This document shows, piece by piece, positions 1-64,000 of a stretch of 64,000 nucleotides of DNA. Below the pieces are notes generated by a model. That model ran no database searches. It saw only the letters and a program-made list of their open reading frames with translations, and had not been told where the DNA came from. Every line of letters starts with the position of its first letter. Within the stretch, counting starts at the first letter, position 1. Made by a program: the position numbers and the translations under genes. This stretch comes from Opitutus sp. (GTDB lineage Bacteria > Verrucomicrobiota > Verrucomicrobiia > Opitutales > Opitutaceae), in contig JACEUQ010000001.1 in the NCBI GenBank assembly GCA_024998815.1, positions 806,001 through 870,000 on the forward strand. Direction: 5' to 3'.

Positions 1-897
1 AACTGCCCCCCCACCACTCAAAGTCGTCGCTACCAATGAAGCGAGTTGTTTGATACTCAGGTCGTCTGCTGAGCCTACATTATAAGCGCGAGCCGAGGGG
101 GCGCGGAACAAGAGTGTCCACAACCATATCGCTAGGTCCGAGGCATAGAGATAACTGCGCATGGGAGTGCCATCCCCAGCGATCTGAATTGGGTGGTCTC
201 GCAGCGCATCGCGGATGAAGTTGCCGATCGCGAAATGACTGTCGAGCGGTAGATGGGGGCCGACGAAGGCAAAGCAGCGGGCGATTTTCACCGCATAACC
301 GTGTTGGCGGGCATGGACTGCGCAAAGGTGTTCGGATACCCGCTTGCCTTCGCCGTAAGCTGAACTGGGTAAGAGTGGGTCTGGGGCGCCTTGATAATCT
401 TCAGAGACGTGTGTAATTTCTGAGGGCTGTTTACCGTAAACGGCTCCTGAACTCGTGAGCAGGAATTTTTTTACGCGACATTGCGCAGCCAAGTCCAACA
501 CTTGGCGGGTGCCGCCTATGATCGCGTCGAACATCTCCTGCGGGTCCTCTTGGTTCAGTTTGACGCTAGCTTCCGTGGCAGCGTGCACAATGTAGTCGAA
601 GTGCCCCGTCGGAAGCGTAAAGGAGCGCACATCGCCTTGGATAAATCGCAGATCTGAACGACTCGTCAGGTGCGGAGCTTTGCGAGCGAATGCCGCTGGG
701 TCGCGGCTGAGCACCACGGCGAGCATATTTAAGCCGAGTGAGTCGTTTATATAGGCAAAGCTCTCCAGCAGCCACATGCCAAAAAAGCCGGTACCACCTG
801 TTACGAAAAAAGAGCGATCGCGTGCTTCCGCCCATAGCTCGCGGGTGTGCTCAAGCACGTGGGCGAGGTCTTCGGGCGGAAGTGGTTTTACTGACAT
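1..897 (-). CDS. NAD-dependent sugar-nucleotide SDR (epimerase/reductase), C-terminus off the window
   Basis: The frame is open from ATG at 897 to the window edge (299 codons, no stop). It is an extended short-chain dehydrogenase: an N-terminal dinucleotide-binding loop TGGTGFFG near residue 33, a VHAATEAS strand end, and a catalytic Ser/Tyr/Lys set in LTSSGAVYG and SAYGEGKR. It lies 32 bp downstream of rfbH in the same direction, so it probably makes the last step on CDP-4-keto-3,6-dideoxyglucose (an abequose, paratose or tyvelose type reductase/epimerase). That role is inferred from position; the family alone does not fix the substrate. Confidence 0.85.
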   Translation of the reverse strand, partial: MSVKPLPPEDLAHVLEHTRELWAEARDRSFFVTGGTGFFGMWLLESFAYINDSLGLNMLAVVLSRDPAAFARKAPHLTSRSDLRFIQGDVRSFTLPTGHFDYIVHAATEASVKLNQEDPQEMFDAIIGGTRQVLDLAAQCRVKKFLLTSSGAVYGKQPSEITHVSEDYQGAPDPLLPSSAYGEGKRVSEHLCAVHARQHGYAVKIARCFAFVGPHLPLDSHFAIGNFIRDALRDHPIQIAGDGTPMRSYLYASDLAIWLWTLLFRAPSARAYNVGSADDLSIKQLASLVATTLSGGGAV

Positions 898-929
898 GAC
901 TGGAGGTACACCTGATCTGCGGTCCCTAA

Positions 930-2542
930 TCAGGCGCGTTTAGACTTCACGAAATCGAGAATGACTTCGATCTCGTAGGCAAGCATCGCAGGGGTGAGAC
1001 CGGGATAAGTGCCGAGGAAAATCGCCTCGTTCATGATGGCGTCGGCGCCGGGGAAAGCCGCTCCAATTGTTTCGCTGGTGACCGGGGTAATCGTCGCACC
1101 ATTGGCACCAACCAAACGGATGGCCGCAGGGCGGTCCTTGCGAAGTTGCACGAACACAGGCTGACGAAGCAGATTGCCGCCGAAGAACATACGGTTGCCA
1201 ATATTTTTTTCGTTAAGGTGGCGGGCAAAGTCTGAGTGGCTGAAGGGCGCGGTGGGTTTGACCCGGAGCATGAAGCCAAACCAAGATGTGTCCACCCGGC
1301 ACCCAGTCGCGTCCCACTCGAAACCTTTGGGCGTCCAGCGCGTAGCATGGGTGGGTAAAGTAAAGTCGAAGCTGTCTTCTAGGTCGGCCAAACCGGCACG
1401 TAGGGTTTCCCAATTTTGCTTACGCGCTTCGATGAATGAGGGTAACTTTTTGAGTTGTTGACGACCGATGGCAGCCTGGGGGTCGAGGGGTTTTAAATTA
1501 TAACCCAGATGGCTATAGATATACTTGTGGTCATAGCCTTTGGGCAGTTCACCAAGTTGCCAGCCAAAGCGCTTGCAGCAGGTATCGTCCTTCCCGGAGG
1601 GACACCAGCAATCGCGGCCCCAATCGCGGAAGCTTTCCGCGTAGGTTTTTAAGGGGGGCTTACTGATGATGTTAACCGCCCCACCCTCGCCCATGGTTAA
1701 GTGGTGCGGGGGGTAGAAGGATTGGGTGGAGATATCGCCGAAGCTGCCGGTGTAAGCGGTCAAAATGCCATTCTCAACGAATGGAATTTTAAGCTGGGAG
1801 CTGTGAGCTGTGAGCGTTGAGCTGGGAGCTTGGAGCTGGGAGCTGCTAGATCCTATCTCAGAGCTCTTAGCTCCTAGCTCTAGGCTACTAGCTCGTAGCT
1901 CTAGGCTACTAGCTCGTAGCTCTAGGCTACTAGCTCGTAGCTCTAGGCTACTAGCTCGTAGCTCTAGGCTACTAGCTCGTAGCTCACCGTTCGCTTCCGC
2001 GAGCTTGAGCAGGTGATCGAGACCCAGTGCTTTGGCGCGGGCAATGGGCAGCGAATAGGTGCAGCCAAGGGCGTCGCAATTGTCCTCGATTAACCAAAGG
2101 TCGTGGGTTTTGCAGAACTCCAAGACCGAACCTAGATCGAACGGATTACCCAAGGCGTGGGCGATCATCACGGCTTTGGTTTTTCCTGCGACGTAGGCGG
2201 ACTCAAGTTGCCCGGTGCAGATGTTGCCGGTGACCGGATCGTTATCAATAAAAACGGGGACCGCACCGAGTTGCAGGATGGGCGAGACTGTGGTGGGGAA
2301 ACCGGCCGCAACCGTAATGACCTCGTCACCAGGCTGTATGCGTTTATGTGCGGGCAGTTTATGGGTGGTCAGCGCGGCGAGGGCGACCAAGTTGGCCGAG
2401 GAGCCGGAGTTGACCAACAGGCTGTATTTAACGCCTAGCAAAGAAGCTAATTCGCGCTCAAAGGCTTCACCTTCGGGGCCGAGCGTAAGCCAAAAATCAA
2501 GCGTGGACCCGACGGCGGCCTCGACTTCGTCTTGGTTAAATA
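930..2542 (-). pseudogene. rfbH: CDP-4-keto-6-deoxyglucose 3-dehydratase, 5' end separated by an IS
   Basis: This is the PLP-dependent E1 dehydrase of the 3,6-dideoxyhexose pathway, of DegT fold. The usual PLP lysine is replaced by histidine in FYPPHHLTMGEGG (residues 280-292 of the open frame), which is diagnostic for RfbH. Cysteines in DCWC and DTCC occupy the region of the [2Fe-2S] ligands. The family is about 435 residues long; this frame is longer because residues 190-256 are a translated DNA repeat, including ELRASSL five times. The first codons are missing: the IS at 2543-4349 splits the gene, and the N-terminal segment HAPWAPGQTIPYAGRVF lies at about 4350-4402. The remaining frame can only start at a TTG inside the IS end, so activity is doubtful. 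Confidence 0.85.
1792..1985. repeat. Converging GAGCT heptad array inside rfbH, with five perfect 21-bp units
   Basis: The left half is GAGCTNN heptads and the right half NNAGCTC heptads. Positions 1881-1985 are exactly five copies of a 21-bp unit (TAGGCTACTAGCTCGTAGCT plus C). Since 21 is three heptads, the reading frame is kept and the unit is translated as ELRASSL. Confidence 0.95.
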
Positions 2543-4349
2543 GAGCCTGTCCCAAATTTCCGGATTTTTAAAAAGTGCGCAGAGGTCCATTGGGATTGCG
2601 GGCGAACGAGGTGGCACGAATCACCCCAGCGACGTTAAACGGCGGCCCGAATCGATTTTTCCCGCCCCCAAGCGCGGTAGTAAGGTACGGCAAAGCCGGG
2701 GCGAGCCCCAGGGTTATTCACATTTTTGCCGGAAAATTGAATTAAGCGGCCAGCGGAAGTGTTATTTCCTCGGCAAGGATTCGTGACACCAGCCAGAGGT
2801 TGTGACCGAGTACACTCCAACCCACCGAACGGTAGCGGTTGGCAAACCCTTTACAGCGCAAGCGTCCGCCGAGGCGTTGTTTGAGGATCGCAATGCGCGC
2901 TTCGGTCGCCGAACGGCGCCGCTGCAATTGGGCGAAGCGTTTTTCGCTCAAACGCTCCTTGAGCGCGTGCGGATCACGCGGGCATACCGCATCGTAAACG
3001 TCTTGTTGCTTGAGCATTGCGGAAGTTTTTTTGGTGGCGAAGCCGCGGTCGGTGCCGACCGCGCTAATCGGCGCACTCAGGTCAAAGCGGTTCTGCCGCG
3101 CCAGGCTTTCCTCGAGTTGGCACCATTCTGCCGGAGCCGCGCCCTGGTAGAGTTGCCAGTCGGTGATTAAACCGGAGAGCGCCTCGCTCAACAGCAACGA
3201 GTTGCCAAACTCGACTTGGCTCCCTGCTTTGCCGCGAACCAGTACGTTCACATCAAGTTCATGCACGCTGAGGATCTTTTGGTCGTTGGGCACCGGGCGT
3301 CCGCCGATGATGCGCTCGTGGGCCTGCTTGATGACGGCGGGCAGTTGGCCGAGCATAGCGTCGATGCGGGTGGTTATCCGCTTGGTTTGGCGTTGGCTGT
3401 AATGGGTTTGGCTATACTTCTGCGCCAACAGGTCGCGGTGGCGGCGGGCATGTTCTCCGATCGTGCGTAACAGCGTCTTCATCTTGCGCAGGATCTGTTT
3501 ACGCGCGCGCTTGGCGTCGTTGCGGCGGCCTGCGTGGGTCATTGACATGCACAACTTGTTCATCTGCTTGGCAAAGCACTCCGGCTCTTCAGGCATACGG
3601 TGGAGCAGTCCAGCGCGGCGGATTAAAATCATGGCCTTGAGCAAAGTCTTGGACACATCACGCAACAGCACCCAGTCCACCGGGAAGTGGATGTTGGTCT
3701 CCAAGCACGTGCCGTCGATGAGGCAAACATCCATGTCCAGCGGCGCGCTCAACCCGAGTTCAGTGGCGCGATCCTTCTCGCCGCACATCTCCACCAACAC
3801 TTGCCCCATCCAGCGCACCTGTTCGGCGGTGAAAAACTTCGAGGCCCGCTCCAGCACACTTTTGGACGCCCCCTTGATTCCCTCAAGCGTGCGAACACCG
3901 CAAAAATCCGCCAGTAAATCACTTGAGGCAATGCTACGGGAAAGCTCGCGAAAGGATATGTTGCCCAAATGCACCCGCAACACTTCAAAGCGTAACGCTT
4001 TGAGCGCAAACTCCATACGCTGGCGTAGTTGTGCGACACTGGCTTGGCCTGCCCCCGCCTTGGCAAAGTCCATCGCCATCGTCTCCAAGTGGCTGCCACG
4101 CAACAACGCGTCGAGTCCTTCCAATTGCTGGCGAAACTCGGCGTAATCTTTATTGGCACCGACTGGCGTTAGCGCCGGAAGCAACCAGCGTTGCAGGGCA
4201 ATGGCCGAGGTGGCGGATACGGGTTTTGACTTCATGGCCGATTATAGCGGCTTTTTTTTGACCAAAACCAGGGAATTACCCCTCTTTAGGCATCATTAAA
4301 CTTATGCTAATAGTTCACTGCTAGGTTTTTATGCTTTCGGGACAGGCTC
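2543..4349 (-). mobile_element. Insertion sequence (ISNCY/IS5-like), 1807 bp, inside the toxin-rfbH frame
   Basis: The termini are inverted repeats GAGCCTGTCCC at 2543 and GGGACAGGCTC at 4339-4349. The flanks carry a 6-bp target duplication TAAATA (2537-2542 and 4350-4355). Removing the element and one TAAATA restores one continuous reading frame across the site. Confidence 0.9.
2742..4235 (-). CDS. DDE transposase of the ISNCY/IS5-like element
   Basis: A 497-residue transposase fills the IS between its inverted repeats. A DDE triad is readable: LIDGTCLETN (first Asp), VGTDRGFA (second Asp) and RRSATEARIAILK (Glu), followed by a C-terminal GHNLW helix typical of IS4/IS5-superfamily enzymes. 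The middle (residues about 220-320) is Lys/Arg-rich. The frame is intact, so the element may still be active. Assignment to ISNCY rather than IS1182 or IS5 is uncertain. Confidence 0.85.
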   Translation of the reverse strand: MKSKPVSATSAIALQRWLLPALTPVGANKDYAEFRQQLEGLDALLRGSHLETMAMDFAKAGAGQASVAQLRQRMEFALKALRFEVLRVHLGNISFRELSRSIASSDLLADFCGVRTLEGIKGASKSVLERASKFFTAEQVRWMGQVLVEMCGEKDRATELGLSAPLDMDVCLIDGTCLETNIHFPVDWVLLRDVSKTLLKAMILIRRAGLLHRMPEEPECFAKQMNKLCMSMTHAGRRNDAKRARKQILRKMKTLLRTIGEHARRHRDLLAQKYSQTHYSQRQTKRITTRIDAMLGQLPAVIKQAHERIIGGRPVPNDQKILSVHELDVNVLVRGKAGSQVEFGNSLLLSEALSGLITDWQLYQGAAPAEWCQLEESLARQNRFDLSAPISAVGTDRGFATKKTSAMLKQQDVYDAVCPRDPHALKERLSEKRFAQLQRRRSATEARIAILKQRLGGRLRCKGFANRYRSVGWSVLGHNLWLVSRILAEEITLPLAA

Positions 4350-4788
4350 TAAATACGCGGCCGGCATAGGGAATCGTCTGGCCTGGGGCCCAGGGGGCGT
4401 GGGCGGCATCATCACCGGGGCGTTGGCCTGTGTGAACAAGGGCGGAATAGTGGCGGGTATCGCTGAGGATGATGCGCTTGCGGACGCTGGCAAGAAAGGC
4501 TGGGGTTACGCAAGCTGCCAGGGGGACGAGACGATCTAAGTTTACCCGAATGGATCGTCCCACCCGTACGGAGGAATCATGGGGTAGCGGGCCATCTACG
4601 TAATCCCCTTGGTTGATGGGAACTGAATCGGAGTGATATTGACGACTGGTCACCATGAGTAACTCAACGTCGCCACGCGAATCTTCAGCGGAAATCGCTA
4701 GGGCGGGTCGATTCTTGGCGTTGGAGGCATCGGTAAACGGCCAGTCGGCAACAAATAACTGGCCTGGTTTGACAAGGGATTCGGGCAT
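4321..4788 (-). CDS. PemK/MazF-type toxin joined in frame to the RfbH N-terminus, then cut by the IS
   Basis: Residues 1 to about 105 fit the PemK/MazF endoribonuclease family: an N-terminal GQLFVADWPFTD strand, NRPALAIS, a VTSRQ strand and a late SVRVGRSIRVNLDRL. The antitoxin gene lies 6 bp upstream. The frame does not stop where the toxin domain ends: it runs into HYSALVHTGQ and HAPWAPGQTIPYAGRVF, the N-terminal lead of RfbH, up to the target duplication at 4350. The last nine codons come from the IS end. I see no ATG, GTG or TTG between the two parts, so before the IS arrived the toxin and RfbH were probably one polypeptide. Confidence 0.75.
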   Translation of the reverse strand: MPESLVKPGQLFVADWPFTDASNAKNRPALAISAEDSRGDVELLMVTSRQYHSDSVPINQGDYVDGPLPHDSSVRVGRSIRVNLDRLVPLAACVTPAFLASVRKRIILSDTRHYSALVHTGQRPGDDAAHAPWAPGQTIPYAGRVFRACPESIKT

Positions 4789-4794
4789 GGAAAC

Positions 4795-5010
4795 TTATTT
4801 CTGCGGTTGAAATTTAAAAGGGGGAAGGCGCAAGGAGTCCAAGGTATCACCCCAATCCTCATCGTCCTCGTTAAACACGGATTCGAGTTGAGCAAGATCC
4901 CAGGCATCGGGAGATTTTACTTGAAGCTCCAGAGGCGTGTTTTCCGGAATCGGTTCAGAGGAACTGAGGATGCGTAAGACGTTACCTTCTTTGATGACGG
5001 TGATACTCAT
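4795..5010 (-). CDS. Antitoxin of the PemK-type pair
   Basis: This is a 71-residue acidic protein. Its N-terminal half (MSITVIKEGNVLRILSSSEP) looks like a short beta-rich AbrB/MazE-type DNA-binding segment, and the acidic tail (FNEDDEDWGDTLDSLRLPPF) suits toxin wrapping. It sits 16 bp after rfbG and 6 bp before the toxin, the usual antitoxin-first order. Such pairs normally autorepress. The function is inferred mainly from its position and size. Confidence 0.65.
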   Translation of the reverse strand: MSITVIKEGNVLRILSSSEPIPENTPLELQVKSPDAWDLAQLESVFNEDDEDWGDTLDSLRLPPFKFQPQK

Positions 5011-5026
5011 AAAACAGGATGTTTAA

Positions 5027-6151
5027 TTAGGGAATGAAGCGGCGGTCAACAGCCCAGCTGACTCCAGCGGTTTTCGCAGCTTTGGTGTATGCCGCAATCT
5101 GGCCCGTGGTGAGGGCGTTGAGATCGGTGGGGGCAGCATTGGCCTCACGGTACCAGCGTACTGTTTGGGCTATGGTTTCGGCAAACGACCAAGCGGGTGA
5201 CCAACCGAGGAAATGGTGGGCTTTGTCTGTCGCTAGGTTAAGCAGCTTGGCTTCGTGAAGGGCGTGAGGATCGCTTTGATCATCCCACTGCCCCGGCCAG
5301 TGTTTGAGGATTTCTTGGACCAGTTCGGCAACGGTGCGGTTGGAGGCGAGGGCGGGGCCAAAGTTGAAGGCACCCGGAAGCTGAGAGCTAAAAGCTGAGA
5401 GCTGGGAGCTACTTAAACAGGCACCTAGCCAGAGGTAGCCGGAGAGGGGTTCAAGTACGTGCTGCCATGGGCGCGTGGCGATCTTGTTGCGCACCGGAAT
5501 TGTTTCGCCGCGGGAGAGGGCACGGATGCAGTCCGGCACGATGCGGTCCAGCGCCCAGTCGCCGCCGCCGATCACGTTGCCGGCGCGGGCTGAAGCCAGC
5601 TTGACCGGGGAGTCGGGGGACGAAAAATAGGAGCGACGGTACGAGGCGATGACCAACTCGGCGGCGCCTTTGGAGGAACTGTAGGGGTCGTGGCCGCCCA
5701 TGGGATCTTCCTCACGGTAACTGTGGACCCACTCTTTGTTCTCGTAGCATTTATCGGTGGTGATAGCTACGACACTACAAGGTAAACCAGCCAAGCGTAT
5801 CGCTTCCAAAATGTTTACCGTACCCATCACATTGGTCGCATAGGTTTCGACAGGCTGTGAATAAGAAAGCCGAACCAAGGGTTGTGCGGCGAGGTGGAAA
5901 ACGAAGTCGGGCTTACAAGCATAAACAGCGGCCTGTACTGCAGGCAAATCACGAATATCTCCTTCTATGTGGCGTAGGCGGGAGCTGAGCCCAAGTTGAT
6001 CAAACAGTGATGGCGTGGTGGGAGGAGGCAGCGCAAAACCGGTTAACTCGGCGCCAAGCGATATGAGCCACTCGGCTAACCATGCGCCTTTAAATCCCGT
6101 ATGGCCGGTCAATAATACCCGCTTACCTTGATAGATCTGGGCGAACGACAT
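5027..6151 (-). CDS. rfbG: CDP-glucose 4,6-dehydratase
   Basis: It converts CDP-glucose to CDP-4-keto-6-deoxyglucose, step two of the 3,6-dideoxyhexose pathway. It is an extended SDR with a GHTGFKGAWL nucleotide loop near residue 16, HLAAQPLVRLSY, and the catalytic region AITTDKCYEN plus a DPYSSSKGAAE Tyr-x3-Lys. The start follows rfbF by 7 bp, so the two are co-transcribed. Residues about 245-257 (SSSQLSAFSSQL) are a translated GAGCT-heptad insertion in a surface loop just before the conserved GAFNFGP. Apart from that the 374 residues match the family length. Confidence 0.92.
   Translation of the reverse strand: MSFAQIYQGKRVLLTGHTGFKGAWLAEWLISLGAELTGFALPPPTTPSLFDQLGLSSRLRHIEGDIRDLPAVQAAVYACKPDFVFHLAAQPLVRLSYSQPVETYATNVMGTVNILEAIRLAGLPCSVVAITTDKCYENKEWVHSYREEDPMGGHDPYSSSKGAAELVIASYRRSYFSSPDSPVKLASARAGNVIGGGDWALDRIVPDCIRALSRGETIPVRNKIATRPWQHVLEPLSGYLWLGACLSSSQLSAFSSQLPGAFNFGPALASNRTVAELVQEILKHWPGQWDDQSDPHALHEAKLLNLATDKAHHFLGWSPAWSFAETIAQTVRWYREANAAPTDLNALTTGQIAAYTKAAKTAGVSWAVDRRFIP
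5379..5413. repeat. GAGCT heptads inside rfbG
   Basis: About five AGCTNN(N) units read AGCTGAGAGCTAAAAGCTGA and continue with GAGCTGGGAGCT. They add about 12 codons in frame. Only the left-facing half of the usual converging array is present. Confidence 0.85.
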
Positions 6152-6158
6152 GGCGTGC

Positions 6159-6929
6159 TTATTTCCAGGTTTTCCACGGAGCCTGCCCCGAGGACCAAAG
6201 CTCCTCTAAGTGCTGCCGATCGCGCAGAGTGTCCATAGGTTGCCAGAACCCAAAGTGTTTATGAATGCTGAGTTGATTTTGGCGAGCGAGCGCTTCCAGC
6301 GGCTGACGCTCCCAAATGGTACTATCACCCTCGATCAAATTAATGACCTCGGGATTGAGCACAAAAAAACCCCCGTTGATCCAACTCCCATCCCCCTCAG
6401 GCTTTTCTTGAAAACTGTTGACCGAATGGCCATCGATATTGAGTGCTCCAAACCGCCCCGGGGGCTGTACGCCTGTCAAGGTGGCTTGACGACCTTCGCG
6501 CTGGTGGAAGGCGATCAGTTCGGTGATATTGACGTCGCCAACACCGTCGCCGTAAGTCAGGCAAAAGGGCTTCTCGTCTAGGTAGTCGCGGACCCTTTTA
6601 AGACGGCCCCCGGTCATGGTGTTTTCTCCGGTATCGACAATCGTAACCCGCCAAGGATCAGAACGGCGGTGATGAACCTCCATGGTGTTACCCGTCATGT
6701 CAAAGGTGACATCCGACATGTGCAAAAAGTAGTTAGCGAAGTACTCTTTGATGATGTACCCTTTATAGCCAGCACAGATAACAAAATCATTAATTCCGTG
6801 GGCGGAATAAATCTTGAGCACATGCCAAAGGATCGGCCGACCACCGATTTCGACCATAGGCTTGGGTTTGAGGTGCGTCTCTTCACTGATACGCGTGCCG
6901 AGACCGCCGGCGAGAATAACTGCTTTCAT
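6159..6929 (-). CDS. rfbF: Glucose-1-phosphate cytidylyltransferase
   Basis: It makes CDP-glucose from CTP and glucose-1-phosphate and so commits sugar to the dideoxyhexose branch. The N-terminal nucleotidyltransferase signature is MKAVILAGGLGTRISEET, followed by KPKPMVEIGGRPILWH and a metal-binding YGDGVGDV. The length (256 residues) is that of the family. It is the first gene of the tight rfbF-rfbG group; the 92 bp upstream of it are AT-rich and separate it from the glycosyltransferase gene. Confidence 0.94.
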   Translation of the reverse strand: MKAVILAGGLGTRISEETHLKPKPMVEIGGRPILWHVLKIYSAHGINDFVICAGYKGYIIKEYFANYFLHMSDVTFDMTGNTMEVHHRRSDPWRVTIVDTGENTMTGGRLKRVRDYLDEKPFCLTYGDGVGDVNITELIAFHQREGRQATLTGVQPPGRFGALNIDGHSVNSFQEKPEGDGSWINGGFFVLNPEVINLIEGDSTIWERQPLEALARQNQLSIHKHFGFWQPMDTLRDRQHLEELWSSGQAPWKTWK

Positions 6930-7021
6930 TTTAATTAATTTTGATGGAGTTGAGAATCATCGGTAGAAAATCGGGGAGGAAAATAATGAGGGACGGCTAG
7001 CCAGCAAAGAATGAGGCTAAA

Positions 7022-9313
7022 TTAACACTGCGGCGATAAATACATGATCTGGGCCAATAGTTCTTGGCTGCTCTCTTTCCACGTCAACCATTTTAAATTT
7101 TCAGACTTTGGGTGACACCCCATCGAATAAAGCGAAAGCCAGTCTTCAATCGAGGAAGCGATACCTTCGATCGATCTACTATTGAAATAATGCACATGGT
7201 CACCTGCAACTTCACGAAACACCCTGATGTCTCGCGCAATTACAGGCATTTTCTTCTGGGCTGCCTCAACAATAGGAAGCCCAAAGCCTTCATCATAAGA
7301 GGCAGCTATTAAACAAGTCGCATTCGAATATATTAACTCAAGAAATTCATCACTTACATTAGTGAGGTGATGAAAGTGCTGCCCCAACTCGGGATGCGCT
7401 TTAACTGAAAGCATCAGCGAGTTAACCGACCACCCGGTATTTCCGATAAAAACAAGATTAATATCATGACGTTTAGCCCACAGTAAACTGAATGCGGCAA
7501 GAATATCGGCGTGCCCTTTTCTCGGTTCGAGCATCCCGACCATGATAAAAGTAGGCGCAGATTTTATTTTTTCAATAAACTTAACGGCATCTGGAGGAAC
7601 GCCTGCGCTGGGAATTGAGTTCTTAATATCCGAACCCAGGCGAAAAGAACCCAGAAGAGGAACTGCCCCCCCAAGAGGGACATTCGAAGCAAACCAAGCC
7701 GACAAATTACACTTAACGGTATTCGAGATACAAATCATGAAATCGGCTGAGCGGGACGCACTTTTCAGCCAATCAATAAATGCGGAATGCGTCTCAGCGG
7801 GGAAAAAATGAGGATAATGAATTGGAAGGATGTCATAGGCGATAAACCCAACAGAGACCCTGGCGGCACGAAGTTTATTATACAAACCAGCCCGCTCGGC
7901 CTGCACAACCAACCCCCCGGTCAAGTCGGCGACAAGATAGACGTCACCAGCCTGAAAAGTGACCAACGTGTCTTCTATGACGGCCCTAGCGGCCCCTTCC
8001 GTACTTACAAGCAACCAATTATTCGCCTGTTTGTAGTGCCAATAATAACCGTCTCCGGCCTGGTATATTGGAACAACGGTAAAACCATGTTCGGTCGAAT
8101 TCATTAATTCGTGCGTGAGGGCACGAACAACCCGTTGAATTCCTGTCTTATAGTCATTATGACAAGTAATGGAAACATCAATAAACAAAGATTTAGGCCT
8201 CCGCTCACCTTCATTAATATTAAAAGGTTCCGGATCGACATTTGTCGGACGTGTATTATCAATCGCAGAAATGGAATTGTCGGGCCTTTGGTCGCGCCCC
8301 CAAACAAGAGTCTTTAATGCGCGCCCCAAATGAACAAACACAGGGGCCTTCCGAAACGTCGTAATATCAACCACACTCCGATACAAATGGGTGTGCCAAG
8401 GTACATTTAAATCATGGTACGTCCGCCAAACCTGTTTATCGCGAAACTCTTTCAACGCAAAATCGAAACGCTGAATCGACTGATTCAAAAGAACATTGAA
8501 CTGTTTTTGTTCGGCGATGGTGACATTAAGTGTTTGGAGCAAAACCTTACCCTCCAATATTGCCGCAATGTTTTTATCCTCATACCGCAACGCCATTGAA
8601 ACCACGTCAAAACCAGAATTTCCAGATAAAATCGCATTAAACTCATATTCCGTTAAACCCATTGCCGTTTTTTGGGCAATAATGGCATAGTCTGCACTTG
8701 AGCCAATAAGAACATCAATAAGTGTTGGCGCCCCCGCAATGGCGTTATTACTGCTGGCCTGCAATCTCAATAATTTAACCCGACTAAAGCCATGATATTC
8801 ACATAAAAATGAAAGTAGATTCGGCGGGATCGGTTTTACGTGTGTAGGGTCGAGATGGAAAGTATGCGCACCGACATTAAGATTCTCAGGATTGGGCGTT
8901 TCGAGTATTAGCAGGCCACCGGGCAAAAGAGCCTTGAGCGCATCAGCAATCAACGACTGAAGTTTCTCGAAACTAATATGCTCAACGACATGAAGTGCTG
9001 AAATAATCGCATGACTGCTAGGGGCTAAATTCTTTAAATAATCCAGCGCATCCCCATTTTTAGTAGGCAACCCGTGCTCAATACAGGCAGAAAGCATACC
9101 TTCATCTTGATCAATGCCGAGTGGGCTAAAGCCTGATTCTTGGAGCAGTTCCAACCACTCACCTCGACCACACCCTAGATCTAACGCACTGGAACCGGGA
9201 TAAAGTATATTTATCGACGCGAGGAGGGGGCGGTATACCTCCAATCGAGCTTTAACCGTTTCGCGTGAACCACGAAAACGCTCTTCAAATGCTCGGTAAA
9301 AGTTTTTATCCAT
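7022..9313 (-). CDS. SAM methyltransferase - family 4 glycosyltransferase fusion
   Basis: Residues 1 to about 210 form a class I methyltransferase with motif I LDLGCGRGEWLELL (44-57) and the later ALLPGGLLILETPNPENL. A helical linker (about 245-310) follows. Residues about 370-763 form a GT-B glycosyltransferase with an N-terminal DVSITCHNDYKTGIQRVV segment, GMLEPRKGHADILAAF, and the nucleotide-sugar motif DEGFGLPIVEAA. The gene is clearly more AT-rich than its surroundings, a sign of separate origin. It ends upstream of rfbF and starts 23 bp after wzt. A methyltransferase beside a Wzt with a C-terminal domain suggests that it caps or terminates the O-chain; this is an inference. Confidence 0.85.
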   Translation of the reverse strand: MDKNFYRAFEERFRGSRETVKARLEVYRPLLASINILYPGSSALDLGCGRGEWLELLQESGFSPLGIDQDEGMLSACIEHGLPTKNGDALDYLKNLAPSSHAIISALHVVEHISFEKLQSLIADALKALLPGGLLILETPNPENLNVGAHTFHLDPTHVKPIPPNLLSFLCEYHGFSRVKLLRLQASSNNAIAGAPTLIDVLIGSSADYAIIAQKTAMGLTEYEFNAILSGNSGFDVVSMALRYEDKNIAAILEGKVLLQTLNVTIAEQKQFNVLLNQSIQRFDFALKEFRDKQVWRTYHDLNVPWHTHLYRSVVDITTFRKAPVFVHLGRALKTLVWGRDQRPDNSISAIDNTRPTNVDPEPFNINEGERRPKSLFIDVSITCHNDYKTGIQRVVRALTHELMNSTEHGFTVVPIYQAGDGYYWHYKQANNWLLVSTEGAARAVIEDTLVTFQAGDVYLVADLTGGLVVQAERAGLYNKLRAARVSVGFIAYDILPIHYPHFFPAETHSAFIDWLKSASRSADFMICISNTVKCNLSAWFASNVPLGGAVPLLGSFRLGSDIKNSIPSAGVPPDAVKFIEKIKSAPTFIMVGMLEPRKGHADILAAFSLLWAKRHDINLVFIGNTGWSVNSLMLSVKAHPELGQHFHHLTNVSDEFLELIYSNATCLIAASYDEGFGLPIVEAAQKKMPVIARDIRVFREVAGDHVHYFNSRSIEGIASSIEDWLSLYSMGCHPKSENLKWLTWKESSQELLAQIMYLSPQC

Positions 9314-9336
9314 AAAACAAGATTCTCGCGCAAATA

Positions 9337-10638
9337 TTAAAGCTTTATTGCCGAAAAGCTACAGGGCAAAGACACACAACCAACAAAGTTCCTGCCATTT
9401 TGTGGGATAATCTGAAAAATTAAAGCATGATCAATCCAATCGTAACTTTCCCCAAGGTGGTCACGCTCGGAGTGTAGTGCTGCAGTGAGTGAATATGACC
9501 CAATGCCTAAACTTAACTCAATTTGTATATCAATTTGCAGCCTCGATCCTGCCTGTGTTTCAGGCAGGGGTTGTTTTTGGTTAAAAGTATTGGTGCCAAA
9601 AATATCCATTCCAAGTCGGTCACGAATTAAAATACCGAGGGTCGGACAGACAATTTTTTCATTAAAAGTGACCGTGCAACGAATCGTTGCTCTAGCCCCA
9701 CTGGTAAAACAAAGAGTCGGCCGCTCTTTATCATCGAAAATAACGATCGATTCGATGAATGCCTTACCATTACCCGACCTTGTTTTCATTTTCCCCGCTT
9801 CACCTTGTTGTTGAACAATCAACATGCCGTCTTGTTTCTTGGCAATCAATGAATTATAATAATCCAGCACGGAATCAGCCGGGCCATCTTTAATAATAAC
9901 ACCCTGATCAAGTAGAATGGCTCGACTACAAATCAACTTAACGGCGCCCGGATCATGAGACACAAACAGTAGCGTGCCACCTTGCTCCTTAAATTGGCGT
10001 ATGCGAGCGACACATTTATGCTGAAAGTAGGCGTCACCTACCGCCAATGCTTCATCAACAATCAATATATCGGGATCAACTTGGGATATAGCTGAAAACG
10101 CCAGTCGCACTACCATACCGCTTGAATAAGTTCTGACTGGTTGGTCAATAAACTCAGCCAGTTCCGAGAAGCTAATGATCGACTCTAAACGTTTATCGAT
10201 TTCATCTTTTGAAAGCCCGAGTACCGCGCAATTAAGGTAAATGTTTTCGCGCCCGGAGAATTCAGGATTAAATCCGCTACCGAGTTCAAGTAGAGCTGCG
10301 ATTCGGCCTTGAGTGGAGGCATGCCCATTGGTGGGTGAGAGGGTGCCAGCTAATATCTGCAATAGAGTCGATTTCCCTGATCCATTCATACCAATGATGC
10401 CCAGCGCTTCGCCTTTTTTGACTTCAATGGAGACGTCCTTGAGTGCGTAGAAGTCCTTGTAATAAGGGCTTAAACTGTACGCTGGGAGCTTGGAGCTGTT
10501 AGCTCCTATCTTCAGTCTCTTAGCTATAAACTTCTGCCATGTGCTCCAGAGCGGTGCTTTGAGCCGGGCTGCTGGGTCGCGCCAGATGCGGTAGGCCTTG
10601 CTAACGTTTATGACTGAAATTGCGATGTCGTCTGACAT
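9337..10638 (-). CDS. wzt: O-antigen ABC exporter ATPase with carbohydrate-binding C-terminal domain
   Basis: It powers export of undecaprenyl-linked O-antigen together with Wzm. Walker A is GMNGSGKST, the signature is YSSGM and Walker B is DILIVDEAL with a downstream FVSHD. Residues about 290-433 form a Wzt_C-like beta domain that in this family reads a terminal modification of the glycan. I chose ATG 10638 (MSDDIAISV) over GTG 10653 because three decayed copies of this gene start at the equivalent position. Residues 38-53 (IGANSSKLPAYSL) are a translated heptad insertion just before the conserved FYALKDVS. The partner wzm lies 21 kb away. Confidence 0.92.
   Translation of the reverse strand: MSDDIAISVINVSKAYRIWRDPAARLKAPLWSTWQKFIAKRLKIGANSSKLPAYSLSPYYKDFYALKDVSIEVKKGEALGIIGMNGSGKSTLLQILAGTLSPTNGHASTQGRIAALLELGSGFNPEFSGRENIYLNCAVLGLSKDEIDKRLESIISFSELAEFIDQPVRTYSSGMVVRLAFSAISQVDPDILIVDEALAVGDAYFQHKCVARIRQFKEQGGTLLFVSHDPGAVKLICSRAILLDQGVIIKDGPADSVLDYYNSLIAKKQDGMLIVQQQGEAGKMKTRSGNGKAFIESIVIFDDKERPTLCFTSGARATIRCTVTFNEKIVCPTLGILIRDRLGMDIFGTNTFNQKQPLPETQAGSRLQIDIQIELSLGIGSYSLTAALHSERDHLGESYDWIDHALIFQIIPQNGRNFVGCVSLPCSFSAIKL
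10481..10526. repeat. Converging GAGCT array inside wzt
   Basis: GCTGGGAGCTTGGAGCTG runs into TTAGCTCC and TCTTAGCT, a short hairpin of the same converging type as the intergenic arrays. It is in frame in the linker before the ATPase core. Confidence 0.85.
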
Positions 10639-10841
10639 TGATTTATTTACCACGAAGAAAGGCTGGCAGAAACTAAGAAGTTAGGAATTTTGCCCACGAA
10701 ATTCACGAAATGAAACGAAAAAGGGGAAATGGGAAACCGGATTTTTAACCGCTAATGGGCGCTAATTGTCGCTAATGGTTTGGATCTAACCACTACCCGC
10801 TACTCAGTACTCGCTACTGATTAGTTCGCCTGGAATGCACA
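10639..10841. other. Gene-free spacer with short repeat families
   Basis: It contains a 'CCCACGAAATTCACGAAATG' type segment, a TAACCGCTAATGGGCGCTAA segment, and TACTCGCTACTG pentads repeated elsewhere in the island (12.2, 12.3, 19.7 kb). No gene or clear promoter was recognised. Confidence 0.6.
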
Positions 10842-12154
10842 GGTTCTTCCCGTTTTGTTGTGGGTTCGGGCATAAAAGCAGCTAAAAAGTAAAGATGAGC
10901 ATAAGCGCACATGAACATTACCGGCGGTTGCTGTTGCTGCCGGAACCGTGGGAAGTAACCAAAGTGGAGGAAGACATTCTCGGACTAAACGTGACGGTCT
11001 GGTTACGATGGCCAGACGGGGCCAAGGTGCCGTGCCCAGTGTGCGGTCAGTTGATGCCTATTTACGACCGAATGAAGGAGCGGAGTTGGCGTCACCGTGA
11101 TGTGATGCAATATCGACTCGAACTGCGGTGCGCGGTGCCCCGCTGCGATTGCGAGGAGCATGGTGTTAAAACGATGCACGTGCCGTGGGCCGAACCAGGC
11201 TCGCGGTTCACCTCGCTTTTTGAAAGCTTTGCCGTGGCCGTGATCGCCTCTAGCCGATCGCTAAGCCAAGCCGCCGAGTTGCTGGGACTTCATTGGGATA
11301 GTGTACAACGTATAATCGATCAGGCTGTTGAGCGAGGCTTGGCGCGGCGAAACCTCGACGGCATCACCCGAGTTGGCTTAGACGAAAAGAGTTTTTTGCG
11401 CGGTCAAAGCTACGTTTCATTGATGACCGATCTCACCGGTCGGCGGGTACTGGACGTGGTTCCAGGCCGGGATACAGGGAGTGGGTTAAAGCTTTGGGCA
11501 TCATTATCAAAGGAGCAAATTGACGGGATTGAAGCCGTCGCGATGGACATGGGTGCATCCTTCATCGCCGCCACCCACCAGGCCGCGCCCAACGCTGACA
11601 TCGTTCACGACCGCTTTCATGTTTCAAAGCCTATGAACGAGGCGGTCGATCATACCCGCCGGGATGAGGCCGCTGAACTCGCTGCCAAAGGCGATGACAT
11701 CTTAAAACGCACTCGCTTTCTTTGGCTGCATGGCATCGTTCCTGATGACCGCAAAGAGCACTTCGAGGCGCTGCTGGAGTCCAATCTTCGTACGGCCAAG
11801 GCATGGGCTTATAAAGAGCAGCTGGTCGAGTTTTGGGGACAACCCAACGCCGATGCGGGTAATACTTTCTTCCAGCTGTGGTATCGCTCGGTTATGAGTA
11901 GCCGCCTGCCCAGAGTCAAAAAAGTAGCAAAGTCACTAAAAGCCCATCTGGCCGGATTACTGACTTACTTTAAGCACCGTATTTCGAATGCACTCACCGA
12001 GGGTTTTAATTCAAAAATCCAAGCAATTAAAGCCGATGCTCGTGGCTTCCGTAAGTTCGAAAACTATCGCACCCGTATTCTTTTCTTTTGTGGTAAACTC
12101 GACCTCGAGCCTAATTTCCCCCCAGCCCTAACCCACAGTATTCCGTGAAGAACC
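10842..12154 (+). mobile_element. ISL3-family IS, copy 1 (1313 bp)
   Basis: The ends are GGTTCTTCCCG on the left and the inverse of GGTTCTTCACGG on the right. The flanking 8-bp target duplication is AATGCACA (10834-10841 and 12155-12162), the size expected for ISL3. It lies in an intergenic spacer. Confidence 0.96.
10895..12148 (+). CDS. ISL3-family transposase, copy 1
   Basis: This 417-residue transposase has an N-terminal zinc-ribbon (CPVCGQ) and a second Cys cluster CAVPRCDCEEHG, a helix-turn-helix region around SLSQAAELLGLHWDSV, and a DDE core: GLDEKSFLRG, AMDMGASF, and a C-terminal Glu in ALTEGFNSKIQ. It is identical in sequence to the three other copies in the window, so the spread is recent. 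Confidence 0.96.
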   Translation: MSISAHEHYRRLLLLPEPWEVTKVEEDILGLNVTVWLRWPDGAKVPCPVCGQLMPIYDRMKERSWRHRDVMQYRLELRCAVPRCDCEEHGVKTMHVPWAEPGSRFTSLFESFAVAVIASSRSLSQAAELLGLHWDSVQRIIDQAVERGLARRNLDGITRVGLDEKSFLRGQSYVSLMTDLTGRRVLDVVPGRDTGSGLKLWASLSKEQIDGIEAVAMDMGASFIAATHQAAPNADIVHDRFHVSKPMNEAVDHTRRDEAAELAAKGDDILKRTRFLWLHGIVPDDRKEHFEALLESNLRTAKAWAYKEQLVEFWGQPNADAGNTFFQLWYRSVMSSRLPRVKKVAKSLKAHLAGLLTYFKHRISNALTEGFNSKIQAIKADARGFRKFENYRTRILFFCGKLDLEPNFPPALTHSIP

Positions 12155-12449
12155 AATGCACAGTGCACACGGAAGAACCGGAGTAACGCTTTGAACTTAG
12201 GATTAAGGGGGTTATTCTACTCACTACCCGCTACACACTACTCGCTACTGTTTTGTGCCCACGGATTGCACGGAGCACACCGAGGAACCGAAGTAAGGTT
12301 TTAAATTTAAGTATAACGGTGATTTTTATACTCACTACTCGCTACTGTTTCATCAAACGCTTATAGGCACGCATAAACGATATTAAATCGGAGCTATAAG
12401 CTAATATCTTGGAGGAGTAACCAACACTACGAACTGGAATAAATTGCTT
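12155..12449. other. Gene-free spacer with pentad and CACGGA repeats
   Basis: Two stretches of ACTCACTACTCGCTACTG type repeats and a TGCCCACGGATTGCACGGAG segment are present. No open frame worth calling was seen. Confidence 0.6.
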
Positions 12450-12679
12450 TTATTTCAACTGTTTTAAGCTCGGACTGCCAAGGATTGATTTAATTTGGGT
12501 AATTGCCACACGATTGAGAATTTCAAGGCGTTCTGCTTGGCTTAATCCTTGCCGAATAAGTTCTGCATTCATGCTTTCCAAATTAGATAAGACCACGAGT
12601 TGCTCTACAGCTGCATGGTCACGCATGTTTCCCTCTTTTTGTGGATTTTCTGCTTTCCACGCCTTTGCCGTTGTGCCAA

Positions 12680-13992
12680 GGTTCTTCACGGAATACTGTG
12701 GGTTAGGGCTGGGGGGAAATTAGGCTCGAGGTCGAGTTTACCACAAAAGAAAAGAATACGGGTGCGATAGTTTTCGAACTTACGGAAGCCACGAGCATCG
12801 GCTTTAATTGCTTGGATTTTTGAATTAAAACCCTCGGTGAGTGCATTCGAAATACGGTGCTTAAAGTAAGTCAGTAATCCGGCCAGATGGGCTTTTAGTG
12901 ACTTTGCTACTTTTTTGACTCTGGGCAGGCGGCTACTCATAACCGAGCGATACCACAGCTGGAAGAAAGTATTACCCGCATCGGCGTTGGGTTGTCCCCA
13001 AAACTCGACCAGCTGCTCTTTATAAGCCCATGCCTTGGCCGTACGAAGATTGGACTCCAGCAGCGCCTCGAAGTGCTCTTTGCGGTCATCAGGAACGATG
13101 CCATGCAGCCAAAGAAAGCGAGTGCGTTTTAAGATGTCATCGCCTTTGGCAGCGAGTTCAGCGGCCTCATCCCGGCGGGTATGATCGACCGCCTCGTTCA
13201 TAGGCTTTGAAACATGAAAGCGGTCGTGAACGATGTCAGCGTTGGGCGCGGCCTGGTGGGTGGCGGCGATGAAGGATGCACCCATGTCCATCGCGACGGC
13301 TTCAATCCCGTCAATTTGCTCCTTTGATAATGATGCCCAAAGCTTTAACCCACTCCCTGTATCCCGGCCTGGAACCACGTCCAGTACCCGCCGACCGGTG
13401 AGATCGGTCATCAATGAAACGTAGCTTTGACCGCGCAAAAAACTCTTTTCGTCTAAGCCAACTCGGGTGATGCCGTCGAGGTTTCGCCGCGCCAAGCCTC
13501 GCTCAACAGCCTGATCGATTATACGTTGTACACTATCCCAATGAAGTCCCAGCAACTCGGCGGCTTGGCTTAGCGATCGGCTAGAGGCGATCACGGCCAC
13601 GGCAAAGCTTTCAAAAAGCGAGGTGAACCGCGAGCCTGGTTCGGCCCACGGCACGTGCATCGTTTTAACACCATGCTCCTCGCAATCGCAGCGGGGCACC
13701 GCGCACCGCAGTTCGAGTCGATATTGCATCACATCACGGTGACGCCAACTCCGCTCCTTCATTCGGTCGTAAATAGGCATCAACTGACCGCACACTGGGC
13801 ACGGCACCTTGGCCCCGTCTGGCCATCGTAACCAGACCGTCACGTTTAGTCCGAGAATGTCTTCCTCCACTTTGGTTACTTCCCACGGTTCCGGCAGCAA
13901 CAGCAACCGCCGGTAATGTTCATGTGCGCTTATGCTCATCTTTACTTTTTAGCTGCTTTTATGCCCGAACCCACAACAAAACGGGAAGAACC
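12680..13992 (-). mobile_element. ISL3-family IS, copy 2 (in KilA-N)
   Basis: It is 1313 bp long and inverted relative to copy 1. The 8-bp target duplication is TGTGCCAA at 12672-12679 and 13993-14000. Confidence 0.96.
12686..13939 (-). CDS. ISL3-family transposase, copy 2
   Basis: The 417 residues are identical to copy 1 (same zinc-binding N-terminus and DDE core). The frame is intact. Confidence 0.96.
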   Translation of the reverse strand: MSISAHEHYRRLLLLPEPWEVTKVEEDILGLNVTVWLRWPDGAKVPCPVCGQLMPIYDRMKERSWRHRDVMQYRLELRCAVPRCDCEEHGVKTMHVPWAEPGSRFTSLFESFAVAVIASSRSLSQAAELLGLHWDSVQRIIDQAVERGLARRNLDGITRVGLDEKSFLRGQSYVSLMTDLTGRRVLDVVPGRDTGSGLKLWASLSKEQIDGIEAVAMDMGASFIAATHQAAPNADIVHDRFHVSKPMNEAVDHTRRDEAAELAAKGDDILKRTRFLWLHGIVPDDRKEHFEALLESNLRTAKAWAYKEQLVEFWGQPNADAGNTFFQLWYRSVMSSRLPRVKKVAKSLKAHLAGLLTYFKHRISNALTEGFNSKIQAIKADARGFRKFENYRTRILFFCGKLDLEPNFPPALTHSIP

Positions 13993-14006
13993 TGTGCCAA
14001 AGAGAG

Positions 14007-15319
14007 GGTTCTTCACGGAATACTGTGGGTTAGGGCTGGGGGGAAATTAGGCTCGAGGTCGAGTTTACCACAAAAGAAAAGAATACGGGTGCGATAGTTT
14101 TCGAACTTACGGAAGCCACGAGCATCGGCTTTAATTGCTTGGATTTTTGAATTAAAACCCTCGGTGAGTGCATTCGAAATACGGTGCTTAAAGTAAGTCA
14201 GTAATCCGGCCAGATGGGCTTTTAGTGACTTTGCTACTTTTTTGACTCTGGGCAGGCGGCTACTCATAACCGAGCGATACCACAGCTGGAAGAAAGTATT
14301 ACCCGCATCGGCGTTGGGTTGTCCCCAAAACTCGACCAGCTGCTCTTTATAAGCCCATGCCTTGGCCGTACGAAGATTGGACTCCAGCAGCGCCTCGAAG
14401 TGCTCTTTGCGGTCATCAGGAACGATGCCATGCAGCCAAAGAAAGCGAGTGCGTTTTAAGATGTCATCGCCTTTGGCAGCGAGTTCAGCGGCCTCATCCC
14501 GGCGGGTATGATCGACCGCCTCGTTCATAGGCTTTGAAACATGAAAGCGGTCGTGAACGATGTCAGCGTTGGGCGCGGCCTGGTGGGTGGCGGCGATGAA
14601 GGATGCACCCATGTCCATCGCGACGGCTTCAATCCCGTCAATTTGCTCCTTTGATAATGATGCCCAAAGCTTTAACCCACTCCCTGTATCCCGGCCTGGA
14701 ACCACGTCCAGTACCCGCCGACCGGTGAGATCGGTCATCAATGAAACGTAGCTTTGACCGCGCAAAAAACTCTTTTCGTCTAAGCCAACTCGGGTGATGC
14801 CGTCGAGGTTTCGCCGCGCCAAGCCTCGCTCAACAGCCTGATCGATTATACGTTGTACACTATCCCAATGAAGTCCCAGCAACTCGGCGGCTTGGCTTAG
14901 CGATCGGCTAGAGGCGATCACGGCCACGGCAAAGCTTTCAAAAAGCGAGGTGAACCGCGAGCCTGGTTCGGCCCACGGCACGTGCATCGTTTTAACACCA
15001 TGCTCCTCGCAATCGCAGCGGGGCACCGCGCACCGCAGTTCGAGTCGATATTGCATCACATCACGGTGACGCCAACTCCGCTCCTTCATTCGGTCGTAAA
15101 TAGGCATCAACTGACCGCACACTGGGCACGGCACCTTGGCCCCGTCTGGCCATCGTAACCAGACCGTCACGTTTAGTCCGAGAATGTCTTCCTCCACTTT
15201 GGTTACTTCCCACGGTTCCGGCAGCAACAGCAACCGCCGGTAATGTTCATGTGCGCTTATGCTCATCTTTACTTTTTAGCTGCTTTTATGCCCGAACCCA
15301 CAACAAAACGGGAAGAACC
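14007..15319 (-). mobile_element. ISL3-family IS, copy 3 (in KilA-N)
   Basis: It is 1313 bp long and in the same direction as copy 2, only 14 bp away. The target duplication is AAAGAGAG at 13999-14006 and 15320-15327. It shares two A bases with the target of copy 2, so the second insertion hit the edge of the first. Confidence 0.96.
14013..15266 (-). CDS. ISL3-family transposase, copy 3
   Basis: The 417 residues are identical to the other copies. The frame is intact. Confidence 0.96.
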   Translation of the reverse strand: MSISAHEHYRRLLLLPEPWEVTKVEEDILGLNVTVWLRWPDGAKVPCPVCGQLMPIYDRMKERSWRHRDVMQYRLELRCAVPRCDCEEHGVKTMHVPWAEPGSRFTSLFESFAVAVIASSRSLSQAAELLGLHWDSVQRIIDQAVERGLARRNLDGITRVGLDEKSFLRGQSYVSLMTDLTGRRVLDVVPGRDTGSGLKLWASLSKEQIDGIEAVAMDMGASFIAATHQAAPNADIVHDRFHVSKPMNEAVDHTRRDEAAELAAKGDDILKRTRFLWLHGIVPDDRKEHFEALLESNLRTAKAWAYKEQLVEFWGQPNADAGNTFFQLWYRSVMSSRLPRVKKVAKSLKAHLAGLLTYFKHRISNALTEGFNSKIQAIKADARGFRKFENYRTRILFFCGKLDLEPNFPPALTHSIP

Positions 15320-15931
15320 AAAGAGAGCGATATTGAGTAGGTCTGCCTCCGTGGCATAAATTAAACCCGCTTGCCCTGAGACGATTTCTGCTGGGATCAG
15401 GGTTTGAGCTATCGCGTCCGTATGAATACGGTAATTTATTTTGCTCAAACTTCGGGTGAGATTCCATTCCAGTGCCTGCTTCTCATTTTCGTTGGATTTT
15501 AATCTCTGGAACTCACGAATCAAAAACAATTTGAATTCGGCTGAAATCCAGGCGGCAAACTCGAATGCTATATCGGGGTGGGCATGGGTGCCTCCATTAC
15601 GCCCCACGGTGCTTCGTAGTCCTATCGAATTTGTGGCTTCAATCCACTTATTTGGAGACAACGTAAAACTATTGGTTCCTGCCGCTCGAAGAAAGGAGTC
15701 GAATTCGACCCCTTTAAAGTCGGGGTTGTTGATTTTTTCCCAAAGCCCTAAAAATTCAATGGTTGAGCGGCTTCTTAACCAGTTCTTAACCACATCTTTA
15801 GGTTCATCTGGGTTTTTAAATCGGGCGATATCGGTCAGCGAAATGAAATCACGACCGTTTATGCGCATGAGCGCGACCACGGTTTGTTGCACCCTGATTT
15901 CACTTTTTGACATGGTTTCCTGTATTTCGAT

Positions 15932-16024
15932 TTAGACAAACGGGCGCTTGAGGAGGGCCGAGGGGGCGCGCCAGATGCGGTGGGCTTTGCTGACGTTTTG
16001 GACGGAAATGGCGATGTCTTGCAT
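15932..16024 (-). pseudogene. Relic of a wzt 5' end (a)
   Basis: This 30-codon frame starts MQDIAISVQNVSKAHRIWRA and then stops. The intact wzt begins MSDDIAISVINVSKAYRIWR, so this is its first 20 codons, cut off and followed directly by the KilA-N gene. A GAGCT array lies immediately upstream of its start. Confidence 0.85.
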
Positions 16025-16394
16025 GAACTAGGAGCGGTGAGCGAGGAGCTAGGAGCTGGGAGCTAGGATGGGTTGCCCGCGAAACACACGAAAAAACACG
16101 AAAACGGATCGGGCCGAGGGTTTTGAGCCCATAGCTTTAGGCTTCAAGCTCATAGCTCATTTGTACCCACGAAATACACTAACTACACGAAACTCTGATT
16201 GGGCTGGCAGCACGGAGCTTTTCGAAATTGTCTTAAGCTCCTAGCTAATAGCTCTTAGCTCTAAGCTCGCTGCTAATCGTTACTCGCTCCTGTTGAGTGC
16301 CCACGGAAAAAACGGATACCGGATTTGTGAACCGCGAAGCCGATCCATAGGCTTGAAGCCATTGTTATTTTTGGAATATACTTCGGAAACCTAG
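16025..16394. repeat. Repeat block: converging GAGCT arrays and CACGAAA segments (duplicated at 19.4 kb)
   Basis: GAGCTNN heptads at 16025-16067 are followed by GATGGGTTGCCCGCGAAACA, GATCGGGCCGAGGGTTTTGA, NNAGCTC heptads (16135-16160), CCCACGAAATACACTAACTA and a second right-facing array (16235-16275). The same order recurs at 19410-19725 with near-identical sequence. No gene is present. Confidence 0.85.
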
Positions 16395-16550
16395 CTAGGT
16401 TTTGAGCGACTCAACCATCGGTTTACTTTCCAGATAAAGCATATCCGGGCAGAAGTCCTGGCCTTCTGGCCAACACGCCGTACCGTCCTTCGCCCTTACT
16501 TGATTGAAGTAGGACTCAATTTTTAGTTTTTTAAATACCCCTATGTCTAG

Positions 16551-18212
16551 GAGCCTGTCGGACTTGGAAAAATAAACGCATTAAATATTTGTTTTATATT
16601 GACTACCAATTAAAAGCGTAACTAAGTAGTTCCATGGCAACCAAGTTCGTTATAATTGATCGGCGCACTCCGTTACTGCTGCCGCCCGACCTGCGGGATT
16701 GGGTGAAGCCGGATCACTTGGTGCATTTTATCATCGATGCGGTTGACTTGATCGACGTCAGTTCGGTGTCCGTAAATCAGCGTGGGAGCGGCAGTGCGCA
16801 ATACCCGCCGTCGATGCTCCTGAGTTTACTGACTTACAGTTACGCGACGGGAGTTTTTTCCAGCCGCCAAATTGAGCGCACGACCTATGAAAACGTGGCA
16901 GTGCGCCTGCTCTGTGCCGACACGCACCCCGACCACGATACGATTTGCACGTTCCGCCGGGAGAACCGGGAATTGGTGCAAAAAGCTTTTGCTCAATTAC
17001 TTCAGATGTCTGCGGCGTGCGGAGTGTTAAAGGTCGGCAACGTCACGGTGGCCGTCGATGGCACCAAAATACTTGCCAACGCCAGCAAGCACTCGGCGGT
17101 GAGTTATGCCCATGCGGTTAAGACGATGGAAGTCCTTGATCTGGAAATCGCTGAACTGTTGCGCAAAGCCGACGCTGCGGACGCGATCCCGCTGCAAGAC
17201 GGGTTGACGATCCCCGCAGAGATCCAGCGGCGCGAGGAGCGCAAGGCGACGTTGGCCAAGGCCAAGGCGGAAATCGAGGCCCGGGCGCATCTGCGGTTTC
17301 AGGCGGAACAAGCTGAGTATGAAGCTAAAATGGCAAAACGCTCCGCGTCCGAAGCCGACACGGGTAAAAAACCGCGTGGCCCAGTTCCCGTTCAGCCCGA
17401 CCCCACTCCGGGCACGAAAGACCAGGTCAACCTGACCGATGAAGTCAGCCGGATTATGAAAACGGGCAACGGCTTCCAGCAGTGTTATAATGCACAAGCC
17501 GGGGCCGACACCGACTCGCGCCTGATCGTCGGTGCGCGGGTCTGTAATGCGCCCAATGATAAACAGCAGCTTGAGCCAAACCTGGCGGCCATCGCGCAAC
17601 ATATTGAGGTGGCGAACGTACTGATTGACAGTGGTTTTGTGAGTGAAGCGGCGGTGACAAAGGCCGAGTCCGCACCGGACGCAACCACAACGGGCGTAAC
17701 TGTATATGCAGCGATGAAACGGGAGCCGCATGGCCGCACGATCGCCCAACTCGAACAGCACGAAGACCCGCCGCAACCGGGCCCCGAGGCGAGCTTCGCC
17801 GAACGCATGATCCACCGCACCGCTACGGCCACCGGACGAGCGTTATATAAACTACGGCAAGAAACCATTGAACCGATTTTTGGTATTATAAAAGAGGCGC
17901 TCGGCTTCCGACGTTTTTTAATGCGCGGACTGGAAAAAGTATCCCTCGAATGGGAGCTGGTGTGCCTGGCCTACAACTTTAAGCGTCTTCATCGCCTCAA
18001 CGCCAAACTGCGGCCGGCCTAACCTCGCCAACGCAGGAAAACCAACCCTCAAACACCAAAAAAATCCGGACGCGCCATTGATTAACCGCCCTAATCCAAC
18101 GGGCCACAGCCCGAAGGAGTATTTTAGGCCCCAAAATCTATCCGCCACACTCAAAGTTGGCGCGCGGGCCGGGGACTTGGCCCGAACCCGCTTTTTTCAG
18201 TCCGACGGGCTG
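16551..18212 (+). mobile_element. IS1182-family IS (1662 bp)
   Basis: The left end GAGCCTGTCGGACTTGGAAA matches the inverted right end CAGCCCGTCGGACTGAAAAA. The flanking target duplication is the palindrome CTAG (16547-16550 and 18213-18216). Confidence 0.92.
16634..18022 (+). CDS. IS1182-family transposase
   Basis: The 462 residues start with the N-terminal DUF772-type domain (LLLPPDLRDWVKPDHLVHFI, then SRQIERTTYENVAVRLL and HPDHDTICTFRREN). The DDE core follows: VAVDGTKILANASKH, a middle charged insertion (residues about 190-265), and the C-terminal EPIFGIIKEALGFRRF. It is intact and present once in the window. Confidence 0.95.
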   Translation: MATKFVIIDRRTPLLLPPDLRDWVKPDHLVHFIIDAVDLIDVSSVSVNQRGSGSAQYPPSMLLSLLTYSYATGVFSSRQIERTTYENVAVRLLCADTHPDHDTICTFRRENRELVQKAFAQLLQMSAACGVLKVGNVTVAVDGTKILANASKHSAVSYAHAVKTMEVLDLEIAELLRKADAADAIPLQDGLTIPAEIQRREERKATLAKAKAEIEARAHLRFQAEQAEYEAKMAKRSASEADTGKKPRGPVPVQPDPTPGTKDQVNLTDEVSRIMKTGNGFQQCYNAQAGADTDSRLIVGARVCNAPNDKQQLEPNLAAIAQHIEVANVLIDSGFVSEAAVTKAESAPDATTTGVTVYAAMKREPHGRTIAQLEQHEDPPQPGPEASFAERMIHRTATATGRALYKLRQETIEPIFGIIKEALGFRRFLMRGLEKVSLEWELVCLAYNFKRLHRLNAKLRPA

Positions 18213-18315
18213 CTAGGTAGTGGGAGCAATCAAATATCCGTTCTTCTTGATTATTAAATTTGAGCCGCAACTGATAGTTCGGCATGGGAGACACCTGTTG
18301 TATGCGTGGCAACAT

Positions 18316-18769
18316 CGCTTTAACGGAGTGGGTCGATTTTAATCCCAAATACCGAAGTTTTAACCACAGATTTCACGGATTGGCATAGATATCAGAATGT
18401 TACTGAATTTTAAGAGAGGCTGAAAAAAGGGGGATAAAGCCGGGGTTGATTACCTCCTAATGGATTGTATCTGTGCCATCTGCGTAATCTGTGGTTGGTT
18501 TGAACTTCGGAGTTCGGGTTAAATGGATCGGTGCCCACTTTTGTGTCATTTTGTGATTTTTGTGGCCAATGGATTGGGGGCCACCCAGCGAAAACGCGGA
18601 GTACCTAATCGGATTAGGGCATAGGAGCTAAGAGCTAGGAGCTGGGAGCGATAGGTCGGGAGGGTTAACCACGAGAGACACTGGCTGCCCGAAATTCGGA
18701 TGCGGCCCTGAGCCAGGGGGATTCTGCGTTGGCTTTTAGCTCATAGCCCCAAGCTCATAGAGCTATAAG
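18316..18769. repeat. Repeat spacer with an AACCACAGATT inverted element and GAGCT arrays
   Basis: 18358-18497 has inverted ends: TAACCACAGATTTCACGGAT on the left and the complement ATCTGTGCCATCTGCGTAAT...TGTGGTT on the right. GAGCT heptads follow at 18622-18650 (left-facing) and 18736-18782 (right-facing). No gene is present. Confidence 0.8.
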
Positions 18770-19048
18770 CTATAAGCTCTTAAGCGGTAGCTGAAAGCGG
18801 CCGGCTAGGATTCCGGGGACACTAATGTCTTCGTCGAGTTCTTCCCAGCGTAAGGCATACCCATTGACCTGGACTTCCACCCGCTTCAGTTGCTCTTCGG
18901 TGGCCGCTGCCAACAAACGGAAACGATCAGCAGGGAATCCAATGGTGCGTCCGTCATGCAGTTCGATGTAAATCGTTCGGCCGTTGGCCCAGGCGCGTAA
19001 GGCGACGCAGTCCGTAAGCAAACTTGATTCAACGCGTAAGGTGTTCAT
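18770..19048 (-). CDS. DUF2442 domain protein
   Basis: This 92-residue protein has the DUF2442 pattern: an N-terminal strand, GRTIYIELHDGRTIGFPADRF with Pro-Ala-x-Arg-Phe, ending in LRWEELDEDISVPGILAGR. Its start overlaps the 3' end of the upstream DUF4160 gene by 20 bp. This DUF4160-DUF2442 pairing is common and has been proposed as toxin-antitoxin-like, without firm proof. The last codons (KSL and the TAG stop) are supplied by GAGCT-type repeat sequence, so the original C-terminus was probably replaced. Confidence 0.85.
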   Translation of the reverse strand: MNTLRVESSLLTDCVALRAWANGRTIYIELHDGRTIGFPADRFRLLAAATEEQLKRVEVQVNGYALRWEELDEDISVPGILAGRFQLPLKSL

Positions 19049-19268
19049 TATATGCCTTTTTCAATAAGATCTGATGTTCAAACACAAGTTGCTCAATTAG
19101 CCGAAGGTCATGACCTCGAACACCTTTGTTTTCCGCCAAACGAATGGTGGGCTCAAGCCAATATTTGCATTCGCCGTCGGGTGTGCGAATGTGGATGTGC
19201 GGCGGCTCGGTGCCTTCGTCTGAATAAAAATGAAACCTGAATGACCCTATGCGGAGTATGGTGGGCAT
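19029..19268 (-). CDS. DUF4160 domain protein
   Basis: The 79 residues start MPTILRIGSFRFHFYSDEG and continue with EPPHIHIRTPDGECKYWLEP, the signature of DUF4160. It is the first gene of a two-gene unit with DUF2442. Molecular function is unknown; the pair is a typical passenger in accessory regions. Confidence 0.88.
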   Translation of the reverse strand: MPTILRIGSFRFHFYSDEGTEPPHIHIRTPDGECKYWLEPTIRLAENKGVRGHDLRLIEQLVFEHQILLKKAYNEHLTR

Positions 19269-19798
19269 TTTGTAAAGGCCAGTGATTTAACGACGAAGGA
19301 AGAGGCCTGATAACAAGGGTGCAGTTGGAGGTATTTCTCTCAACGCTGTTGAGAGTTTTACTGGGGAGGATTTCGGAGGGTTACACAGAGACGATCTTGC
19401 GGGCTGACTGGGAGCTTAGAGCTGGGATCGATGAGCTAGGAGCTAGGAGCGGTGAGCTAGGAGCTAGGATGGGTTGCCCGCGAAACACACGAAAACGGAT
19501 CGGGCCGAGGGTTTTGAGCTCATAGCTCTAGGCTCCAAGCTCATAGCTCATTTGTGCCCACGAAATACACTTACTACACGAAAATCAGAGTGGGATGAGA
19601 GTACGAAGCTTTCCGAGATAGTTTAGAGCTCCTGGCTAATAGCTCAAAGCTCCCGGCTCGTATTTACCCGCTACCCACTACTCGCTACTGATTTTGTAAC
19701 CGCGAAGTCGATCCATAGACTCGCGAAGGGGATCGATCTACTCGCTACCCGCTACTCACTACTCGCTACTGATTTTGTAGCCGCCAACAATCAGATAC
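19269..19798. repeat. Repeat block duplicated from 16.0 kb, plus pentad repeats
   Basis: 19372-19415 is a 44-bp segment (TTCGGAGGGTTACACAGAGA and onward) found again at 20176 and 25013. 19410-19725 repeats the block at 16025-16360 with converging GAGCT arrays around a CACGAAA core. TACTCGCTACCCGCTACTCA repeats follow to 19785. No gene is present. Confidence 0.85.
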
Positions 19799-20023
19799 TT
19801 AACGCGTTTTTGGTTGAGTAACCGTATAAAATCTTGGAAGTCTTGCGGTATCGGGATCATACTTGGGATGGTTAAGTTGGCGCATAAGCTCCAGTGCCCG
19901 AATGCGCTGAATGGGTTTCATGTTATGCCATGAGGTAGTTTCAGCTTTTTGCGCATCCGCAAAATTAGCGTAGACTGATAACGTTCGAACCACCCTGGCA
20001 GAATTGTATATTTTTCTACTCAT
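19799..20023 (-). CDS. Small hypothetical protein
   Basis: The 74 residues include WHNMKPIQRIRALELMRQLNH near the middle and RLPRFYTVTQP near the end. I do not recognise a named family. The pattern of a Trp, a Met-x-Pro helix, an Arg/Leu helix and a terminal RLPR segment is shared by small proteins found next to nucleotidyltransferase toxins, but no such gene lies here. It overlaps the end of a wzt relic by 8 bp. Confidence 0.5.
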   Translation of the reverse strand: MSRKIYNSARVVRTLSVYANFADAQKAETTSWHNMKPIQRIRALELMRQLNHPKYDPDTARLPRFYTVTQPKTR

Positions 20024-20114
20024 GGATTTTGGCGAGTTTTGTATTGTTGTGTGTGTCGCGCCAGATGCGGTAGGCGTTGCTGACGTTTTTGACGGAAATG
20101 GCGATGTCTTGCAT
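20016..20114 (-). pseudogene. Relic of a wzt 5' end (b)
   Basis: The frame starts MQDIAISVKNVSNAYRIWRD and then diverges, with a stop after 32 codons. Its start is flanked upstream by a GAGCT array (20115-20172) and by the 44-bp segment at 20176-20219. Confidence 0.85.
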
Positions 20115-20704
20115 GAGCTAGGAGCGATGAGCTTGGAGCTGGGAGCTAGGAGCTGGGAGCTAAGAGCTAAGAGCTTTCGGAGGGTTACACAGAGGCGATC
20201 TTGAGGGCCGACTGGGAGCGGTGAGCTTGGAGCTGGGAGCTAAGAGTTGGGGGCTACTGAATTTCAACCACGAAACACACTAAATACACGAAAGCCGAAT
20301 TAAGATAACGGAGCTTTTAACCACGAAGTACGCGAAGGGATCAAATCTACTCATCATTTAATACGGTTGGCTGCCCACGGAATACACTGAATACACGGAA
20401 GAGCTGGAGATGGATCACCTTTAGCAGATTGCACTTAGCGTAACTTCGCGGTTAAATCGGATTGTGGCTTGTTGTATTGAATGCGAAATTGAAAATCTCC
20501 ACAGACATCATGGTTTTTAACCACAAATGGCCGGGCAAAAGATCGCTAAAGTCGACGGCTCGGAAACAACCTATTTTCGGCGTATATTTTCGTCATTTGC
20601 TGTTACCCGGTTTGTTGAATTAATTTATTTCGTTCCTAAAAATACTACCGATGTTCGTCTAAAGGAGTCGATATCGACCCCTTCTAAATCTGCTGGAACC
20701 CTAA
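20115..20704. repeat. Repeat spacer (GAGCT arrays, 44-bp segment, CACGAAA and CACGGAA segments)
   Basis: GAGCT heptads at 20115-20172 and 20215-20256 flank the 44-bp segment. CCACGAAACACACTAAATAC and CCCACGGAATACACTGAATA segments follow. On the minus strand about 20640-20700 there is a short coding-like piece with PADLEGVDIDSF, weakly like KilA-N. No intact gene was seen. Confidence 0.7.
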
Positions 20705-20731
20705 TTGTCTCAGCAGTGCTGAGACAATTTT
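20705..20731 (+). terminator. Perfect inverted repeat with T-run
   Basis: TTGTCTCAGCA and TGCTGAGACAA are perfect complements separated by one base and followed by TTTT on the plus strand. The yhcG stop codon overlaps its edge. It may act as a terminator or be an IS footprint. Confidence 0.5.
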
Positions 20732-21931
20732 AAGAAGCACTCCCCACAGCATTCCATGAAGAACCTAGTTTAGGTTGTTGTTGTTGGCGAGCCGGGACTG
20801 TTTTTTCATTGGCTTTTTGAGTGGCCCGGGCTGTCGCGATTTCTTTGGCTAAAAGGGCCTCGTCGGGCAGGGCTAATTTATATTCCCTCGCTAAAATTGG
20901 ATTGGCTAGATTTTCCAATGTATAATGAACAAGATTTTTTCCTGCTTCCGAACAAAGAATCAGTCTGATGGGCGGGTTTTCATCCGAATGCGTCCAGTGT
21001 TCTTTTGCGTAATTAATATAAAGGTTCATCTGCCCGGCGTCGGCATGGGTAAACTTGCCGAGCTTTAAATCTATAATCACTAAACAGCGTAAGCGTCTAT
21101 GATAAAAGAGCAGATCTACCCGATACCATTCGTCGTCAATTCGCAGGCGTCTCTGGCGCCCAACAAAGGCGAAGTCGCTGCCGAGTTCGAGAAGAAAGGT
21201 CTCAAGGTGCCTGATAAGGGCGGCTTCAAGATCCGACTCTGCATACTCGTCACGGAGGTCGAGAAACTCCAGAACCAGTGGGTCGCGAATCGCAGTTTGC
21301 GCGGTTGGGTTTCACCCGTTAGCGAGTTCTGCCCGCTCCGAAGCAGAGATGCCTTGTTTTTGGAGAGGGCGATGCGCTCGTAAAAGAGTGAAGTGATCTG
21401 GCGGTCTAGTTGGCGGACGCTCCATCCGCCGCGAAGGGCTTCACAATGGTAGAATTCGCGGGCATGAACCGAGGCTACGCCGAGCAGGCGAACATAGTGA
21501 TACCAAGGTAGGGGAAAGCTGGGCTTGGCCGATTGTTGTAAGCTGGCTGTAAATTGATTAACTGGCTTTGAATCATTCGTCTGCGAGGGTGTCTCCATGG
21601 ATTTTGCAGACGCTGTCTGTAAAATCTCAGGGTAGCTGAGATAGAAGGCACGCATGTGCGCCAAGTTGCGCTGGCCAAATCCATTGCCCATACTTGCGGT
21701 TAAATCCTTGGATAAATTAGCGATAAGCTCTTTCCCGTAGGAAGCGCGTTTTTCACCTTTTTGCTCGAACTCCACGATACGGCGTCCGATTTCCCAGTAG
21801 GTTGCCGTCATGAGACTGTTTAGGGATCGGGCGGCAACCTGGCGACTGCCTTCAACGAGCAAACCAATGCCCCCGATTAGGGCGTTATAGGCCTTGTCGG
21901 GAGTTATTGATTTGGCTTTAGGTTTAGGCAT
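20730..21931 (-). pseudogene. YhcG/DUF1016 PDDEXK nuclease, frameshifted
   Basis: The N-terminal DUF1016 half is open (21931 to about 21300: RSLNSLMTATYWEIGRRIVE, GFGQRNLAHMRAFYL, LPWYHYVRLLGV). Near 21300, after the codons for LTGETQ, the coding frame shifts. The C-terminal nuclease half continues in another frame as AIRDPLVLEFLDLRDEYAES, then ELGSDFAFVGRQRRL, DLLFYHRRLRCLVIIDLKLG with the Asp/Glu-x-Lys region, and TLENLANPILAREYKLALP. The last 13 codons read through a sequence resembling an ISL3 right end (20743-20765). DUF1016 proteins are associated with restriction-type or phage functions. The frameshift could be real decay or a base error. Confidence 0.85.
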
Positions 21932-22066
21932 TGAAGCTGTTGGACTAAAAAGGTGCCCGATTGACCGAATTTATTGGCCGCGAAACACACTATAACTGAA
22001 AGTCGGATTAAGAAATCGGTGTTTTTTTTCCACTAATCTACACTAATAGACACTTAGACCCCTAAC

Positions 22067-22201
22067 TTACTCAATGCCGCCACTGATTATTTGCCTGCGG
22101 GCCAAGGTCGTTTTTCCTGCTTGGCGTGGACCGGTGATCACCACCACCGGGTAACCGGCTGCAATCGAAGGAAGTTGCTCCATTAAGCTCCTGTTAATCA
22201 T
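22067..22201 (-). pseudogene. N-terminal fragment of an AAA ATPase
   Basis: This 44-residue frame starts MINRSLMEQLPSIAAGYPVV and contains Walker A GPRQAGKTTLARR, then stops. It corresponds to the first 40 residues of an AAA/DUF4143 ATPase like the intact one at 23560-24738, but is not the same sequence. The rest of the gene is absent. Confidence 0.75.
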
Positions 22202-22287
22202 GGGCTTTACTCCTGTTCCCGATCTTATGGAATGCAATTCCCGTTTTTACGGAATGAGGGGGCGTCACGGGGATGCGCTAGAAGCTA

Positions 22288-23402
22288 GTGCTTACTTGCA
22301 ATAATAAGTGATATTGTATCCGCTTTGTAGATGGGACGAAAAGCCGTGCGAATCACTTGTAGCGAGGGGGATCAGCAATCCCTAGAAAAACGGGCAACCA
22401 GCCGGATTGAGTCGAGGCAGCGAGTTGAGCGCGCCCGGATGATCCTTGGGTGCGTGAGTGGCGAGCAGGTGCAAGAGGTGGCGCGCCGCTGCAACACCAG
22501 GCCGAACACCGTAATAAAGTGGAGGGATCGCTTTGTGCTGCTTGGCATGAAGGGGCTGGATGATGCGGCACGGCCGGGCGCGAAGCGCACCTACGGTGAG
22601 GACTTTCGAGATCGGGTGCTGGCTTTATTGGAAGGGCCACCCCCTCCGGGGCAGGCGCGCTGGGATGGTCCAGCGGTGGCCCGTGTGCTCGGCGGCTCGG
22701 TGCACGCGGTCTGGCGAGTGCTGCGCAAGGAGGGCATTTGCCTGCAGCGCCAGCGCTCGTGGTGCGTGAGCACTGACAAGCAGTTCGCAGCCAAGGCAGC
22801 CGATATCGTCGGGCTCTACCTGAGCCCACCGGAAAAGGCATTGGTGATAAGTGTGGATGAAAAGCCTGGCATCCAAGCCCTAGAGCGCGCCACCGGTTAC
22901 GTGGAGACCGACAATGGTAAAATCGTCCAGGGACTCAAAAGCACCTACAAGCGCCACGGTACACTCAACTTGTTCGCTGCCCTTGATGTGGCCACGGGCT
23001 TGATCAAGACGCAGAAAACCACCCTTAAGCGCCGGGAGGAGTTCCTGCTGTTCATGGACCAAGTGGTGGCGGATCACCCGCCCGAGAGAGAACTCCACGT
23101 GATTTTGGATAATTATTGCACCCACAAAAAGTGCGACGCTTGGCTCGCTCGGCACCCCAATGTCCACTTCCACTTTACCCCAACCTCGGCGAGTTGGCTC
23201 AATCAAGTTGAAATCTGGTTCGGCATACTAACAAGGAAGGCGCTACGGGGCGCGAACTTCAGAAGCGTCGCCGAACTTAGTCAGGCCATTGACGCTTTCG
23301 TCGCCGCCTACCTGCCCAATGCCAAGCCGTTCAAGTGGCGCAAGCGCGAGGTCAAGGGAAGCCAACTCAGAAATACTATCATTAATCTACGCAATTAAGC
23401 AC
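22288..23402 (+). mobile_element. IS630-family IS, copy 1 (1115 bp)
   Basis: The ends are GTGCTTACTTGC and the inverse of GTGCTTAATTGC. The target dinucleotide TA is duplicated (22286-22287 and 23403-23404). The insertion point is CTAG inside GAGCT repeat sequence. Confidence 0.95.
22331..23398 (+). CDS. IS630-family transposase, copy 1
   Basis: The 355 residues have an N-terminal helix-turn-helix (VQEVARRCNTRPNTVIKWRD) and a winged segment, then the IS630 DDE core: ISVDEKPGIQ, HVILDNYCTHK and ASWLNQVEIWFG. Both copies in the window are identical. Confidence 0.96.
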   Translation: MGRKAVRITCSEGDQQSLEKRATSRIESRQRVERARMILGCVSGEQVQEVARRCNTRPNTVIKWRDRFVLLGMKGLDDAARPGAKRTYGEDFRDRVLALLEGPPPPGQARWDGPAVARVLGGSVHAVWRVLRKEGICLQRQRSWCVSTDKQFAAKAADIVGLYLSPPEKALVISVDEKPGIQALERATGYVETDNGKIVQGLKSTYKRHGTLNLFAALDVATGLIKTQKTTLKRREEFLLFMDQVVADHPPERELHVILDNYCTHKKCDAWLARHPNVHFHFTPTSASWLNQVEIWFGILTRKALRGANFRSVAELSQAIDAFVAAYLPNAKPFKWRKREVKGSQLRNTIINLRN

Positions 23403-23575
23403 TAGGAGCTGGGAGCTGGGAGCTGGGAACGATGAGCTGGGAGCGGTGAGCTATGAGCGATGAGCTGGGAGCTGGCATGGCTTCGCCCCGTCACTTCCCA
23501 GTGACGTTCGCTCTTAGCTCCAAGCTCCTGGCTAATAGCTCAAAGCTCCCAGCTCGTATCTACTCGCTCTTCGTG
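23403..23575. repeat. Composite hairpin: GAGCT array - ATGGCTTCGCCCC core - AGCTC array
   Basis: Left-facing GAGCTNN heptads (23405-23475), a core ATGGCTTCGCCCCGTCACTT at 23477-23518, then right-facing NNAGCTC heptads to 23560. The same core with the same converging arrays occurs at 32866-33013. Confidence 0.9.
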
Positions 23576-24738
23576 ATTTCAGTAATGATGCGTGGGAGTT
23601 CACACATGGGAACGATTTCGATGTCGTCACCGATGCTGAATGATTTCTCTCCGGGATAGACTACATATAACTTCTTTAGTCCTAGTGATTCAATCGATGC
23701 GGTCATTGCCCGGGTTCGAGTCGGGGCGGCACTTGCCTTACATTCAATCCCAAATAGCTGTCCGTTGCTTCGTACCACCAAATCTACTTCGGCTCCACTT
23801 TGAACCGACCACGTGAACACATCTTGCTCGGGGAGTCGGGCGAGGGTTAAAAATTGTTCTATAACAAATCCTTCCCAGGAGGCTCCAAGTTGCGGGACAC
23901 CATATAGGGTCGTGATGTCCCGTATTCCGAGCAGTGCATGAAGCAGTCCGCTATCTCGCCAGTAGAGCTTCGGCGCCTTACGCAGGCGTTTACCCAGATT
24001 TTCGTGATAGGGGGCCAGTTCCCGGAGCAGGTAGAGACCCTTGAAAACTTCTATATAGCGTTGTACTGTCTTGCCTGTGATACCGAGAACGCTGGCGATT
24101 TCTGAATGATTCCAATATTGACCGTGGTGATGCGCCAATAGCAGGGCTAGGCGGCGTAACTGCTCAGGACGTAGGCGGGTGTCAACGAGTGCGGGGATGT
24201 CCCTCTCTAAAATTTGGCTAAGGTAATGTTGGCGTCTTTCCCATGAAAGGCTGTCCGGGTCGTCAAGGTAGAAGCGGGGAAATCCGCCGCGCAGCCACAA
24301 GCGCTCCCAATTTGAGGTGCCTGCTTCTTCCACGTTAAATCCATTCAGCGAGAGCAGTCGGGCTCGGCCGGTGAGACTTTCGGCGGTTTCCTTGGATAGG
24401 TGGGGTGAGGCGCTGCCGGTGAGGAGAAAGCGGGTGGTGCGCCCGGGGCGATCCGCGAGCACACGCAGTTGCCTTAAAAGTTGGGGCATTTCCTGGGCTT
24501 CGTCGATGACCACCACGCCTTCGAGGCCATCGAGGATTTTGAACCCGGTATCTTCGAGTCGAGTGCGATCGATCAGGGCGTGCAGATCGAAATAATGGTT
24601 TAGCGAGGTGGCGAAGTTGCGAACGAGGAAGGTCTTACCGCACTGGCGCGGGCCGAGGAGAACGGTTACCGGCCAATGAACCAGGCCTTCACGAATACGG
24701 GTGAGTTCCTGGGTACGATCGATGACGCCGTTATTCAT
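23560..24738 (-). CDS. AAA ATPase with DUF4143 domain
   Basis: The 392 residues start with an AAA_14-type ATPase domain: Walker A LLGPRQCGKTFLVRNF (31-46), Walker B GVVVIDEAQEMP, sensor-like FLLTGSASPH. The winged-helix region contains NHSEIASVLGITGKTVQRYI. The C-terminal DUF4143 part has a nuclease-like GAEVDLVVRSNGQLFGIECK segment (Glu...Asp...Glu-x-Lys). The family is widespread as single passengers in variable loci; its cellular role is not settled. The start ATG overlaps the stop of a wzt relic (ATGA), so it could be translated by coupling to that relic. Confidence 0.9.
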   Translation of the reverse strand: MNNGVIDRTQELTRIREGLVHWPVTVLLGPRQCGKTFLVRNFATSLNHYFDLHALIDRTRLEDTGFKILDGLEGVVVIDEAQEMPQLLRQLRVLADRPGRTTRFLLTGSASPHLSKETAESLTGRARLLSLNGFNVEEAGTSNWERLWLRGGFPRFYLDDPDSLSWERRQHYLSQILERDIPALVDTRLRPEQLRRLALLLAHHHGQYWNHSEIASVLGITGKTVQRYIEVFKGLYLLRELAPYHENLGKRLRKAPKLYWRDSGLLHALLGIRDITTLYGVPQLGASWEGFVIEQFLTLARLPEQDVFTWSVQSGAEVDLVVRSNGQLFGIECKASAAPTRTRAMTASIESLGLKKLYVVYPGEKSFSIGDDIEIVPMCELPRIITEITKSE

Positions 24739-24881
24739 CCCCGCAAATTAGTCGCTGGAAGTCCTAATCCGCAAGGATAATTGGATTTGAGCTTGGTTTT
24801 AGGCCCACGGGGAGGTCGGAGGCGCGGCCAGATGCGGTAGGCTTTGCTGACGTTTTTGACTGAAATGGCGATGTCTTGCAT
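24735..24881 (-). pseudogene. Relic of a wzt 5' end (c), fused into the leader of the AAA ATPase
   Basis: The frame starts MQDIAISVKNVSKAYRIWPR and then becomes unrelated, stopping at 24735 in an ATGA overlap with the ATPase start. A GAGCT array and then the 44-bp segment (25013-25056) follow upstream, the same order as at relic (b). Confidence 0.85.
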
Positions 24882-25201
24882 GAGCTAGGAGCGATGAGCT
24901 TGGAGCTAAGAGCTAGGAGCTGGGAGCTAGGAGCTGGGAGCTGGGAACTAGGAGCTAAGAGCTAGGAGCTAGGAGCTGGGAGCTGGGAACTAGGAGCTAG
25001 GAACTAGGAGCTTTCGGAGTGTTACACAGAGGCGATCGTGAGGGCCGACTGGGAGCTAGGAGCGGGGAGCTTGGAGCTGGGAGGGGAGGGTTAACCACGA
25101 AAAACACTAACTACACGAAATCAGAGTTGGCTCAGAGGGCCGTTCCGAGATTGTTTTGATCTTTTAGCTAATAGCTCCCAGCTCCAAGCTCCCTGCTCAT
25201 T
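24882..25201. repeat. Large converging GAGCT array
   Basis: About 20 left-facing GAGCTNN heptads run from 24885 to 25010. They are followed by the 44-bp segment, more heptads, a TTAACCACGAAAAACACTAA core, and right-facing AGCTNN heptads at 25160-25200 that abut the rmlB stop codon. Confidence 0.92.
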
Positions 25202-26272
25202 TTAACGGCCCAACCGTTCTAGTTTATATCCACCGCTTAAGATATTCGCGGTCCACTCGTTGTTATCTAAATACCACTGCACCGTTTTACGGAATCCGGA
25301 GGTGTGGTCTTGTTTCGGAATCCAGCCTAATTCAGTTTTGATCTTGGTAGCATCTATCGCGTACCTCAGATCATGCCCGGGACGGTCTTTCACAAAGGTG
25401 ATCTGCTCGGCATAGCTTTTTCCATCAGCGCGGGGTCGGAGTTCGTCTAGGAGAGTACTGAGTAATCGGACTAGGTCGATGTTTTGGCGTTCGTTATTTC
25501 CACCTATATTGTACGTTTGTCCAATTCGTCCTTTGGCTATAACCGTATGCAGGGCTTCGGCGTGATCGCCAACATACAGCCAGTCGCGGATGTTTTCGCC
25601 TTTGCCGTACACCGGGATCGGCTCACCACGCAGGGCTTTGAGGATAACCACCGGGATGAGCTTTTCCGGGAACTGATACGGGCCGTAATTATTGGAGCAG
25701 TTGGTCACCAATACAGGCAGTTTATAGGTGTCAGCCCAAGCCCGGGCGAGGTGATCGCTTGCCGCTTTGCTCGCCGAATAGGGGGAATGCGGGTCGTAGG
25801 GAGTTTCTTCGGTGAACAGGCCCTCGACGCCTAAGCTTCCGTAAACTTCGTCGGTGGAGACGTGCAGGAACCTGAAACGGTCCTGCGCGGATCCGGTTAG
25901 GCTTTCGTAATGGGCGCGGGCAGCTTGTAGTAGGGTAAAGGTGCCGGTGATGTTGGTTTGGATGAAGGCGCCGGGGCCGTCGATGGAGCGGTCAACGTGG
26001 CTTTCAGCGGCGAGGTGCATGACCCAGTCGGGTTGGAACTCGGCGAAGAGGCGGGCCATTGCGGGGGCATCGCAGATGTCGGCTTGAGTGAAGCGGTAAC
26101 GCGGGTGGGATTGAATATCCGCTAAGGAGTGGACATTACCTGCATAGGTGAGCGCGTCGACGTTGAGAACCGAGCTGGGAGCTAGGAGCTGGGAGCTAGG
26201 AGCTTGCGTCAGCAGGTGCCGAACAAGGTTGGAGCCGATAAAACCAGCTCCTCCGGTGACTAGAATTTTCAT
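25202..26272 (-). CDS. rmlB: dTDP-glucose 4,6-dehydratase
   Basis: It makes dTDP-4-keto-6-deoxyglucose for rhamnose-type sugars. Extended [17 protein letters not shown] at the N-terminus, [24 protein letters not shown] and [11 protein letters not shown] with Tyr-x3-Lys, [14 protein letters not shown]. Length is 356 residues, family-typical apart from residues 23-34 ([13 protein letters not shown]), a translated GAGCT-heptad insertion between the first helix and [11 protein letters not shown]. It belongs with rmlA (30.4 kb) and the NRS/ER-like gene (28.2 kb). Confidence 0.95.
26171..26203. repeat. GAGCT heptads inside rmlB
   Basis: Five units (GAGCTGG, GAGCTAG and so on) add about 11 in-frame codons after the first alpha helix of RmlB. 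Confidence 0.88.
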
Positions 26273-26291
26273 GAATACAGATTCGGAATTT

Positions 26292-26368
26292 TTAACCGCG
26301 AAGTACGCGAAGGGGCACGAAGTTTAGAAAGGTCGGACTTAGCGAGACTTGGCGTTCTTCGCGGTTAA
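26292..26368. repeat. AACCGCGAAG palindromic element
   Basis: TTAACCGCGAAGTACGCGAA at the left is mirrored by CTTCGCGGTTAA at the right, about 77 bp in all. Related copies lie at 28128, 31403 and 31502. Confidence 0.85.
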
Positions 26369-26593
26369 CAAATCCTTTATCTAGGCCTTCAAGTGCGATT
26401 AGTTCAGCCATGGGAGAGAATAATACGTTCCCATTCAAGGCGGCCATGAGATCCGAAATTGACAAGTAGGCCGATCTGAAGGCCTGTGACTTTTAAATAA
26501 TTGATGACTTGCGCCCGATGCTCTTCAGCCAGCGATTTTGCAGCTTTGAGTTCAACGATGATTTTATCATAACACAACAAGTCTGGAGTGTAG

Positions 26594-27906
26594 GGTTCTT
26601 CCCGTTTTGTTGTGGGTTCGGGCATAAAAGCAGCTAAAAAGTAAAGATGAGCATAAGCGCACATGAACATTACCGGCGGTTGCTGTTGCTGCCGGAACCG
26701 TGGGAAGTAACCAAAGTGGAGGAAGACATTCTCGGACTAAACGTGACGGTCTGGTTACGATGGCCAGACGGGGCCAAGGTGCCGTGCCCAGTGTGCGGTC
26801 AGTTGATGCCTATTTACGACCGAATGAAGGAGCGGAGTTGGCGTCACCGTGATGTGATGCAATATCGACTCGAACTGCGGTGCGCGGTGCCCCGCTGCGA
26901 TTGCGAGGAGCATGGTGTTAAAACGATGCACGTGCCGTGGGCCGAACCAGGCTCGCGGTTCACCTCGCTTTTTGAAAGCTTTGCCGTGGCCGTGATCGCC
27001 TCTAGCCGATCGCTAAGCCAAGCCGCCGAGTTGCTGGGACTTCATTGGGATAGTGTACAACGTATAATCGATCAGGCTGTTGAGCGAGGCTTGGCGCGGC
27101 GAAACCTCGACGGCATCACCCGAGTTGGCTTAGACGAAAAGAGTTTTTTGCGCGGTCAAAGCTACGTTTCATTGATGACCGATCTCACCGGTCGGCGGGT
27201 ACTGGACGTGGTTCCAGGCCGGGATACAGGGAGTGGGTTAAAGCTTTGGGCATCATTATCAAAGGAGCAAATTGACGGGATTGAAGCCGTCGCGATGGAC
27301 ATGGGTGCATCCTTCATCGCCGCCACCCACCAGGCCGCGCCCAACGCTGACATCGTTCACGACCGCTTTCATGTTTCAAAGCCTATGAACGAGGCGGTCG
27401 ATCATACCCGCCGGGATGAGGCCGCTGAACTCGCTGCCAAAGGCGATGACATCTTAAAACGCACTCGCTTTCTTTGGCTGCATGGCATCGTTCCTGATGA
27501 CCGCAAAGAGCACTTCGAGGCGCTGCTGGAGTCCAATCTTCGTACGGCCAAGGCATGGGCTTATAAAGAGCAGCTGGTCGAGTTTTGGGGACAACCCAAC
27601 GCCGATGCGGGTAATACTTTCTTCCAGCTGTGGTATCGCTCGGTTATGAGTAGCCGCCTGCCCAGAGTCAAAAAAGTAGCAAAGTCACTAAAAGCCCATC
27701 TGGCCGGATTACTGACTTACTTTAAGCACCGTATTTCGAATGCACTCACCGAGGGTTTTAATTCAAAAATCCAAGCAATTAAAGCCGATGCTCGTGGCTT
27801 CCGTAAGTTCGAAAACTATCGCACCCGTATTCTTTTCTTTTGTGGTAAACTCGACCTCGAGCCTAATTTCCCCCCAGCCCTAACCCACAGTATTCCGTGA
27901 AGAACC
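26594..27906 (+). mobile_element. ISL3-family IS, copy 4
   Basis: 1313 bp. Target duplication GAGTGTAG at 26586-26593 and 27907-27914. Same direction as copy 1, so recombination between the two would delete about 15.8 kb. Confidence 0.96.
26647..27900 (+). CDS. ISL3-family transposase, copy 4
   Basis: 417 residues identical to copies 1-3. Intact. Confidence 0.96.
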   Translation: MSISAHEHYRRLLLLPEPWEVTKVEEDILGLNVTVWLRWPDGAKVPCPVCGQLMPIYDRMKERSWRHRDVMQYRLELRCAVPRCDCEEHGVKTMHVPWAEPGSRFTSLFESFAVAVIASSRSLSQAAELLGLHWDSVQRIIDQAVERGLARRNLDGITRVGLDEKSFLRGQSYVSLMTDLTGRRVLDVVPGRDTGSGLKLWASLSKEQIDGIEAVAMDMGASFIAATHQAAPNADIVHDRFHVSKPMNEAVDHTRRDEAAELAAKGDDILKRTRFLWLHGIVPDDRKEHFEALLESNLRTAKAWAYKEQLVEFWGQPNADAGNTFFQLWYRSVMSSRLPRVKKVAKSLKAHLAGLLTYFKHRISNALTEGFNSKIQAIKADARGFRKFENYRTRILFFCGKLDLEPNFPPALTHSIP

Positions 27907-28127
27907 GAGTGTAGGTGTGCCTGAGCGTTATGTTGCGATATGTAATTGGGAAGTTACGTTGCGCATCGAATGGGATGCCAAGATGACTGAGTTCAATCTC
28001 CATGCAGTCTTGATAAACGGGCTCCGCGTAACCGTTGCCTTTGTTAGAGTGCACCGCAATACAGGCACCGATGATCTGGAAAACCTCGGTTTTGTAGATA
28101 ATCGGATCGTGCATCGGATCGGACTTT

Positions 28128-28205
28128 TTAACCGCGAAGTTCGCGAAGGGGCACGAAGGTTCGGAGGGATTGGACTTCGCTCAACTTAGCGTACTTCGCT
28201 GTTAA
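28128..28205. repeat. AACCGCGAAG palindromic element supplying a stop codon
   Basis: The left arm is TTAACCGCGAAGTTCGCGAA and the right arm GTACTTCGCTGTTAA. The TAA stop of the reductase gene (28202-28204) lies in the right arm. Confidence 0.82.
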
Positions 28206-29071
28206 ACCTGCTGCCAGTTATGAAGGGCCGATTTGATCGCTTCGCGGACCGGGGCCATCGCAATACCCACTGAGGCCAGTTTCGATGAATTCATCACACA
28301 GTTGCTACGGCGGGCTTTGGCGGCTTTTTGCATGAAATCGGTTTCATCCGTAAAAAACTGATACTCTTTCCGGCACACGCCACTCTCTTGAATTAGCTCA
28401 ACCACTTCGCGGGTGGTCACGTGCCCGGGATTGGTCACATTATAAATCCCAAACGGGACTTTTTTCTCCCAGCAGGCCAGGGTCGAGGTTACAAATTCAT
28501 CCAGTTGCGAGACGCTGTTGGTTGCTTCCAACAGGCTCTGATAACGCATCAACTTGGTCAGATAATTGCGCGGACTTTCGCGGTGATCGAAGGGGATACG
28601 CAAGCGCCAGATGTAGATATTTGGACGTCCGGCGAGGATTTCTTCACCGAGTGCTTTGGTGCCGGAATAAAACGAGCAGTTGTTTTGGCGAAAGGTGAAA
28701 TTAGGTTCGTCTTCTTCTGTAAACCCAGCGCCGTCGGAGCGGGTTCCCGTATATATACAGCCGGAGGAAACGTGGCCCCAGGGGACGCCGGCGGCGGCAC
28801 AGGCTTCGGCGATGCGTCCGGGGAGGATGGCGTTGCCAAAAAGGCAGTTGGTCTTGTCGGTTTCGCAGGCGTCAACGTTGGGTTTCCCGGTGTAACCGGC
28901 GGCGTTGATCAGGAACGATACTTTGTCGGCGCGCAGAGCGGCGGTCAGTGCGGCGGGATTGGCGTAGTCGAGATCGGCGCGGGCGATGCTTTTAAAAGCG
29001 ATGCCTTTGATGGTGAGAAATTGTTGATAGGCCTGGCCGACATAGCCGGAACCGCCGAGAAGATAGATCAT
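28202..29071 (-). CDS. NRS/ER-like dTDP-4-keto-6-deoxyglucose epimerase/reductase
   Basis: This 289-residue SDR begins MIYLLGGSGYVGQAYQQFL. It shares with plant NRS/ER and the C-terminal part of RHM the segments NAAGYTGKPNVDACE, SSGCIYTG, GAGFTEEDEPNFTF, SFYSGTKALGEE, RLRIPFDHRESPRNYLTKL and YNVTNPGHVTTREVVE. Those plant enzymes do both the 3,5-epimerisation and the 4-reduction that yield dTDP-L-rhamnose. No rmlC is seen near rmlA and rmlB, which fits a bifunctional enzyme here. Homology is read by eye; dual activity is inferred. Confidence 0.8.
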   Translation of the reverse strand: MIYLLGGSGYVGQAYQQFLTIKGIAFKSIARADLDYANPAALTAALRADKVSFLINAAGYTGKPNVDACETDKTNCLFGNAILPGRIAEACAAAGVPWGHVSSGCIYTGTRSDGAGFTEEDEPNFTFRQNNCSFYSGTKALGEEILAGRPNIYIWRLRIPFDHRESPRNYLTKLMRYQSLLEATNSVSQLDEFVTSTLACWEKKVPFGIYNVTNPGHVTTREVVELIQESGVCRKEYQFFTDETDFMQKAAKARRSNCVMNSSKLASVGIAMAPVREAIKSALHNWQQV

Positions 29072-29077
29072 GGTGAA

Positions 29078-29210
29078 TGAGCGATGAGCTAGGAGCTGGG
29101 AGCTAAGAGCTTGGAGCTAGGAGCTGGGAGCTAGGAGCTAAGAGCTAGGAGCTAGGAGCTAAGAGCTAGGAGCTGGGAGCTAAGAGCTAGGAGCTGGGAG
29201 CTAAGAGCTA
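29078..29210. repeat. Left-facing GAGCT array
   Basis: About 18 heptads (GAGCTAG, GAGCTGG, GAGCTAA) directly upstream of the NRS/ER-like gene. The IS630 copy 2 is inserted in its last CTAG. The matching right-facing heptads are at 30403-30438 on the other side of the IS. Confidence 0.93.
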
Positions 29211-30325
29211 GTGCTTACTTGCAATAATAAGTGATATTGTATCCGCTTTGTAGATGGGACGAAAAGCCGTGCGAATCACTTGTAGCGAGGGGGATCAGCA
29301 ATCCCTAGAAAAACGGGCAACCAGCCGGATTGAGTCGAGGCAGCGAGTTGAGCGCGCCCGGATGATCCTTGGGTGCGTGAGTGGCGAGCAGGTGCAAGAG
29401 GTGGCGCGCCGCTGCAACACCAGGCCGAACACCGTAATAAAGTGGAGGGATCGCTTTGTGCTGCTTGGCATGAAGGGGCTGGATGATGCGGCACGGCCGG
29501 GCGCGAAGCGCACCTACGGTGAGGACTTTCGAGATCGGGTGCTGGCTTTATTGGAAGGGCCACCCCCTCCGGGGCAGGCGCGCTGGGATGGTCCAGCGGT
29601 GGCCCGTGTGCTCGGCGGCTCGGTGCACGCGGTCTGGCGAGTGCTGCGCAAGGAGGGCATTTGCCTGCAGCGCCAGCGCTCGTGGTGCGTGAGCACTGAC
29701 AAGCAGTTCGCAGCCAAGGCAGCCGATATCGTCGGGCTCTACCTGAGCCCACCGGAAAAGGCATTGGTGATAAGTGTGGATGAAAAGCCTGGCATCCAAG
29801 CCCTAGAGCGCGCCACCGGTTACGTGGAGACCGACAATGGTAAAATCGTCCAGGGACTCAAAAGCACCTACAAGCGCCACGGTACACTCAACTTGTTCGC
29901 TGCCCTTGATGTGGCCACGGGCTTGATCAAGACGCAGAAAACCACCCTTAAGCGCCGGGAGGAGTTCCTGCTGTTCATGGACCAAGTGGTGGCGGATCAC
30001 CCGCCCGAGAGAGAACTCCACGTGATTTTGGATAATTATTGCACCCACAAAAAGTGCGACGCTTGGCTCGCTCGGCACCCCAATGTCCACTTCCACTTTA
30101 CCCCAACCTCGGCGAGTTGGCTCAATCAAGTTGAAATCTGGTTCGGCATACTAACAAGGAAGGCGCTACGGGGCGCGAACTTCAGAAGCGTCGCCGAACT
30201 TAGTCAGGCCATTGACGCTTTCGTCGCCGCCTACCTGCCCAATGCCAAGCCGTTCAAGTGGCGCAAGCGCGAGGTCAAGGGAAGCCAACTCAGAAATACT
30301 ATCATTAATCTACGCAATTAAGCAC
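29211..30325 (+). mobile_element. IS630-family IS, copy 2
   Basis: 1115 bp, flanked by duplicated TA (29209-29210 and 30326-30327) within GAGCTAG repeat sequence. Same direction as copy 1; recombination between them would remove rmlB and the NRS/ER-like gene. Confidence 0.95.
29254..30321 (+). CDS. IS630-family transposase, copy 2
   Basis: 355 residues identical to copy 1. Intact. Confidence 0.96.
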   Translation: MGRKAVRITCSEGDQQSLEKRATSRIESRQRVERARMILGCVSGEQVQEVARRCNTRPNTVIKWRDRFVLLGMKGLDDAARPGAKRTYGEDFRDRVLALLEGPPPPGQARWDGPAVARVLGGSVHAVWRVLRKEGICLQRQRSWCVSTDKQFAAKAADIVGLYLSPPEKALVISVDEKPGIQALERATGYVETDNGKIVQGLKSTYKRHGTLNLFAALDVATGLIKTQKTTLKRREEFLLFMDQVVADHPPERELHVILDNYCTHKKCDAWLARHPNVHFHFTPTSASWLNQVEIWFGILTRKALRGANFRSVAELSQAIDAFVAAYLPNAKPFKWRKREVKGSQLRNTIINLRN

Positions 30326-30435
30326 TAGGAGCTGGGAGCTTCTGGTTTAGGCTAAAGTTTAAGTCTGACTGTATGCTTATTAGTGAGCACGGTCGGTGGT
30401 CATTAGCTCATAGCTGGTAGCTCTAAGCTCCTAGC

Positions 30436-31314
30436 TCATGCAACTAGGTTGCGTAGGTAGGTTCCGTAGTTGGATTTACCTAGGCGCTTGATTTGGGACT
30501 CCAAACCCGCGCGGTCCAGCCAACCTTGGCGGTAACCGATTTCTTCTAAACAGGCTATTTTCAATCCTTGGCGGTTTTCAATCACCGCTACAAATTGTCC
30601 GGCGTCTATCAAACTGTCGTGCGTTCCCGTATCCAACCAGGCCGTGCCTCGACCTAGGAGCTCAACTTGGAGTTGGTTTTTTTCCAAATACAGGCGGTTC
30701 AAATCTGTGATTTCCAGTTCGCCTCGGTGAGAGGGTTTTAGGCTGCGTGCAAGAGCGACCACTTGGGCGTCGTAAAAGTATAAGCCGGGAACGGCGTAGT
30801 TCGACTTGGGTTTTTCAGGCTTTTCCTCCAACGAGAGCACGCGGCCGTCGGGGGCAAACTCGACCACGCCGTAGGCTTTGGGGTCGGCAACATGGTAGCC
30901 GAAGATTGTGGCGCCGGTGGTGGAGGCCGCCGCGGCCATGACCGACTTAGCGAAATCGTGGCCGTAGAAAAGGTTGTCGCCGAGCACGAGCGCGGCCGGT
31001 TCCTCGCGGAGGAAGCCGACGTCGGCTGCGATGGTAAAGGCTTGGGCGAGACCGTCGGGGCTTGGTTGCTCGGCGTAGCTGAGGATTAGGCCGAACTGGC
31101 TGCCGTCGCCGAGTAGGCGTTTGAACAGGGGGAGATCGGCGGGGGTCGAGATGATTAATATTTCCCTAATTCCTCCGAGCATGAGCACGGAGAGGGGATA
31201 ATAAATCATCGGCTTATCATAGATCGGCATCAGTTGTTTACTGATGGCAATAGTCAGCGGATAAAGGCGGGTGCCGGAGCCGCCAGCAAGGACGATGCCT
31301 TTACGGGTTTGCAT
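30436..31314 (-). CDS. rmlA: Glucose-1-phosphate thymidylyltransferase
   Basis: Makes dTDP-glucose from dTTP and glucose-1-phosphate, first step of the rhamnose branch. Signature [20 protein letters not shown], then [32 protein letters not shown] with the metal Asp, and [20 protein letters not shown]. 292 residues is the family length. It is separated from the next rhamnose gene by GAGCT repeats and IS630 copy 2, so the operon is now interrupted. The stop codon TCA/TGA is within a few bases of a right-facing heptad array. Confidence 0.96.
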
Positions 31315-31402
31315 TGTTATACGGTTGTTTAACCGCGAAGTGTGCGAGGTGGCACGCAGGAAAACTGATTACTATCCACGAAATGCACGGATGTAGGAGT
31401 TT

Positions 31403-31590
31403 TTAACCGCGAAGTGCGCGAAGGGGCGCTAAGTTCAGGAGTGGTTGAACTTCGCAAGACTTAGCGTTTTTCGCGGTTAACAAATGCTTTATTTCGTATT
31501 TTTTACCGCTAAGTCGATCCATAGACTCGCTAAGATCGCAATCGGATTCGGTATTATACTTCGCGTATCTTCGCGCACTTCGCGGTTAAT
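31403..31590. repeat. Two AACCGCGAAG palindromic elements in tandem
   Basis: 31403-31480: TTAACCGCGAAGTGCGCGAA ... TTTCGCGGTTAA. 31502-31590: TTTACCGCTAAGTCGATCCA ... CTTCGCGGTTAAT. They fill most of the 280-bp gap between wzm and rmlA; no gene is present. Confidence 0.82.
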
Positions 31591-31597
31591 AATGATT

Positions 31598-32389
31598 TCA
31601 GATTACATCCGCGAAGGCGGGTTTTAGTTTTTTGAAGGTCACTAGACCTACTGCTAGGAGCACCAACCCAAAGGCGAAACTGTAGGCGAGTCCGTGCCAC
31701 TGTAGGGGTTGGTGCCAGAGCAGTACCCCTCGCGCTTGTTCGATGATATGAATCAGGGGGTTGTACTTAATAAAAACCCAGATCGCCGGGGGGATCATAT
31801 TGGCGGAATAAAAGACCGCACTCGCATACATCAATACCATACAGAGGGGGCCTACTGCATATTGGATGTCACGTAAAAAGACGCCTAGGGATGATAAGAT
31901 TAGCGCCGCACCCAGCGCCAAAGGAATGAGGGGTAGAAACGCCACGAAAAAGAGTAGCGAGTGAAAGCTCAGTCCGTTACCGAGGGTCGCCACTCCGAGG
32001 AGGACGAGGATCAAACTGACGCCAAATTGATAAAAGGCGGCGCCTAGATTGGCCAGCGGCAGGATTTCGAGGGGGAAAACTACTTTTTTGACTAGATTGG
32101 GTTGTGCTACAATCGCGGCGGCCGAACTGCTGATTACTTCGGAGATGGTTTGGAAGATGGTGATGCTTAAAAATATTCCGAGTGCGTAATCCATCGTGGA
32201 CTGGTTTTCCACGCCTTTATAGCGGCCTTTAAAGATCAGACCGAAGACGACTGTATAAATAGCCATCATCGCCAGTGGACTGAGCACGCTCCATATCATT
32301 CCCAGTGCACTACCGCGGTGGCGTTGCTCGATCTGGCGCTTGGTGAATTGCCAGAGGAGATAGCGATGCTGGGTGAAAACTTTTAACAT
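31598..32389 (-). CDS. wzm: O-antigen ABC exporter permease
   Basis: ABC-2 type inner-membrane permease that with Wzt moves lipid-linked O-antigen to the periplasm. 263 residues, about six hydrophobic segments, with the N-terminal cytoplasmic QFTKRQIEQRHRGSALGMIW stretch typical of this family, the interface LVKKVVFPLEILPLANL, and the conserved C-terminal YNPLIHIIEQARGVLL. In most genomes wzm and wzt are adjacent; here they lie 21 kb apart with the rml genes, passengers and IS elements in between. Confidence 0.93.
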   Translation of the reverse strand: MLKVFTQHRYLLWQFTKRQIEQRHRGSALGMIWSVLSPLAMMAIYTVVFGLIFKGRYKGVENQSTMDYALGIFLSITIFQTISEVISSSAAAIVAQPNLVKKVVFPLEILPLANLGAAFYQFGVSLILVLLGVATLGNGLSFHSLLFFVAFLPLIPLALGAALILSSLGVFLRDIQYAVGPLCMVLMYASAVFYSANMIPPAIWVFIKYNPLIHIIEQARGVLLWHQPLQWHGLAYSFAFGLVLLAVGLVTFKKLKPAFADVI

Positions 32390-32392
32390 GGA

Positions 32393-32513
32393 ATGAGCTG
32401 TTGAGCTGGGAGCTTAGAGCTTAGAGCTAGGAGCTAGGAGCTTAGAGCTTAGAGCTAGGAGCTAGGAGCTTAGAGCTTAGAGCTAGGAGCTAGGAGCTTA
32501 GAGCTAGGAGCGG
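32393..32513. repeat. GAGCT array between wzm and the four-helix-bundle gene
   Basis: About 16 heptads of GAGCTAG, GAGCTTA type. The TAG stop of the neighbouring four-helix-bundle gene lies in the array. Confidence 0.93.
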
Positions 32514-32854
32514 ATTGACTTGATTAGGCCGGTTATCATTTTGGAGATTTCCTCAAGTTCTTGATCGTAGATCTTCGTTTTATCGATAGGTAGTAATTCC
32601 AGCTCTGCTGCGATTTCTAATTGGGTTTGCAGCTCCGCTAGCGATCCTTTGGCAATGATTAGAAAATGGCAGCGGTCCGGTGCACTCTCGCGGTTATACC
32701 CTTCCGCAATATTTGAGGGAATGGAAACAGCGGAGCGTTGGATTTGATCGCGTAATCCAAAGTCTTTCGCTAAAGGGTAAATCCGGATTGTACGATATAA
32801 CTCAACGGTGAAATCCTTGGATCGCCGCCAGACTTCAAGTTTTCGAAAATGCAT
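32504..32854 (-). CDS. Four-helix-bundle (S23/intervening-sequence type) protein
   Basis: 116 residues with the family pattern: N-terminal FRKLEVWRRSKDFTVELYRT, then LRDQIQRSAVSIPSNIAEGY, RCHFLIIAKGSLAELQTQLE. First found inside 23S rRNA intervening sequences, this family is also a frequent single-gene passenger between O-antigen genes, as here; the molecular role is unknown. The C-terminal IRS and stop run into the GAGCT array. Confidence 0.93.
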   Translation of the reverse strand: MHFRKLEVWRRSKDFTVELYRTIRIYPLAKDFGLRDQIQRSAVSIPSNIAEGYNRESAPDRCHFLIIAKGSLAELQTQLEIAAELELLPIDKTKIYDQELEEISKMITGLIKSIRS

Positions 32855-32865
32855 GGTCCGATTGA

Positions 32866-33013
32866 GCTATGAGCTGCTAGCTATGAGCTAGAAGCTGTTA
32901 GCTCAACATGGCTTCGCCCCGTCACTTCCCGGGTGACTTTCTTTGTAAATATTTTAGCTCCCAGCTCCCAGCTCCCAGCTCCCAGCTCCCAGCTCCCAGC
33001 TCCCAGCTCCCAA
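32866..33013. repeat. Composite hairpin: GAGCT array - ATGGCTTCGCCCC core - AGCTC array
   Basis: Left-facing heptads 32866-32905, core ATGGCTTCGCCCCGTCACTT at 32908-32939, then nine right-facing CCCAGCT units 32955-33013. Second copy of the structure at 23403-23575. Confidence 0.9.
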
Positions 33014-33016
33014 GCC

Positions 33017-33490
33017 CTAACTCGCGAAGGTCTTAAGCAAAGCGAGTAGCGGGGTGGTTTTGGCGCCCCAACGGTCCAGTTTCTCAAAGCGGGCAATAAG
33101 GTGATCCGCTCCGCTTTGCTGGGCTTGCGCAGCCAAGTCGGCGCGGCGACGGGAGAGCTCTTCAATGCGTGGGAGCATGCGGCTGTTGAGAAACAGACGC
33201 ATCAATACACCGAGGTCTGTCTGCAGCTCATAGTGGTCTTTGCGGCTTTGCACCCCGGTGGACGGCCGGATGGCGCCCATTTCGGACAATTGCTTGAGCG
33301 CTTGGCCGGCTCCGCTTCGGCTCACCCCTAGCTTTGCAACGATGTCGTCGGCGTTGAGGGGTTGCGCGGCGAGAAAAATAACCGCGTAAGCTTCTGCTAT
33401 GGAATGTGAAACACCGATTAAATCAGCCACTTCCACCCAAAACGCGAGGGTCTCGCGATCGAGTTCGGGGTTGGTGGTGGCGTCTGTCAT
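33017..33490 (-). CDS. GbsR/MarR-family winged-helix regulator
   Basis: 157 residues; the N-terminal FWVEVADLIGVSHSIAEAYA and PLNADDIVAKLGVSRSGAGQ with LKQLSEMGAIRP form the winged helix typical of GbsR-like MarR proteins. The C-terminal half is helical, probably for dimerisation. The gene ends within 4 bp of a GAGCT array. It may control nearby envelope genes; the target is unknown. AT-rich sequence with a run of T upstream (33500-33515) may hold its promoter. Confidence 0.85.
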   Translation of the reverse strand: MTDATTNPELDRETLAFWVEVADLIGVSHSIAEAYAVIFLAAQPLNADDIVAKLGVSRSGAGQALKQLSEMGAIRPSTGVQSRKDHYELQTDLGVLMRLFLNSRMLPRIEELSRRRADLAAQAQQSGADHLIARFEKLDRWGAKTTPLLALLKTFAS

Positions 33491-33876
33491 TTGCCGAATT
33501 TACAATTTTTTTTGCAAACTTCGTCAAGTGTCCTTTTTGGGTAGGGGCGGCGCATGGCGGAGAAGTGGTGCCCACGGAACACAAAATTGAGCTCTGAGCT
33601 ATCAGCTTGTAGCCCTAAGCTTGAAATTACCCGCTATTCACGACTCGCGGTGGATGGGTTAACCGCGAAGAACGCGAGGGATCACGAAGCTAAGGATTAT
33701 TGCCCACGAAACACTCGAAATGACACGAACGGAAGGCATCCGCAAAACGTGAAGGGTTAATTCGTGTGGAATACCCACTACTGCCCACATCGCTGCGGAC
33801 GGGGTAATGCGAAGAGCGCCCTGCGGTCGAAACTCGGCTTGCATCGGCGCGGGTCGGTCGCCATCCCCTTGCGCCT
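33491..33876. other. Gene-free spacer with repeats
   Basis: It contains GAGCT heptads (33588-33625), a half AACCGCGAAG element at 33660 and a CCCACGAAACACTCGAAATG segment. No gene seen. Confidence 0.65.
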
Positions 33877-34209
33877 ATGGCTAGTCTTCCCACCCAATTC
33901 GCCGGCGTCACGGTCGTGACCAAGGCCAACGTTTACTTCGACGGCAAAGTCGTCAGCCACACCGTGCTTTTCGCCGATGGCTCCAAGAAAACCCTCGGCC
34001 TGATCTACGCCGGTTCCTACCACTTCGGCACCGATGCGGCCGAACGCATGGAGATCGTCGCCGGTGAGTGCAAAGTCACCCTCGATGGCCAATCCGAGGT
34101 CAAAACCTACGCTGCTGGCACCTACTTCGATGTCGCCGCCAAGTCCGGCTTCACCATCGAGGTTTCCGCAGGCATCGCCGAATACATCTGCTCGTTCATT
34201 ACGGCGTGA
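33877..34209 (+). CDS. ppnP: Pyrimidine/purine nucleoside phosphorylase
   Basis: 110-residue cupin-like protein of the PpnP (DUF1255) family, which phosphorolyses nucleosides to base and ribose-1-phosphate. Recognisable segments: TVVTKANVYFDGKVVSHTVL, KTLGLIYAGSYHFGTDAAER, YAAGTYFDVAAKSGFTIEV and the terminal EYICSFI. Full length. First gene of a plus-strand pair with the FKBP gene, but a 195-bp GAGCT array lies in between. Confidence 0.95.
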   Translation: MASLPTQFAGVTVVTKANVYFDGKVVSHTVLFADGSKKTLGLIYAGSYHFGTDAAERMEIVAGECKVTLDGQSEVKTYAAGTYFDVAAKSGFTIEVSAGIAEYICSFITA

Positions 34210-34398
34210 GTGAGCTTGGAGCTGGGAGCTATGAGCTTGGAGCTATGAGCTTGGAGCTTGGAGCTATGAGCTTGGAGCTATGAGCTTGGAGCTATGAGCT
34301 TGGAGCTATGAGCTTGGAGCTTGGAGCTTGGAGCTTGGAGCTTGGAGCTACATGCCCCAATCTTCTAGCTCTCAGCTCCTAGCTCTTAGCTCCTAGCT
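34205..34398. repeat. Last GAGCT array of the window
   Basis: About 20 left-facing heptads in a GAGCTTG-GAGCTAT pattern, then right-facing AGCTCNN heptads to 34398. The stop codon of ppnP (TGA at 34207) lies at its edge. No further GAGCT array was found from here to the window end. Confidence 0.95.
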
Positions 34399-34407
34399 CC
34401 GCCCCCC

Positions 34408-34944
34408 ATGCGCTCATTTTTCATCCTGCTTTTTTTAGGTGTCGTGCTCGCCTGCATCGCCTTGGTGGTGCGTTCGGGGATTTTGGCGCGTAAAAATCCC
34501 GGCCAACCGATCAATGCGGCCATGCGCGCCGCACTCGCCGGCGAAATCCAGCCTTGGTCGGAGCGCGACATTCACCTTATCTCTTTGCGCTACAACGGTG
34601 CCCGCGACACGCCGTCCGGTGTGCGTTACCTTGTCCGCACCCCCGGGACCGGCGAAGCCTCTCCGCAAAAGGGGCAGGTCGTGACGGTTAACTACGAGGG
34701 TCGCTTCCTCGAAACCGAAAAGGTCTTCGACACCTCCGCCAACCATGACGGCCCGTTTAACTTCCGCATCGGCGAAGGCGCGGTCATCCCCGGTATGGAT
34801 GCCGGAATCATTTCCATGAAAAAGGGCGAAAAACGCACCGTGCTCGTCCCCTACGGGCTGGCCTATGGGGACAAGGGGGTTTTGGGGCGGATTCCCGTGC
34901 GCGCGGCGCTGGTTTTTGACATCGAGCTGCTCGATTTTAAGTGA
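34408..34944 (+). CDS. Membrane-anchored FKBP-type peptidyl-prolyl isomerase
   Basis: 178 residues. An N-terminal hydrophobic segment (FFILLFLGVVLACIALVV) is a signal anchor, so the enzyme domain faces the periplasm. Residues about 80-178 are an FKBP domain: GQVVTVNYEGRFLETEKVFD, FRIGEGAVIPGMDAGIISM, KKGEKRTVLVPYGLAYGDKG, and a final LVFDIELLDF. It assists folding of exported proteins. Confidence 0.93.
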   Translation: MRSFFILLFLGVVLACIALVVRSGILARKNPGQPINAAMRAALAGEIQPWSERDIHLISLRYNGARDTPSGVRYLVRTPGTGEASPQKGQVVTVNYEGRFLETEKVFDTSANHDGPFNFRIGEGAVIPGMDAGIISMKKGEKRTVLVPYGLAYGDKGVLGRIPVRAALVFDIELLDFK

Positions 34945-35010
34945 GGGGCCAGTTGGCGGTGTCCGTATTCGGCGTGGTGGGCGGGTGACGCACGCCCCCG
35001 ACAAACGTGG

Positions 35011-35030
35011 CCTTGAGCGTGAGCTCAAGG
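35011..35030 (+). terminator. Hairpin after the FKBP gene
   Basis: CCTTGAGC-GTGA-GCTCAAGG forms an 8-bp stem 65 bp after the stop, followed by a short T-run (TTTCG). It belongs to the CACGC repeat family, so terminator function is uncertain. Confidence 0.4.
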
Positions 35031-35065
35031 TTTCGGGTCCGCATCCGCCGCAAAAAAACAATTCA

Positions 35066-35340
35066 CCCCGTGCTCACGCACGAGGCCACGCAGAATGCTA
35101 GCGCCTCTGCGCACGAACCCACACCCCGTGCTCACGCAGAATGCTCGCGCCTTTGCTCACGCACCCACACCCCGTGCTCACGCACGAGGCCACGCAGAAT
35201 GCTCGCGCCTCTGCTCACGCACCCACACCCCGTGCTCACGCACGAGGCCACGCAGAGTGCTCAGGCATGCGCACTTGCCCCCCACCCACCCCGTGCTCAC
35301 GCACGAGGCCACACGGAGTGCTCGGGCACGCGGCCTCGCC
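35066..35340. repeat. Five imperfect ~58-bp tandem units (CCCGTGCTCACGC ... AGGCCACGC)
   Basis: CCCGTGCTCACGC starts near 35067, 35125, 35171, 35229 and 35290. Most units carry ACGAGGCCACGCAGAATGCT. Related sequences (GCGCTCACGCGCAAGGCCACG) lie at 53.4 and 55.1 kb. It is not a CRISPR array: there are no unique spacers of constant length. Confidence 0.88.
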
Positions 35341-35351
35341 TGTTTCCGCAC

Positions 35352-36605
35352 CTACGAGCGGAAAAGGACGCTTTCGCGGCGGAACATCGCCACACACGCC
35401 GCTAACGCCACGCCTGCATACACGCAGGTTGACCCGAAAATCAGCGCCAGTTGTCCCCACGGCCAGACTCCGGATACGAGCGCCTTGCACGCCAGCGCCA
35501 CGTTGAGCACCGGCACCAGCGCGAGCAGGCCGTCCAGCTCCACCCCAGGTAGCAATCCCGCCGCCGCCGGTAACAACACCACCATACTGAGCGGTGCCAG
35601 GTAGGTTTGGGCCTCTTTTTGCGAGCGGGCGAACGACGAGATCGCCAGCGCCGCCGCCGCAAACAACACGGCCAGCGGCACCACCAGTCCCACCACCCCG
35701 AGCAGCCCCACCGGATCGAGCGTCGGCAGCGTCGCGACGCTTGCCCCCCCTGCCCCGCTGACACCTCCACCGCCCGCCAGCCCCGCCGCGAGTCGCCCCG
35801 AACCCACCAACGCCAGACCGCCCGCAAACAGCGCCCCCGCCATCGACGCCAGCGAACACGCCACCGTCGTCAGCGAAACGGTCAGCACCAAGAAAAATTT
35901 CCCCAAAACCAGATCGCTGCGCGCCGCAGGACTGCTCAGGAGCGTTTCGAGGGTGCCGCGCTCCTTCTCGCCCGCCATCAGGTCGATCGCCGGGTAAATC
36001 ACGCCGGCAAAACTGAGCAGAATGAGCACGTAGGGAATAAACCCGCCAAAGGTGTTGCCGCCGACCTTTTCGGGCGGAGCGACGTTTTCGGTGCTGATTT
36101 CAAAGGGGCGCGCAAAACCCGCCGGCAGGTCGTGCGCCACCAGTCGCGCCGCCAGCGCCTGCTCGCGTTGCTCGACGAAAAACCGCCGCAACTCAGCCAC
36201 CGCGAACCCCGACTTAAACTCGCCCTCATAAAAAAACAAATTCACCTGCGCGGGCCGCTGGTCGGCCAGCGCCGCCTCGAAGCCCGCCGGAATCTCCACT
36301 ACGGCACGCAGGCGTTTTTGCGCGATCGCGTCGCGCCAGTCCGCCGGCGCGGGCTGCACGGCGAGCCCGCTGTGGGCCTGCAAGGCGGCGCGCACGAGCG
36401 GCGAATCGTCGCCACCGAGCACCGCCACCACGGGGGTTTCCTCGCGGGCCTTTTGGGCGATTTTGTGCGTCGCCGCGCCGAACAAAAACACGATCGCCGG
36501 CATGATCACCGCCGGCACCAAAAACATGGAAATCAAGGTGCGCCGGTCGCGCAGGGCTTCGCAAAGCTCCTTGCAGTAAACCACCCAAATGGTGCGGGCG
36601 TTCAT
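35352..36605 (-). CDS. natB: ABC-2 permease of a NatB-like exporter
   Basis: 417 residues. The N-terminus (YCKELCEALRDRRTLISMFL) and first TM are followed by a large extracytoplasmic domain (about residues 50-180) and five or more C-terminal TMs with the family motif LMAGEKERGTLETLLSSPA. NatAB systems extrude Na+ or other small solutes; substrate here is not known. It is transcribed after natA, 154 bp apart with a palindromic element in between. There is a Gly/Ala-rich loop at about residues 275-290. Confidence 0.88.
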   Translation of the reverse strand: MNARTIWVVYCKELCEALRDRRTLISMFLVPAVIMPAIVFLFGAATHKIAQKAREETPVVAVLGGDDSPLVRAALQAHSGLAVQPAPADWRDAIAQKRLRAVVEIPAGFEAALADQRPAQVNLFFYEGEFKSGFAVAELRRFFVEQREQALAARLVAHDLPAGFARPFEISTENVAPPEKVGGNTFGGFIPYVLILLSFAGVIYPAIDLMAGEKERGTLETLLSSPAARSDLVLGKFFLVLTVSLTTVACSLASMAGALFAGGLALVGSGRLAAGLAGGGGVSGAGGASVATLPTLDPVGLLGVVGLVVPLAVLFAAAALAISSFARSQKEAQTYLAPLSMVVLLPAAAGLLPGVELDGLLALVPVLNVALACKALVSGVWPWGQLALIFGSTCVYAGVALAACVAMFRRESVLFRS

Positions 36606-36630
36606 CGCGGTTCGCCTCCGCCGTTATCAG

Positions 36631-36777
36631 AATTCGCGTTCAAGATGAGGTGAATAGCCGGTTGCAAACGCTTGAACTGGGAGGGACGACCTCCGTGTCG
36701 TCCGTAAGTCCACACGGAGGTGGACCCTCCCTCGATCACCTCAGCAATTACAGATAGGTTCATCTTGAACGTAAATT
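36631..36777. repeat. Palindromic element carrying the natA stop codon
   Basis: Outer arms GTTCAAGATGA (36638) and TCATCTTGAAC (36760-36770); inner arms GGGAGGGACGACCTCCGTGT against ACACGGAGGTGGACCCTCCC. The stop of natA lies in the right outer arm. Confidence 0.85.
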
Positions 36778-37515
36778 GGTATCATCCCCGCCGGCCACTT
36801 TGACGAAAATCTCCTCCAGATCGTGTTCACCGTGGTGCTCGCGCAACTCCCCCAGCGTGCCCTCGGCGAGCAGGCGCCCGCCATGGATAATGCCCACCCG
36901 GTCGCAGAGTTTTTCCACTTCGCTCATGATGTGCGTCGAGTAAATCACCGTCTTTCCCCGGTCGCGGCACTCGCGCACAAAGCGCACGATGCCGCGCGCC
37001 GCCATCACATCGAGACCGAGCGTGGGCTCGTCCAAAATGAGCACGTCAGGATCGTGCACGAGGGTGCGCGCGATGGAGGTTTTCTGCTTCATGCCGGTGG
37101 AAAAGGTGCCCACGCGCCGGTCGAGAAAGTCGTCCATGCCGAGCTCGGCGGACAATTGAGCGGTGCGCTCGGCGATGCGGGGGGCGTCGAGCCCGTGGAG
37201 GCGGCCGAAATAGGCGATGGTTTCGCGCGCGGTAAGACGTGCGTACAGGGCGGTGCTGGCGGCAAGAAAGCCGACCCGCGCGCGCACCCGATCGGGGTGG
37301 GCGACGACGTCACAACCGGCGATTGTTGCGGAGCCGCTGGAAGGCGAGAGCAAGGTGGCGAGCAGACGCAAGGTGGTGGTTTTGCCCGCGCCGTTGGCAC
37401 CGAGTAGGCCGTAAATGCGCCCCGCTTCGCAGGTAAAGGAAACGTCATCGACGGCCCGGACCTCGCCGCGTTTGCGGTCGCGAAAGATTTTGGACAGATG
37501 GCGCGCTTCGATCAT
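36760..37515 (-). CDS. natA: ABC ATPase of a NatA-like exporter
   Basis: 251 residues. Walker A GANGAGKTTTL (39-49), Q-loop region, signature FSTGMKQKTSIART, Walker B VLILDEPTLGLD, switch His in YSTHIMSEVEKLCDR. Pairs with the NatB-like permease downstream. Its final codons (TNLRSR, stop) are formed by the arm of the palindromic element, so the C-terminus may have been altered by it. Confidence 0.93.
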   Translation of the reverse strand: MIEARHLSKIFRDRKRGEVRAVDDVSFTCEAGRIYGLLGANGAGKTTTLRLLATLLSPSSGSATIAGCDVVAHPDRVRARVGFLAASTALYARLTARETIAYFGRLHGLDAPRIAERTAQLSAELGMDDFLDRRVGTFSTGMKQKTSIARTLVHDPDVLILDEPTLGLDVMAARGIVRFVRECRDRGKTVIYSTHIMSEVEKLCDRVGIIHGGRLLAEGTLGELREHHGEHDLEEIFVKVAGGDDTNLRSR

Positions 37516-37896
37516 CAGGAGGTGGACAACCCAGGCAGAGTTTCAAGTTATCCGAAGCGCATCAAGGCCGCATAGGCGGGCCGGGCGATGGAACCGATGC
37601 GGGCTGAAGCACCGCACTACTTTCGATCCGAAAACTCGAAGGGTACTGCCCACTGGTTGGTAGTAAGATTTAAAATGCGGCATCCCGAACCGCCTTAAAA
37701 TCAACGCCGAACATCAATCATTTTAGCCGCGAAAGAACGCAGAGAACGCATAGAAATACCTGGCTTGCTCTTTGCGTTCCTTGCGTTCTTTTGCGGCTAA
37801 AATGCCTTGGTATTTATCCGACACTTTGAATGTTACTGCCTTCCTACTGGGCGCAAAAAACTGGAAACCGCACCGTTACCGCTCACGGTAGCCGCC
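37516..37896. repeat. Gene-free spacer with two repeat elements
   Basis: 37595-37631 is GATGCGGGCTGAAGCACCGC with CACTACTTTCGATCCGA, which recurs inverted at 59.4 kb. 37720-37803 is a near-perfect long hairpin: ATTTTAGCCGCGAAAGAACG against CGTTCTTTTGCGGCTAAAAT. No gene. Confidence 0.85.
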
Positions 37897-38691
37897 ATGT
37901 TGTTTTGGTTAAAAAAAGTCGTCGGCTTTTGGCTCATGCCCCTCCCCTTCTCGATCGTGCTGATCGTAACGGGGCTTTTGCTCCTGCGCTTCAGCCGCCG
38001 CCGCACCCTGGGGCGGATCTTGGCCGTTTGCGGCGGGGTTTGGCTGCTGGCCTGCGGAAACGTCGGCTTTGGCACGTGGCTGGTGCGCGGCCTCGAAGGC
38101 CAGTTTCCTGCGCAACCGGTGCTCACCGCCGAATCGCCGCCACCCCCGGCGCTCTCGCGCTGCCACTTTGTCGCCGTTCTTGGCGGCGGGCATTGCGTTC
38201 AGCCGGGGTGGTCGGCCAACCAGCAACTGAGTGCCTCGGCGTTGGCGCGCATCGTCGAGGGCGTCCGGCTGGTCCGGCAGTTGCCCCACGCCAAATTGGT
38301 CGTCAGCGGGCCGCGCGACGACCGCGAGGGAGGTCCGACCCACGCTGCGCTCCTGCATGAGGTGGCGGTGGCTCTGGGCGTGCCCGACGAACGCATTGTC
38401 AAAATTGATACCGCTCGGGATACCGAACAGGAGGCACTCACGTTGCGCGGCGTGGTCGGCGGGGGGCCGGTGGCGTTGGTCACCTCCGCCTGGCACCTGC
38501 CGCGGGCGATGGCGTTGTGCCGCGTGCAGGGCCTCGACGTGCTCGCCTGCCCGACCGATTACGCGGCCCGCCCACCCCGCCTGCGGCCGGTGGATTTCCT
38601 CAGCTGGAACCTCGGCGGGCTCGAGCGGAGCACCAAGGCGGTTTACGAATATATCGGGGCAAGCTGGTCACGGTTGCGGGGCCGGGCCTGA
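37897..38691 (+). CDS. DUF218 (ElyC/YdcF-like) envelope protein
   Basis: 264 residues from ATG 37897, chosen because the two N-terminal TM segments (FWLMPLPFSIVLIVTGLLLL and ILAVCGGVWLLACG) follow at once. The DUF218 domain shows FVAVLGGGHC, ARIVEGVRLVRQLPHAKLVV with SGP, DTEQEALTLRGVV and VTSAWHLPRAMALC. ElyC-type proteins affect peptidoglycan and lipid-carrier metabolism at the inner membrane; exact chemistry unknown. It stands alone on the plus strand. Confidence 0.9.
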   Translation: MLFWLKKVVGFWLMPLPFSIVLIVTGLLLLRFSRRRTLGRILAVCGGVWLLACGNVGFGTWLVRGLEGQFPAQPVLTAESPPPPALSRCHFVAVLGGGHCVQPGWSANQQLSASALARIVEGVRLVRQLPHAKLVVSGPRDDREGGPTHAALLHEVAVALGVPDERIVKIDTARDTEQEALTLRGVVGGGPVALVTSAWHLPRAMALCRVQGLDVLACPTDYAARPPRLRPVDFLSWNLGGLERSTKAVYEYIGASWSRLRGRA

Positions 38692-38737
38692 TGCGTTTTT
38701 AACAGGCCCCCCCCTAACAGCCCACCGTACTTTCAAT

Positions 38738-39205
38738 ATGCACCCGTCGATTAAATCCACTGGGTTGAGCCCCGCACACGCCAAATGCCTGGTGCGCAGT
38801 TACGCCCACTTCACCGGCCGGAAGCTCATTCAGGATCAAGCGTCCGACGCAGAACTGGTGCAGGCACTCGACGAGGCGCCGTTTGTTGTCGTTTCCCACG
38901 GAACGGAGGCCGATCCGGTTTTGAATTATGGCAACGCCACCGCGCTGGCGCTCTGGGAAATGAGCTGGGCTGAGTTTACCCGAACGCCGTCTCGCCTGAC
39001 TGCGGAAGCGCCCAACCGCGAAGAACGCGCGCGGCTTTTGGCGGCGGTGAGCGCCCACGGTTTTATTGATAACTATTCGGGGGTTCGCATCTCCAAAACC
39101 GGCCGCCGCTTCCTCATCACGCAGGCCACCGTTTGGAACCTGCTCACCGATGACGGGCAGCCCTGCGGCCAAGCCGCCAGTTTCAACTCGTGGACGTGGC
39201 TGTAG
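38738..39205 (+). CDS. MEKHLA domain protein
   Basis: 155 residues starting at ATG 38738. The PAS-like MEKHLA domain is readable in LVRSYAHFTGRKLI, PFVVVSHGTEADPVLNYGNA, ALALWEMSWAEFTRTPSRLT and SGVRISKTGRRFLITQATVW. Bacterial members are single-domain proteins, possibly ligand or redox sensors; role unknown. It begins 46 bp after the DUF218 gene and may share its transcript. Confidence 0.88.
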   Translation: MHPSIKSTGLSPAHAKCLVRSYAHFTGRKLIQDQASDAELVQALDEAPFVVVSHGTEADPVLNYGNATALALWEMSWAEFTRTPSRLTAEAPNREERARLLAAVSAHGFIDNYSGVRISKTGRRFLITQATVWNLLTDDGQPCGQAASFNSWTWL

Positions 39206-39332
39206 GTTCGGAGTTTTGGTGACGCGACGAGTGCCGTGGGTCGCCCCTCAATCCATTGGCCACAAAAAACACGAAATGACACAAAAACGGTCCCCCATCC
39301 GTTTACCCCGCCAACTGCGGAGCTCCGTTTAA

Positions 39333-41074
39333 CCTAAATCCGGCAATAGAAACTAGCCAAAAATCACGCAGGTGATTGTTTGGCTGTCATATGCCGCCGT
39401 TTTTACCGCCGGAAAAAGCTCACCCCGAGGGTGAGTCAGAAAACCCTGATCACAAGGCAACGCCAAGCGATGCCGCCGAGGTGTTGATTGTGGATACACC
39501 CGGAGGACGTTTTCGTGCGCAGTTCGCCCCAGAGTTGCCGGTGAGCCCCTTGGGGGCACTGGTGTTTTTCACGCAGTACTTGTGTGCGACAGGAGGCTTC
39601 GAGGCACTGGTTGCGGACACGCCGCTTTGTTACAGCAGCAACCGCGCACACCGCCCTCGCGACGTGATTGGAACCCTGCTTTTGGGGATGCTCTCCGGGC
39701 ACTATCGCTACGCGCACCTCGCGGCCCTGCGCGGCGACGACATTGCCCCGAGCCTGCTCGGACTTAAGTCGATTGTCAGCGAGGATTGTGTGCGCCGGGC
39801 GCTGGCTCGCATCGGTGCCGAGCAGGGGCAGGACTGGTTGCGGCGTCACCTCGACCAAACCTGTCATGGGTTTTTGGATAACCAGTGGATCCTCGACATC
39901 GATGTCACCATCAAGCCCATCTATGGACGTCAGGAAGGTGCCAGCATCGGCTATAACCCGCAAAAGCCCGGACGCCCCAGCCACGCCTACCACACCTACT
40001 GGATCGCCACCTTGCGCCTGTGTCTGGACGTGGAGGTGCACCCCGGCGATCAATCCGCCGCCGGACATGGTTTTGCGGGGCTGTGGGCGCTCATCGACCG
40101 ACTGCCAGCCGAGCGCCGGCCCCATCTTTTGCGCGGTGACTGCGCCTATGGCCAGGAGGCGCTGCTCAGTGAAGCTGAAGCGCGTAAACTCAACTATTTG
40201 TTCAAACTGCGCCGCACCGCCAAGGCCCGCGAGCTGGTGGCCGCGCTTGAACGCACCACCACCACCGCTTGGACCGACGCCGGACAAGGCTGGCAGGGCT
40301 GCGAAAGCTGCCTGCGCCTGCAAGGCTGGAACCGGGCCCGACGTGTGGTGGTCTTGCGCCGTCGCCTCAACGACCAACGCCACCCCCGGGCCCGCCGCCG
40401 CCTCGTGCGCGAGCAAGCCGACCACGCTTTGCTGCTGAACATCCCCGACGCGGCCGCCTGCGAGCCGATCATCTACGAACATCAGATCCTCGTTACGAGC
40501 CTGCCCTACGAGATCCTTACCCTTGCCACCCTGTATCGGGAACGTGGGGGCGCGGAAAACCCCTTCGACGAGCTCAAGAACCAGTGGAGCTGGTCGGGGT
40601 TTACCTCCCAGGAGCTAAACTCCTGTCAGCACGCCGCGCGTTTGGCCGCACTGGTTTACAACTGGTGGACGCTCTATCACCGCCTGCTTCAACCCGGTCA
40701 GCACCACGAGGCGGTGAGTACACGTCCCCGTCTGCTCTGCGGAGCGACCCGGCAGAGCGAACACTCCGGTCAACGCCGCCTGGACGTGCGCTTGAGCCAT
40801 GCCGAGGCACCTCGCCTGAGTGAACTCATCACAAAGCTGGCCAGATGGTTACATGGTATCCTTCATAATGCGGAGCAATGGAGTGTCGCCCAGCGCTGGG
40901 GGCAAATCGTAGCGAGGATTTTACAGGAAAACTTCCCTGTACTCGGCCCTGAACCGCCTTTGGCCACCGCCCCAAGCTGATCGCGCTTCCGTTCAGCCTG
41001 CCGCAGCACTCTCCACCCTCATCTATCCGACGGGCAACGCCCGCCGGCCGCACTTTCTATTGCCGGATTTAGGC
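39333..41074 (+). mobile_element. IS1380-family IS (about 1.74 kb)
   Basis: Inverted termini CCTAAATCCGGCAATAGAAA at 39333 and TTTCTATTGCCGGATTTAGG ending at 41073. TTAA borders both ends (39329-39332 and 41075-41078) and is the likely target duplication. Single copy in the window; the exact right end may be off by one base. Confidence 0.9.
39391..40980 (+). CDS. IS1380-family transposase
   Basis: 529 residues from ATG 39391. DDE core: LDIDVTIKPIYGRQEGA and YNPQKPGRPSHAYHTYWI (first Asp), LLRGDCAYGQEALL (second Asp), LYRERGGAENPFDELKNQW (Glu). The C-terminal helix has AALVYNWWTLYHRLL. Frame intact. Confidence 0.95.
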   Translation: MPPFLPPEKAHPEGESENPDHKATPSDAAEVLIVDTPGGRFRAQFAPELPVSPLGALVFFTQYLCATGGFEALVADTPLCYSSNRAHRPRDVIGTLLLGMLSGHYRYAHLAALRGDDIAPSLLGLKSIVSEDCVRRALARIGAEQGQDWLRRHLDQTCHGFLDNQWILDIDVTIKPIYGRQEGASIGYNPQKPGRPSHAYHTYWIATLRLCLDVEVHPGDQSAAGHGFAGLWALIDRLPAERRPHLLRGDCAYGQEALLSEAEARKLNYLFKLRRTAKARELVAALERTTTTAWTDAGQGWQGCESCLRLQGWNRARRVVVLRRRLNDQRHPRARRRLVREQADHALLLNIPDAAACEPIIYEHQILVTSLPYEILTLATLYRERGGAENPFDELKNQWSWSGFTSQELNSCQHAARLAALVYNWWTLYHRLLQPGQHHEAVSTRPRLLCGATRQSEHSGQRRLDVRLSHAEAPRLSELITKLARWLHGILHNAEQWSVAQRWGQIVARILQENFPVLGPEPPLATAPS

Positions 41075-41144
41075 TTAACCGCGAGGGCTCCTGAAGTTGC
41101 GCGAAGACTAACGCCATCACTGGTTCATCCATTGCCGCCAGCGG

Positions 41145-42068
41145 TCAGGCCCGGGAGCGGGGCAGTTTACGGGTGATGCGGCTGCGAATCCACTCGCCGA
41201 GCACGTCGAGGGTCGTCACCAGCACCAGGATAAACAGGAGCACCGTGGCGAACTTTTCCCATTGGTAATATTCTTGGTATCCGGCCAGTTGCACGCCGAG
41301 GCCACCGGCGCCGACATAACCGATGATCGCAGCCGAGCGCAGATTGTACTCGATCATCCACAGCACGTAGCTCCAGACCAGCGGCTTGGCGTGCGGCCAC
41401 ACACCGTGCTGGAAGGCCTGCAGGCGACTGGCACCAATCGCGCGCAGTCCCCGGGCGACCTCCAAATCCACCGACTCAAACGCGTCGCTGAAAAATTTCC
41501 CCAAATACCCCACGCTGTAAAACGTCAGCCCGATCACCCCAGCCAGAGGATTGGCCCCCACGATGGCCACGCCGATGAGCGCCCAGATCAGGCTGGGCAC
41601 CGTGCGGATAACATTGAGCAGCATGCGCGAGACGCTCACCAGCCAACGCGGGGCGAGTGTGCGGGCGCCGGCCACCCCGAGCGGGAGCGCGAGCACAATG
41701 GCAAAGGCCGTCGCCATGACCGCGATCTGCGCGGTTTCACCGAGCGCGCGCAGGGTCTCCGGCCAAACCGAAAAATCCGGCGGCACAAAGTAACCGAGGA
41801 AACGTCGCAAGTTGCCCACATAGTCGAGCTGACGGCCGGACCCACGCAGCGCCGGGGTCGAGGCGGCGCAGGCGAGCAGGAAAATGATCAGGGAAACCCC
41901 CAGCACATTGAGCCGTTCATACCAGCGAAGTTCGGGTAACCGAGGCGGCTCGGGCGGACTGGCTAGGGACGCACTGCCGGACGGACCGTGGACGGGTTCG
42001 AGACCCGCCAACGGGGAGGAAGACGGGGCGTTCGAAGGGGGCGGAAGGGACGGGTCGCGGGCGTTCAT
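41145..42068 (-). CDS. phnE: PhnE-like ABC permease
   Basis: Start ATG 42068, overlapping the phnC stop (ATGA). 307 residues: a Pro/Ser-rich N-terminal tail (about 45), then about six TMs with the permease motif GVWPHAKPLVWSYVLWMIEY and EVARGLRAIGASRLQAFQ. Third gene of a coupled phnD-phnC-phnE importer for phosphonate, phosphite or a related oxyanion or ligand. Confidence 0.9.
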   Translation of the reverse strand: MNARDPSLPPPSNAPSSSPLAGLEPVHGPSGSASLASPPEPPRLPELRWYERLNVLGVSLIIFLLACAASTPALRGSGRQLDYVGNLRRFLGYFVPPDFSVWPETLRALGETAQIAVMATAFAIVLALPLGVAGARTLAPRWLVSVSRMLLNVIRTVPSLIWALIGVAIVGANPLAGVIGLTFYSVGYLGKFFSDAFESVDLEVARGLRAIGASRLQAFQHGVWPHAKPLVWSYVLWMIEYNLRSAAIIGYVGAGGLGVQLAGYQEYYQWEKFATVLLFILVLVTTLDVLGEWIRSRITRKLPRSRA

Positions 42069-42808
42069 CGGGAGGCCACTTTCCGGAGTTTCCACGCGCC
42101 GTCGCCGGACGGGTCAAAGCTGAGGACGAGCTCGGCAAAACGGTCCACCAGCTGGGGGTTGTGGAGCACGCAAAAAACCGTGCGGCCATGTCGGGCGGCT
42201 TCTTGGCGCAAGATCCCGAGGACACGCCCGGTCAGGTAGGTATCGAGGTTGGAGACGGGTTCATCGGCCAAGTAGAGTGCCGGTTCTTGAAACAAGGCGC
42301 GCGCGATGGCCGTGCGCTGTTGTTCACCGCCGGAGGTTTCACAGACCCAGCGGTGCACCTTTTCGCCTAGGCCGAGATCGCACAGGATGCGGTAGGCCAA
42401 TTCGCGCTCGGCCCGTGGCAGGCCGAACACCGTGCGCCACCACGGATAGCGCCCTAGGCGGCCACACAACACATTGGACAACAGGGAACTGGTGGGCACC
42501 AGCAGGTTATTTTGAAACACCACGCCAGTCGCCCCGGGCACGCCACCGGGGGCGTGACTACGGCCGGCCGCATCGTGGATTTCAAGCTGCCCCTCGGTCG
42601 GGGCGAGCAGGCCGGCCAGGCAGGCAAGGAAACTGGATTTACCGATGCCGGAGGGCCCGACCACGGCGACAAAACTGCCGCGCGGCACACTCAAATCGAG
42701 ACCGCGAAACAGCCAGCGCTCACCGCGCTTAAGCCCGAGTCCGCGCGCGACCACATGCGGCGAGGTCGGCTTGGCTGTTAATGCGGAAGTGAAGTCGGCT
42801 GAATTCAC
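42065..42808 (-). CDS. phnC: PhnC-like ABC ATPase
   Basis: 247 residues: Walker A VGPSGIGKSSFLA, signature ETSGGEQQRTAIARAL, Walker B ALYLADEPVSNLD, and VFCVLHNPQLVD. Its start overlaps the phnD stop and its stop overlaps the phnE start (ATGA both times), so the three are translationally coupled. Confidence 0.92.
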   Translation of the reverse strand: MNSADFTSALTAKPTSPHVVARGLGLKRGERWLFRGLDLSVPRGSFVAVVGPSGIGKSSFLACLAGLLAPTEGQLEIHDAAGRSHAPGGVPGATGVVFQNNLLVPTSSLLSNVLCGRLGRYPWWRTVFGLPRAERELAYRILCDLGLGEKVHRWVCETSGGEQQRTAIARALFQEPALYLADEPVSNLDTYLTGRVLGILRQEAARHGRTVFCVLHNPQLVDRFAELVLSFDPSGDGAWKLRKVASR

Positions 42809-43749
42809 TGGCGGAGCGCACGACCAGCCAACGCAAGTCCGTCGGCAAGAGGAGCCAGGTGGGCGGCCTCGTCAACGGGCACCAAGCGGGTGGTGAAAAG
42901 TTTGTCGCGCAGGACGGATTGCTCCGGGGTGTTGAGCCCAAGAACGGCGGAGCGCAGCAGCGCGATATCGGCGTCGCCGAGCGAGGCGCGCACGGCGATG
43001 ACGTGACTGGGCACGGGTCCCTGTTTTTGCAACACGCGCAACTGCGAACGTTGGTCGGCGGAGAGGTGCTTATCCCGATCGAGCACGTAGTAACTCACTG
43101 CGGCGGCCTCGGCGTCACCGGCCAGAACGCGCTCGATGGCGGACACATAACCGACACCGAAATAGAGGTTGCCCCGGCCAAAAAACGCCTCGGCGTTACC
43201 ATCCTCGCCGATCAGGCCACGACTGCGCAGGTCGAGCAGCGGGATGACGAACCCGGAGGTGCTGGTCTTACTGGCAAACGCCACGGGGCGGCCGCGAAGG
43301 TCGGCGATCGAGCGGTGCGGCGAATCTTTTTTCACCACCCAGTAGCTATCGTAAGCGGTACGGCCATCGGCGAACTCGCCCGCCAGCAACACGCGGGCGA
43401 TACTGCGGTTACGGGCGTTGACCATGTCAGTGGCACTCAGATAGCCGAGGTCGATTGAACCATTGGCCAAGCCTTCTAAAATCGTAGCGGCAGACAGCGG
43501 AATCACCACCTCGACCGGACGGCCCACCTCGCGTGTAAGGAAGCCCTCCAGCGCGCGCTTTTCCTGAAGCATGAGCTCGGGGTTTTTATCGGGCTTGAGG
43601 GCCACGACGAGCTTGGCGAGCGACAGCCCGGACGCAGCGTCGGGTGCAGCTACCGCGACCGGGGTGAGCGCCGCGCCCCCCAAAGCCAAACCGATCCAAC
43701 ATGCCAAAGCGAGAAAGCGGCGACCGGTAAAAAAGCGGAATGATTTCAT
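42805..43749 (-). CDS. phnD: PhnD-like periplasmic binding protein
   Basis: 314 residues from ATG 43749, chosen because MKSFRFFTGRR and a hydrophobic stretch ending AVAA form a signal peptide. Family features: LVVALKPDKNPELMLQE, LGYLSATDMVNARN, FASKTSTSGFVIPLLDLR, DAEAAAVSYYVLDRD. The protein binds the transported ligand in the periplasm. Two TGAGA-containing dyads upstream resemble Fur sites, so the ligand may not be a phosphonate; this is speculative. Confidence 0.88.
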   Translation of the reverse strand: MKSFRFFTGRRFLALACWIGLALGGAALTPVAVAAPDAASGLSLAKLVVALKPDKNPELMLQEKRALEGFLTREVGRPVEVVIPLSAATILEGLANGSIDLGYLSATDMVNARNRSIARVLLAGEFADGRTAYDSYWVVKKDSPHRSIADLRGRPVAFASKTSTSGFVIPLLDLRSRGLIGEDGNAEAFFGRGNLYFGVGYVSAIERVLAGDAEAAAVSYYVLDRDKHLSADQRSQLRVLQKQGPVPSHVIAVRASLGDADIALLRSAVLGLNTPEQSVLRDKLFTTRLVPVDEAAHLAPLADGLALAGRALRQ

Positions 43750-43800
43750 GAGAATGATACCCATGAGCGATGCCACCGCCTCAACTGAGAGCAAGTCTCA
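43749..43800 (-). promoter_or_regulatory. Possible Fur-like dyads upstream of phnD
   Basis: TGAGAATGATACCCA (43749-43763) matches the 15-bp Fur core TGATAATGATAATCA at 12 of 15 positions. TGAGAGCAAGTCTCA (43786-43800) is a second dyad of the same span. Position at the translation start would suit repression. Read by eye only. Confidence 0.3.
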
Positions 43801-44044
43801 ATTCATATCTTTGACGGGAATCTAGGGAAAAGAGCAGGGCAAAAAACGCGTAGGCTGCGTGGATTTACGGGTAAACTGCGCGCTTTTCAGACGTAGCACG
43901 GTTTATGTCGACCAAAGGAGTTGAGGGCGGGAATTCCGTAACTTCTGCTGAGAGGGGCGAACGGTTCTACACTTCCCCATTTTTTAATTGCCACTTTCCG
44001 CGCCCCGAAAGAGAACCGTAACCTTATAGGCTACAGTGTTATGC

Positions 44045-44300
44045 TTAAAATGAAGCCTCTGCGTAAGCTAAATAATCAAAGTCGGCAGTGATGCCGTCGC
44101 CCGTCAAATCTTGGGCATAAAGGCCGATCATGGTTCCCGTGAAACGCAGTGCCCCTCCCGCTTCGTCGGAGAGTTCGGCGGCGGCGAACGCAGGGCCGAT
44201 TGGCTGCCACAAGACGGCGTCGAGCGAGTAGATAAATTGAAGGGTCGACTCGCGCCACTCGACGGCGAGGTAAACGGGGCCGTCAGCCGGTTCTGCGTGA
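44045..44300 (-). pseudogene. C-terminal fragment of a GH43-type glycosidase
   Basis: An 80-codon open stretch ends with VYLAVEWRESTLQFIYSLDA, then ALRFTGTMIGLYAQDLTGDG and FDYLAYAEASF, stop. This matches the C-terminal beta-sandwich of family 43 beta-xylosidases (GTMIGLYAQDL is typical). The catalytic part is missing; the fragment ends against the histidine kinase gene. Confidence 0.65.
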
Positions 44301-44332
44301 CTCCCTCACGGCTCCTTCTACACCCTTCCGCC

Positions 44333-45495
44333 GTGAAAGCCCCCGCCCACCCCTCCCCTGCTTCGGAGCGAGGACCGCTCGTTAAACTCATTCTTCCGGT
44401 GGTCTTGGGGGCTATCACCGTGTTACTGGTGTTGCAAACCCTCGCGCCCGGCCCCCATTGGCGCAGCTCCTTCGGACTGGCCGTCTTAGACTGGGTGCCG
44501 TGGATGATTCTCGCCCCCGCCGTCATTTGGCTGGGCCACCGCGTGCAGATCAACGCCCGCACTTGGCTGTGGTCCCTTCCTCTGCACCTCGTGATCGGCC
44601 TAGGCATCGCCTTTTCACTCGGTGTGCTGGCCCAACACGCCCTCCTCGCCGGCCTGATTAAGTTTCCGATTCTAACGCCTTCGGACAACCCGAACGTGCC
44701 GTCGCTCGATGTCACAAGCTTATCTCCGACGAGATGTTTCGCGGCGTGGTCGCTCGCTTTGCCTTTCCCATCTACGCCGTCCTCATCGCCGCCAGCCACG
44801 CGCTCGCCTATCACGAAAAAAGCATGGAGCGTGAACGCCGCGCACTCCTCGCCGAGGCCCGTGCGGCCGAGAGCCGCCTCATGGCGCTGCAAATGCAGCT
44901 CAACCCCCACTTCCTCTTCAACTCCCTCAACGCCGTCTCCAGCCTCATCCACGAAAACCCGCGTCAGGCCGACGCCATGCTGTGCTCGGTGTGCGACCTG
45001 CTCCGCTCTGTCCTCGACTCCGGCGAACGCCGTGAAGTCACCCTCGCCGAGGAGCTCGCGCTGGTCGAACGTTACCTCGACATCCAGCGCATTCGCTTCG
45101 CCGACCGTCTCACCCTCAAACTCGAGATAAACCCCGACACCCTCACCGCCGCCGTGCCCACGCTGCTCCTCCAACCCCTGGTAGAAAACGCCATCGTCCA
45201 CGGCATCGCGCCCCACACCCGACCGGGCCTCGTCACCTTGCGCGCCCGCCTCCACGGCCATCGCTTGCACCTCGAAGTCGCCGACGACGGACCCGGCGCG
45301 CAAACCCAACATCACCTCGACCCGCGCCCTACACCCTCCGCCTCCTCGGTCGCTTCCTCCGGCAGCATCGGCCTTAACAACACTCGCAACCGCCTCGCCG
45401 CGCTTTACGGTGACGACCACTCCTTCTCCCTCAAAACCGGCCCCGGCGGTGCTCTCGCCACCGTCGAACTTCCTTTACGAGCCGTCGCCGTATGA
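44333..45495 (+). pseudogene. LytS-like sensor histidine kinase with a frameshift
   Basis: From GTG 44333 the frame encodes a 4-TM N-terminus (LVKLILPVVLGAITVLLVLQ, WVPWMILAPAVIWLG, HLVIGLGIAFSLGVL). Near 44715 the frame breaks after SLDVT; restoring one base gives KLISDEMFRGVVARFAFPIY and continues in the frame open from 44734. The His_kinase domain is complete: LQMQLNPHFLFNSLNAVSSL with the phospho-His, and the ATPase boxes PLVENAIVHGI and SIGLNNTRNRL. It overlaps lytR by ATGA. Real loss or base error cannot be told apart here. Confidence 0.85.
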
Positions 45496-46235
45496 ACCTG
45501 CGCATCCTCATCGTTGACGACGAGCCTCCCGCCCGCGCTCGCCTTCGCCGCCTACTCGCCGCCGAGACCGACGTCGAACTCGTCGGCGAAGCCGGCGACG
45601 GCACCGAGGCCATCCGCCTCATCGGCGAACTCCGCCCCGACCTCGTATTTCTCGATATCGAGATGCCCGCCCCCAACGGAATCGAAGTTCTGCGCGCCGT
45701 GCGCGACGAATGGATGCCCCTCGCCATCTTCCTCACCGCACACCGCGAACACGCCCTCGACGCCTTCGCCGTCGAAGCCTTCGACTACCTTTTAAAGCCC
45801 TGCCCCCCCGACCGCTTCGCCGACGCCCTCTCTCGCGCCCGCGCTCGCCTCGCCGCCCGTGCCGCCAACGCCGAGGCGGCCGAAACCAAACCGCTCCCGC
45901 CCTACACCGCTCCGCTGGAACGCTTCCTCGTAAAAAATAACGAGCGTTACCACGTCGTGCGAGCCGACGAGATCGACTGGATCGATGCTGCCGCCAACTA
46001 CGCCATCCTCCACACCGCCGGCGGCAACCATGTGCTGCGCCGCACTCTAACCGTGCTCGAGACCGAGCTCGACCCGCGCCACTTTTTCCGCACCAGCCGC
46101 TCGACTATCGTCAACCTGAACCAAGTGCACGAGATCCAGCTCATAGCAGGCGACGAATACGTCGTCATCCTCAAGTCCGGCGCCCGCCTTCCCCTCACCC
46201 GCAGCTTGCGGGATTTGCAGCAGCGCCTGCGTTGA
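45492..46235 (+). CDS. LytTR-family response regulator
   Basis: 247 residues. Receiver domain with phospho-Asp 55 in DLVFLDIEMP and the conserved Lys in FDYLLKPCPPD. Residues about 140-247 are a LytTR DNA-binding domain (FLVKNNERYHVVRADEIDWI, FFRTSRSTIVNLNQVHEI). It forms a two-component pair with the kinase upstream and probably controls the exporter genes that follow on the same strand. Confidence 0.95.
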   Translation: MNLRILIVDDEPPARARLRRLLAAETDVELVGEAGDGTEAIRLIGELRPDLVFLDIEMPAPNGIEVLRAVRDEWMPLAIFLTAHREHALDAFAVEAFDYLLKPCPPDRFADALSRARARLAARAANAEAAETKPLPPYTAPLERFLVKNNERYHVVRADEIDWIDAAANYAILHTAGGNHVLRRTLTVLETELDPRHFFRTSRSTIVNLNQVHEIQLIAGDEYVVILKSGARLPLTRSLRDLQQRLR

Positions 46236-46360
46236 AGCGTGCCTTTCAGGGTCGGAGCCAAGCGGCGTCTATCCCCAAATTCCGGTACCTAGCGGCAAAT
46301 TCCCCCTGCTTTATCCCTAAGTCTTGGCGGGGCACGCCCGGTTCTCCGCAAGATGGATAA

Positions 46361-46483
46361 ATGCCCTCCGTCCCTTCCGTTTTTCGCCGCTTTTTGCTCC
46401 TGGTTTTGCGCCCGCTCCTCGCTCACACCCTCGCCGCCGCCAGCGACACCTGGGCCGTCACCACCGACCAAATCGGCGTCTAA
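46361..46483 (+). CDS. Possible 40-residue secreted peptide
   Basis: ATG 46361 opens a 40-codon frame: MPSVPSVFRRFLLLVLRPLL then AHTLAAASDTW, with a signal-peptide shape, stop at 46483, six bases before the devC-like start. No family is recognised; it may be a chance frame or a remnant of a longer N-terminus in frame with the permease. Confidence 0.25.
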   Translation: MPSVPSVFRRFLLLVLRPLLAHTLAAASDTWAVTTDQIGV

Positions 46484-46489
46484 GTCCCC

Positions 46490-47632
46490 ATGGTCGACAT
46501 CGCCCTCAAGATGCTCTTTGGCGACCGCGCCAGATACGCCATGCTCATCAGCGGCATCGCCTTCGCCACCATCTTGATGACCCAGGGCTTCGCCCTCTTC
46601 TTCGGCATCCTCAGTTTCTCCTACGCCACGCTCGCCAACGTCCGCGCCCCCATCTGGGTCTTCGATCCGCTCGTCCAGCAGATCGCCGACAACCAACCCC
46701 TCCGCGACACCGACGTGGACCGCGTCCGCTCCGTCGAAGGCGTCGCCTGGGCCGCCCCTCTCTACATCGGCGGAGCCACCGCCAAACTCCTCGGCGACGG
46801 CGGCTCCTCCCAACAGGTCACCCTCATCGGCATCGATGCCAACACCCTCGTCGGTGCACCCAACACACTACTCTCGGGTAACGTGCTCGACCTCCGCATG
46901 GCCGAAAGCGTCATCGTGGACGCCAACTTCATTTTGCAGGTCAAAGCCCTGCGCGGAAAAGAACTCAAACTCGGCGACATCTTCGAGATGAACGACCGTC
47001 GCGCCCGCATCGTAGGTGTAGCCTCCCTCAGCCAGGGCATAGTCGGAGCCACCTCCATCTACACGACCTGGGACCGCGCCAAAGACTACGCCCCCAGCCA
47101 GCGTAAAATGCTCACCCACGTCCTCGCTGCTCCCCAGGTCGGCCTCTCCACGCCCGAGGTCTGCCGCGCCATCACCCAAGCCACCGGCCTAAAAGCCGTC
47201 TCCGAAGCCGAGTTCAAACACATGAGCGAGCTGTTCATGCTCAAATACAGCCCCATCCCCTTCGTCGTTGGCCTCATAGTCGTCATCGGCTTCGTCATCG
47301 GCGTGGCCATCTCCGGCCAGACGTTTTACGCCTTCGTCCTGGAAAACACCCGCTACCTCGGCGCCCTCAAAGCCATGGGCTCCAGCAACGGCACCCTCGC
47401 CGCCATGATCCTCGTCCAAGCATTGATCGTTGGCCTCACCGGCTTCGGCCTTGGTGTCGGTGTAATGAGCGCATTCTTCGCCGCTCTCCCCGTCGGTCGC
47501 GTTCCCCTCCTTCTGCTCTGGCCCGTGCCCGTGTGCGTGCTCTGCGCCGTTCTCTTCATCTGCATGGGGGCCGCGCTCCTGAGCGTCCTTCGCGTCTCCC
47601 GCATCGAACCCGCCATCGTCTTCCGTTCATGA
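46490..47632 (+). CDS. DevC/FtsX-fold ABC permease
   Basis: 380 residues: an N-terminal TM (YAMLISGIAFATILMTQGFA), a large periplasmic domain (about 45-250) and three C-terminal TMs with NTRYLGALKAMGSSNGTLAA. This layout is that of DevC/MacB-type permeases. It is followed with ATGA overlap by the ATPase gene and then by a membrane-fusion protein, a DevCAB-like exporter set for lipids or hydrophobic compounds. Confidence 0.9.
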   Translation: MVDIALKMLFGDRARYAMLISGIAFATILMTQGFALFFGILSFSYATLANVRAPIWVFDPLVQQIADNQPLRDTDVDRVRSVEGVAWAAPLYIGGATAKLLGDGGSSQQVTLIGIDANTLVGAPNTLLSGNVLDLRMAESVIVDANFILQVKALRGKELKLGDIFEMNDRRARIVGVASLSQGIVGATSIYTTWDRAKDYAPSQRKMLTHVLAAPQVGLSTPEVCRAITQATGLKAVSEAEFKHMSELFMLKYSPIPFVVGLIVVIGFVIGVAISGQTFYAFVLENTRYLGALKAMGSSNGTLAAMILVQALIVGLTGFGLGVGVMSAFFAALPVGRVPLLLLWPVPVCVLCAVLFICMGAALLSVLRVSRIEPAIVFRS

Positions 47633-48399
47633 GCATCACAACTCCCGCCGAAACCACCGCCTTCCCCACCCCGGGCCTCCCCGCCGTCCACCTCCGCGCC
47701 GTGGACAAATCTTTTCGCAATGGCGACCAAGTCACACCCGTCCTTAAGCAAGTCGACTTAACCGCCTTCGCCGGCGAGATGATGCTCCTTGTCGGGCCCT
47801 CCGGTTGCGGCAAGACCACACTCCTCTCCGTCCTCTGCGGCACCCTACAAGCCGACGCCGGTCACATCGAAGCCTTCGGTCAACCCCTATCCCTCCTCCC
47901 TCCTGACCGCGTCACCCGTTTTCGCGCCACCCACGTCGGCTTCGTTTTCCAGCAATTCAACCTTCTTCCTACCCTCACCGCCGCCGAAAACGTCGCCGTC
48001 CCCCTCCGTATCCAGGGCCTCTCTGCTGCCAACTCCCTTCCTCGCGCCCGCGAGATGCTCGCCCGCGTCGGCCTCAGCGACAAAGCCGGCGAACTCCCCA
48101 ATCGTCTCTCCGGTGGACAACAACAACGCGTCGCCATCGCCCGTGCTCTCGTCCACGACCCCGCCCTCATAGTCTGTGACGAACCCACTTCCGCCCTTGA
48201 TTCCGTCACCGGCCACCAAGTCATGGACCTCCTCCGTGGCATCGCCCGGGACGGCCGCCGCACCATCATCGTCGTGACCCACGACCCCCGCATCTACCGC
48301 TACGCCGACTGTATGGCTGAGATGGAGGATGGCCGAATCATCCGTGTGCTCCACACCCCTGCCGCGATCGCCGCCGCCCACCGCTACTCCCACGCCTGA
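47629..48399 (+). CDS. LolD/DevA-type ABC ATPase
   Basis: 256 residues from ATG 47629. Walker A LVGPSGCGKTTLLSVL, Q-loop VGFVFQQFNLLPTL, signature RLSGGQQQRVAIARAL, Walker B ALIVCDEPTSALD, switch VVTHDPRIYRY. Start overlaps the permease stop (ATGA), so subunits are made together. Confidence 0.94.
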   Translation: MSITTPAETTAFPTPGLPAVHLRAVDKSFRNGDQVTPVLKQVDLTAFAGEMMLLVGPSGCGKTTLLSVLCGTLQADAGHIEAFGQPLSLLPPDRVTRFRATHVGFVFQQFNLLPTLTAAENVAVPLRIQGLSAANSLPRAREMLARVGLSDKAGELPNRLSGGQQQRVAIARALVHDPALIVCDEPTSALDSVTGHQVMDLLRGIARDGRRTIIVVTHDPRIYRYADCMAEMEDGRIIRVLHTPAAIAAAHRYSHA

Positions 48400-48417
48400 G
48401 CACGACCCTTTTTGCGC

Positions 48418-49335
48418 ATGTTTCTCCTCAAAAAAATCACCCTCTGGCTCGCCCTCTTTGGCATCGTCGGCGTCATCCTCCTCGTCCGTAAGACCACTAC
48501 GGAAGCGCCCATGCCCCAGCCCCCGCTTGCCCCTGCCGTTAAAGCCATCCCCCGCGGCATCAGCGCCTCCGGCATGGTCGAAGCCCTCCTCGAAAACACC
48601 GCCATCGGCGTCCCCGTCGCCGCCCTCGTCACCCACGTCCACGTAAAAGTCTGGGACAAGGTCAACGTTGGCGCGCCTCTCCTCCAACTCGACGACCGCG
48701 AACTCCGCGCCCAACTCCCCGCCCTCGACGCCGAACTCCGCGTCCAAGAAGCCCAACTCGCCTCCACCCGCCGGCAATCCGCCCTCACCGAAGCCCTCCG
48801 CGCCAACCGAGTCATCTCCGCCGACGAAGCCGACACCCGTCTCGACGAGCTCGCCATCCAGGAAGCCCGCGTCGCCTCCGCCCGCGCCAAACTCACCCAA
48901 ACTCAGACACTCCTAGAACGCCTCACCGTCCGCGCCCCTGTCGCAGGCACCATCCTCCAGCTCAACACCCGCACCGGCGAATACGCCACCCCCGGCTCCG
49001 CCACCCCGCCCCTCCTGCTCGGTGCCATCGACCAACTCCAACTCCGCGCCGACGTAGACGAACAACTCGCCACTCGCGTACACCCCGGCGGCCCCGCCAC
49101 CGGCTACCTTAAAGGTGATACCCAAAGGCCCATTCCCCTCACCTTCCTCCGCATCGAGCCCTACGTCATCCCCAAGCGTAATCTCACCGGCTCCAGTTCC
49201 GAACGCGTGGACACCCGCGTCCTCCAAGTGATCTACACCTTTCCTGTCGACCCCGTCCGGCCCCTCTACGTCGGCCAGCAGATGGACCTCTTCATCGAGG
49301 AAACTACCCTGCCGCCAGCCGCCGCCACGCCATAA
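48418..49335 (+). CDS. HlyD/DevB-type membrane fusion protein
   Basis: 305 residues from ATG 48418 (a TTG six bases upstream is less likely). One N-terminal TM (LWLALFGIVGVILLV), a lipoyl half VEALLENTAIGVPVAAL with KVWDKVNVGAPLLQLDD, a helical hairpin (about 105-165), and the second lipoyl half LTVRAPVAGTILQLNTRTGE. Links the inner-membrane exporter to the periplasm. Third gene of the exporter operon. Confidence 0.9.
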   Translation: MFLLKKITLWLALFGIVGVILLVRKTTTEAPMPQPPLAPAVKAIPRGISASGMVEALLENTAIGVPVAALVTHVHVKVWDKVNVGAPLLQLDDRELRAQLPALDAELRVQEAQLASTRRQSALTEALRANRVISADEADTRLDELAIQEARVASARAKLTQTQTLLERLTVRAPVAGTILQLNTRTGEYATPGSATPPLLLGAIDQLQLRADVDEQLATRVHPGGPATGYLKGDTQRPIPLTFLRIEPYVIPKRNLTGSSSERVDTRVLQVIYTFPVDPVRPLYVGQQMDLFIEETTLPPAAATP

Positions 49336-49531
49336 ATCCCCCTCTGCAGCCCCGCTTCGCACTCGCCCAGCGCTATGCGCAAAGCGAAGAGCCCTGGGCA
49401 CCACAGCGAAGAGCAACGCCGGCAATGTGTGCGCTCACGGACTGCCCTTATCCTGATAGCCATTCTGAACGGCATAACTCAATTTACCTCCCCCCTCTCG
49501 GAGACGGGTGAGGTTCCGCAGTCACCCGTAT

Positions 49532-49780
49532 TCAAGCGCGGCTGGGTTCGGCGAGCGCCGCGCAAACACCGGCAGTCCACCCCATCATCGCGGGCATCTT
49601 GTACTCGTTGCGCACCTGAATATCGCCGGTGTCGGCGTTGTACTTTTCCCACAGATCGCCGGTCGTCGCGAGGTTTCGCGCCACGGTTGAAATAAACGCA
49701 TGGGCCACGCGATGGGCGTCGTCGAAGCGCCCACAGACTTGGAGGGCGCGCACGGTGGGAAACCGCAAAGACATTTTCAC
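49532..49780 (-). pseudogene. C-terminal fragment of a GH37 trehalase
   Basis: An 80-codon open stretch contains AHAFISTVARNLATTGDLWE, then KYNADTGDIQVRNEYKMP and AMMGWTAGV, the conserved end of trehalases (WEKYN, EYxxPxMMGWTAGV). The catalytic N-terminal 400 residues are absent. The rest of 49336-49965 shows no other gene. Confidence 0.75.
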
Positions 49781-49965
49781 GCGTCAGCGCCAGCCCAAGC
49801 AAGCAGCCCGGCTGCTCCGTTCACGTTGGACACGCTCGATATAGTGTGGCCAGCCGTAGCGATTGTTCACCCGTGAATACGGCCGATTTGTAAAAGCAAA
49901 ATCCAGTTTATTGAATTGATACAATTGTTTTGAACTCGGCCTGACGACTGAGCTGTTGTCTCACG

Positions 49966-51759
49966 ATGCAAACGCGCGATCATCCCGCCACGCCCCTCCA
50001 GCGCCTGTGGACGCTAATTCGTTTTGATGATGGCCTACTCCGCGCCGCAGTCGTTTTCCAGATCCTGCAATCGCTCAGCTACCTGCCGTTCTATGCAGGC
50101 GTGGGCATCTTGGTTGACCATATTTTACAGAACACTGCGTTGACCTCGGAGGAACGCATCAGATGGATCGGAATTTACGCGTTAGCCAACCTCGCGCTTT
50201 GGCCGTTGCACGCATGGTTTACCGTGAAGGCGTTCGCCTTCAGCCAACGCTTGGTGCGAGCCTCCACCGCTCGCCTGCGTCGCTTGCTCGTCGATCAGCT
50301 CCAACGCATGTCGCTCGGGTTTTTCACCCGAAGGGGCGCCGGTGCGCTGGCCAATCAAGTCACCGTAGATTTGGGCCGGGTGGAGGCGTTTTTGGTTAAC
50401 TTGTCCGGGTACTTGATTGTTTCCATCACCCTGGGACTAGGCGCGCTGGTCTATCTGGCCTGGCTGAGTCCGCTGCTGGCTGCGATCACCCTGTTGGCCG
50501 TACCAGCGCAAGTGCTTGTAATCCGCGGCGTACGTCGGCGACTGGAGCGGCTGAACCAGAGAGTACAGCAGACCGGCGAGGATTTTTCCGCCCGCGTGGT
50601 CGAGTTCATCGGCGGAATGAGGGTGACCAAGAGCTTGGGCAACGAGGAGATCGCCGCCGCCGAGTTAGCCGAGGTCATCGAGCGCGTGCGCGGCAGCGGC
50701 ATCGAAGCAAGCGTGACGATGCGCTGGGTGATGATGGGCATGCAAATGATCGGTGAATACCTGGGCGTGGTCGTGTGGTGCGTAGGCGGCCTACTTTATC
50801 TGAACAACTCGCTCCCGTTGGGCTCGCTGGTCGCCTTCGCCGGCATGTTGGGTTTTGTACGTGGAGGGTTTCAGTCATTCTTCGGTGCCTACGACGCGTG
50901 GATGCAGGCCAAGCCCGGTTTGGAGGCTATGTTGGCCATTCTCGACTCGCAGGAATTGGAAGGCTACCGGCCCGACGGCCAGAGCGCGCAACCGCCCGTC
51001 CTGCGCGGTGAGCTGACCCTGCGCAACGTCTCGTTCCGCTATCCCGGCGCTGATACAGGCACACCCACGATGGTCGACATCAACCTCCACATCCCCGCCG
51101 GCCAGCGCATCGGTTTGGTTGGAGAGACCGGTGCAGGCAAGAGCACACTGCTCGACCTATTGATGGGCTTTTATCAGCCTGATAAGGGAGACATTCGTTA
51201 CGACGACCAGCCGATCGCCGACATCGGCCTGCGTGCGTTACGCCGCTCGGTTGCGATCATGGGACAAGATGCGTTTATATGGAACACCAGCGTCCGTGAA
51301 AACATCCGCTTTGGCCGACCGACCGCCACCGATGCCGAAATCGAAATGGCCGCCACGAAGGCGCAAGCCGACGACTTTATCCGTAAACTGGAGCGCGGCT
51401 ACGACACCCTTTGCGGCGAACGCGGTGGTAGGTTATCGGGTGGTCAACGCCAGCGCATCGCCTTGGCCCGGGTCTTTCTGCGCGATCCGCGTATTGTCAT
51501 CCTCGACGAGCCGACCAGCGCCCTCGACTTGGAGACAGAAGCGCGCCTTCAGGACGACCTCGATATACTCTGCCAAGGCCGCACCACCTTCATCGTCGCC
51601 CACCGACTTTCAACGCTGCGCGGGGTGGACCGCGTCTTGGTGTTCCAACGCGGCCGAATTATCGAAGATGGTTCAGTGTCGGCCTTGCTAGCTAGACCCA
51701 CTGGCCATTTCGCGCGTCTGATGGAATTGCAAACCCGCGGCTTGCCCAAGCTAGCGTAA
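49966..51759 (+). CDS. ABC half-transporter (fused permease-ATPase)
   Basis: 597 residues. Six TMs in the first 330 residues (for example LGLGALVYLAWLSPLLAAI, YLGVVVWCVGGLLYL). ATPase: Walker A VGETGAGKSTLL, signature LSGGQRQRIALARV, Walker B IVILDEPTSALD, switch IVAHRLST. MsbA/lipid-flippase-like type I exporter that works as a homodimer, substrate unknown. Single gene; no partner follows. Confidence 0.93.
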   Translation: MQTRDHPATPLQRLWTLIRFDDGLLRAAVVFQILQSLSYLPFYAGVGILVDHILQNTALTSEERIRWIGIYALANLALWPLHAWFTVKAFAFSQRLVRASTARLRRLLVDQLQRMSLGFFTRRGAGALANQVTVDLGRVEAFLVNLSGYLIVSITLGLGALVYLAWLSPLLAAITLLAVPAQVLVIRGVRRRLERLNQRVQQTGEDFSARVVEFIGGMRVTKSLGNEEIAAAELAEVIERVRGSGIEASVTMRWVMMGMQMIGEYLGVVVWCVGGLLYLNNSLPLGSLVAFAGMLGFVRGGFQSFFGAYDAWMQAKPGLEAMLAILDSQELEGYRPDGQSAQPPVLRGELTLRNVSFRYPGADTGTPTMVDINLHIPAGQRIGLVGETGAGKSTLLDLLMGFYQPDKGDIRYDDQPIADIGLRALRRSVAIMGQDAFIWNTSVRENIRFGRPTATDAEIEMAATKAQADDFIRKLERGYDTLCGERGGRLSGGQRQRIALARVFLRDPRIVILDEPTSALDLETEARLQDDLDILCQGRTTFIVAHRLSTLRGVDRVLVFQRGRIIEDGSVSALLARPTGHFARLMELQTRGLPKLA

Positions 51760-52294
51760 CCACGAGCAACCATTACTTTTCTCGAATCTACAAAACACCT
51801 GATGTGAACGGCAAAATCGTGCCGTTGAGATTGTAAAACGAGCGCAAGGGCGCGGGCGTATTTTTTCCTGTTTCCTCGCTCCGGCCGTCTTCGACCATCT
51901 CGGCCTCACCCGCCGGGCTTTTTCGTGCCCCGACGGGGCGACGAGGGGTTTTGTCGGTTCTGGCGGGCATTCCCTCTACACACGGGGACGGGGGAAGCGT
52001 CGGGCAAAAATTCGTAACACTAGGGTTTCGTCAGTTCTGTTGGGGGGGGCCTCATCAGTAATAAGGGTATCGGTGGGCCCGACCACCAGCTTCATCAACG
52101 AGTTCGTCTGGTTTGCGCCTTTTCGCGTGGAGGCGAACTATGGTTCGTTATGGCAGATGGCTCCGGTCAGCCATCGTTCTGCAACGAACGAGAAGCCTTA
52201 GGACCTGTTTTGGCCCTCACTGATTCTCTGCGTTCAATGGCGGACTTTTAGGAGCGCAGGCACGCTTTTTTAGGAGTGAGCCAGCATCCAGAAA
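51760..52294. other. Gene-free spacer
   Basis: A hairpin AACGGCA-AAATCG-TGCCGTT (51807-51826) lies 48 bp after the ABC gene but lacks a T-run. GCCCCGACGGGGC is at about 51928. An open frame on the minus strand (51788-51970) has no recognisable family and is not called. Nothing else supported. Confidence 0.55.
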
Positions 52295-52328
52295 CAAAAA
52301 GCCCTGTAACCTTTTGGGTTACAGGGCT
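52295..52328 (-). terminator. Rho-independent terminator of tRNA-Gly
   Basis: AGCCCTGTAACC pairs with GGTTACAGGGCT around a 5-base loop; on the minus strand it is followed by TTTTTG. It lies 12 bp after the tRNA 3' end. Confidence 0.9.
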
Positions 52329-52339
52329 ATCCCTTAAAA

Positions 52340-52415
<76 letters not shown>

Positions 52416-52475
52416 GTGAGAGAGGTGGAGAACAAGAATTTCCTACCCGTTCGTCAATAGCTTTTTTAAAAAATC

Positions 52476-53342
52476 TTAAAGCACCTCCAAATCGAAGATC
52501 CGCTGGTTGCGAATGCGCAGCGGCAGGGGCACCAACTGCGCGCTCTCCCAGAGGGGAACGGCGTCTTCACTCAACAAATAATGCACCGTCGACTGCAGGC
52601 GCTTGGCCGCATCTTTGCGAAACACCAAATACACCGGTAAGCGAACCGGGTAGTCGCCCGTGTAAAGATTGTCGGCCGTCGGCCCAAAGGCCACGTCGGC
52701 CCCGCCCTTGGCAACCAAAAGCGCCTTTAACTGCGGCTGGTTGGCCGGGAGCAGCGGTAGCACCGCCACCCCGCCCTCCTCGCCAAGAATACGCGTCATG
52801 CTCTCCGCCATGCTCGACTGCACCCCCACCGTGGGCCGCAACGAAGGAGCGGCCAAGACCGTGTAACGAAATAAATCATACGTCAGCCCGCCGCTCGCCC
52901 CAAGCAGGTTGGGCAGGATGTTGCGATGCGCCCAATCGCCGGCAACCCCGAGGTCCTTCCAGCGCTTCAGCCCCGATTGCGCGCTGTCGCCATAAATCAT
53001 GTTCAGCTGCTCAAAGGTGATCTGCGTGAGCGGCAACGCCGTCGGCACCACCACCACCGCCGTCTGGTACGCTACCGGCCAGGCAACATAAGGCGCCTCG
53101 GGGAGTTTCTCGCTGGGTGAAAAAAACACCAGCGCCAGGTCGGCCTGCCCGCTTTCAAGTTTCTCCATGCCAGCTCGACTCCCCTCGAGCTTCAGCTTAA
53201 GCCCGAGGTCGTTGCGCTGCGAATACGCCTCCAGCGCAGGGGCAAATTCCTTACCGAATAGGTCGGAGCCAACGAGTCGCACCTCGGCGCGACTCACCGA
53301 CAAACTCAGGGCAGTAACCAGTAATAACGAGAGGGGTCGCAT
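52476..53342 (-). CDS. PstS-like periplasmic binding protein
   Basis: 288 residues with a signal peptide (MRPLSLLLVTALSLSVSRA). PBP-like features: RLVGSDLFGKEFAPALEAYS, GMEKLESGQADLALVFFSP, ITFEQLNMIYG, NLYTGDYPVRLPVYLVF. Resembles phosphate-binding PstS. No pstCAB genes are nearby; it follows a sigma54-type two-component system in the same direction, so it may be a target or accessory sensor. Confidence 0.82.
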   Translation of the reverse strand: MRPLSLLLVTALSLSVSRAEVRLVGSDLFGKEFAPALEAYSQRNDLGLKLKLEGSRAGMEKLESGQADLALVFFSPSEKLPEAPYVAWPVAYQTAVVVVPTALPLTQITFEQLNMIYGDSAQSGLKRWKDLGVAGDWAHRNILPNLLGASGGLTYDLFRYTVLAAPSLRPTVGVQSSMAESMTRILGEEGGVAVLPLLPANQPQLKALLVAKGGADVAFGPTADNLYTGDYPVRLPVYLVFRKDAAKRLQSTVHYLLSEDAVPLWESAQLVPLPLRIRNQRIFDLEVL

Positions 53343-53394
53343 GGTTTTAGTAATTGGGAGGAAATATCGCCCCCCTGCTGAGGCAACCCCTAAG

Positions 53395-53530
53395 CCAGTC
53401 GCACCCCACCCACCCTGCGCTCACGCGCAAGGCCACGGGCACTCGTTCACTCGACCGCGTGGCCCTGAGCGTGCGCTCAGGGATTCCCCAAAATACACCC
53501 TGCGCTCACGCGCAAGGCCACGGGGGCACG
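53395..53530. repeat. GCTCACGCGCAAGGCCACG repeats
   Basis: Two direct copies (CCCTGCGCTCACGCGCAAGG at about 53412 and 53498) with an inverted GTGGCCCTGAGCGTGCGCTC in between. Same family as 35.0-35.3 kb and 55.0-55.1 kb. Confidence 0.85.
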
Positions 53531-53550
53531 TGGATACTCGACCGCCCGTC

Positions 53551-54978
53551 TCAGCCGTCGATCACGTCGAGCTCGGGCCACTGCGCGAGTTTGCGGTGCA
53601 GCGTGCGCCGGCTAATCCCCATCAATTCCGCTGCCTGAGTGCGGTTTCCTCGCGCCTTATTAAGCGCCTCCCGCAGCAACCGCTTCTCGTTTTCTTCAAC
53701 CGAAAGGGAGGCGCCATTAAAGGGACGCGTGGTCACCACACCGGAGCCCGCACCCGATGGATCGGCGGCGACAACAGGGCCAACTGCTGGCGCCGGCAAC
53801 GCGAGCCGTTCGCCCCGAAAACGCGCGTCCAGGTCGTATTCGGTCAACTTGGCGCCCCGGTGCAGCACCACCGCGTTCTCAGTGAAATTGCGCAGCTCAC
53901 GGATGTTACCCGGCCAGGGATAAGCCTGCAGATAACGCAGCGCGCCGGGCTCGATGGAGAGCGAGGGAACACCGTTTTCCTGCGCGAAATGCTGAAGGTA
54001 ATGCGCCAGCAGCAGGGGGATGTCGTCGGGGCGTTCCCGCAGCGGCGGCAGGGTAACACGCACCACGTTGAGGCGGAAAAACAGGTCTTCGCGAAACTTC
54101 CCCTCCCTAACCATTTTTTCCAAATCGCGATTGGTCGCCGCCACCAGCCGCACATCCAGCGCGATCGGCTTGGAGCCGCCCACCCGCTCGATCGATTTGG
54201 TCTCCAAAAAACGCAGCAGCTTGACCTGCGTGGACGCCGAGATCTCGCCGATTTCATCAAGGAAAAGCGTCCCGGTATCCGCCGCCTCAAACCGGCCCAC
54301 TCGCTTCTCCATCGCGCCGGTAAAAGCCCCGCGTTCGTGACCAAAAACCTCGCTCTCCAGCAGGTTCTCCGAAAGCGCGGCGCAGTGTACCGCAATGAAC
54401 GGTGCCCGAGCCCGCGGGCTGGCCTGATGAATCGCCTGGGCGATCAGCTCCTTGCCCGTGCCCGATTCGCCGTCGATGAGGATCGTGGCCTTGGAGGGCG
54501 CCACCAGGCGCACCCGCTCAATCACGGTTTTCAACTTATCGGAGTGCCCGATGAGCCCCTCGATGTTGAACTTTTCGTCCAGCCGCTCGTTAAGCTGTTT
54601 GACCTCCACCTCCAGTGTGCGGGCCTTGAGCGCGCGCAGAATGAGCACCTCTAGCCGCTCAATATTCACAGGCTTGGTCAAAAAATCGACGGCGCCGCGC
54701 TTCATTGCTTCGACAGCGGTATCGATGCTGCCGTAAGCGGTCATCATGATGACCGCCGGCTTGTTGGGCAGCGCCAGCGCCCGGTCGATGACCTTTAGAC
54801 CGGACTTGCCGGGCATGCGCAGGTCGGTGAGCACGACATCGAACTCCTGTGATTCGAGTTGGTTAAACGCCTCCTCGGCGCTGGCGGCCACGGACACGTC
54901 ATAGTCCTCCTCGAGGGCTTGGCGGAGCCCGTCGCGGGTGTGTTTCTCGTCATCGACGATGAGCACGCTGGAAAGCAT
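53551..54978 (-). CDS. NtrC-family sigma54-dependent response regulator
   Basis: 475 residues. Receiver domain with phospho-Asp 52 (VVLTDLRMPGKSG) and Lys in VDFLTKPVN. AAA+ domain: Walker A GESGTGKELIAQ, the sigma54 contact loop ERGAFTGAMEK, Walker B TLFLDEIGEI. C-terminal Fis-type helix-turn-helix GNRTQAAELMGISRRTLHRK. It pairs with the kinase upstream and should activate sigma54 promoters. Confidence 0.96.
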   Translation of the reverse strand: MLSSVLIVDDEKHTRDGLRQALEEDYDVSVAASAEEAFNQLESQEFDVVLTDLRMPGKSGLKVIDRALALPNKPAVIMMTAYGSIDTAVEAMKRGAVDFLTKPVNIERLEVLILRALKARTLEVEVKQLNERLDEKFNIEGLIGHSDKLKTVIERVRLVAPSKATILIDGESGTGKELIAQAIHQASPRARAPFIAVHCAALSENLLESEVFGHERGAFTGAMEKRVGRFEAADTGTLFLDEIGEISASTQVKLLRFLETKSIERVGGSKPIALDVRLVAATNRDLEKMVREGKFREDLFFRLNVVRVTLPPLRERPDDIPLLLAHYLQHFAQENGVPSLSIEPGALRYLQAYPWPGNIRELRNFTENAVVLHRGAKLTEYDLDARFRGERLALPAPAVGPVVAADPSGAGSGVVTTRPFNGASLSVEENEKRLLREALNKARGNRTQAAELMGISRRTLHRKLAQWPELDVIDG

Positions 54979-55019
54979 GGCGCTATAACACGCGTAAGCG
55001 CGGCTTGGTCAAGGCGCCG

Positions 55020-55130
55020 GCGCAATCCTTCGCGCGCCTGTGGCCCCGGACGTGAGCGCAGGGGCATCCCACCTGTCAGCCAAGCCCCGCCAACTCGACA
55101 TCCCTGCGCTCACGCGCAAGGCCACGCCGA
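55020..55130. repeat. Inverted GCTCACGC repeat between regulator and kinase
   Basis: TGTGGCCCCGGACGTGAGCG (about 55038) faces CTGCGCTCACGCGCAAGGCC (about 55105), so the pair can fold into a hairpin in the kinase-regulator transcript. Confidence 0.75.
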
Positions 55131-55162
55131 CGAATCCAGCCTCACATCCGTCGCGCCCCCCA

Positions 55163-56344
55163 TTACTGCAAGAGGCGTACGCGGCGGTTTTTGAGCGGGA
55201 ACTGCAGGGTGACCACCGTGCCCACCCCGGGGTTGCTCTCCACGCCGACCTGGCCGCCGTGCTCGCGCATGATGCGCTGGACGATCATCAGCCCCAACCC
55301 GTTGCCGCCCTGCTTGGTCGTGTGGTAGGGCTGAAACAGTTTCACCAGATCGGCCTGTTTGATGCCGCTGCCCGTGTCCCCGCACAGCAAGTACACGCTG
55401 TCATCGTCAGCGTAGGTTTTGAGCCGCAGCACGCCGCCGGGCTGCATGGCCTCCATCGCGTTTTTAATGAGGTTAAAAAACACCTGCTTGAGCTGATTTC
55501 GGTCGGCCATGATCGCCGGTAAATCCCGCGCGATGGCCGCCTCCACGCGGATCGAGCGATCGGCCAATTCACGTTCTTGGAACCGCACCACTTCCTCAAT
55601 GACCTCGCCCAGATTAGTCTCGGCCAAATCGGGCGCACGCGGCCGAATCGCCTCCAGAAAATGCGTCACGATGCCGTCCAGCCGCAGCACTTCGTCCTGG
55701 CAGATGCGAATCGACTCGGCGAGCGAGGCGGTCTCCTGGTCGCGGGCGCTGATCTTGAGCTTTTTCAACCGGCGCTCGATCAACTGCAGGTGAATGGTGA
55801 GCGAATTGAGCGGATTGCCCAACTCGTGAGCGACCCCCGCAGCCAGCAACAAAATCGACGACGTACGCTCATCCTCGATACGCGCCTCGGTGGTCTTTTT
55901 GTCGCGGGTGATGTCGGTGAGGATAACCGTAAAGCGCCGCTCCGGCCCGTCGCCCTCGCTGGAAAACGGCACCATGTACAGGCGCACCGTGCGCAGCTCG
56001 GGGTAAGTCAGTTCGATCTCGCGCGTCACCACTGGCAACGCGGGCGAGGGGTCGGCCAACGATGCCTCCAGGGAGGGCCGCAACCCCGGCACCAGCCGCC
56101 AAAGCACCTTGTCGGTGAGGTCGTCGGAAGTCTGACCGATGAGGCGATGTGCCGCGGCGTTGGCGTAATCGATCACTCCGTCGGCGTCGATGACCAGCAC
56201 GCCTTCCTGCAGAGTGTTAAACACGTTTTCGAACTGGCTGCGCTCGCGCGCGAGGCGCTGCACCAGATTGGCCAGATTGGTCGGATCGAGTGAGTCGAGC
56301 CGCCCCAGCACACGATCAAGCGAGGTGTTTTTTATGCCGGCCAT
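55163..56344 (-). CDS. PAS-containing sensor histidine kinase
   Basis: 393 residues from ATG 56344, 29 bp after the rnhB stop. PAS domain around FNTLQEGVLVIDADGVIDYA; HisKA with phospho-His in LLAAGVAHELGNPLNSLTIH; ATPase boxes NQLKQVFFNLIKNAMEA, DTGSGIKQADL, GGNGLGLMIVQRI. No TM segments, so it is a cytoplasmic NtrB-like kinase for the NtrC-type regulator downstream. Signal unknown. Confidence 0.93.
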   Translation of the reverse strand: MAGIKNTSLDRVLGRLDSLDPTNLANLVQRLARERSQFENVFNTLQEGVLVIDADGVIDYANAAAHRLIGQTSDDLTDKVLWRLVPGLRPSLEASLADPSPALPVVTREIELTYPELRTVRLYMVPFSSEGDGPERRFTVILTDITRDKKTTEARIEDERTSSILLLAAGVAHELGNPLNSLTIHLQLIERRLKKLKISARDQETASLAESIRICQDEVLRLDGIVTHFLEAIRPRAPDLAETNLGEVIEEVVRFQERELADRSIRVEAAIARDLPAIMADRNQLKQVFFNLIKNAMEAMQPGGVLRLKTYADDDSVYLLCGDTGSGIKQADLVKLFQPYHTTKQGGNGLGLMIVQRIMREHGGQVGVESNPGVGTVVTLQFPLKNRRVRLLQ

Positions 56345-56373
56345 TGGGATAAAAGTTTCAACACTGCGGGAGG

Positions 56374-57138
56374 TTAATCGGCGAATAAATCGACCTGACC
56401 CGGGTCCACCCGGGTCGCCAGCAGTTTGCGCAGGAACATCTCGCGATGCTGCGGGCAACGCCCCTGCCGGAGCACGGCCTCACGGTGCTCCTCGGTACCG
56501 TAGCCCTTGTGTTGGGCAAAACCATAACCGGGAAAACTGCCGTCCAGTTCGGTGAGCATCCGGTCCCGCGTGACCTTGGCGATGATCGAGGCCATCGCGA
56601 TACACAGCGAGCGCCCATCGCCGCCGACTAGGCCCTGGTGCGGATACGGGAAATGCTTAAGCGGCAACCCGTCGACGAGGATGCGCGCCGAAACCATCGG
56701 TTGATAAGCGGCGACCTCGTCAGGCGTAGAAAACAGATCGGGCTCCTTGGGCGATGCAGCAAAAGCCTGCGGGGGATAAATGCCCTCCAGCGCCCTGCGC
56801 ATGGCCAGTTTGGTGGCGCCAAGGATGTTGCACTGCTCGATCTCGGCCACGTCAGCGACGCCATAGGTGGCATGAATCGCGCCCTCGGCCATCAGGGCAT
56901 CAAAATCCATCCAGAGCGCGTCACGCTCGCTGGCGCTGAGCTGCTTGGAATCATTGATGCGACGCACGTTTTCGTCCGCCCAACGGCTCTCCAGAAACGC
57001 CGGGGTCACCATCACCGCGCCGGCCACGACGGGCCCGGCAAGCGCGCCGCGCCCAGCCTCATCCACCCCGATCAACTGGGAAAAACCCGCGATCTGCTTA
57101 AGATCGAAAGCGCGGAGTTGGCGTCGTTTTACTGGCAT
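56374..57138 (-). CDS. rnhB: Ribonuclease HII
   Basis: 254 residues. Catalytic motif GVDEAGRGALAGPVVAGAVM, DSKQLSASERD, and the C-terminal HKGYGTEEHREAV. Cleaves RNA-DNA hybrids and single ribonucleotides. It lies 24 bp after the RNase HIII gene on the same strand. Confidence 0.95.
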   Translation of the reverse strand: MPVKRRQLRAFDLKQIAGFSQLIGVDEAGRGALAGPVVAGAVMVTPAFLESRWADENVRRINDSKQLSASERDALWMDFDALMAEGAIHATYGVADVAEIEQCNILGATKLAMRRALEGIYPPQAFAASPKEPDLFSTPDEVAAYQPMVSARILVDGLPLKHFPYPHQGLVGGDGRSLCIAMASIIAKVTRDRMLTELDGSFPGYGFAQHKGYGTEEHREAVLRQGRCPQHREMFLRKLLATRVDPGQVDLFAD

Positions 57139-57162
57139 ACGAAGGTCGAGTGCGATGAGGAT

Positions 57163-58179
57163 TTATTCGCGACCGAAACCGAAGCGTTCCTTCGGTTCAG
57201 GCAGCGGGAGTTCGTCGAGTTTACCGGCATCCTTGACCACCTCGTAGGCCGTGCGGAAATGGAGTTTGGCCACGTCCTTGAGAGCATGGACGCCGAGCTG
57301 GTTGATGATGTCGAGGGCCTGCTTTTTCACCAGCGGGCCAGCGCCCTTTTGGAGTTTAAAACCGACGTGCTTGGACAGCTGGTTCATTTGGCGGACAAAC
57401 TCGGCGCGGGCCACGATCGAGGCGGCGGCGACCACCGGGTCGGACTCGGCCTTGGTGCGCATGCGCAACTCGAAGTTTTCCACCTTCTTTTTGACCAACT
57501 CGCGCTGCACCAGCGGCTGTTCGGTGAACTGGTCGAGCAGGCCCCACTTGACGGGTTTTTCGGCCAACGCCTGCGAGAGCGCGGTGCCGTGCAGCCAAGC
57601 CAGCAGCAAGTTGAGATTGGCACGGGGGCGGGCCATCAGCTCGTTGTACTTGGGCATGCCGCAAAAACAGACCTTCACCGCGACACCAGGCGTGGTGCGA
57701 ATGAGGTGGTCGAGCTCCAGAATCTTACCCTCGGTCATTTTTTTAGAGTCCTGCGCGCCGGCCTTGCGCCAGGCCTCGATCATCGACTTCTGACCAATCA
57801 CGGTGGCGGCAATCACCGGGCCGAAAAAGTCCCCCTTGCCGCTTTCATCAAGGCCGGCGTGGGCCTCGAACCAATCGGGATTGAGCACCTCGTCGTAGCC
57901 GAGTTTGGGCGCCTGGGTCACCTCGGGTTCGAGCACATCGCGCACGAAGTCCTCGGTGCCCTTGCCGGCGAGGACGAGCTTGCCGCTGGTGTATGCGGTG
58001 AGGTTGAGCTTAAGGGCCTCGGCCTTGTAGGCAAAGCGGGTGTAAGCGACCGGGAAAGCGGTCCAGTGGCGCGCCTCGCAAATCGCCCGCAACCGCTCCA
58101 TCTGGGTGTCATCCAGTTTGATCGTGTAACTGCTAAGCTTCTTGGGTTGGTCGGAGTCGGCGTCCGGCTTTTTGAACAT
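57163..58179 (-). CDS. rnhC: Ribonuclease HIII
   Basis: 338 residues from ATG 58179 (MFKKPDADSDQ), a more likely start than an upstream one that would overlap mutY. N-terminal TBP-like substrate domain (SSYTIKLDDTQMERLRAICE ... LVLAGKGTEDFV), then catalytic GLDESGKGDFFGPVIAATV, SKKMTEGKI, and SDPVVAAASIVARAEFV. RNase HII and HIII are seldom found together, and next to each other is unusual. Confidence 0.93.
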   Translation of the reverse strand: MFKKPDADSDQPKKLSSYTIKLDDTQMERLRAICEARHWTAFPVAYTRFAYKAEALKLNLTAYTSGKLVLAGKGTEDFVRDVLEPEVTQAPKLGYDEVLNPDWFEAHAGLDESGKGDFFGPVIAATVIGQKSMIEAWRKAGAQDSKKMTEGKILELDHLIRTTPGVAVKVCFCGMPKYNELMARPRANLNLLLAWLHGTALSQALAEKPVKWGLLDQFTEQPLVQRELVKKKVENFELRMRTKAESDPVVAAASIVARAEFVRQMNQLSKHVGFKLQKGAGPLVKKQALDIINQLGVHALKDVAKLHFRTAYEVVKDAGKLDELPLPEPKERFGFGRE

Positions 58180-58267
58180 GGCAGCATTGGCCACCAAAAG
58201 CGGCCAAAGGACAAAAAGAATCTTCGCTGGCTTAGCGCGGGGTTTTGCTCCTTCTGAAAGCTTTCCC

Positions 58268-59311
58268 GTGCCCGACTCCCTGATACCGCAAACCACCGAA
58301 TTTCAACGCGAGCTGCTCGGCTGGTATCGCCACCACCGGCGCTCCTTGCCGTGGCGGGACGCGCCCTCGCTCTACAAAACCGTGGTCAGCGAGTTCATGT
58401 TGCAGCAAACGCAGGTGAAAACCGTGCTGCCGTACCTCGCGCGGTGGCTGGAAATTTTCCCCGACTTCGCCGCGCTGGCCGCAGCGAGCGAGGATCAGGT
58501 GGTGAAAAATTGGGAAGGCCTCGGTTACTACACCCGCGCGCGCAATCTCCACAAACTGGCGCGCGCCTTGGTCGCCCGCCCCTCTCCGCCCCGCACCCGC
58601 GAAGCCTGGCTGGAGCTGCCGGGCATCGGCCCGTACACCTCGGCGGCCATCACCAGCATCAGCTTCGGCGCGCCGGCGGCGGTGGTCGACGGCAACGTGG
58701 TGCGTATCCTCACGCGCCTTACCGCCGACGGCACCGCGTTTCGCGACAGCGCGGCGGCCTCGAAGGCGCTCGCCCCGCTGGCCGACGCCTTGCTCAACCG
58801 CGCCGAGCCCGGCGACCACAACCAGGCGATGATGGAACTCGGGGCCACCGTGTGCCACCGCCGCACCCCGCTGTGCACGGTGTGTCCGGTGCGCCCGTAT
58901 TGCGCCGCCAACCGGCGCGGAGAGCCGGAGCTTTACCCGCGACTCGCGCCAAAGCTGATAGAACACCTTGCGGTGACGCGGTTGTGGTGCCGCCACCAAG
59001 GTAAACTCCTGTTGCACCGCACCGCAGGCGACGCCCGTCGCTTGGCCAATCTGCACGAGTTACCCGCGCTCGAACACGCCGGGCTGGGTGAGTTTTTTTT
59101 CGCTGGCGCCACGCCGATCGCCACGAAAAAACGCGGCATCACCCGCTTCGCCATCACTGAGAATATCTACGCGGTTCCGGCGGCCAAACTGCCGCTCGGC
59201 ACGTTGGAAAGAACAGGGTTGGTGTGGGTGACGATGGAGGAACTGGCAACGATAACGCTCTCGGGTCCGCACCGCCGCTGGGTCTCGGAACTGTTGGCCA
59301 CAGCGCCGTAG
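58268..59311 (+). CDS. mutY: A/G-specific adenine glycosylase
   Basis: Removes adenine opposite 8-oxoguanine. 347 residues from GTG 58268; an ATG at 58142 would overlap rnhC and adds residues without homology. SEFMLQQTQVKTVLPYLARW with catalytic Glu, helix-hairpin-helix LPGIGPYTSAAI and VDGNVVRILTR with Asp, and the FeS ligands C-x6-C-x2-C-x5-C in CHRRTPLCTVCPVRPYC. C-terminal NUDIX-like domain present. Divergent from rnhC; the 88 bp between must hold both promoters. Confidence 0.94.
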   Translation: MPDSLIPQTTEFQRELLGWYRHHRRSLPWRDAPSLYKTVVSEFMLQQTQVKTVLPYLARWLEIFPDFAALAAASEDQVVKNWEGLGYYTRARNLHKLARALVARPSPPRTREAWLELPGIGPYTSAAITSISFGAPAAVVDGNVVRILTRLTADGTAFRDSAAASKALAPLADALLNRAEPGDHNQAMMELGATVCHRRTPLCTVCPVRPYCAANRRGEPELYPRLAPKLIEHLAVTRLWCRHQGKLLLHRTAGDARRLANLHELPALEHAGLGEFFFAGATPIATKKRGITRFAITENIYAVPAAKLPLGTLERTGLVWVTMEELATITLSGPHRRWVSELLATAP

Positions 59312-59362
59312 CGAGCGCCGCGTGGCTACAGTCACCACTATTAGTCAGTAGCATTTAAAGTG

Positions 59363-59454
59363 TCGGATCGAAAGTAGTGCGGTGCTTCAGCCCGCATCTG
59401 CGATTGTGTGAAGAATGCGATACAAACCTGCGGGCTAAAGCACCGCACTACCTC
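59363..59454. repeat. Inverted pair of AGTAGTGCGGTGCTT repeats
   Basis: TCGGATCGAAAGTAGTGCGG with TGCTTCAGCCCGCATC (59363-59399) faces CTGCGGGCTAAAGCACCGCA with CTAC (59428-59454). The 37-bp left arm is the reverse complement of 37595-37631. Confidence 0.9.
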
Positions 59455-59512
59455 AGAGCTCAATCAGACAACATCAAGTTTACTTCCTGCCCAATCCGAA
59501 CGGGCTTAACCC

Positions 59513-60469
59513 TCAGGCGCCGAAACGCGCCGCGATCAACGCCTCGATCTTGGCCTTGGAGGAGACAACATCCGCGGCCTGAACGCGCGGACTCAGCTCC
59601 AAGGTAAGGAGGTGCTCGGGACGCCAAAAACCACTGATCATGTTAAAGTCGATACGACCCGCCCCGATCGGTTGATGGTCCTTACCGTCGGCGGTGACAT
59701 CGTGCAGGTGGAAGCCGAGGAGTTGCGCCGCGTTTTTCTCCAAGTGGGTACGCTGCTCGAGCATGCCCATGCTTTGTTTGATGTCAGCGTGGCCGGTGTC
59801 GTGCCAGTAGCCTGCTGAGTGCGGCGTAGACAACCCGGCAAGCAATGCGCCGAAATCGTCATCGAGGGGTAACTCTTCAAACTTTTCACGATTCTCAAAC
59901 CCGAGCTTGATGCCGCGCTCCAGAGCGTAGGTGCGAATCCCCTCAATGCTCCGTTGAACCTGTTGCCAAAAGGGCCCCATTTTCGAACGCAACCGCGCGC
60001 ATGACTTGGCCAAAACGTACTGGTAATGCCTGTCGTCGGGAACCGAGGCAGTCGGATTGTCGCGGACGAAGTTCTTGAGTTTGTGCGCCGGATTGAACCA
60101 GAAAAACTTCACGCTCCCCAGGTGCAGAACGAGCACACGGGATTTCACCTGTTGGGCGAAATCAATGGAGCGCTTGGTGTGGCGTAACCACTGCTCATGC
60201 TCGCGGCGATCGCTCACGGAGGGCTCAAACAGATTGGGGGCCGCCTGCGTGATCCCCGTCGGTAAGGGACAAAAATTGTGCGTGGAGCTGATTTTGATGA
60301 CGCCCTCCTCGACCGCACGAATCACCCCTGGCAACAAAACGATGCGAATGCCATGGCTTAGTTCGGCATGGGTGAACCCCAGATCCGCTATCTCGCGCAG
60401 CATCGCGTAACCATCGGTGTGACGGTACGAATTCCAGCATGTTGAAAGTGCTAGCGAGGATTTTTCCAC
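59513..60469 (-). CDS. TIM-barrel sugar-isomerase-like protein
   Basis: 318 residues starting GTG 60469. Xylose-isomerase-type barrel with metal-binding residues in VLVLHLGSVKF, GIKLGFENREKFEEL, YWHDTGHADI and LLGFHLHDVTADGKDHQPIG. Such proteins isomerise or epimerise sugars or inositols, or act as endonuclease-IV-like enzymes; the substrate is not evident. Confidence 0.8.
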   Translation of the reverse strand: MEKSSLALSTCWNSYRHTDGYAMLREIADLGFTHAELSHGIRIVLLPGVIRAVEEGVIKISSTHNFCPLPTGITQAAPNLFEPSVSDRREHEQWLRHTKRSIDFAQQVKSRVLVLHLGSVKFFWFNPAHKLKNFVRDNPTASVPDDRHYQYVLAKSCARLRSKMGPFWQQVQRSIEGIRTYALERGIKLGFENREKFEELPLDDDFGALLAGLSTPHSAGYWHDTGHADIKQSMGMLEQRTHLEKNAAQLLGFHLHDVTADGKDHQPIGAGRIDFNMISGFWRPEHLLTLELSPRVQAADVVSSKAKIEALIAARFGA

Positions 60470-60522
60470 GAGGAGTTAATAACGGCACAAATCAGTCGCG
60501 CCTGAAGCAAAAAATTGTGCGC

Positions 60523-60566
60523 AAAAAAACCGCGCAGACCGAAAGAATTCGGCCGACGCGGTTTTT
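60523..60566 (-). terminator. Terminator after rpsU
   Basis: AAAACCGCG / CGCGGTTTT outer stem with an inner ACCGAA/TTCGG stem. On the minus strand it is followed by a run of seven T, 26 bp after the rpsU stop. T-runs on both sides make it bidirectional. Confidence 0.88.
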
Positions 60567-60591
60567 AAAACAGCCGCCCGGAGGCAAACTT

Positions 60592-60789
60592 TTACTTGGA
60601 ATGGCGGTCGCGCAGCATCTGGGTGAAGGCCATGACCTTCACCTTGCGACGACGGCGCTCGGTGGGCTTTTCGTTATAGCGCTTAGCACGGACATCTTTG
60701 ATGATGTTTTCGCGCTCGAGCTTCTTTTTCAGACGGCGCAGGGCGCGGTCAACCGGCTCGTTTTTGCGGATCTTGATTTCGATTGGCAT
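60592..60789 (-). CDS. rpsU: Ribosomal protein S21
   Basis: 65 residues: MPIEIKIRKNEPVDRALRRL then KKKLERENIIKDVRAKRYNE and a basic C-terminal helix ERRRRKVKV. Binds the 3' end region of 16S rRNA in the 30S subunit. Start ATG 60789; the next upstream frame extension has no homology. Confidence 0.96.
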   Translation of the reverse strand: MPIEIKIRKNEPVDRALRRLKKKLERENIIKDVRAKRYNEKPTERRRRKVKVMAFTQMLRDRHSK

Positions 60790-60950
60790 GATGAAATTGG
60801 CGTGGGTTTTAGCGGAAAAGTCGAGGAATAGGTCAAACGCAGGCGGCGGCGTCAATGGCTTTTTTCACGGAATGCATTCTATTCTATTTAAGGGCTGGTT
60901 TTATTCGGGCAGGAGTTGATTTCCCTCACGTCCGCCGCACGCTCGCCGCC

Positions 60951-61625
60951 ATGGACATGGAAATCGTAATCCCCGAGGAACTCCCGCTGATGACGCTCCC
61001 GCGCATCGCGTTTTTTCCCCAAGCGATGCTCCCTCTCCACATTTTCGAGCCGCGCTACAGGGAAATGCTCCGCGATGTGCTGGCCACCAATCGGCTCTTC
61101 GCGGTTGCAGGCCTCGATTCGGGAAAATCCGGTGTGTTTGAACCCCCGCACCGCATCGCCACTCTCGGCATAATACGGGCCTGCCAGGAAAGCAAAGACG
61201 GCACCGCCAACTTGCTTTTGCAGGGCCTGAGCCGGGTTGAAATCCATGAGATCGTGCGCAACGAGCCGTATCGCGCCGTGCGTATCCGTGCTTTGGATAG
61301 TGATCCCGGCGCCATGTTCGAAGAGAACATCAAATTGCGTGCGCGCCTCTCGCGCCTGATCGCCACCCGCCTTCGCCTGAGCGGTGAACCGACCAACCAA
61401 CTCACCCGTTTCGAAAAGACCGTAGAAGACCCTGCGACATTCGTCGACTTAGCGGCCTTCAACTTCTGTGAAAACGTGCGCTTGAAACAAAAGCTGCTCG
61501 AAACGCTCAGCGTCCACCGCCGACTTGAGTTACTCAGTGAAGAGATCCGGGCCAACATCGACCTGATCAAACTGCGGCTAAAACTTCAGGGCGGCCTGGC
61601 CGACGACGGCATAGCGAACAACTGA
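60951..61625 (+). CDS. LON substrate-binding domain protein
   Basis: 224 residues from ATG 60951. Homologous to the N-terminal domain of Lon without ATPase or protease: LPLMTLPRIAFFPQAMLPLH, IFEPRYREMLRDVL, GTANLLLQGLSRVEI. Single-domain members are widespread; role unknown. Divergent from rpsU. Confidence 0.9.
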   Translation: MDMEIVIPEELPLMTLPRIAFFPQAMLPLHIFEPRYREMLRDVLATNRLFAVAGLDSGKSGVFEPPHRIATLGIIRACQESKDGTANLLLQGLSRVEIHEIVRNEPYRAVRIRALDSDPGAMFEENIKLRARLSRLIATRLRLSGEPTNQLTRFEKTVEDPATFVDLAAFNFCENVRLKQKLLETLSVHRRLELLSEEIRANIDLIKLRLKLQGGLADDGIANN

Positions 61626-61692
61626 AGCGCGGCAATTAGCCAATCGGCACCACGAATACCGCACGGGGTGCAGAGGCTACCAGCTAAAACAC

Positions 61693-61767
61693 TGGAGCCG
61701 ATGGTCGGGATTGAACCGACGACCTGCGGTTTACGATACCGCTGCTCTACCACTGAGCTACATCGGC
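61693..61767 (-). tRNA. tRNA-Thr (CGT)
   Basis: 75 nt: acceptor GCCGATG/CATCGGC, D arm AGCTCAGTGGTAGAGC, anticodon arm GCGGT-ATCGTAA-ACCGC with anticodon CGT, T arm GTCGGTTCAATCCCGAC, encoded CCA. Confidence 0.96.
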
Positions 61768-62250
61768 TAACATGAGTTGCCCCGACCTTTGGTTTACGCC
61801 CTGAATTGCCCTTATCGCTCGGTTAAATTGATCAACCGGCCAAAAGAAAAACTCAGTGAGTTAACACTACAAACGAGGCAAAGAACTTCCCTTTCGCCAA
61901 AGAAGGCAGGAGGGAGTTCGCTACTAGGGGCGGTTTTCCAACCGCAGCAAGACGAAATTCACACCATACGGCCAAAGTCTAACAACGGCGCATCCCTGTT
62001 TCAGCGCAAACGCCATACATCGTTATTGTTTTTGGTGGGATACAGAGTGCCGCGAAGCAGCGTACCGTAGCGTTCATCAGCGGGTGATAATTCTACTGCC
62101 TTAATAGCACTCCACCCTCTAGTCGGAGCACCCCATCACCGTCAGAGCCGAGACGGAAAAAGTGCATCTCTGCCGCGGGGCAGAAACCATCCGCGGAAAT
62201 CAACGCTCAAGTTACTACTAATCTGGTGGCCGTGCCTCGACAGATCTTGG
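61768..62250. other. Gene-free spacer between tRNA-like genes
   Basis: An open frame at 61777-62070 on the plus strand shows no family pattern and is not called. No repeat family of the window is present. Confidence 0.5.
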
Positions 62251-62323
62251 TGGAGCAGATGAGGATCAAACTCACGACCTCGTCATTGCGAACGACGCGC
62301 TCTATCAACTGAGCTACTGCCCC
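62251..62323 (-). pseudogene. tRNA-Ala(CGC)-like relic with a broken acceptor stem
   Basis: D arm AGCTCAGTTGATAGAGC, anticodon arm CGTCG-TTCGCAA-TGACG (anticodon CGC) and a T arm GTGAGTTTGATCCTCAT are present, and TCCA is at the end. The acceptor halves GGGGCAG and CATCTGC pair at only three or four of seven positions, so it is probably not functional. Confidence 0.6.
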
Positions 62324-62522
62324 AAGAACCAAGTAAGCTTTTTCTGCACAGCCTGCATTCACGAGTAAACATCATTTTTGGGAAGCGGCTCCTTCTTTCA
62401 TGCTTAAGAACCAGTTAATTCTGCGCGTGTCTGCCAATTGGTCCTTAATTTGCTATTGAAGCGGGATCACGGTCGTGAACAGTCCACCTTCGAATTTCAA
62501 TAACCTTCACTCAATCATCATC

Positions 62523-63020
62523 ATGAAGAAAGCCTCGCCCAAAACCACCAAAGCAACGGCAACTGCGCCTAAGGCCAAGCCCGCCAAGACGAAGGCCCCA
62601 GTTGTGATCGCCAAGGTCGTCGTCGCCAAAAAAGCGCCAGCCAAAACTGTCGCAAAACCCGCGGTCACAGCCGCTAAACGTCCCGCTGTTGCAGCGGTCA
62701 AAGCGACGGCACCCAAGGCCGCTGCCGCCAGCGCCCCTGGTGTTAAAGCCCCGGCCAAGAAAGCCGCTGGCACCGTGATCACCGCTTTGGTCGATGTCGG
62801 TTTCGGCAACACCCTGTATGTCCGCGGTGAAGGCGCCGGCCTGAGCTGGGATAGCGGCATTCCCCTCGCCAGCGTCGCCGATGACAAATGGGAAATCGCC
62901 TTGCCCGCCGCCTCCAGCCCCATCGTCTACAAATTCCTGATCAATGACTTTAATTGGTCCGTGGGCGAAGACTTCCAATCGAACTCCGGTTCCAGCGTGA
63001 CTGTCACCCCCGCGTTCTAA
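62523..63020 (+). CDS. Histone-tail-like Lys/Ala-rich protein with a starch-binding-type domain
   Basis: 165 residues from ATG 62523. Residues 1-82 are Lys/Ala/Pro repeats (KPAKTKAPVVIAKVVVAKKA), like histone H1 or AlgP tails. Residues about 85-165 form a CBM20/CBM48-like beta domain: GFGNTLYVRGEGAGLSWDSG, DDKWEIALP, VYKFLINDFNWSVGEDFQ. Seen: the two parts. Known: such tails bind nucleic acid or polyanions, such beta domains bind alpha-glucans. Inferred: a protein linking nucleoid and glycogen, or one with an unusual scaffold use. No leader, and a strong terminator follows. Confidence 0.82.
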   Translation: MKKASPKTTKATATAPKAKPAKTKAPVVIAKVVVAKKAPAKTVAKPAVTAAKRPAVAAVKATAPKAAAASAPGVKAPAKKAAGTVITALVDVGFGNTLYVRGEGAGLSWDSGIPLASVADDKWEIALPAASSPIVYKFLINDFNWSVGEDFQSNSGSSVTVTPAF

Positions 63021-63132
63021 TCTGAGTGGATTAGCTCAGCGATTATCCAAACCGCCGCAAACACGGTTAACCCCGCTGGCCCCACGTAACGGGAATTAAC
63101 ACTGCTTCACGTCGTTAATCCGCCGTACGTCT

Positions 63133-63169
63133 AAAACCCCAATTGAGGCCCGCCTCACTTGGGGTTTTT
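63133..63169 (+). terminator. Rho-independent terminator
   Basis: CCCCAATTGAGG-CCCG-CCTCACTTGGGG followed by TTTTTAAT, 113 bp after the starch-binding-domain gene. Confidence 0.9.
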
Positions 63170-63266
63170 AATGGGCGGAATTTAACACTGCCGCGTCCAA
63201 CAGGTAAGCGTCAGGGCCCGCCATTGATTCGTATCGCCCGCACCATTACGCCCCCCCGCAGCTCGG

Positions 63267-64000
63267 CTATTCGACGCCTAGAATCCGGGCCGCGTTGCCG
63301 CCTAAAACCGCTTCCTGCGCCTCGCTCGTCACGCGCGCTCGAGCCTCGGCCAAGAACCCTGGCAGCGTTTCAATTCCGCTCGTTTGCGGATATAAAACCA
63401 AGGGGTAATCGGTCCCCCAAAGCACTCGCCCGGCACCAGCCGTAGCCATGCTTTCGGACCAGATTCCGGCATCAGCAGCGTAGAGCAAGGGCGCCGCTGC
63501 GGTATCCACCCAGACGTTGGCCGGCCACGCTCCGCCGGCACGCCACAGCCGCCCGCCCCAGTGAGCTAGAATGAATTTCACCTGAGGAAACGCGGTCGCC
63601 AGGGCGATAAAATCAACCAGCGGAGTCTCCACACGCCCCGGGTAGGTGCGGGACTCCGGCTCGGTCACGTGGAGGTTCACCGGCCAGCTCCACTCGCCAG
63701 CCAACCCGAGCACAGCCCGCCAGCGCGGATCATCGAGCCCAATGCCCTGCGCATGCGACGAGAGTTCACCCAAGCCGATCAGCCCCGCGTCCCGCGCGCG
63801 GTGCATCTCGGCCAATGCATCGGCCCCTGCCGCCGGGTGCACGGTAGCGAACGCCGACAAGCGGTCTGGGTGGGCGCGCACGCACTCGGCGTAAAACCGG
63901 TTTTGCGCGACGCAGTTCGCATTGTTTTCCCAATACCAACCCAGTAAGACGGCGCGGTCCACGCCCGCTTTATCCATATCGCGCAACAGCTCGGCAAGCG
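63267..64000 (-). CDS. Amidohydrolase-2 family protein, N-terminus off the window
   Basis: The frame is open to the right edge (LAELLRDMDKAGVDRAVLLG). TIM-barrel hydrolase of the ACMSD/uracil-5-carboxylate type: WPVNLHVTEPESRTYPG, VKFILAHWGGRL with His, and the late Asp in VLWGTDYPLVLYP. The N-terminal HxH strand lies outside. Metal-dependent decarboxylase or hydrolase, substrate unknown. Confidence 0.88.
   Translation of the reverse strand, partial: LAELLRDMDKAGVDRAVLLGWYWENNANCVAQNRFYAECVRAHPDRLSAFATVHPAAGADALAEMHRARDAGLIGLGELSSHAQGIGLDDPRWRAVLGLAGEWSWPVNLHVTEPESRTYPGRVETPLVDFIALATAFPQVKFILAHWGGRLWRAGGAWPANVWVDTAAAPLLYAADAGIWSESMATAGAGRVLWGTDYPLVLYPQTSGIETLPGFLAEARARVTSEAQEAVLGGNAARILGVE

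Follow-up and report, generated by a model that had tools for sequence, protein, structure and literature searches.

An NRS/ER-type epimerase-reductase that probably replaces RmlC and RmlD in a three-gene dTDP-L-rhamnose route of Opitutus and its relatives

The bacterial route to dTDP-L-rhamnose is given as employing separate RmlC and RmlD enzymes (PMC6556577, PMC9614988), and bacterial RmlCD chimeras are also mentioned (PMC6556577). For the mimivirus enzyme L780, mutagenesis confirmed Cys108 and Lys175 as key catalytic residues (PMC9614988). In 2011, Yin et al. described four homologues from Verrucomicrobia; they also postulated a pre-fusion arrangement of plant RHM and left as a question how and when its epimerase-reductase emerged (PMC3220709).

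The stretch of DNA analysed here, referred to as the window, comprises 64,000 nucleotides of an Opitutus sp. contig (JACEUQ010000001.1). Within it lies a complete, ATG-initiated ORF that coincides exactly with the position listed for ER in Table 1, and for which the original prediction had proposed a plant-type bifunctional rhamnose enzyme in place of both RmlC and RmlD. The genes rmlA, ER and rmlB are co-directional and together span no more than 6.2 kb, two transposase ORFs being interposed; because these ORFs separate the three genes, their joint expression is uncertain. The top PDB match of the window RmlB, 1bxk, is a dTDP-glucose 4,6-dehydratase.

The transposase ORF between rmlA and ER is presumably of the IS630 type, and a further ORF at 22331-23398 encodes the identical protein sequence. 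Three more ORFs of 417 amino acids (10895-12148, 12686-13939 and 14013-15266) have the same length as the ISL3 transposase ORF, to which they were matched on length alone. Inverted repeats with a common TTTAACCGCGAAG-type core are found at 26285-26381, 28121-28206 and 31390-31488, beside rmlB, ER and rmlA, while repeats of the AGCTAGG type flank the transposase gene that separates rmlA from ER, at 29084-29210 on one side and near 30403-30439 on the other. At 5-11 kb, the window encodes a nucleotidyltransferase adjoining an NDP-sugar dehydratase-like protein, as well as a fusion of methyltransferase and glycosyltransferase and a Wzt_C-containing ABC ATPase. We interpret the region as an O-antigen-like cluster that contains several insertion sequences and of which the genes at 5027-10653, including the Wzt-type ATPase, perhaps form a second sugar branch; by its context, the ABC-2 permease upstream of rmlA would be Wzm-like.

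Table 1. Position and basis of assignment of the features discussed, in window coordinates
Feature	Position	Strand	Basis
ER, NRS/ER-type 3,5-epimerase/4-reductase, 289 aa, proposed sole substitute for RmlC and RmlD	28202..29071	-	profile, PDB, model, tree
RmlA, glucose-1-phosphate thymidylyltransferase	30436..31314	-	TIGR01207, 476.7 bits (cut-off 360.65)
RmlB, dTDP-glucose 4,6-dehydratase	25202..26272	-	TIGR01181, 470.9 bits (cut-off 365.1); top PDB match 1bxk
Transposase ORF, DDE_3/HTH_32, between rmlA and ER	29254..30321	+	domain search
ISL3 transposase ORF, between ER and rmlB	26647..27900	+	domain search
ABC-2 transporter permease, next to rmlA on the upstream side; present in L081 as well	31598..32389	-	domain search
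ABC ATPase with Wzt_C domain, O-antigen export context	9337..10653	-	domain search
Cys105 codon (Cys108 of L780; Cys115 of 4qqr)	28757..28759	-	alignment
Tyr135 codon, Tyr of the reductase YxxxK motif	28667..28669	-	alignment
Lys139 codon, Lys of the reductase YxxxK motif	28655..28657	-	alignment
Lys173 codon (Lys175 of L780; Lys183 of 4qqr)	28553..28555	-	alignment

In Pfam, the window ER matches RmlD_sub_bind with 90.6 bits and contains SDR-type domains only, and against the NCBIfam rmlD equivalog TIGR01214 it scores 76.7 bits, below the cut-off of 224.05. A phmmer search of the PDB ranked 4qqr, the 3,5-epimerase/4-reductase NRS/ER of Arabidopsis, at 122 bits and 7jid, the UDP-L-rhamnose synthase L780 of mimivirus, at 74 bits, compared with 36 bits for the best RmlD (4wpg). 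With a profile of 31 sequences, built from the window ER and 30 of 34 homologous loci (L033, L041, L051 and L052 were left out), the corresponding scores were 315, 230 and 85 bits, and GDP-L-fucose synthase reached about 24-35 bits. The AlphaFold model of the protein has a mean pLDDT of 95.3, and Foldseek returned 7jid as its top match (TM-score 0.88) and 4qqr as second by E-value, followed by the RmlDs. Several RmlDs reach TM-scores (0.80-0.82) that 4qqr (0.79-0.81) does not exceed, so the two types cannot be told apart by the fold alone.

A maximum-likelihood tree of 75 rows separated the 44 ER rows without exception from all others by a branch of length 1.94 with 100/100 support, which recurred in 200 of 200 bootstrap trees; the tree is unrooted, lacks L087 (an RmlD over the cut-off), L102 and L109, and has a partial row for 1vl0. 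The ER side comprises the window protein, 30 other prokaryotic and 11 IMG/VR proteins, 4qqr and 7jid, and the opposite side holds 15 RmlD rows and 16 RmlD-like or MAT2B-like rows. Two subgroups make up the ER side. The plant and mimivirus enzymes fall into one of 11 rows (100/93), together with proteins from Chlamydiae, Dependentiae, Lokiarchaeota and candidate phyla and one unassigned bacterial protein, and the window ER falls into the other, of 33 rows (99/96), with proteins of Verrucomicrobiota, one row titled Planctomycetota, and viral proteins. The original prediction had held that the protein is nearer to NRS/ER, the C-terminal half of RHM, than to RmlD, and had proposed a phylogeny with both; judged by the phmmer ranking, the equivalog score and the tree, its assignment as a bacterial NRS/ER-type protein is confirmed as far as sequence comparison reaches. 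The label "plant-type" holds as a description of the family, but not as a statement of plant origin, and a recent plant-to-bacterium transfer was dropped, since the window ER lies outside the plant branch, in a branch that is sister to it in the unrooted tree.

The active-site residues distinguish the two types further. In the aligned 7jid chain, Cys108 and Lys175 of L780 are numbered 111 and 178, a three-residue shift that is taken to be due to a tag, and the pair aligns with Cys105 and Lys173 of the window ER. The equivalent Cys115 and Lys183 of 4qqr we take to be catalytic as well. Among 144 ER copies, which are not all independent (they include L055, which is the window's own locus, and the apparent same-genome pairs L019/L053 and L022/L058), Cys105 and Lys173 are each conserved in 143, with a Gly in L038 and one alignment gap, respectively; Tyr135 is found in all 144 and Lys139 in 141, the three exceptions being candidate-phylum copies (L044, L049 and L050) in which Arg replaces the lysine of YxxxK. 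The L038 copy (L038:6273-7211), whose catalytic Cys is replaced by Gly, is possibly a reductase only.

By comparison, the 14 clear RmlD rows (11 from the family and three from the PDB) have Tyr in the Cys105 column and Thr in the Lys173 column, while YxxxK is common to both types. The window ER can therefore be described as having the RmlD reductase motif plus an extra pair of residues. In a further 17 RmlD-like or MAT2B-like rows, Cys was never present at 105 and Lys was present at 173 in five; L095, an RmlD just over the cut-off (228.8 bits) with Gly and Ala in these columns, was counted among the 17 and not the 14.

That no rmlC is seen, as the original prediction had noted for the window, extends to the whole assembly: its 4.24 Mb in three contigs (99.93% complete) gave no PF00908 match, in a search that was positive in 11 of 14 control genomes. 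PF04321 gave 18 matches in this genome, the strongest being L001, and no RmlD over the NCBIfam cut-off was found, L001 again being the sole TIGR01214 match at an E-value of 1e-40 or better. L001 (L001:1501-2430) was rejected as a true RmlD, given its 144 bits against the cut-off of 224.05, a best PDB match to MAT2B and a MAT2B-like position in the tree, where ten other proteins of the family join it. Thus neither an rmlC elsewhere in the genome nor an RmlD position for the window protein, which together would have spoken against the proposal, was found.

Across 150 genomes of the family, ER (E-value 1e-30 or better) was present in 111, RmlC in 24, RmlD over the cut-off in 13 and RmlA over the cut-off in 127. 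ER and RmlC occur together in ten genomes, ER without RmlC in 101, RmlC without ER in 14, and neither in 25, nine of which have RmlA (odds ratio 0.18, Fisher p 2.4e-4). RmlD over the cut-off was found in one of the 111 ER genomes (G041) against 12 of the 39 others (p 2.4e-7), and all 13 RmlD genomes have RmlC; RmlA was found in 105 of the 111 against 22 of the 39 (p 1.7e-7), leaving six ER genomes with no RmlA at the threshold used. ER carriers in the family are almost exclusive of RmlD over the cut-off and are depleted of RmlC. These Fisher tests ignore the relatedness of the genomes, a point answered only in part by five genera (g7, g11, g15, g17 and g40) that, read by eye from listings, hold genomes of both types and no genome with both ER and RmlD over the cut-off. 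Such mixed genera suggest repeated exchange of the ER and RmlD types.

Among the ten genomes with both ER and RmlC, the PF00908 match is weak in G041 (34 bits), whose RmlD lies just over the cut-off, and is in two pieces in G038. The ER match contains an internal stop in G087 and is partial in G070, G114 and G142. G019 has ER matches at four places and G006 at two, and second matches occur at L037:13133-14044 and at L043:11168-11995. At the level of the phylum, 30 of 240 genomes have ER and 162 have RmlC, with an overlap of five that was likewise read by eye (p 1.1e-9). Named loci gave access to another 16 genomes, of which two have RmlC, namely those that contain L035 (a weak match) and L042; no RmlC was found in Verrucomicrobia bacterium IMCC26134, the source of L022, whose genome is titled complete.

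Of the 105 genomes that have RmlA as well as ER, 97 encode the two no more than 6 kb apart and without exception on one strand; in the remaining eight, the two genes are on different contigs in seven and 1.1 Mb apart in G075. In 95 of the 97, rmlA is downstream of ER, the median gap over the 97 being 1.2 kb, and where loci were read this gap contains rmlB. Of 53 verrucomicrobial ER loci, a count that includes the window and the apparent same-genome pairs L019/L053 and L022/L058, rmlB is present in 47, with the order ER-rmlB-rmlA in 22 and ER-rmlB within short flanks in 15. Twelve RmlD loci (L083-L094) have the order rmlC-rmlD-rmlB in 11 and rmlC-rmlD only in L085, with rmlA visible in four. 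As either rmlC-rmlD or ER stands ahead of rmlB, ER occupies, in terms of gene order, the operon position that rmlC-rmlD has in other genomes. The three-gene route of RmlA, RmlB and an NRS/ER-like protein that had been suggested for the window thereby gains support at the level of genomes, as a conserved cluster of the family in whose carriers RmlD over the cut-off is nearly absent and RmlC is depleted.

The order rmlA-ER-rmlB of the window itself is unusual, as rmlA is upstream of ER in only two of the 97 genomes, that of the window and G118. The latter belongs to another genus, and its locus L081 has rmlA-ER-rmlB and the ABC permease, with 80-88% identity to the window proteins; about 22 bases separate rmlA from ER and about 620 separate ER from rmlB, which leaves no room for either transposase gene. 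In G041, which is of the same genus as the window's genome, ER and rmlB are adjacent (L070). We infer that the rmlA-ER-rmlB cassette was exchanged within the family and that the mobile elements were inserted later.

Taken together, the window gene is very probably a bacterial nucleotide-rhamnose epimerase-reductase that replaces RmlC and RmlD in a three-gene dTDP-L-rhamnose route. In this route, RmlA would make dTDP-glucose, which RmlB would convert to dTDP-4-keto-6-deoxyglucose, and ER, a single SDR enzyme, would perform both remaining steps. Cys105 and Lys173 would invert C3 and C5, and the apparatus of NAD(P)H, Tyr135 and Lys139 would then reduce the C4 ketone to give dTDP-L-rhamnose, probably destined for the O-antigen of a Wzm/Wzt-type cluster. 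We infer this activity because the catalytic residues are conserved and because the gene replaces two others; the enzyme would combine both activities, employ this cofactor, favour a dTDP over a UDP substrate, and yield a product of L-rhamno configuration for use in O-antigen.

A divergent RmlD that carries out C4 reduction only, leaving 3,5-epimerisation to an unrecognised epimerase, would fit the Pfam RmlD_sub_bind match and the TM-scores of up to 0.82 that RmlD structures reach with the model, and a 3,5-epimerase unrelated to PF00908 may be present. Yet the equivalog score is far under its cut-off, the tree splits the protein from RmlD at 100/100, its Cys and Lys are absent from the 14 clear RmlD rows, and the genome has no PF00908, so that we regard a divergent RmlD as quite improbable. 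It is improbable, too, that the enzyme is bifunctional with a different stereochemistry, giving for example dTDP-6-deoxy-L-talose or, as a 3- or 5-only epimerase/reductase, another 6-deoxyhexose. While the configuration of the product is unreadable from sequence, and the giant-virus protein Mg535 is a C3-only epimerase and reductase (PMC9614988), ER holds the operon position taken by rmlC and rmlD in genomes of the same genera, and its nearest solved relatives are rhamnose synthases. Finally, the route might run on UDP-sugars, as it does in plants, and lead to UDP-L-rhamnose, in which case RmlA would have another function. L780 accepts substrates of both kinds, UDP- and dTDP-linked, with higher efficiency on the former (PMC9614988); however, the regular presence of RmlA in ER genomes (105 of 111), in 97 of which it is co-directional with ER at a distance of at most 6 kb, and the closeness of the window RmlB to dTDP-glucose 4,6-dehydratases make a UDP route very improbable indeed. 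The preferred reading remains a bifunctional enzyme acting on the dTDP-sugar.

Relatives of ER are also encoded by viruses, with at least 572 ER-encoding stretches in a scan of IMG/VR. In the best 80 of these (L113-L192), RmlA flanks ER in 53 and RmlB in 44, with the order rmlA-ER-rmlB in 33. Searches by tblastn, for which the family supplied the queries, found neither RmlC nor RmlD beside ER in these 80 loci; as a single RmlC query was used, a divergent viral RmlC could be missed, and PF00908 was absent from nine ORFs of L131. Among ten neighbour proteins from four of these contigs, one each in L114 and L131 matches the clamp-loader family and one in L114 a deoxynucleoside monophosphate kinase family, suggesting that these two contigs may derive from T4-like phages; in L137, one neighbour gives a match to transposase families. 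We dropped the idea that ER originated in a described phage, as INPHARED holds one weak relative (26.6% identity) and the viral relatives are in IMG/VR.

In other phyla, ER is found in a different company. In six of 11 loci (L042, L043, L044, L048, L050 and L051 among L042-L052, a set drawn from a scan with a bias in favour of the window ER), ER is preceded on its own strand by a dehydratase match at a distance of about 50 to 490 bases, and this order of dehydratase and ER is the domain order of plant RHM. In L046, the dehydratase match is on the opposite strand from ER. The dehydratase stands directly upstream of a plant-like ER at L042:8799-10828 (Chlamydiae), L043:5331-7305 (Dependentiae) and L048:8876-10756 (an unassigned bacterium), and the ER of L046 (Chlamydiae) shares 60% identity with 4qqr. 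A tentative scenario, which we hold to be possible though rather doubtful, is that the epimerase-reductase arose in prokaryotes and phages within the dTDP-rhamnose operon and entered eukaryotes from there, that the dehydratase-ER pairs of Chlamydiae, Dependentiae and candidate phyla descend from the pre-fusion arrangement, and that T4-like phages spread rmlA-ER-rmlB.

The window bacterium and most sampled genomes of its family thus appear to finish rhamnose with one enzyme, of a type known from plants and giant viruses. A family that mostly uses ER risks being annotated as RmlD-bearing yet lacking rhamnose, since rmlC is missing. Moreover, the prokaryotic ER branch, the operon and the phage cassettes provide concrete proteins with which to address nucleotide preference and the ancestry of the plant-type enzyme. 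No report of the operon, of the replacement of RmlC and RmlD in bacteria, or of the phage cassettes was found in the literature searched, which mostly excluded subscription papers; this is weak evidence of novelty.

Of the systems known so far, Arabidopsis NRS/ER (UER) is, like the C-terminal domain of plant RHM, a single-domain epimerase-reductase that belongs to the same clade as the window ER and has the same Cys/Lys/YxxxK set. The plant pathway, however, starts at UDP-glucose (PMC6556577), whereas the partners of the window ER are RmlA and a dTDP-type RmlB, and ER itself lies in the sister branch. Mimivirus L780 (UGER) is the best fold match, and both of its reported catalytic residues align with those of the window protein, but it is a giant-virus enzyme that is paired with R141 and has a higher efficiency with the UDP substrate (PMC9614988). 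GDP-L-fucose synthase, too, is an epimerase-reductase of the SDR type and has a catalytic Cys (PMC9614988), although it is distant from ER in sequence. The RmlCD fusions of Prymnesium parvum resemble ER in that one polypeptide serves both steps (PMC6556577), yet they contain an RmlC part, unlike the window ER with its SDR-type domains alone. The bacterial pair of RmlC and RmlD shares with ER the proposed metabolic step and the operon position, and RmlD has the SDR fold as well, but these are two proteins, one of them in PF00908, and the Cys and Lys of ER correspond to Tyr and Thr in RmlD.
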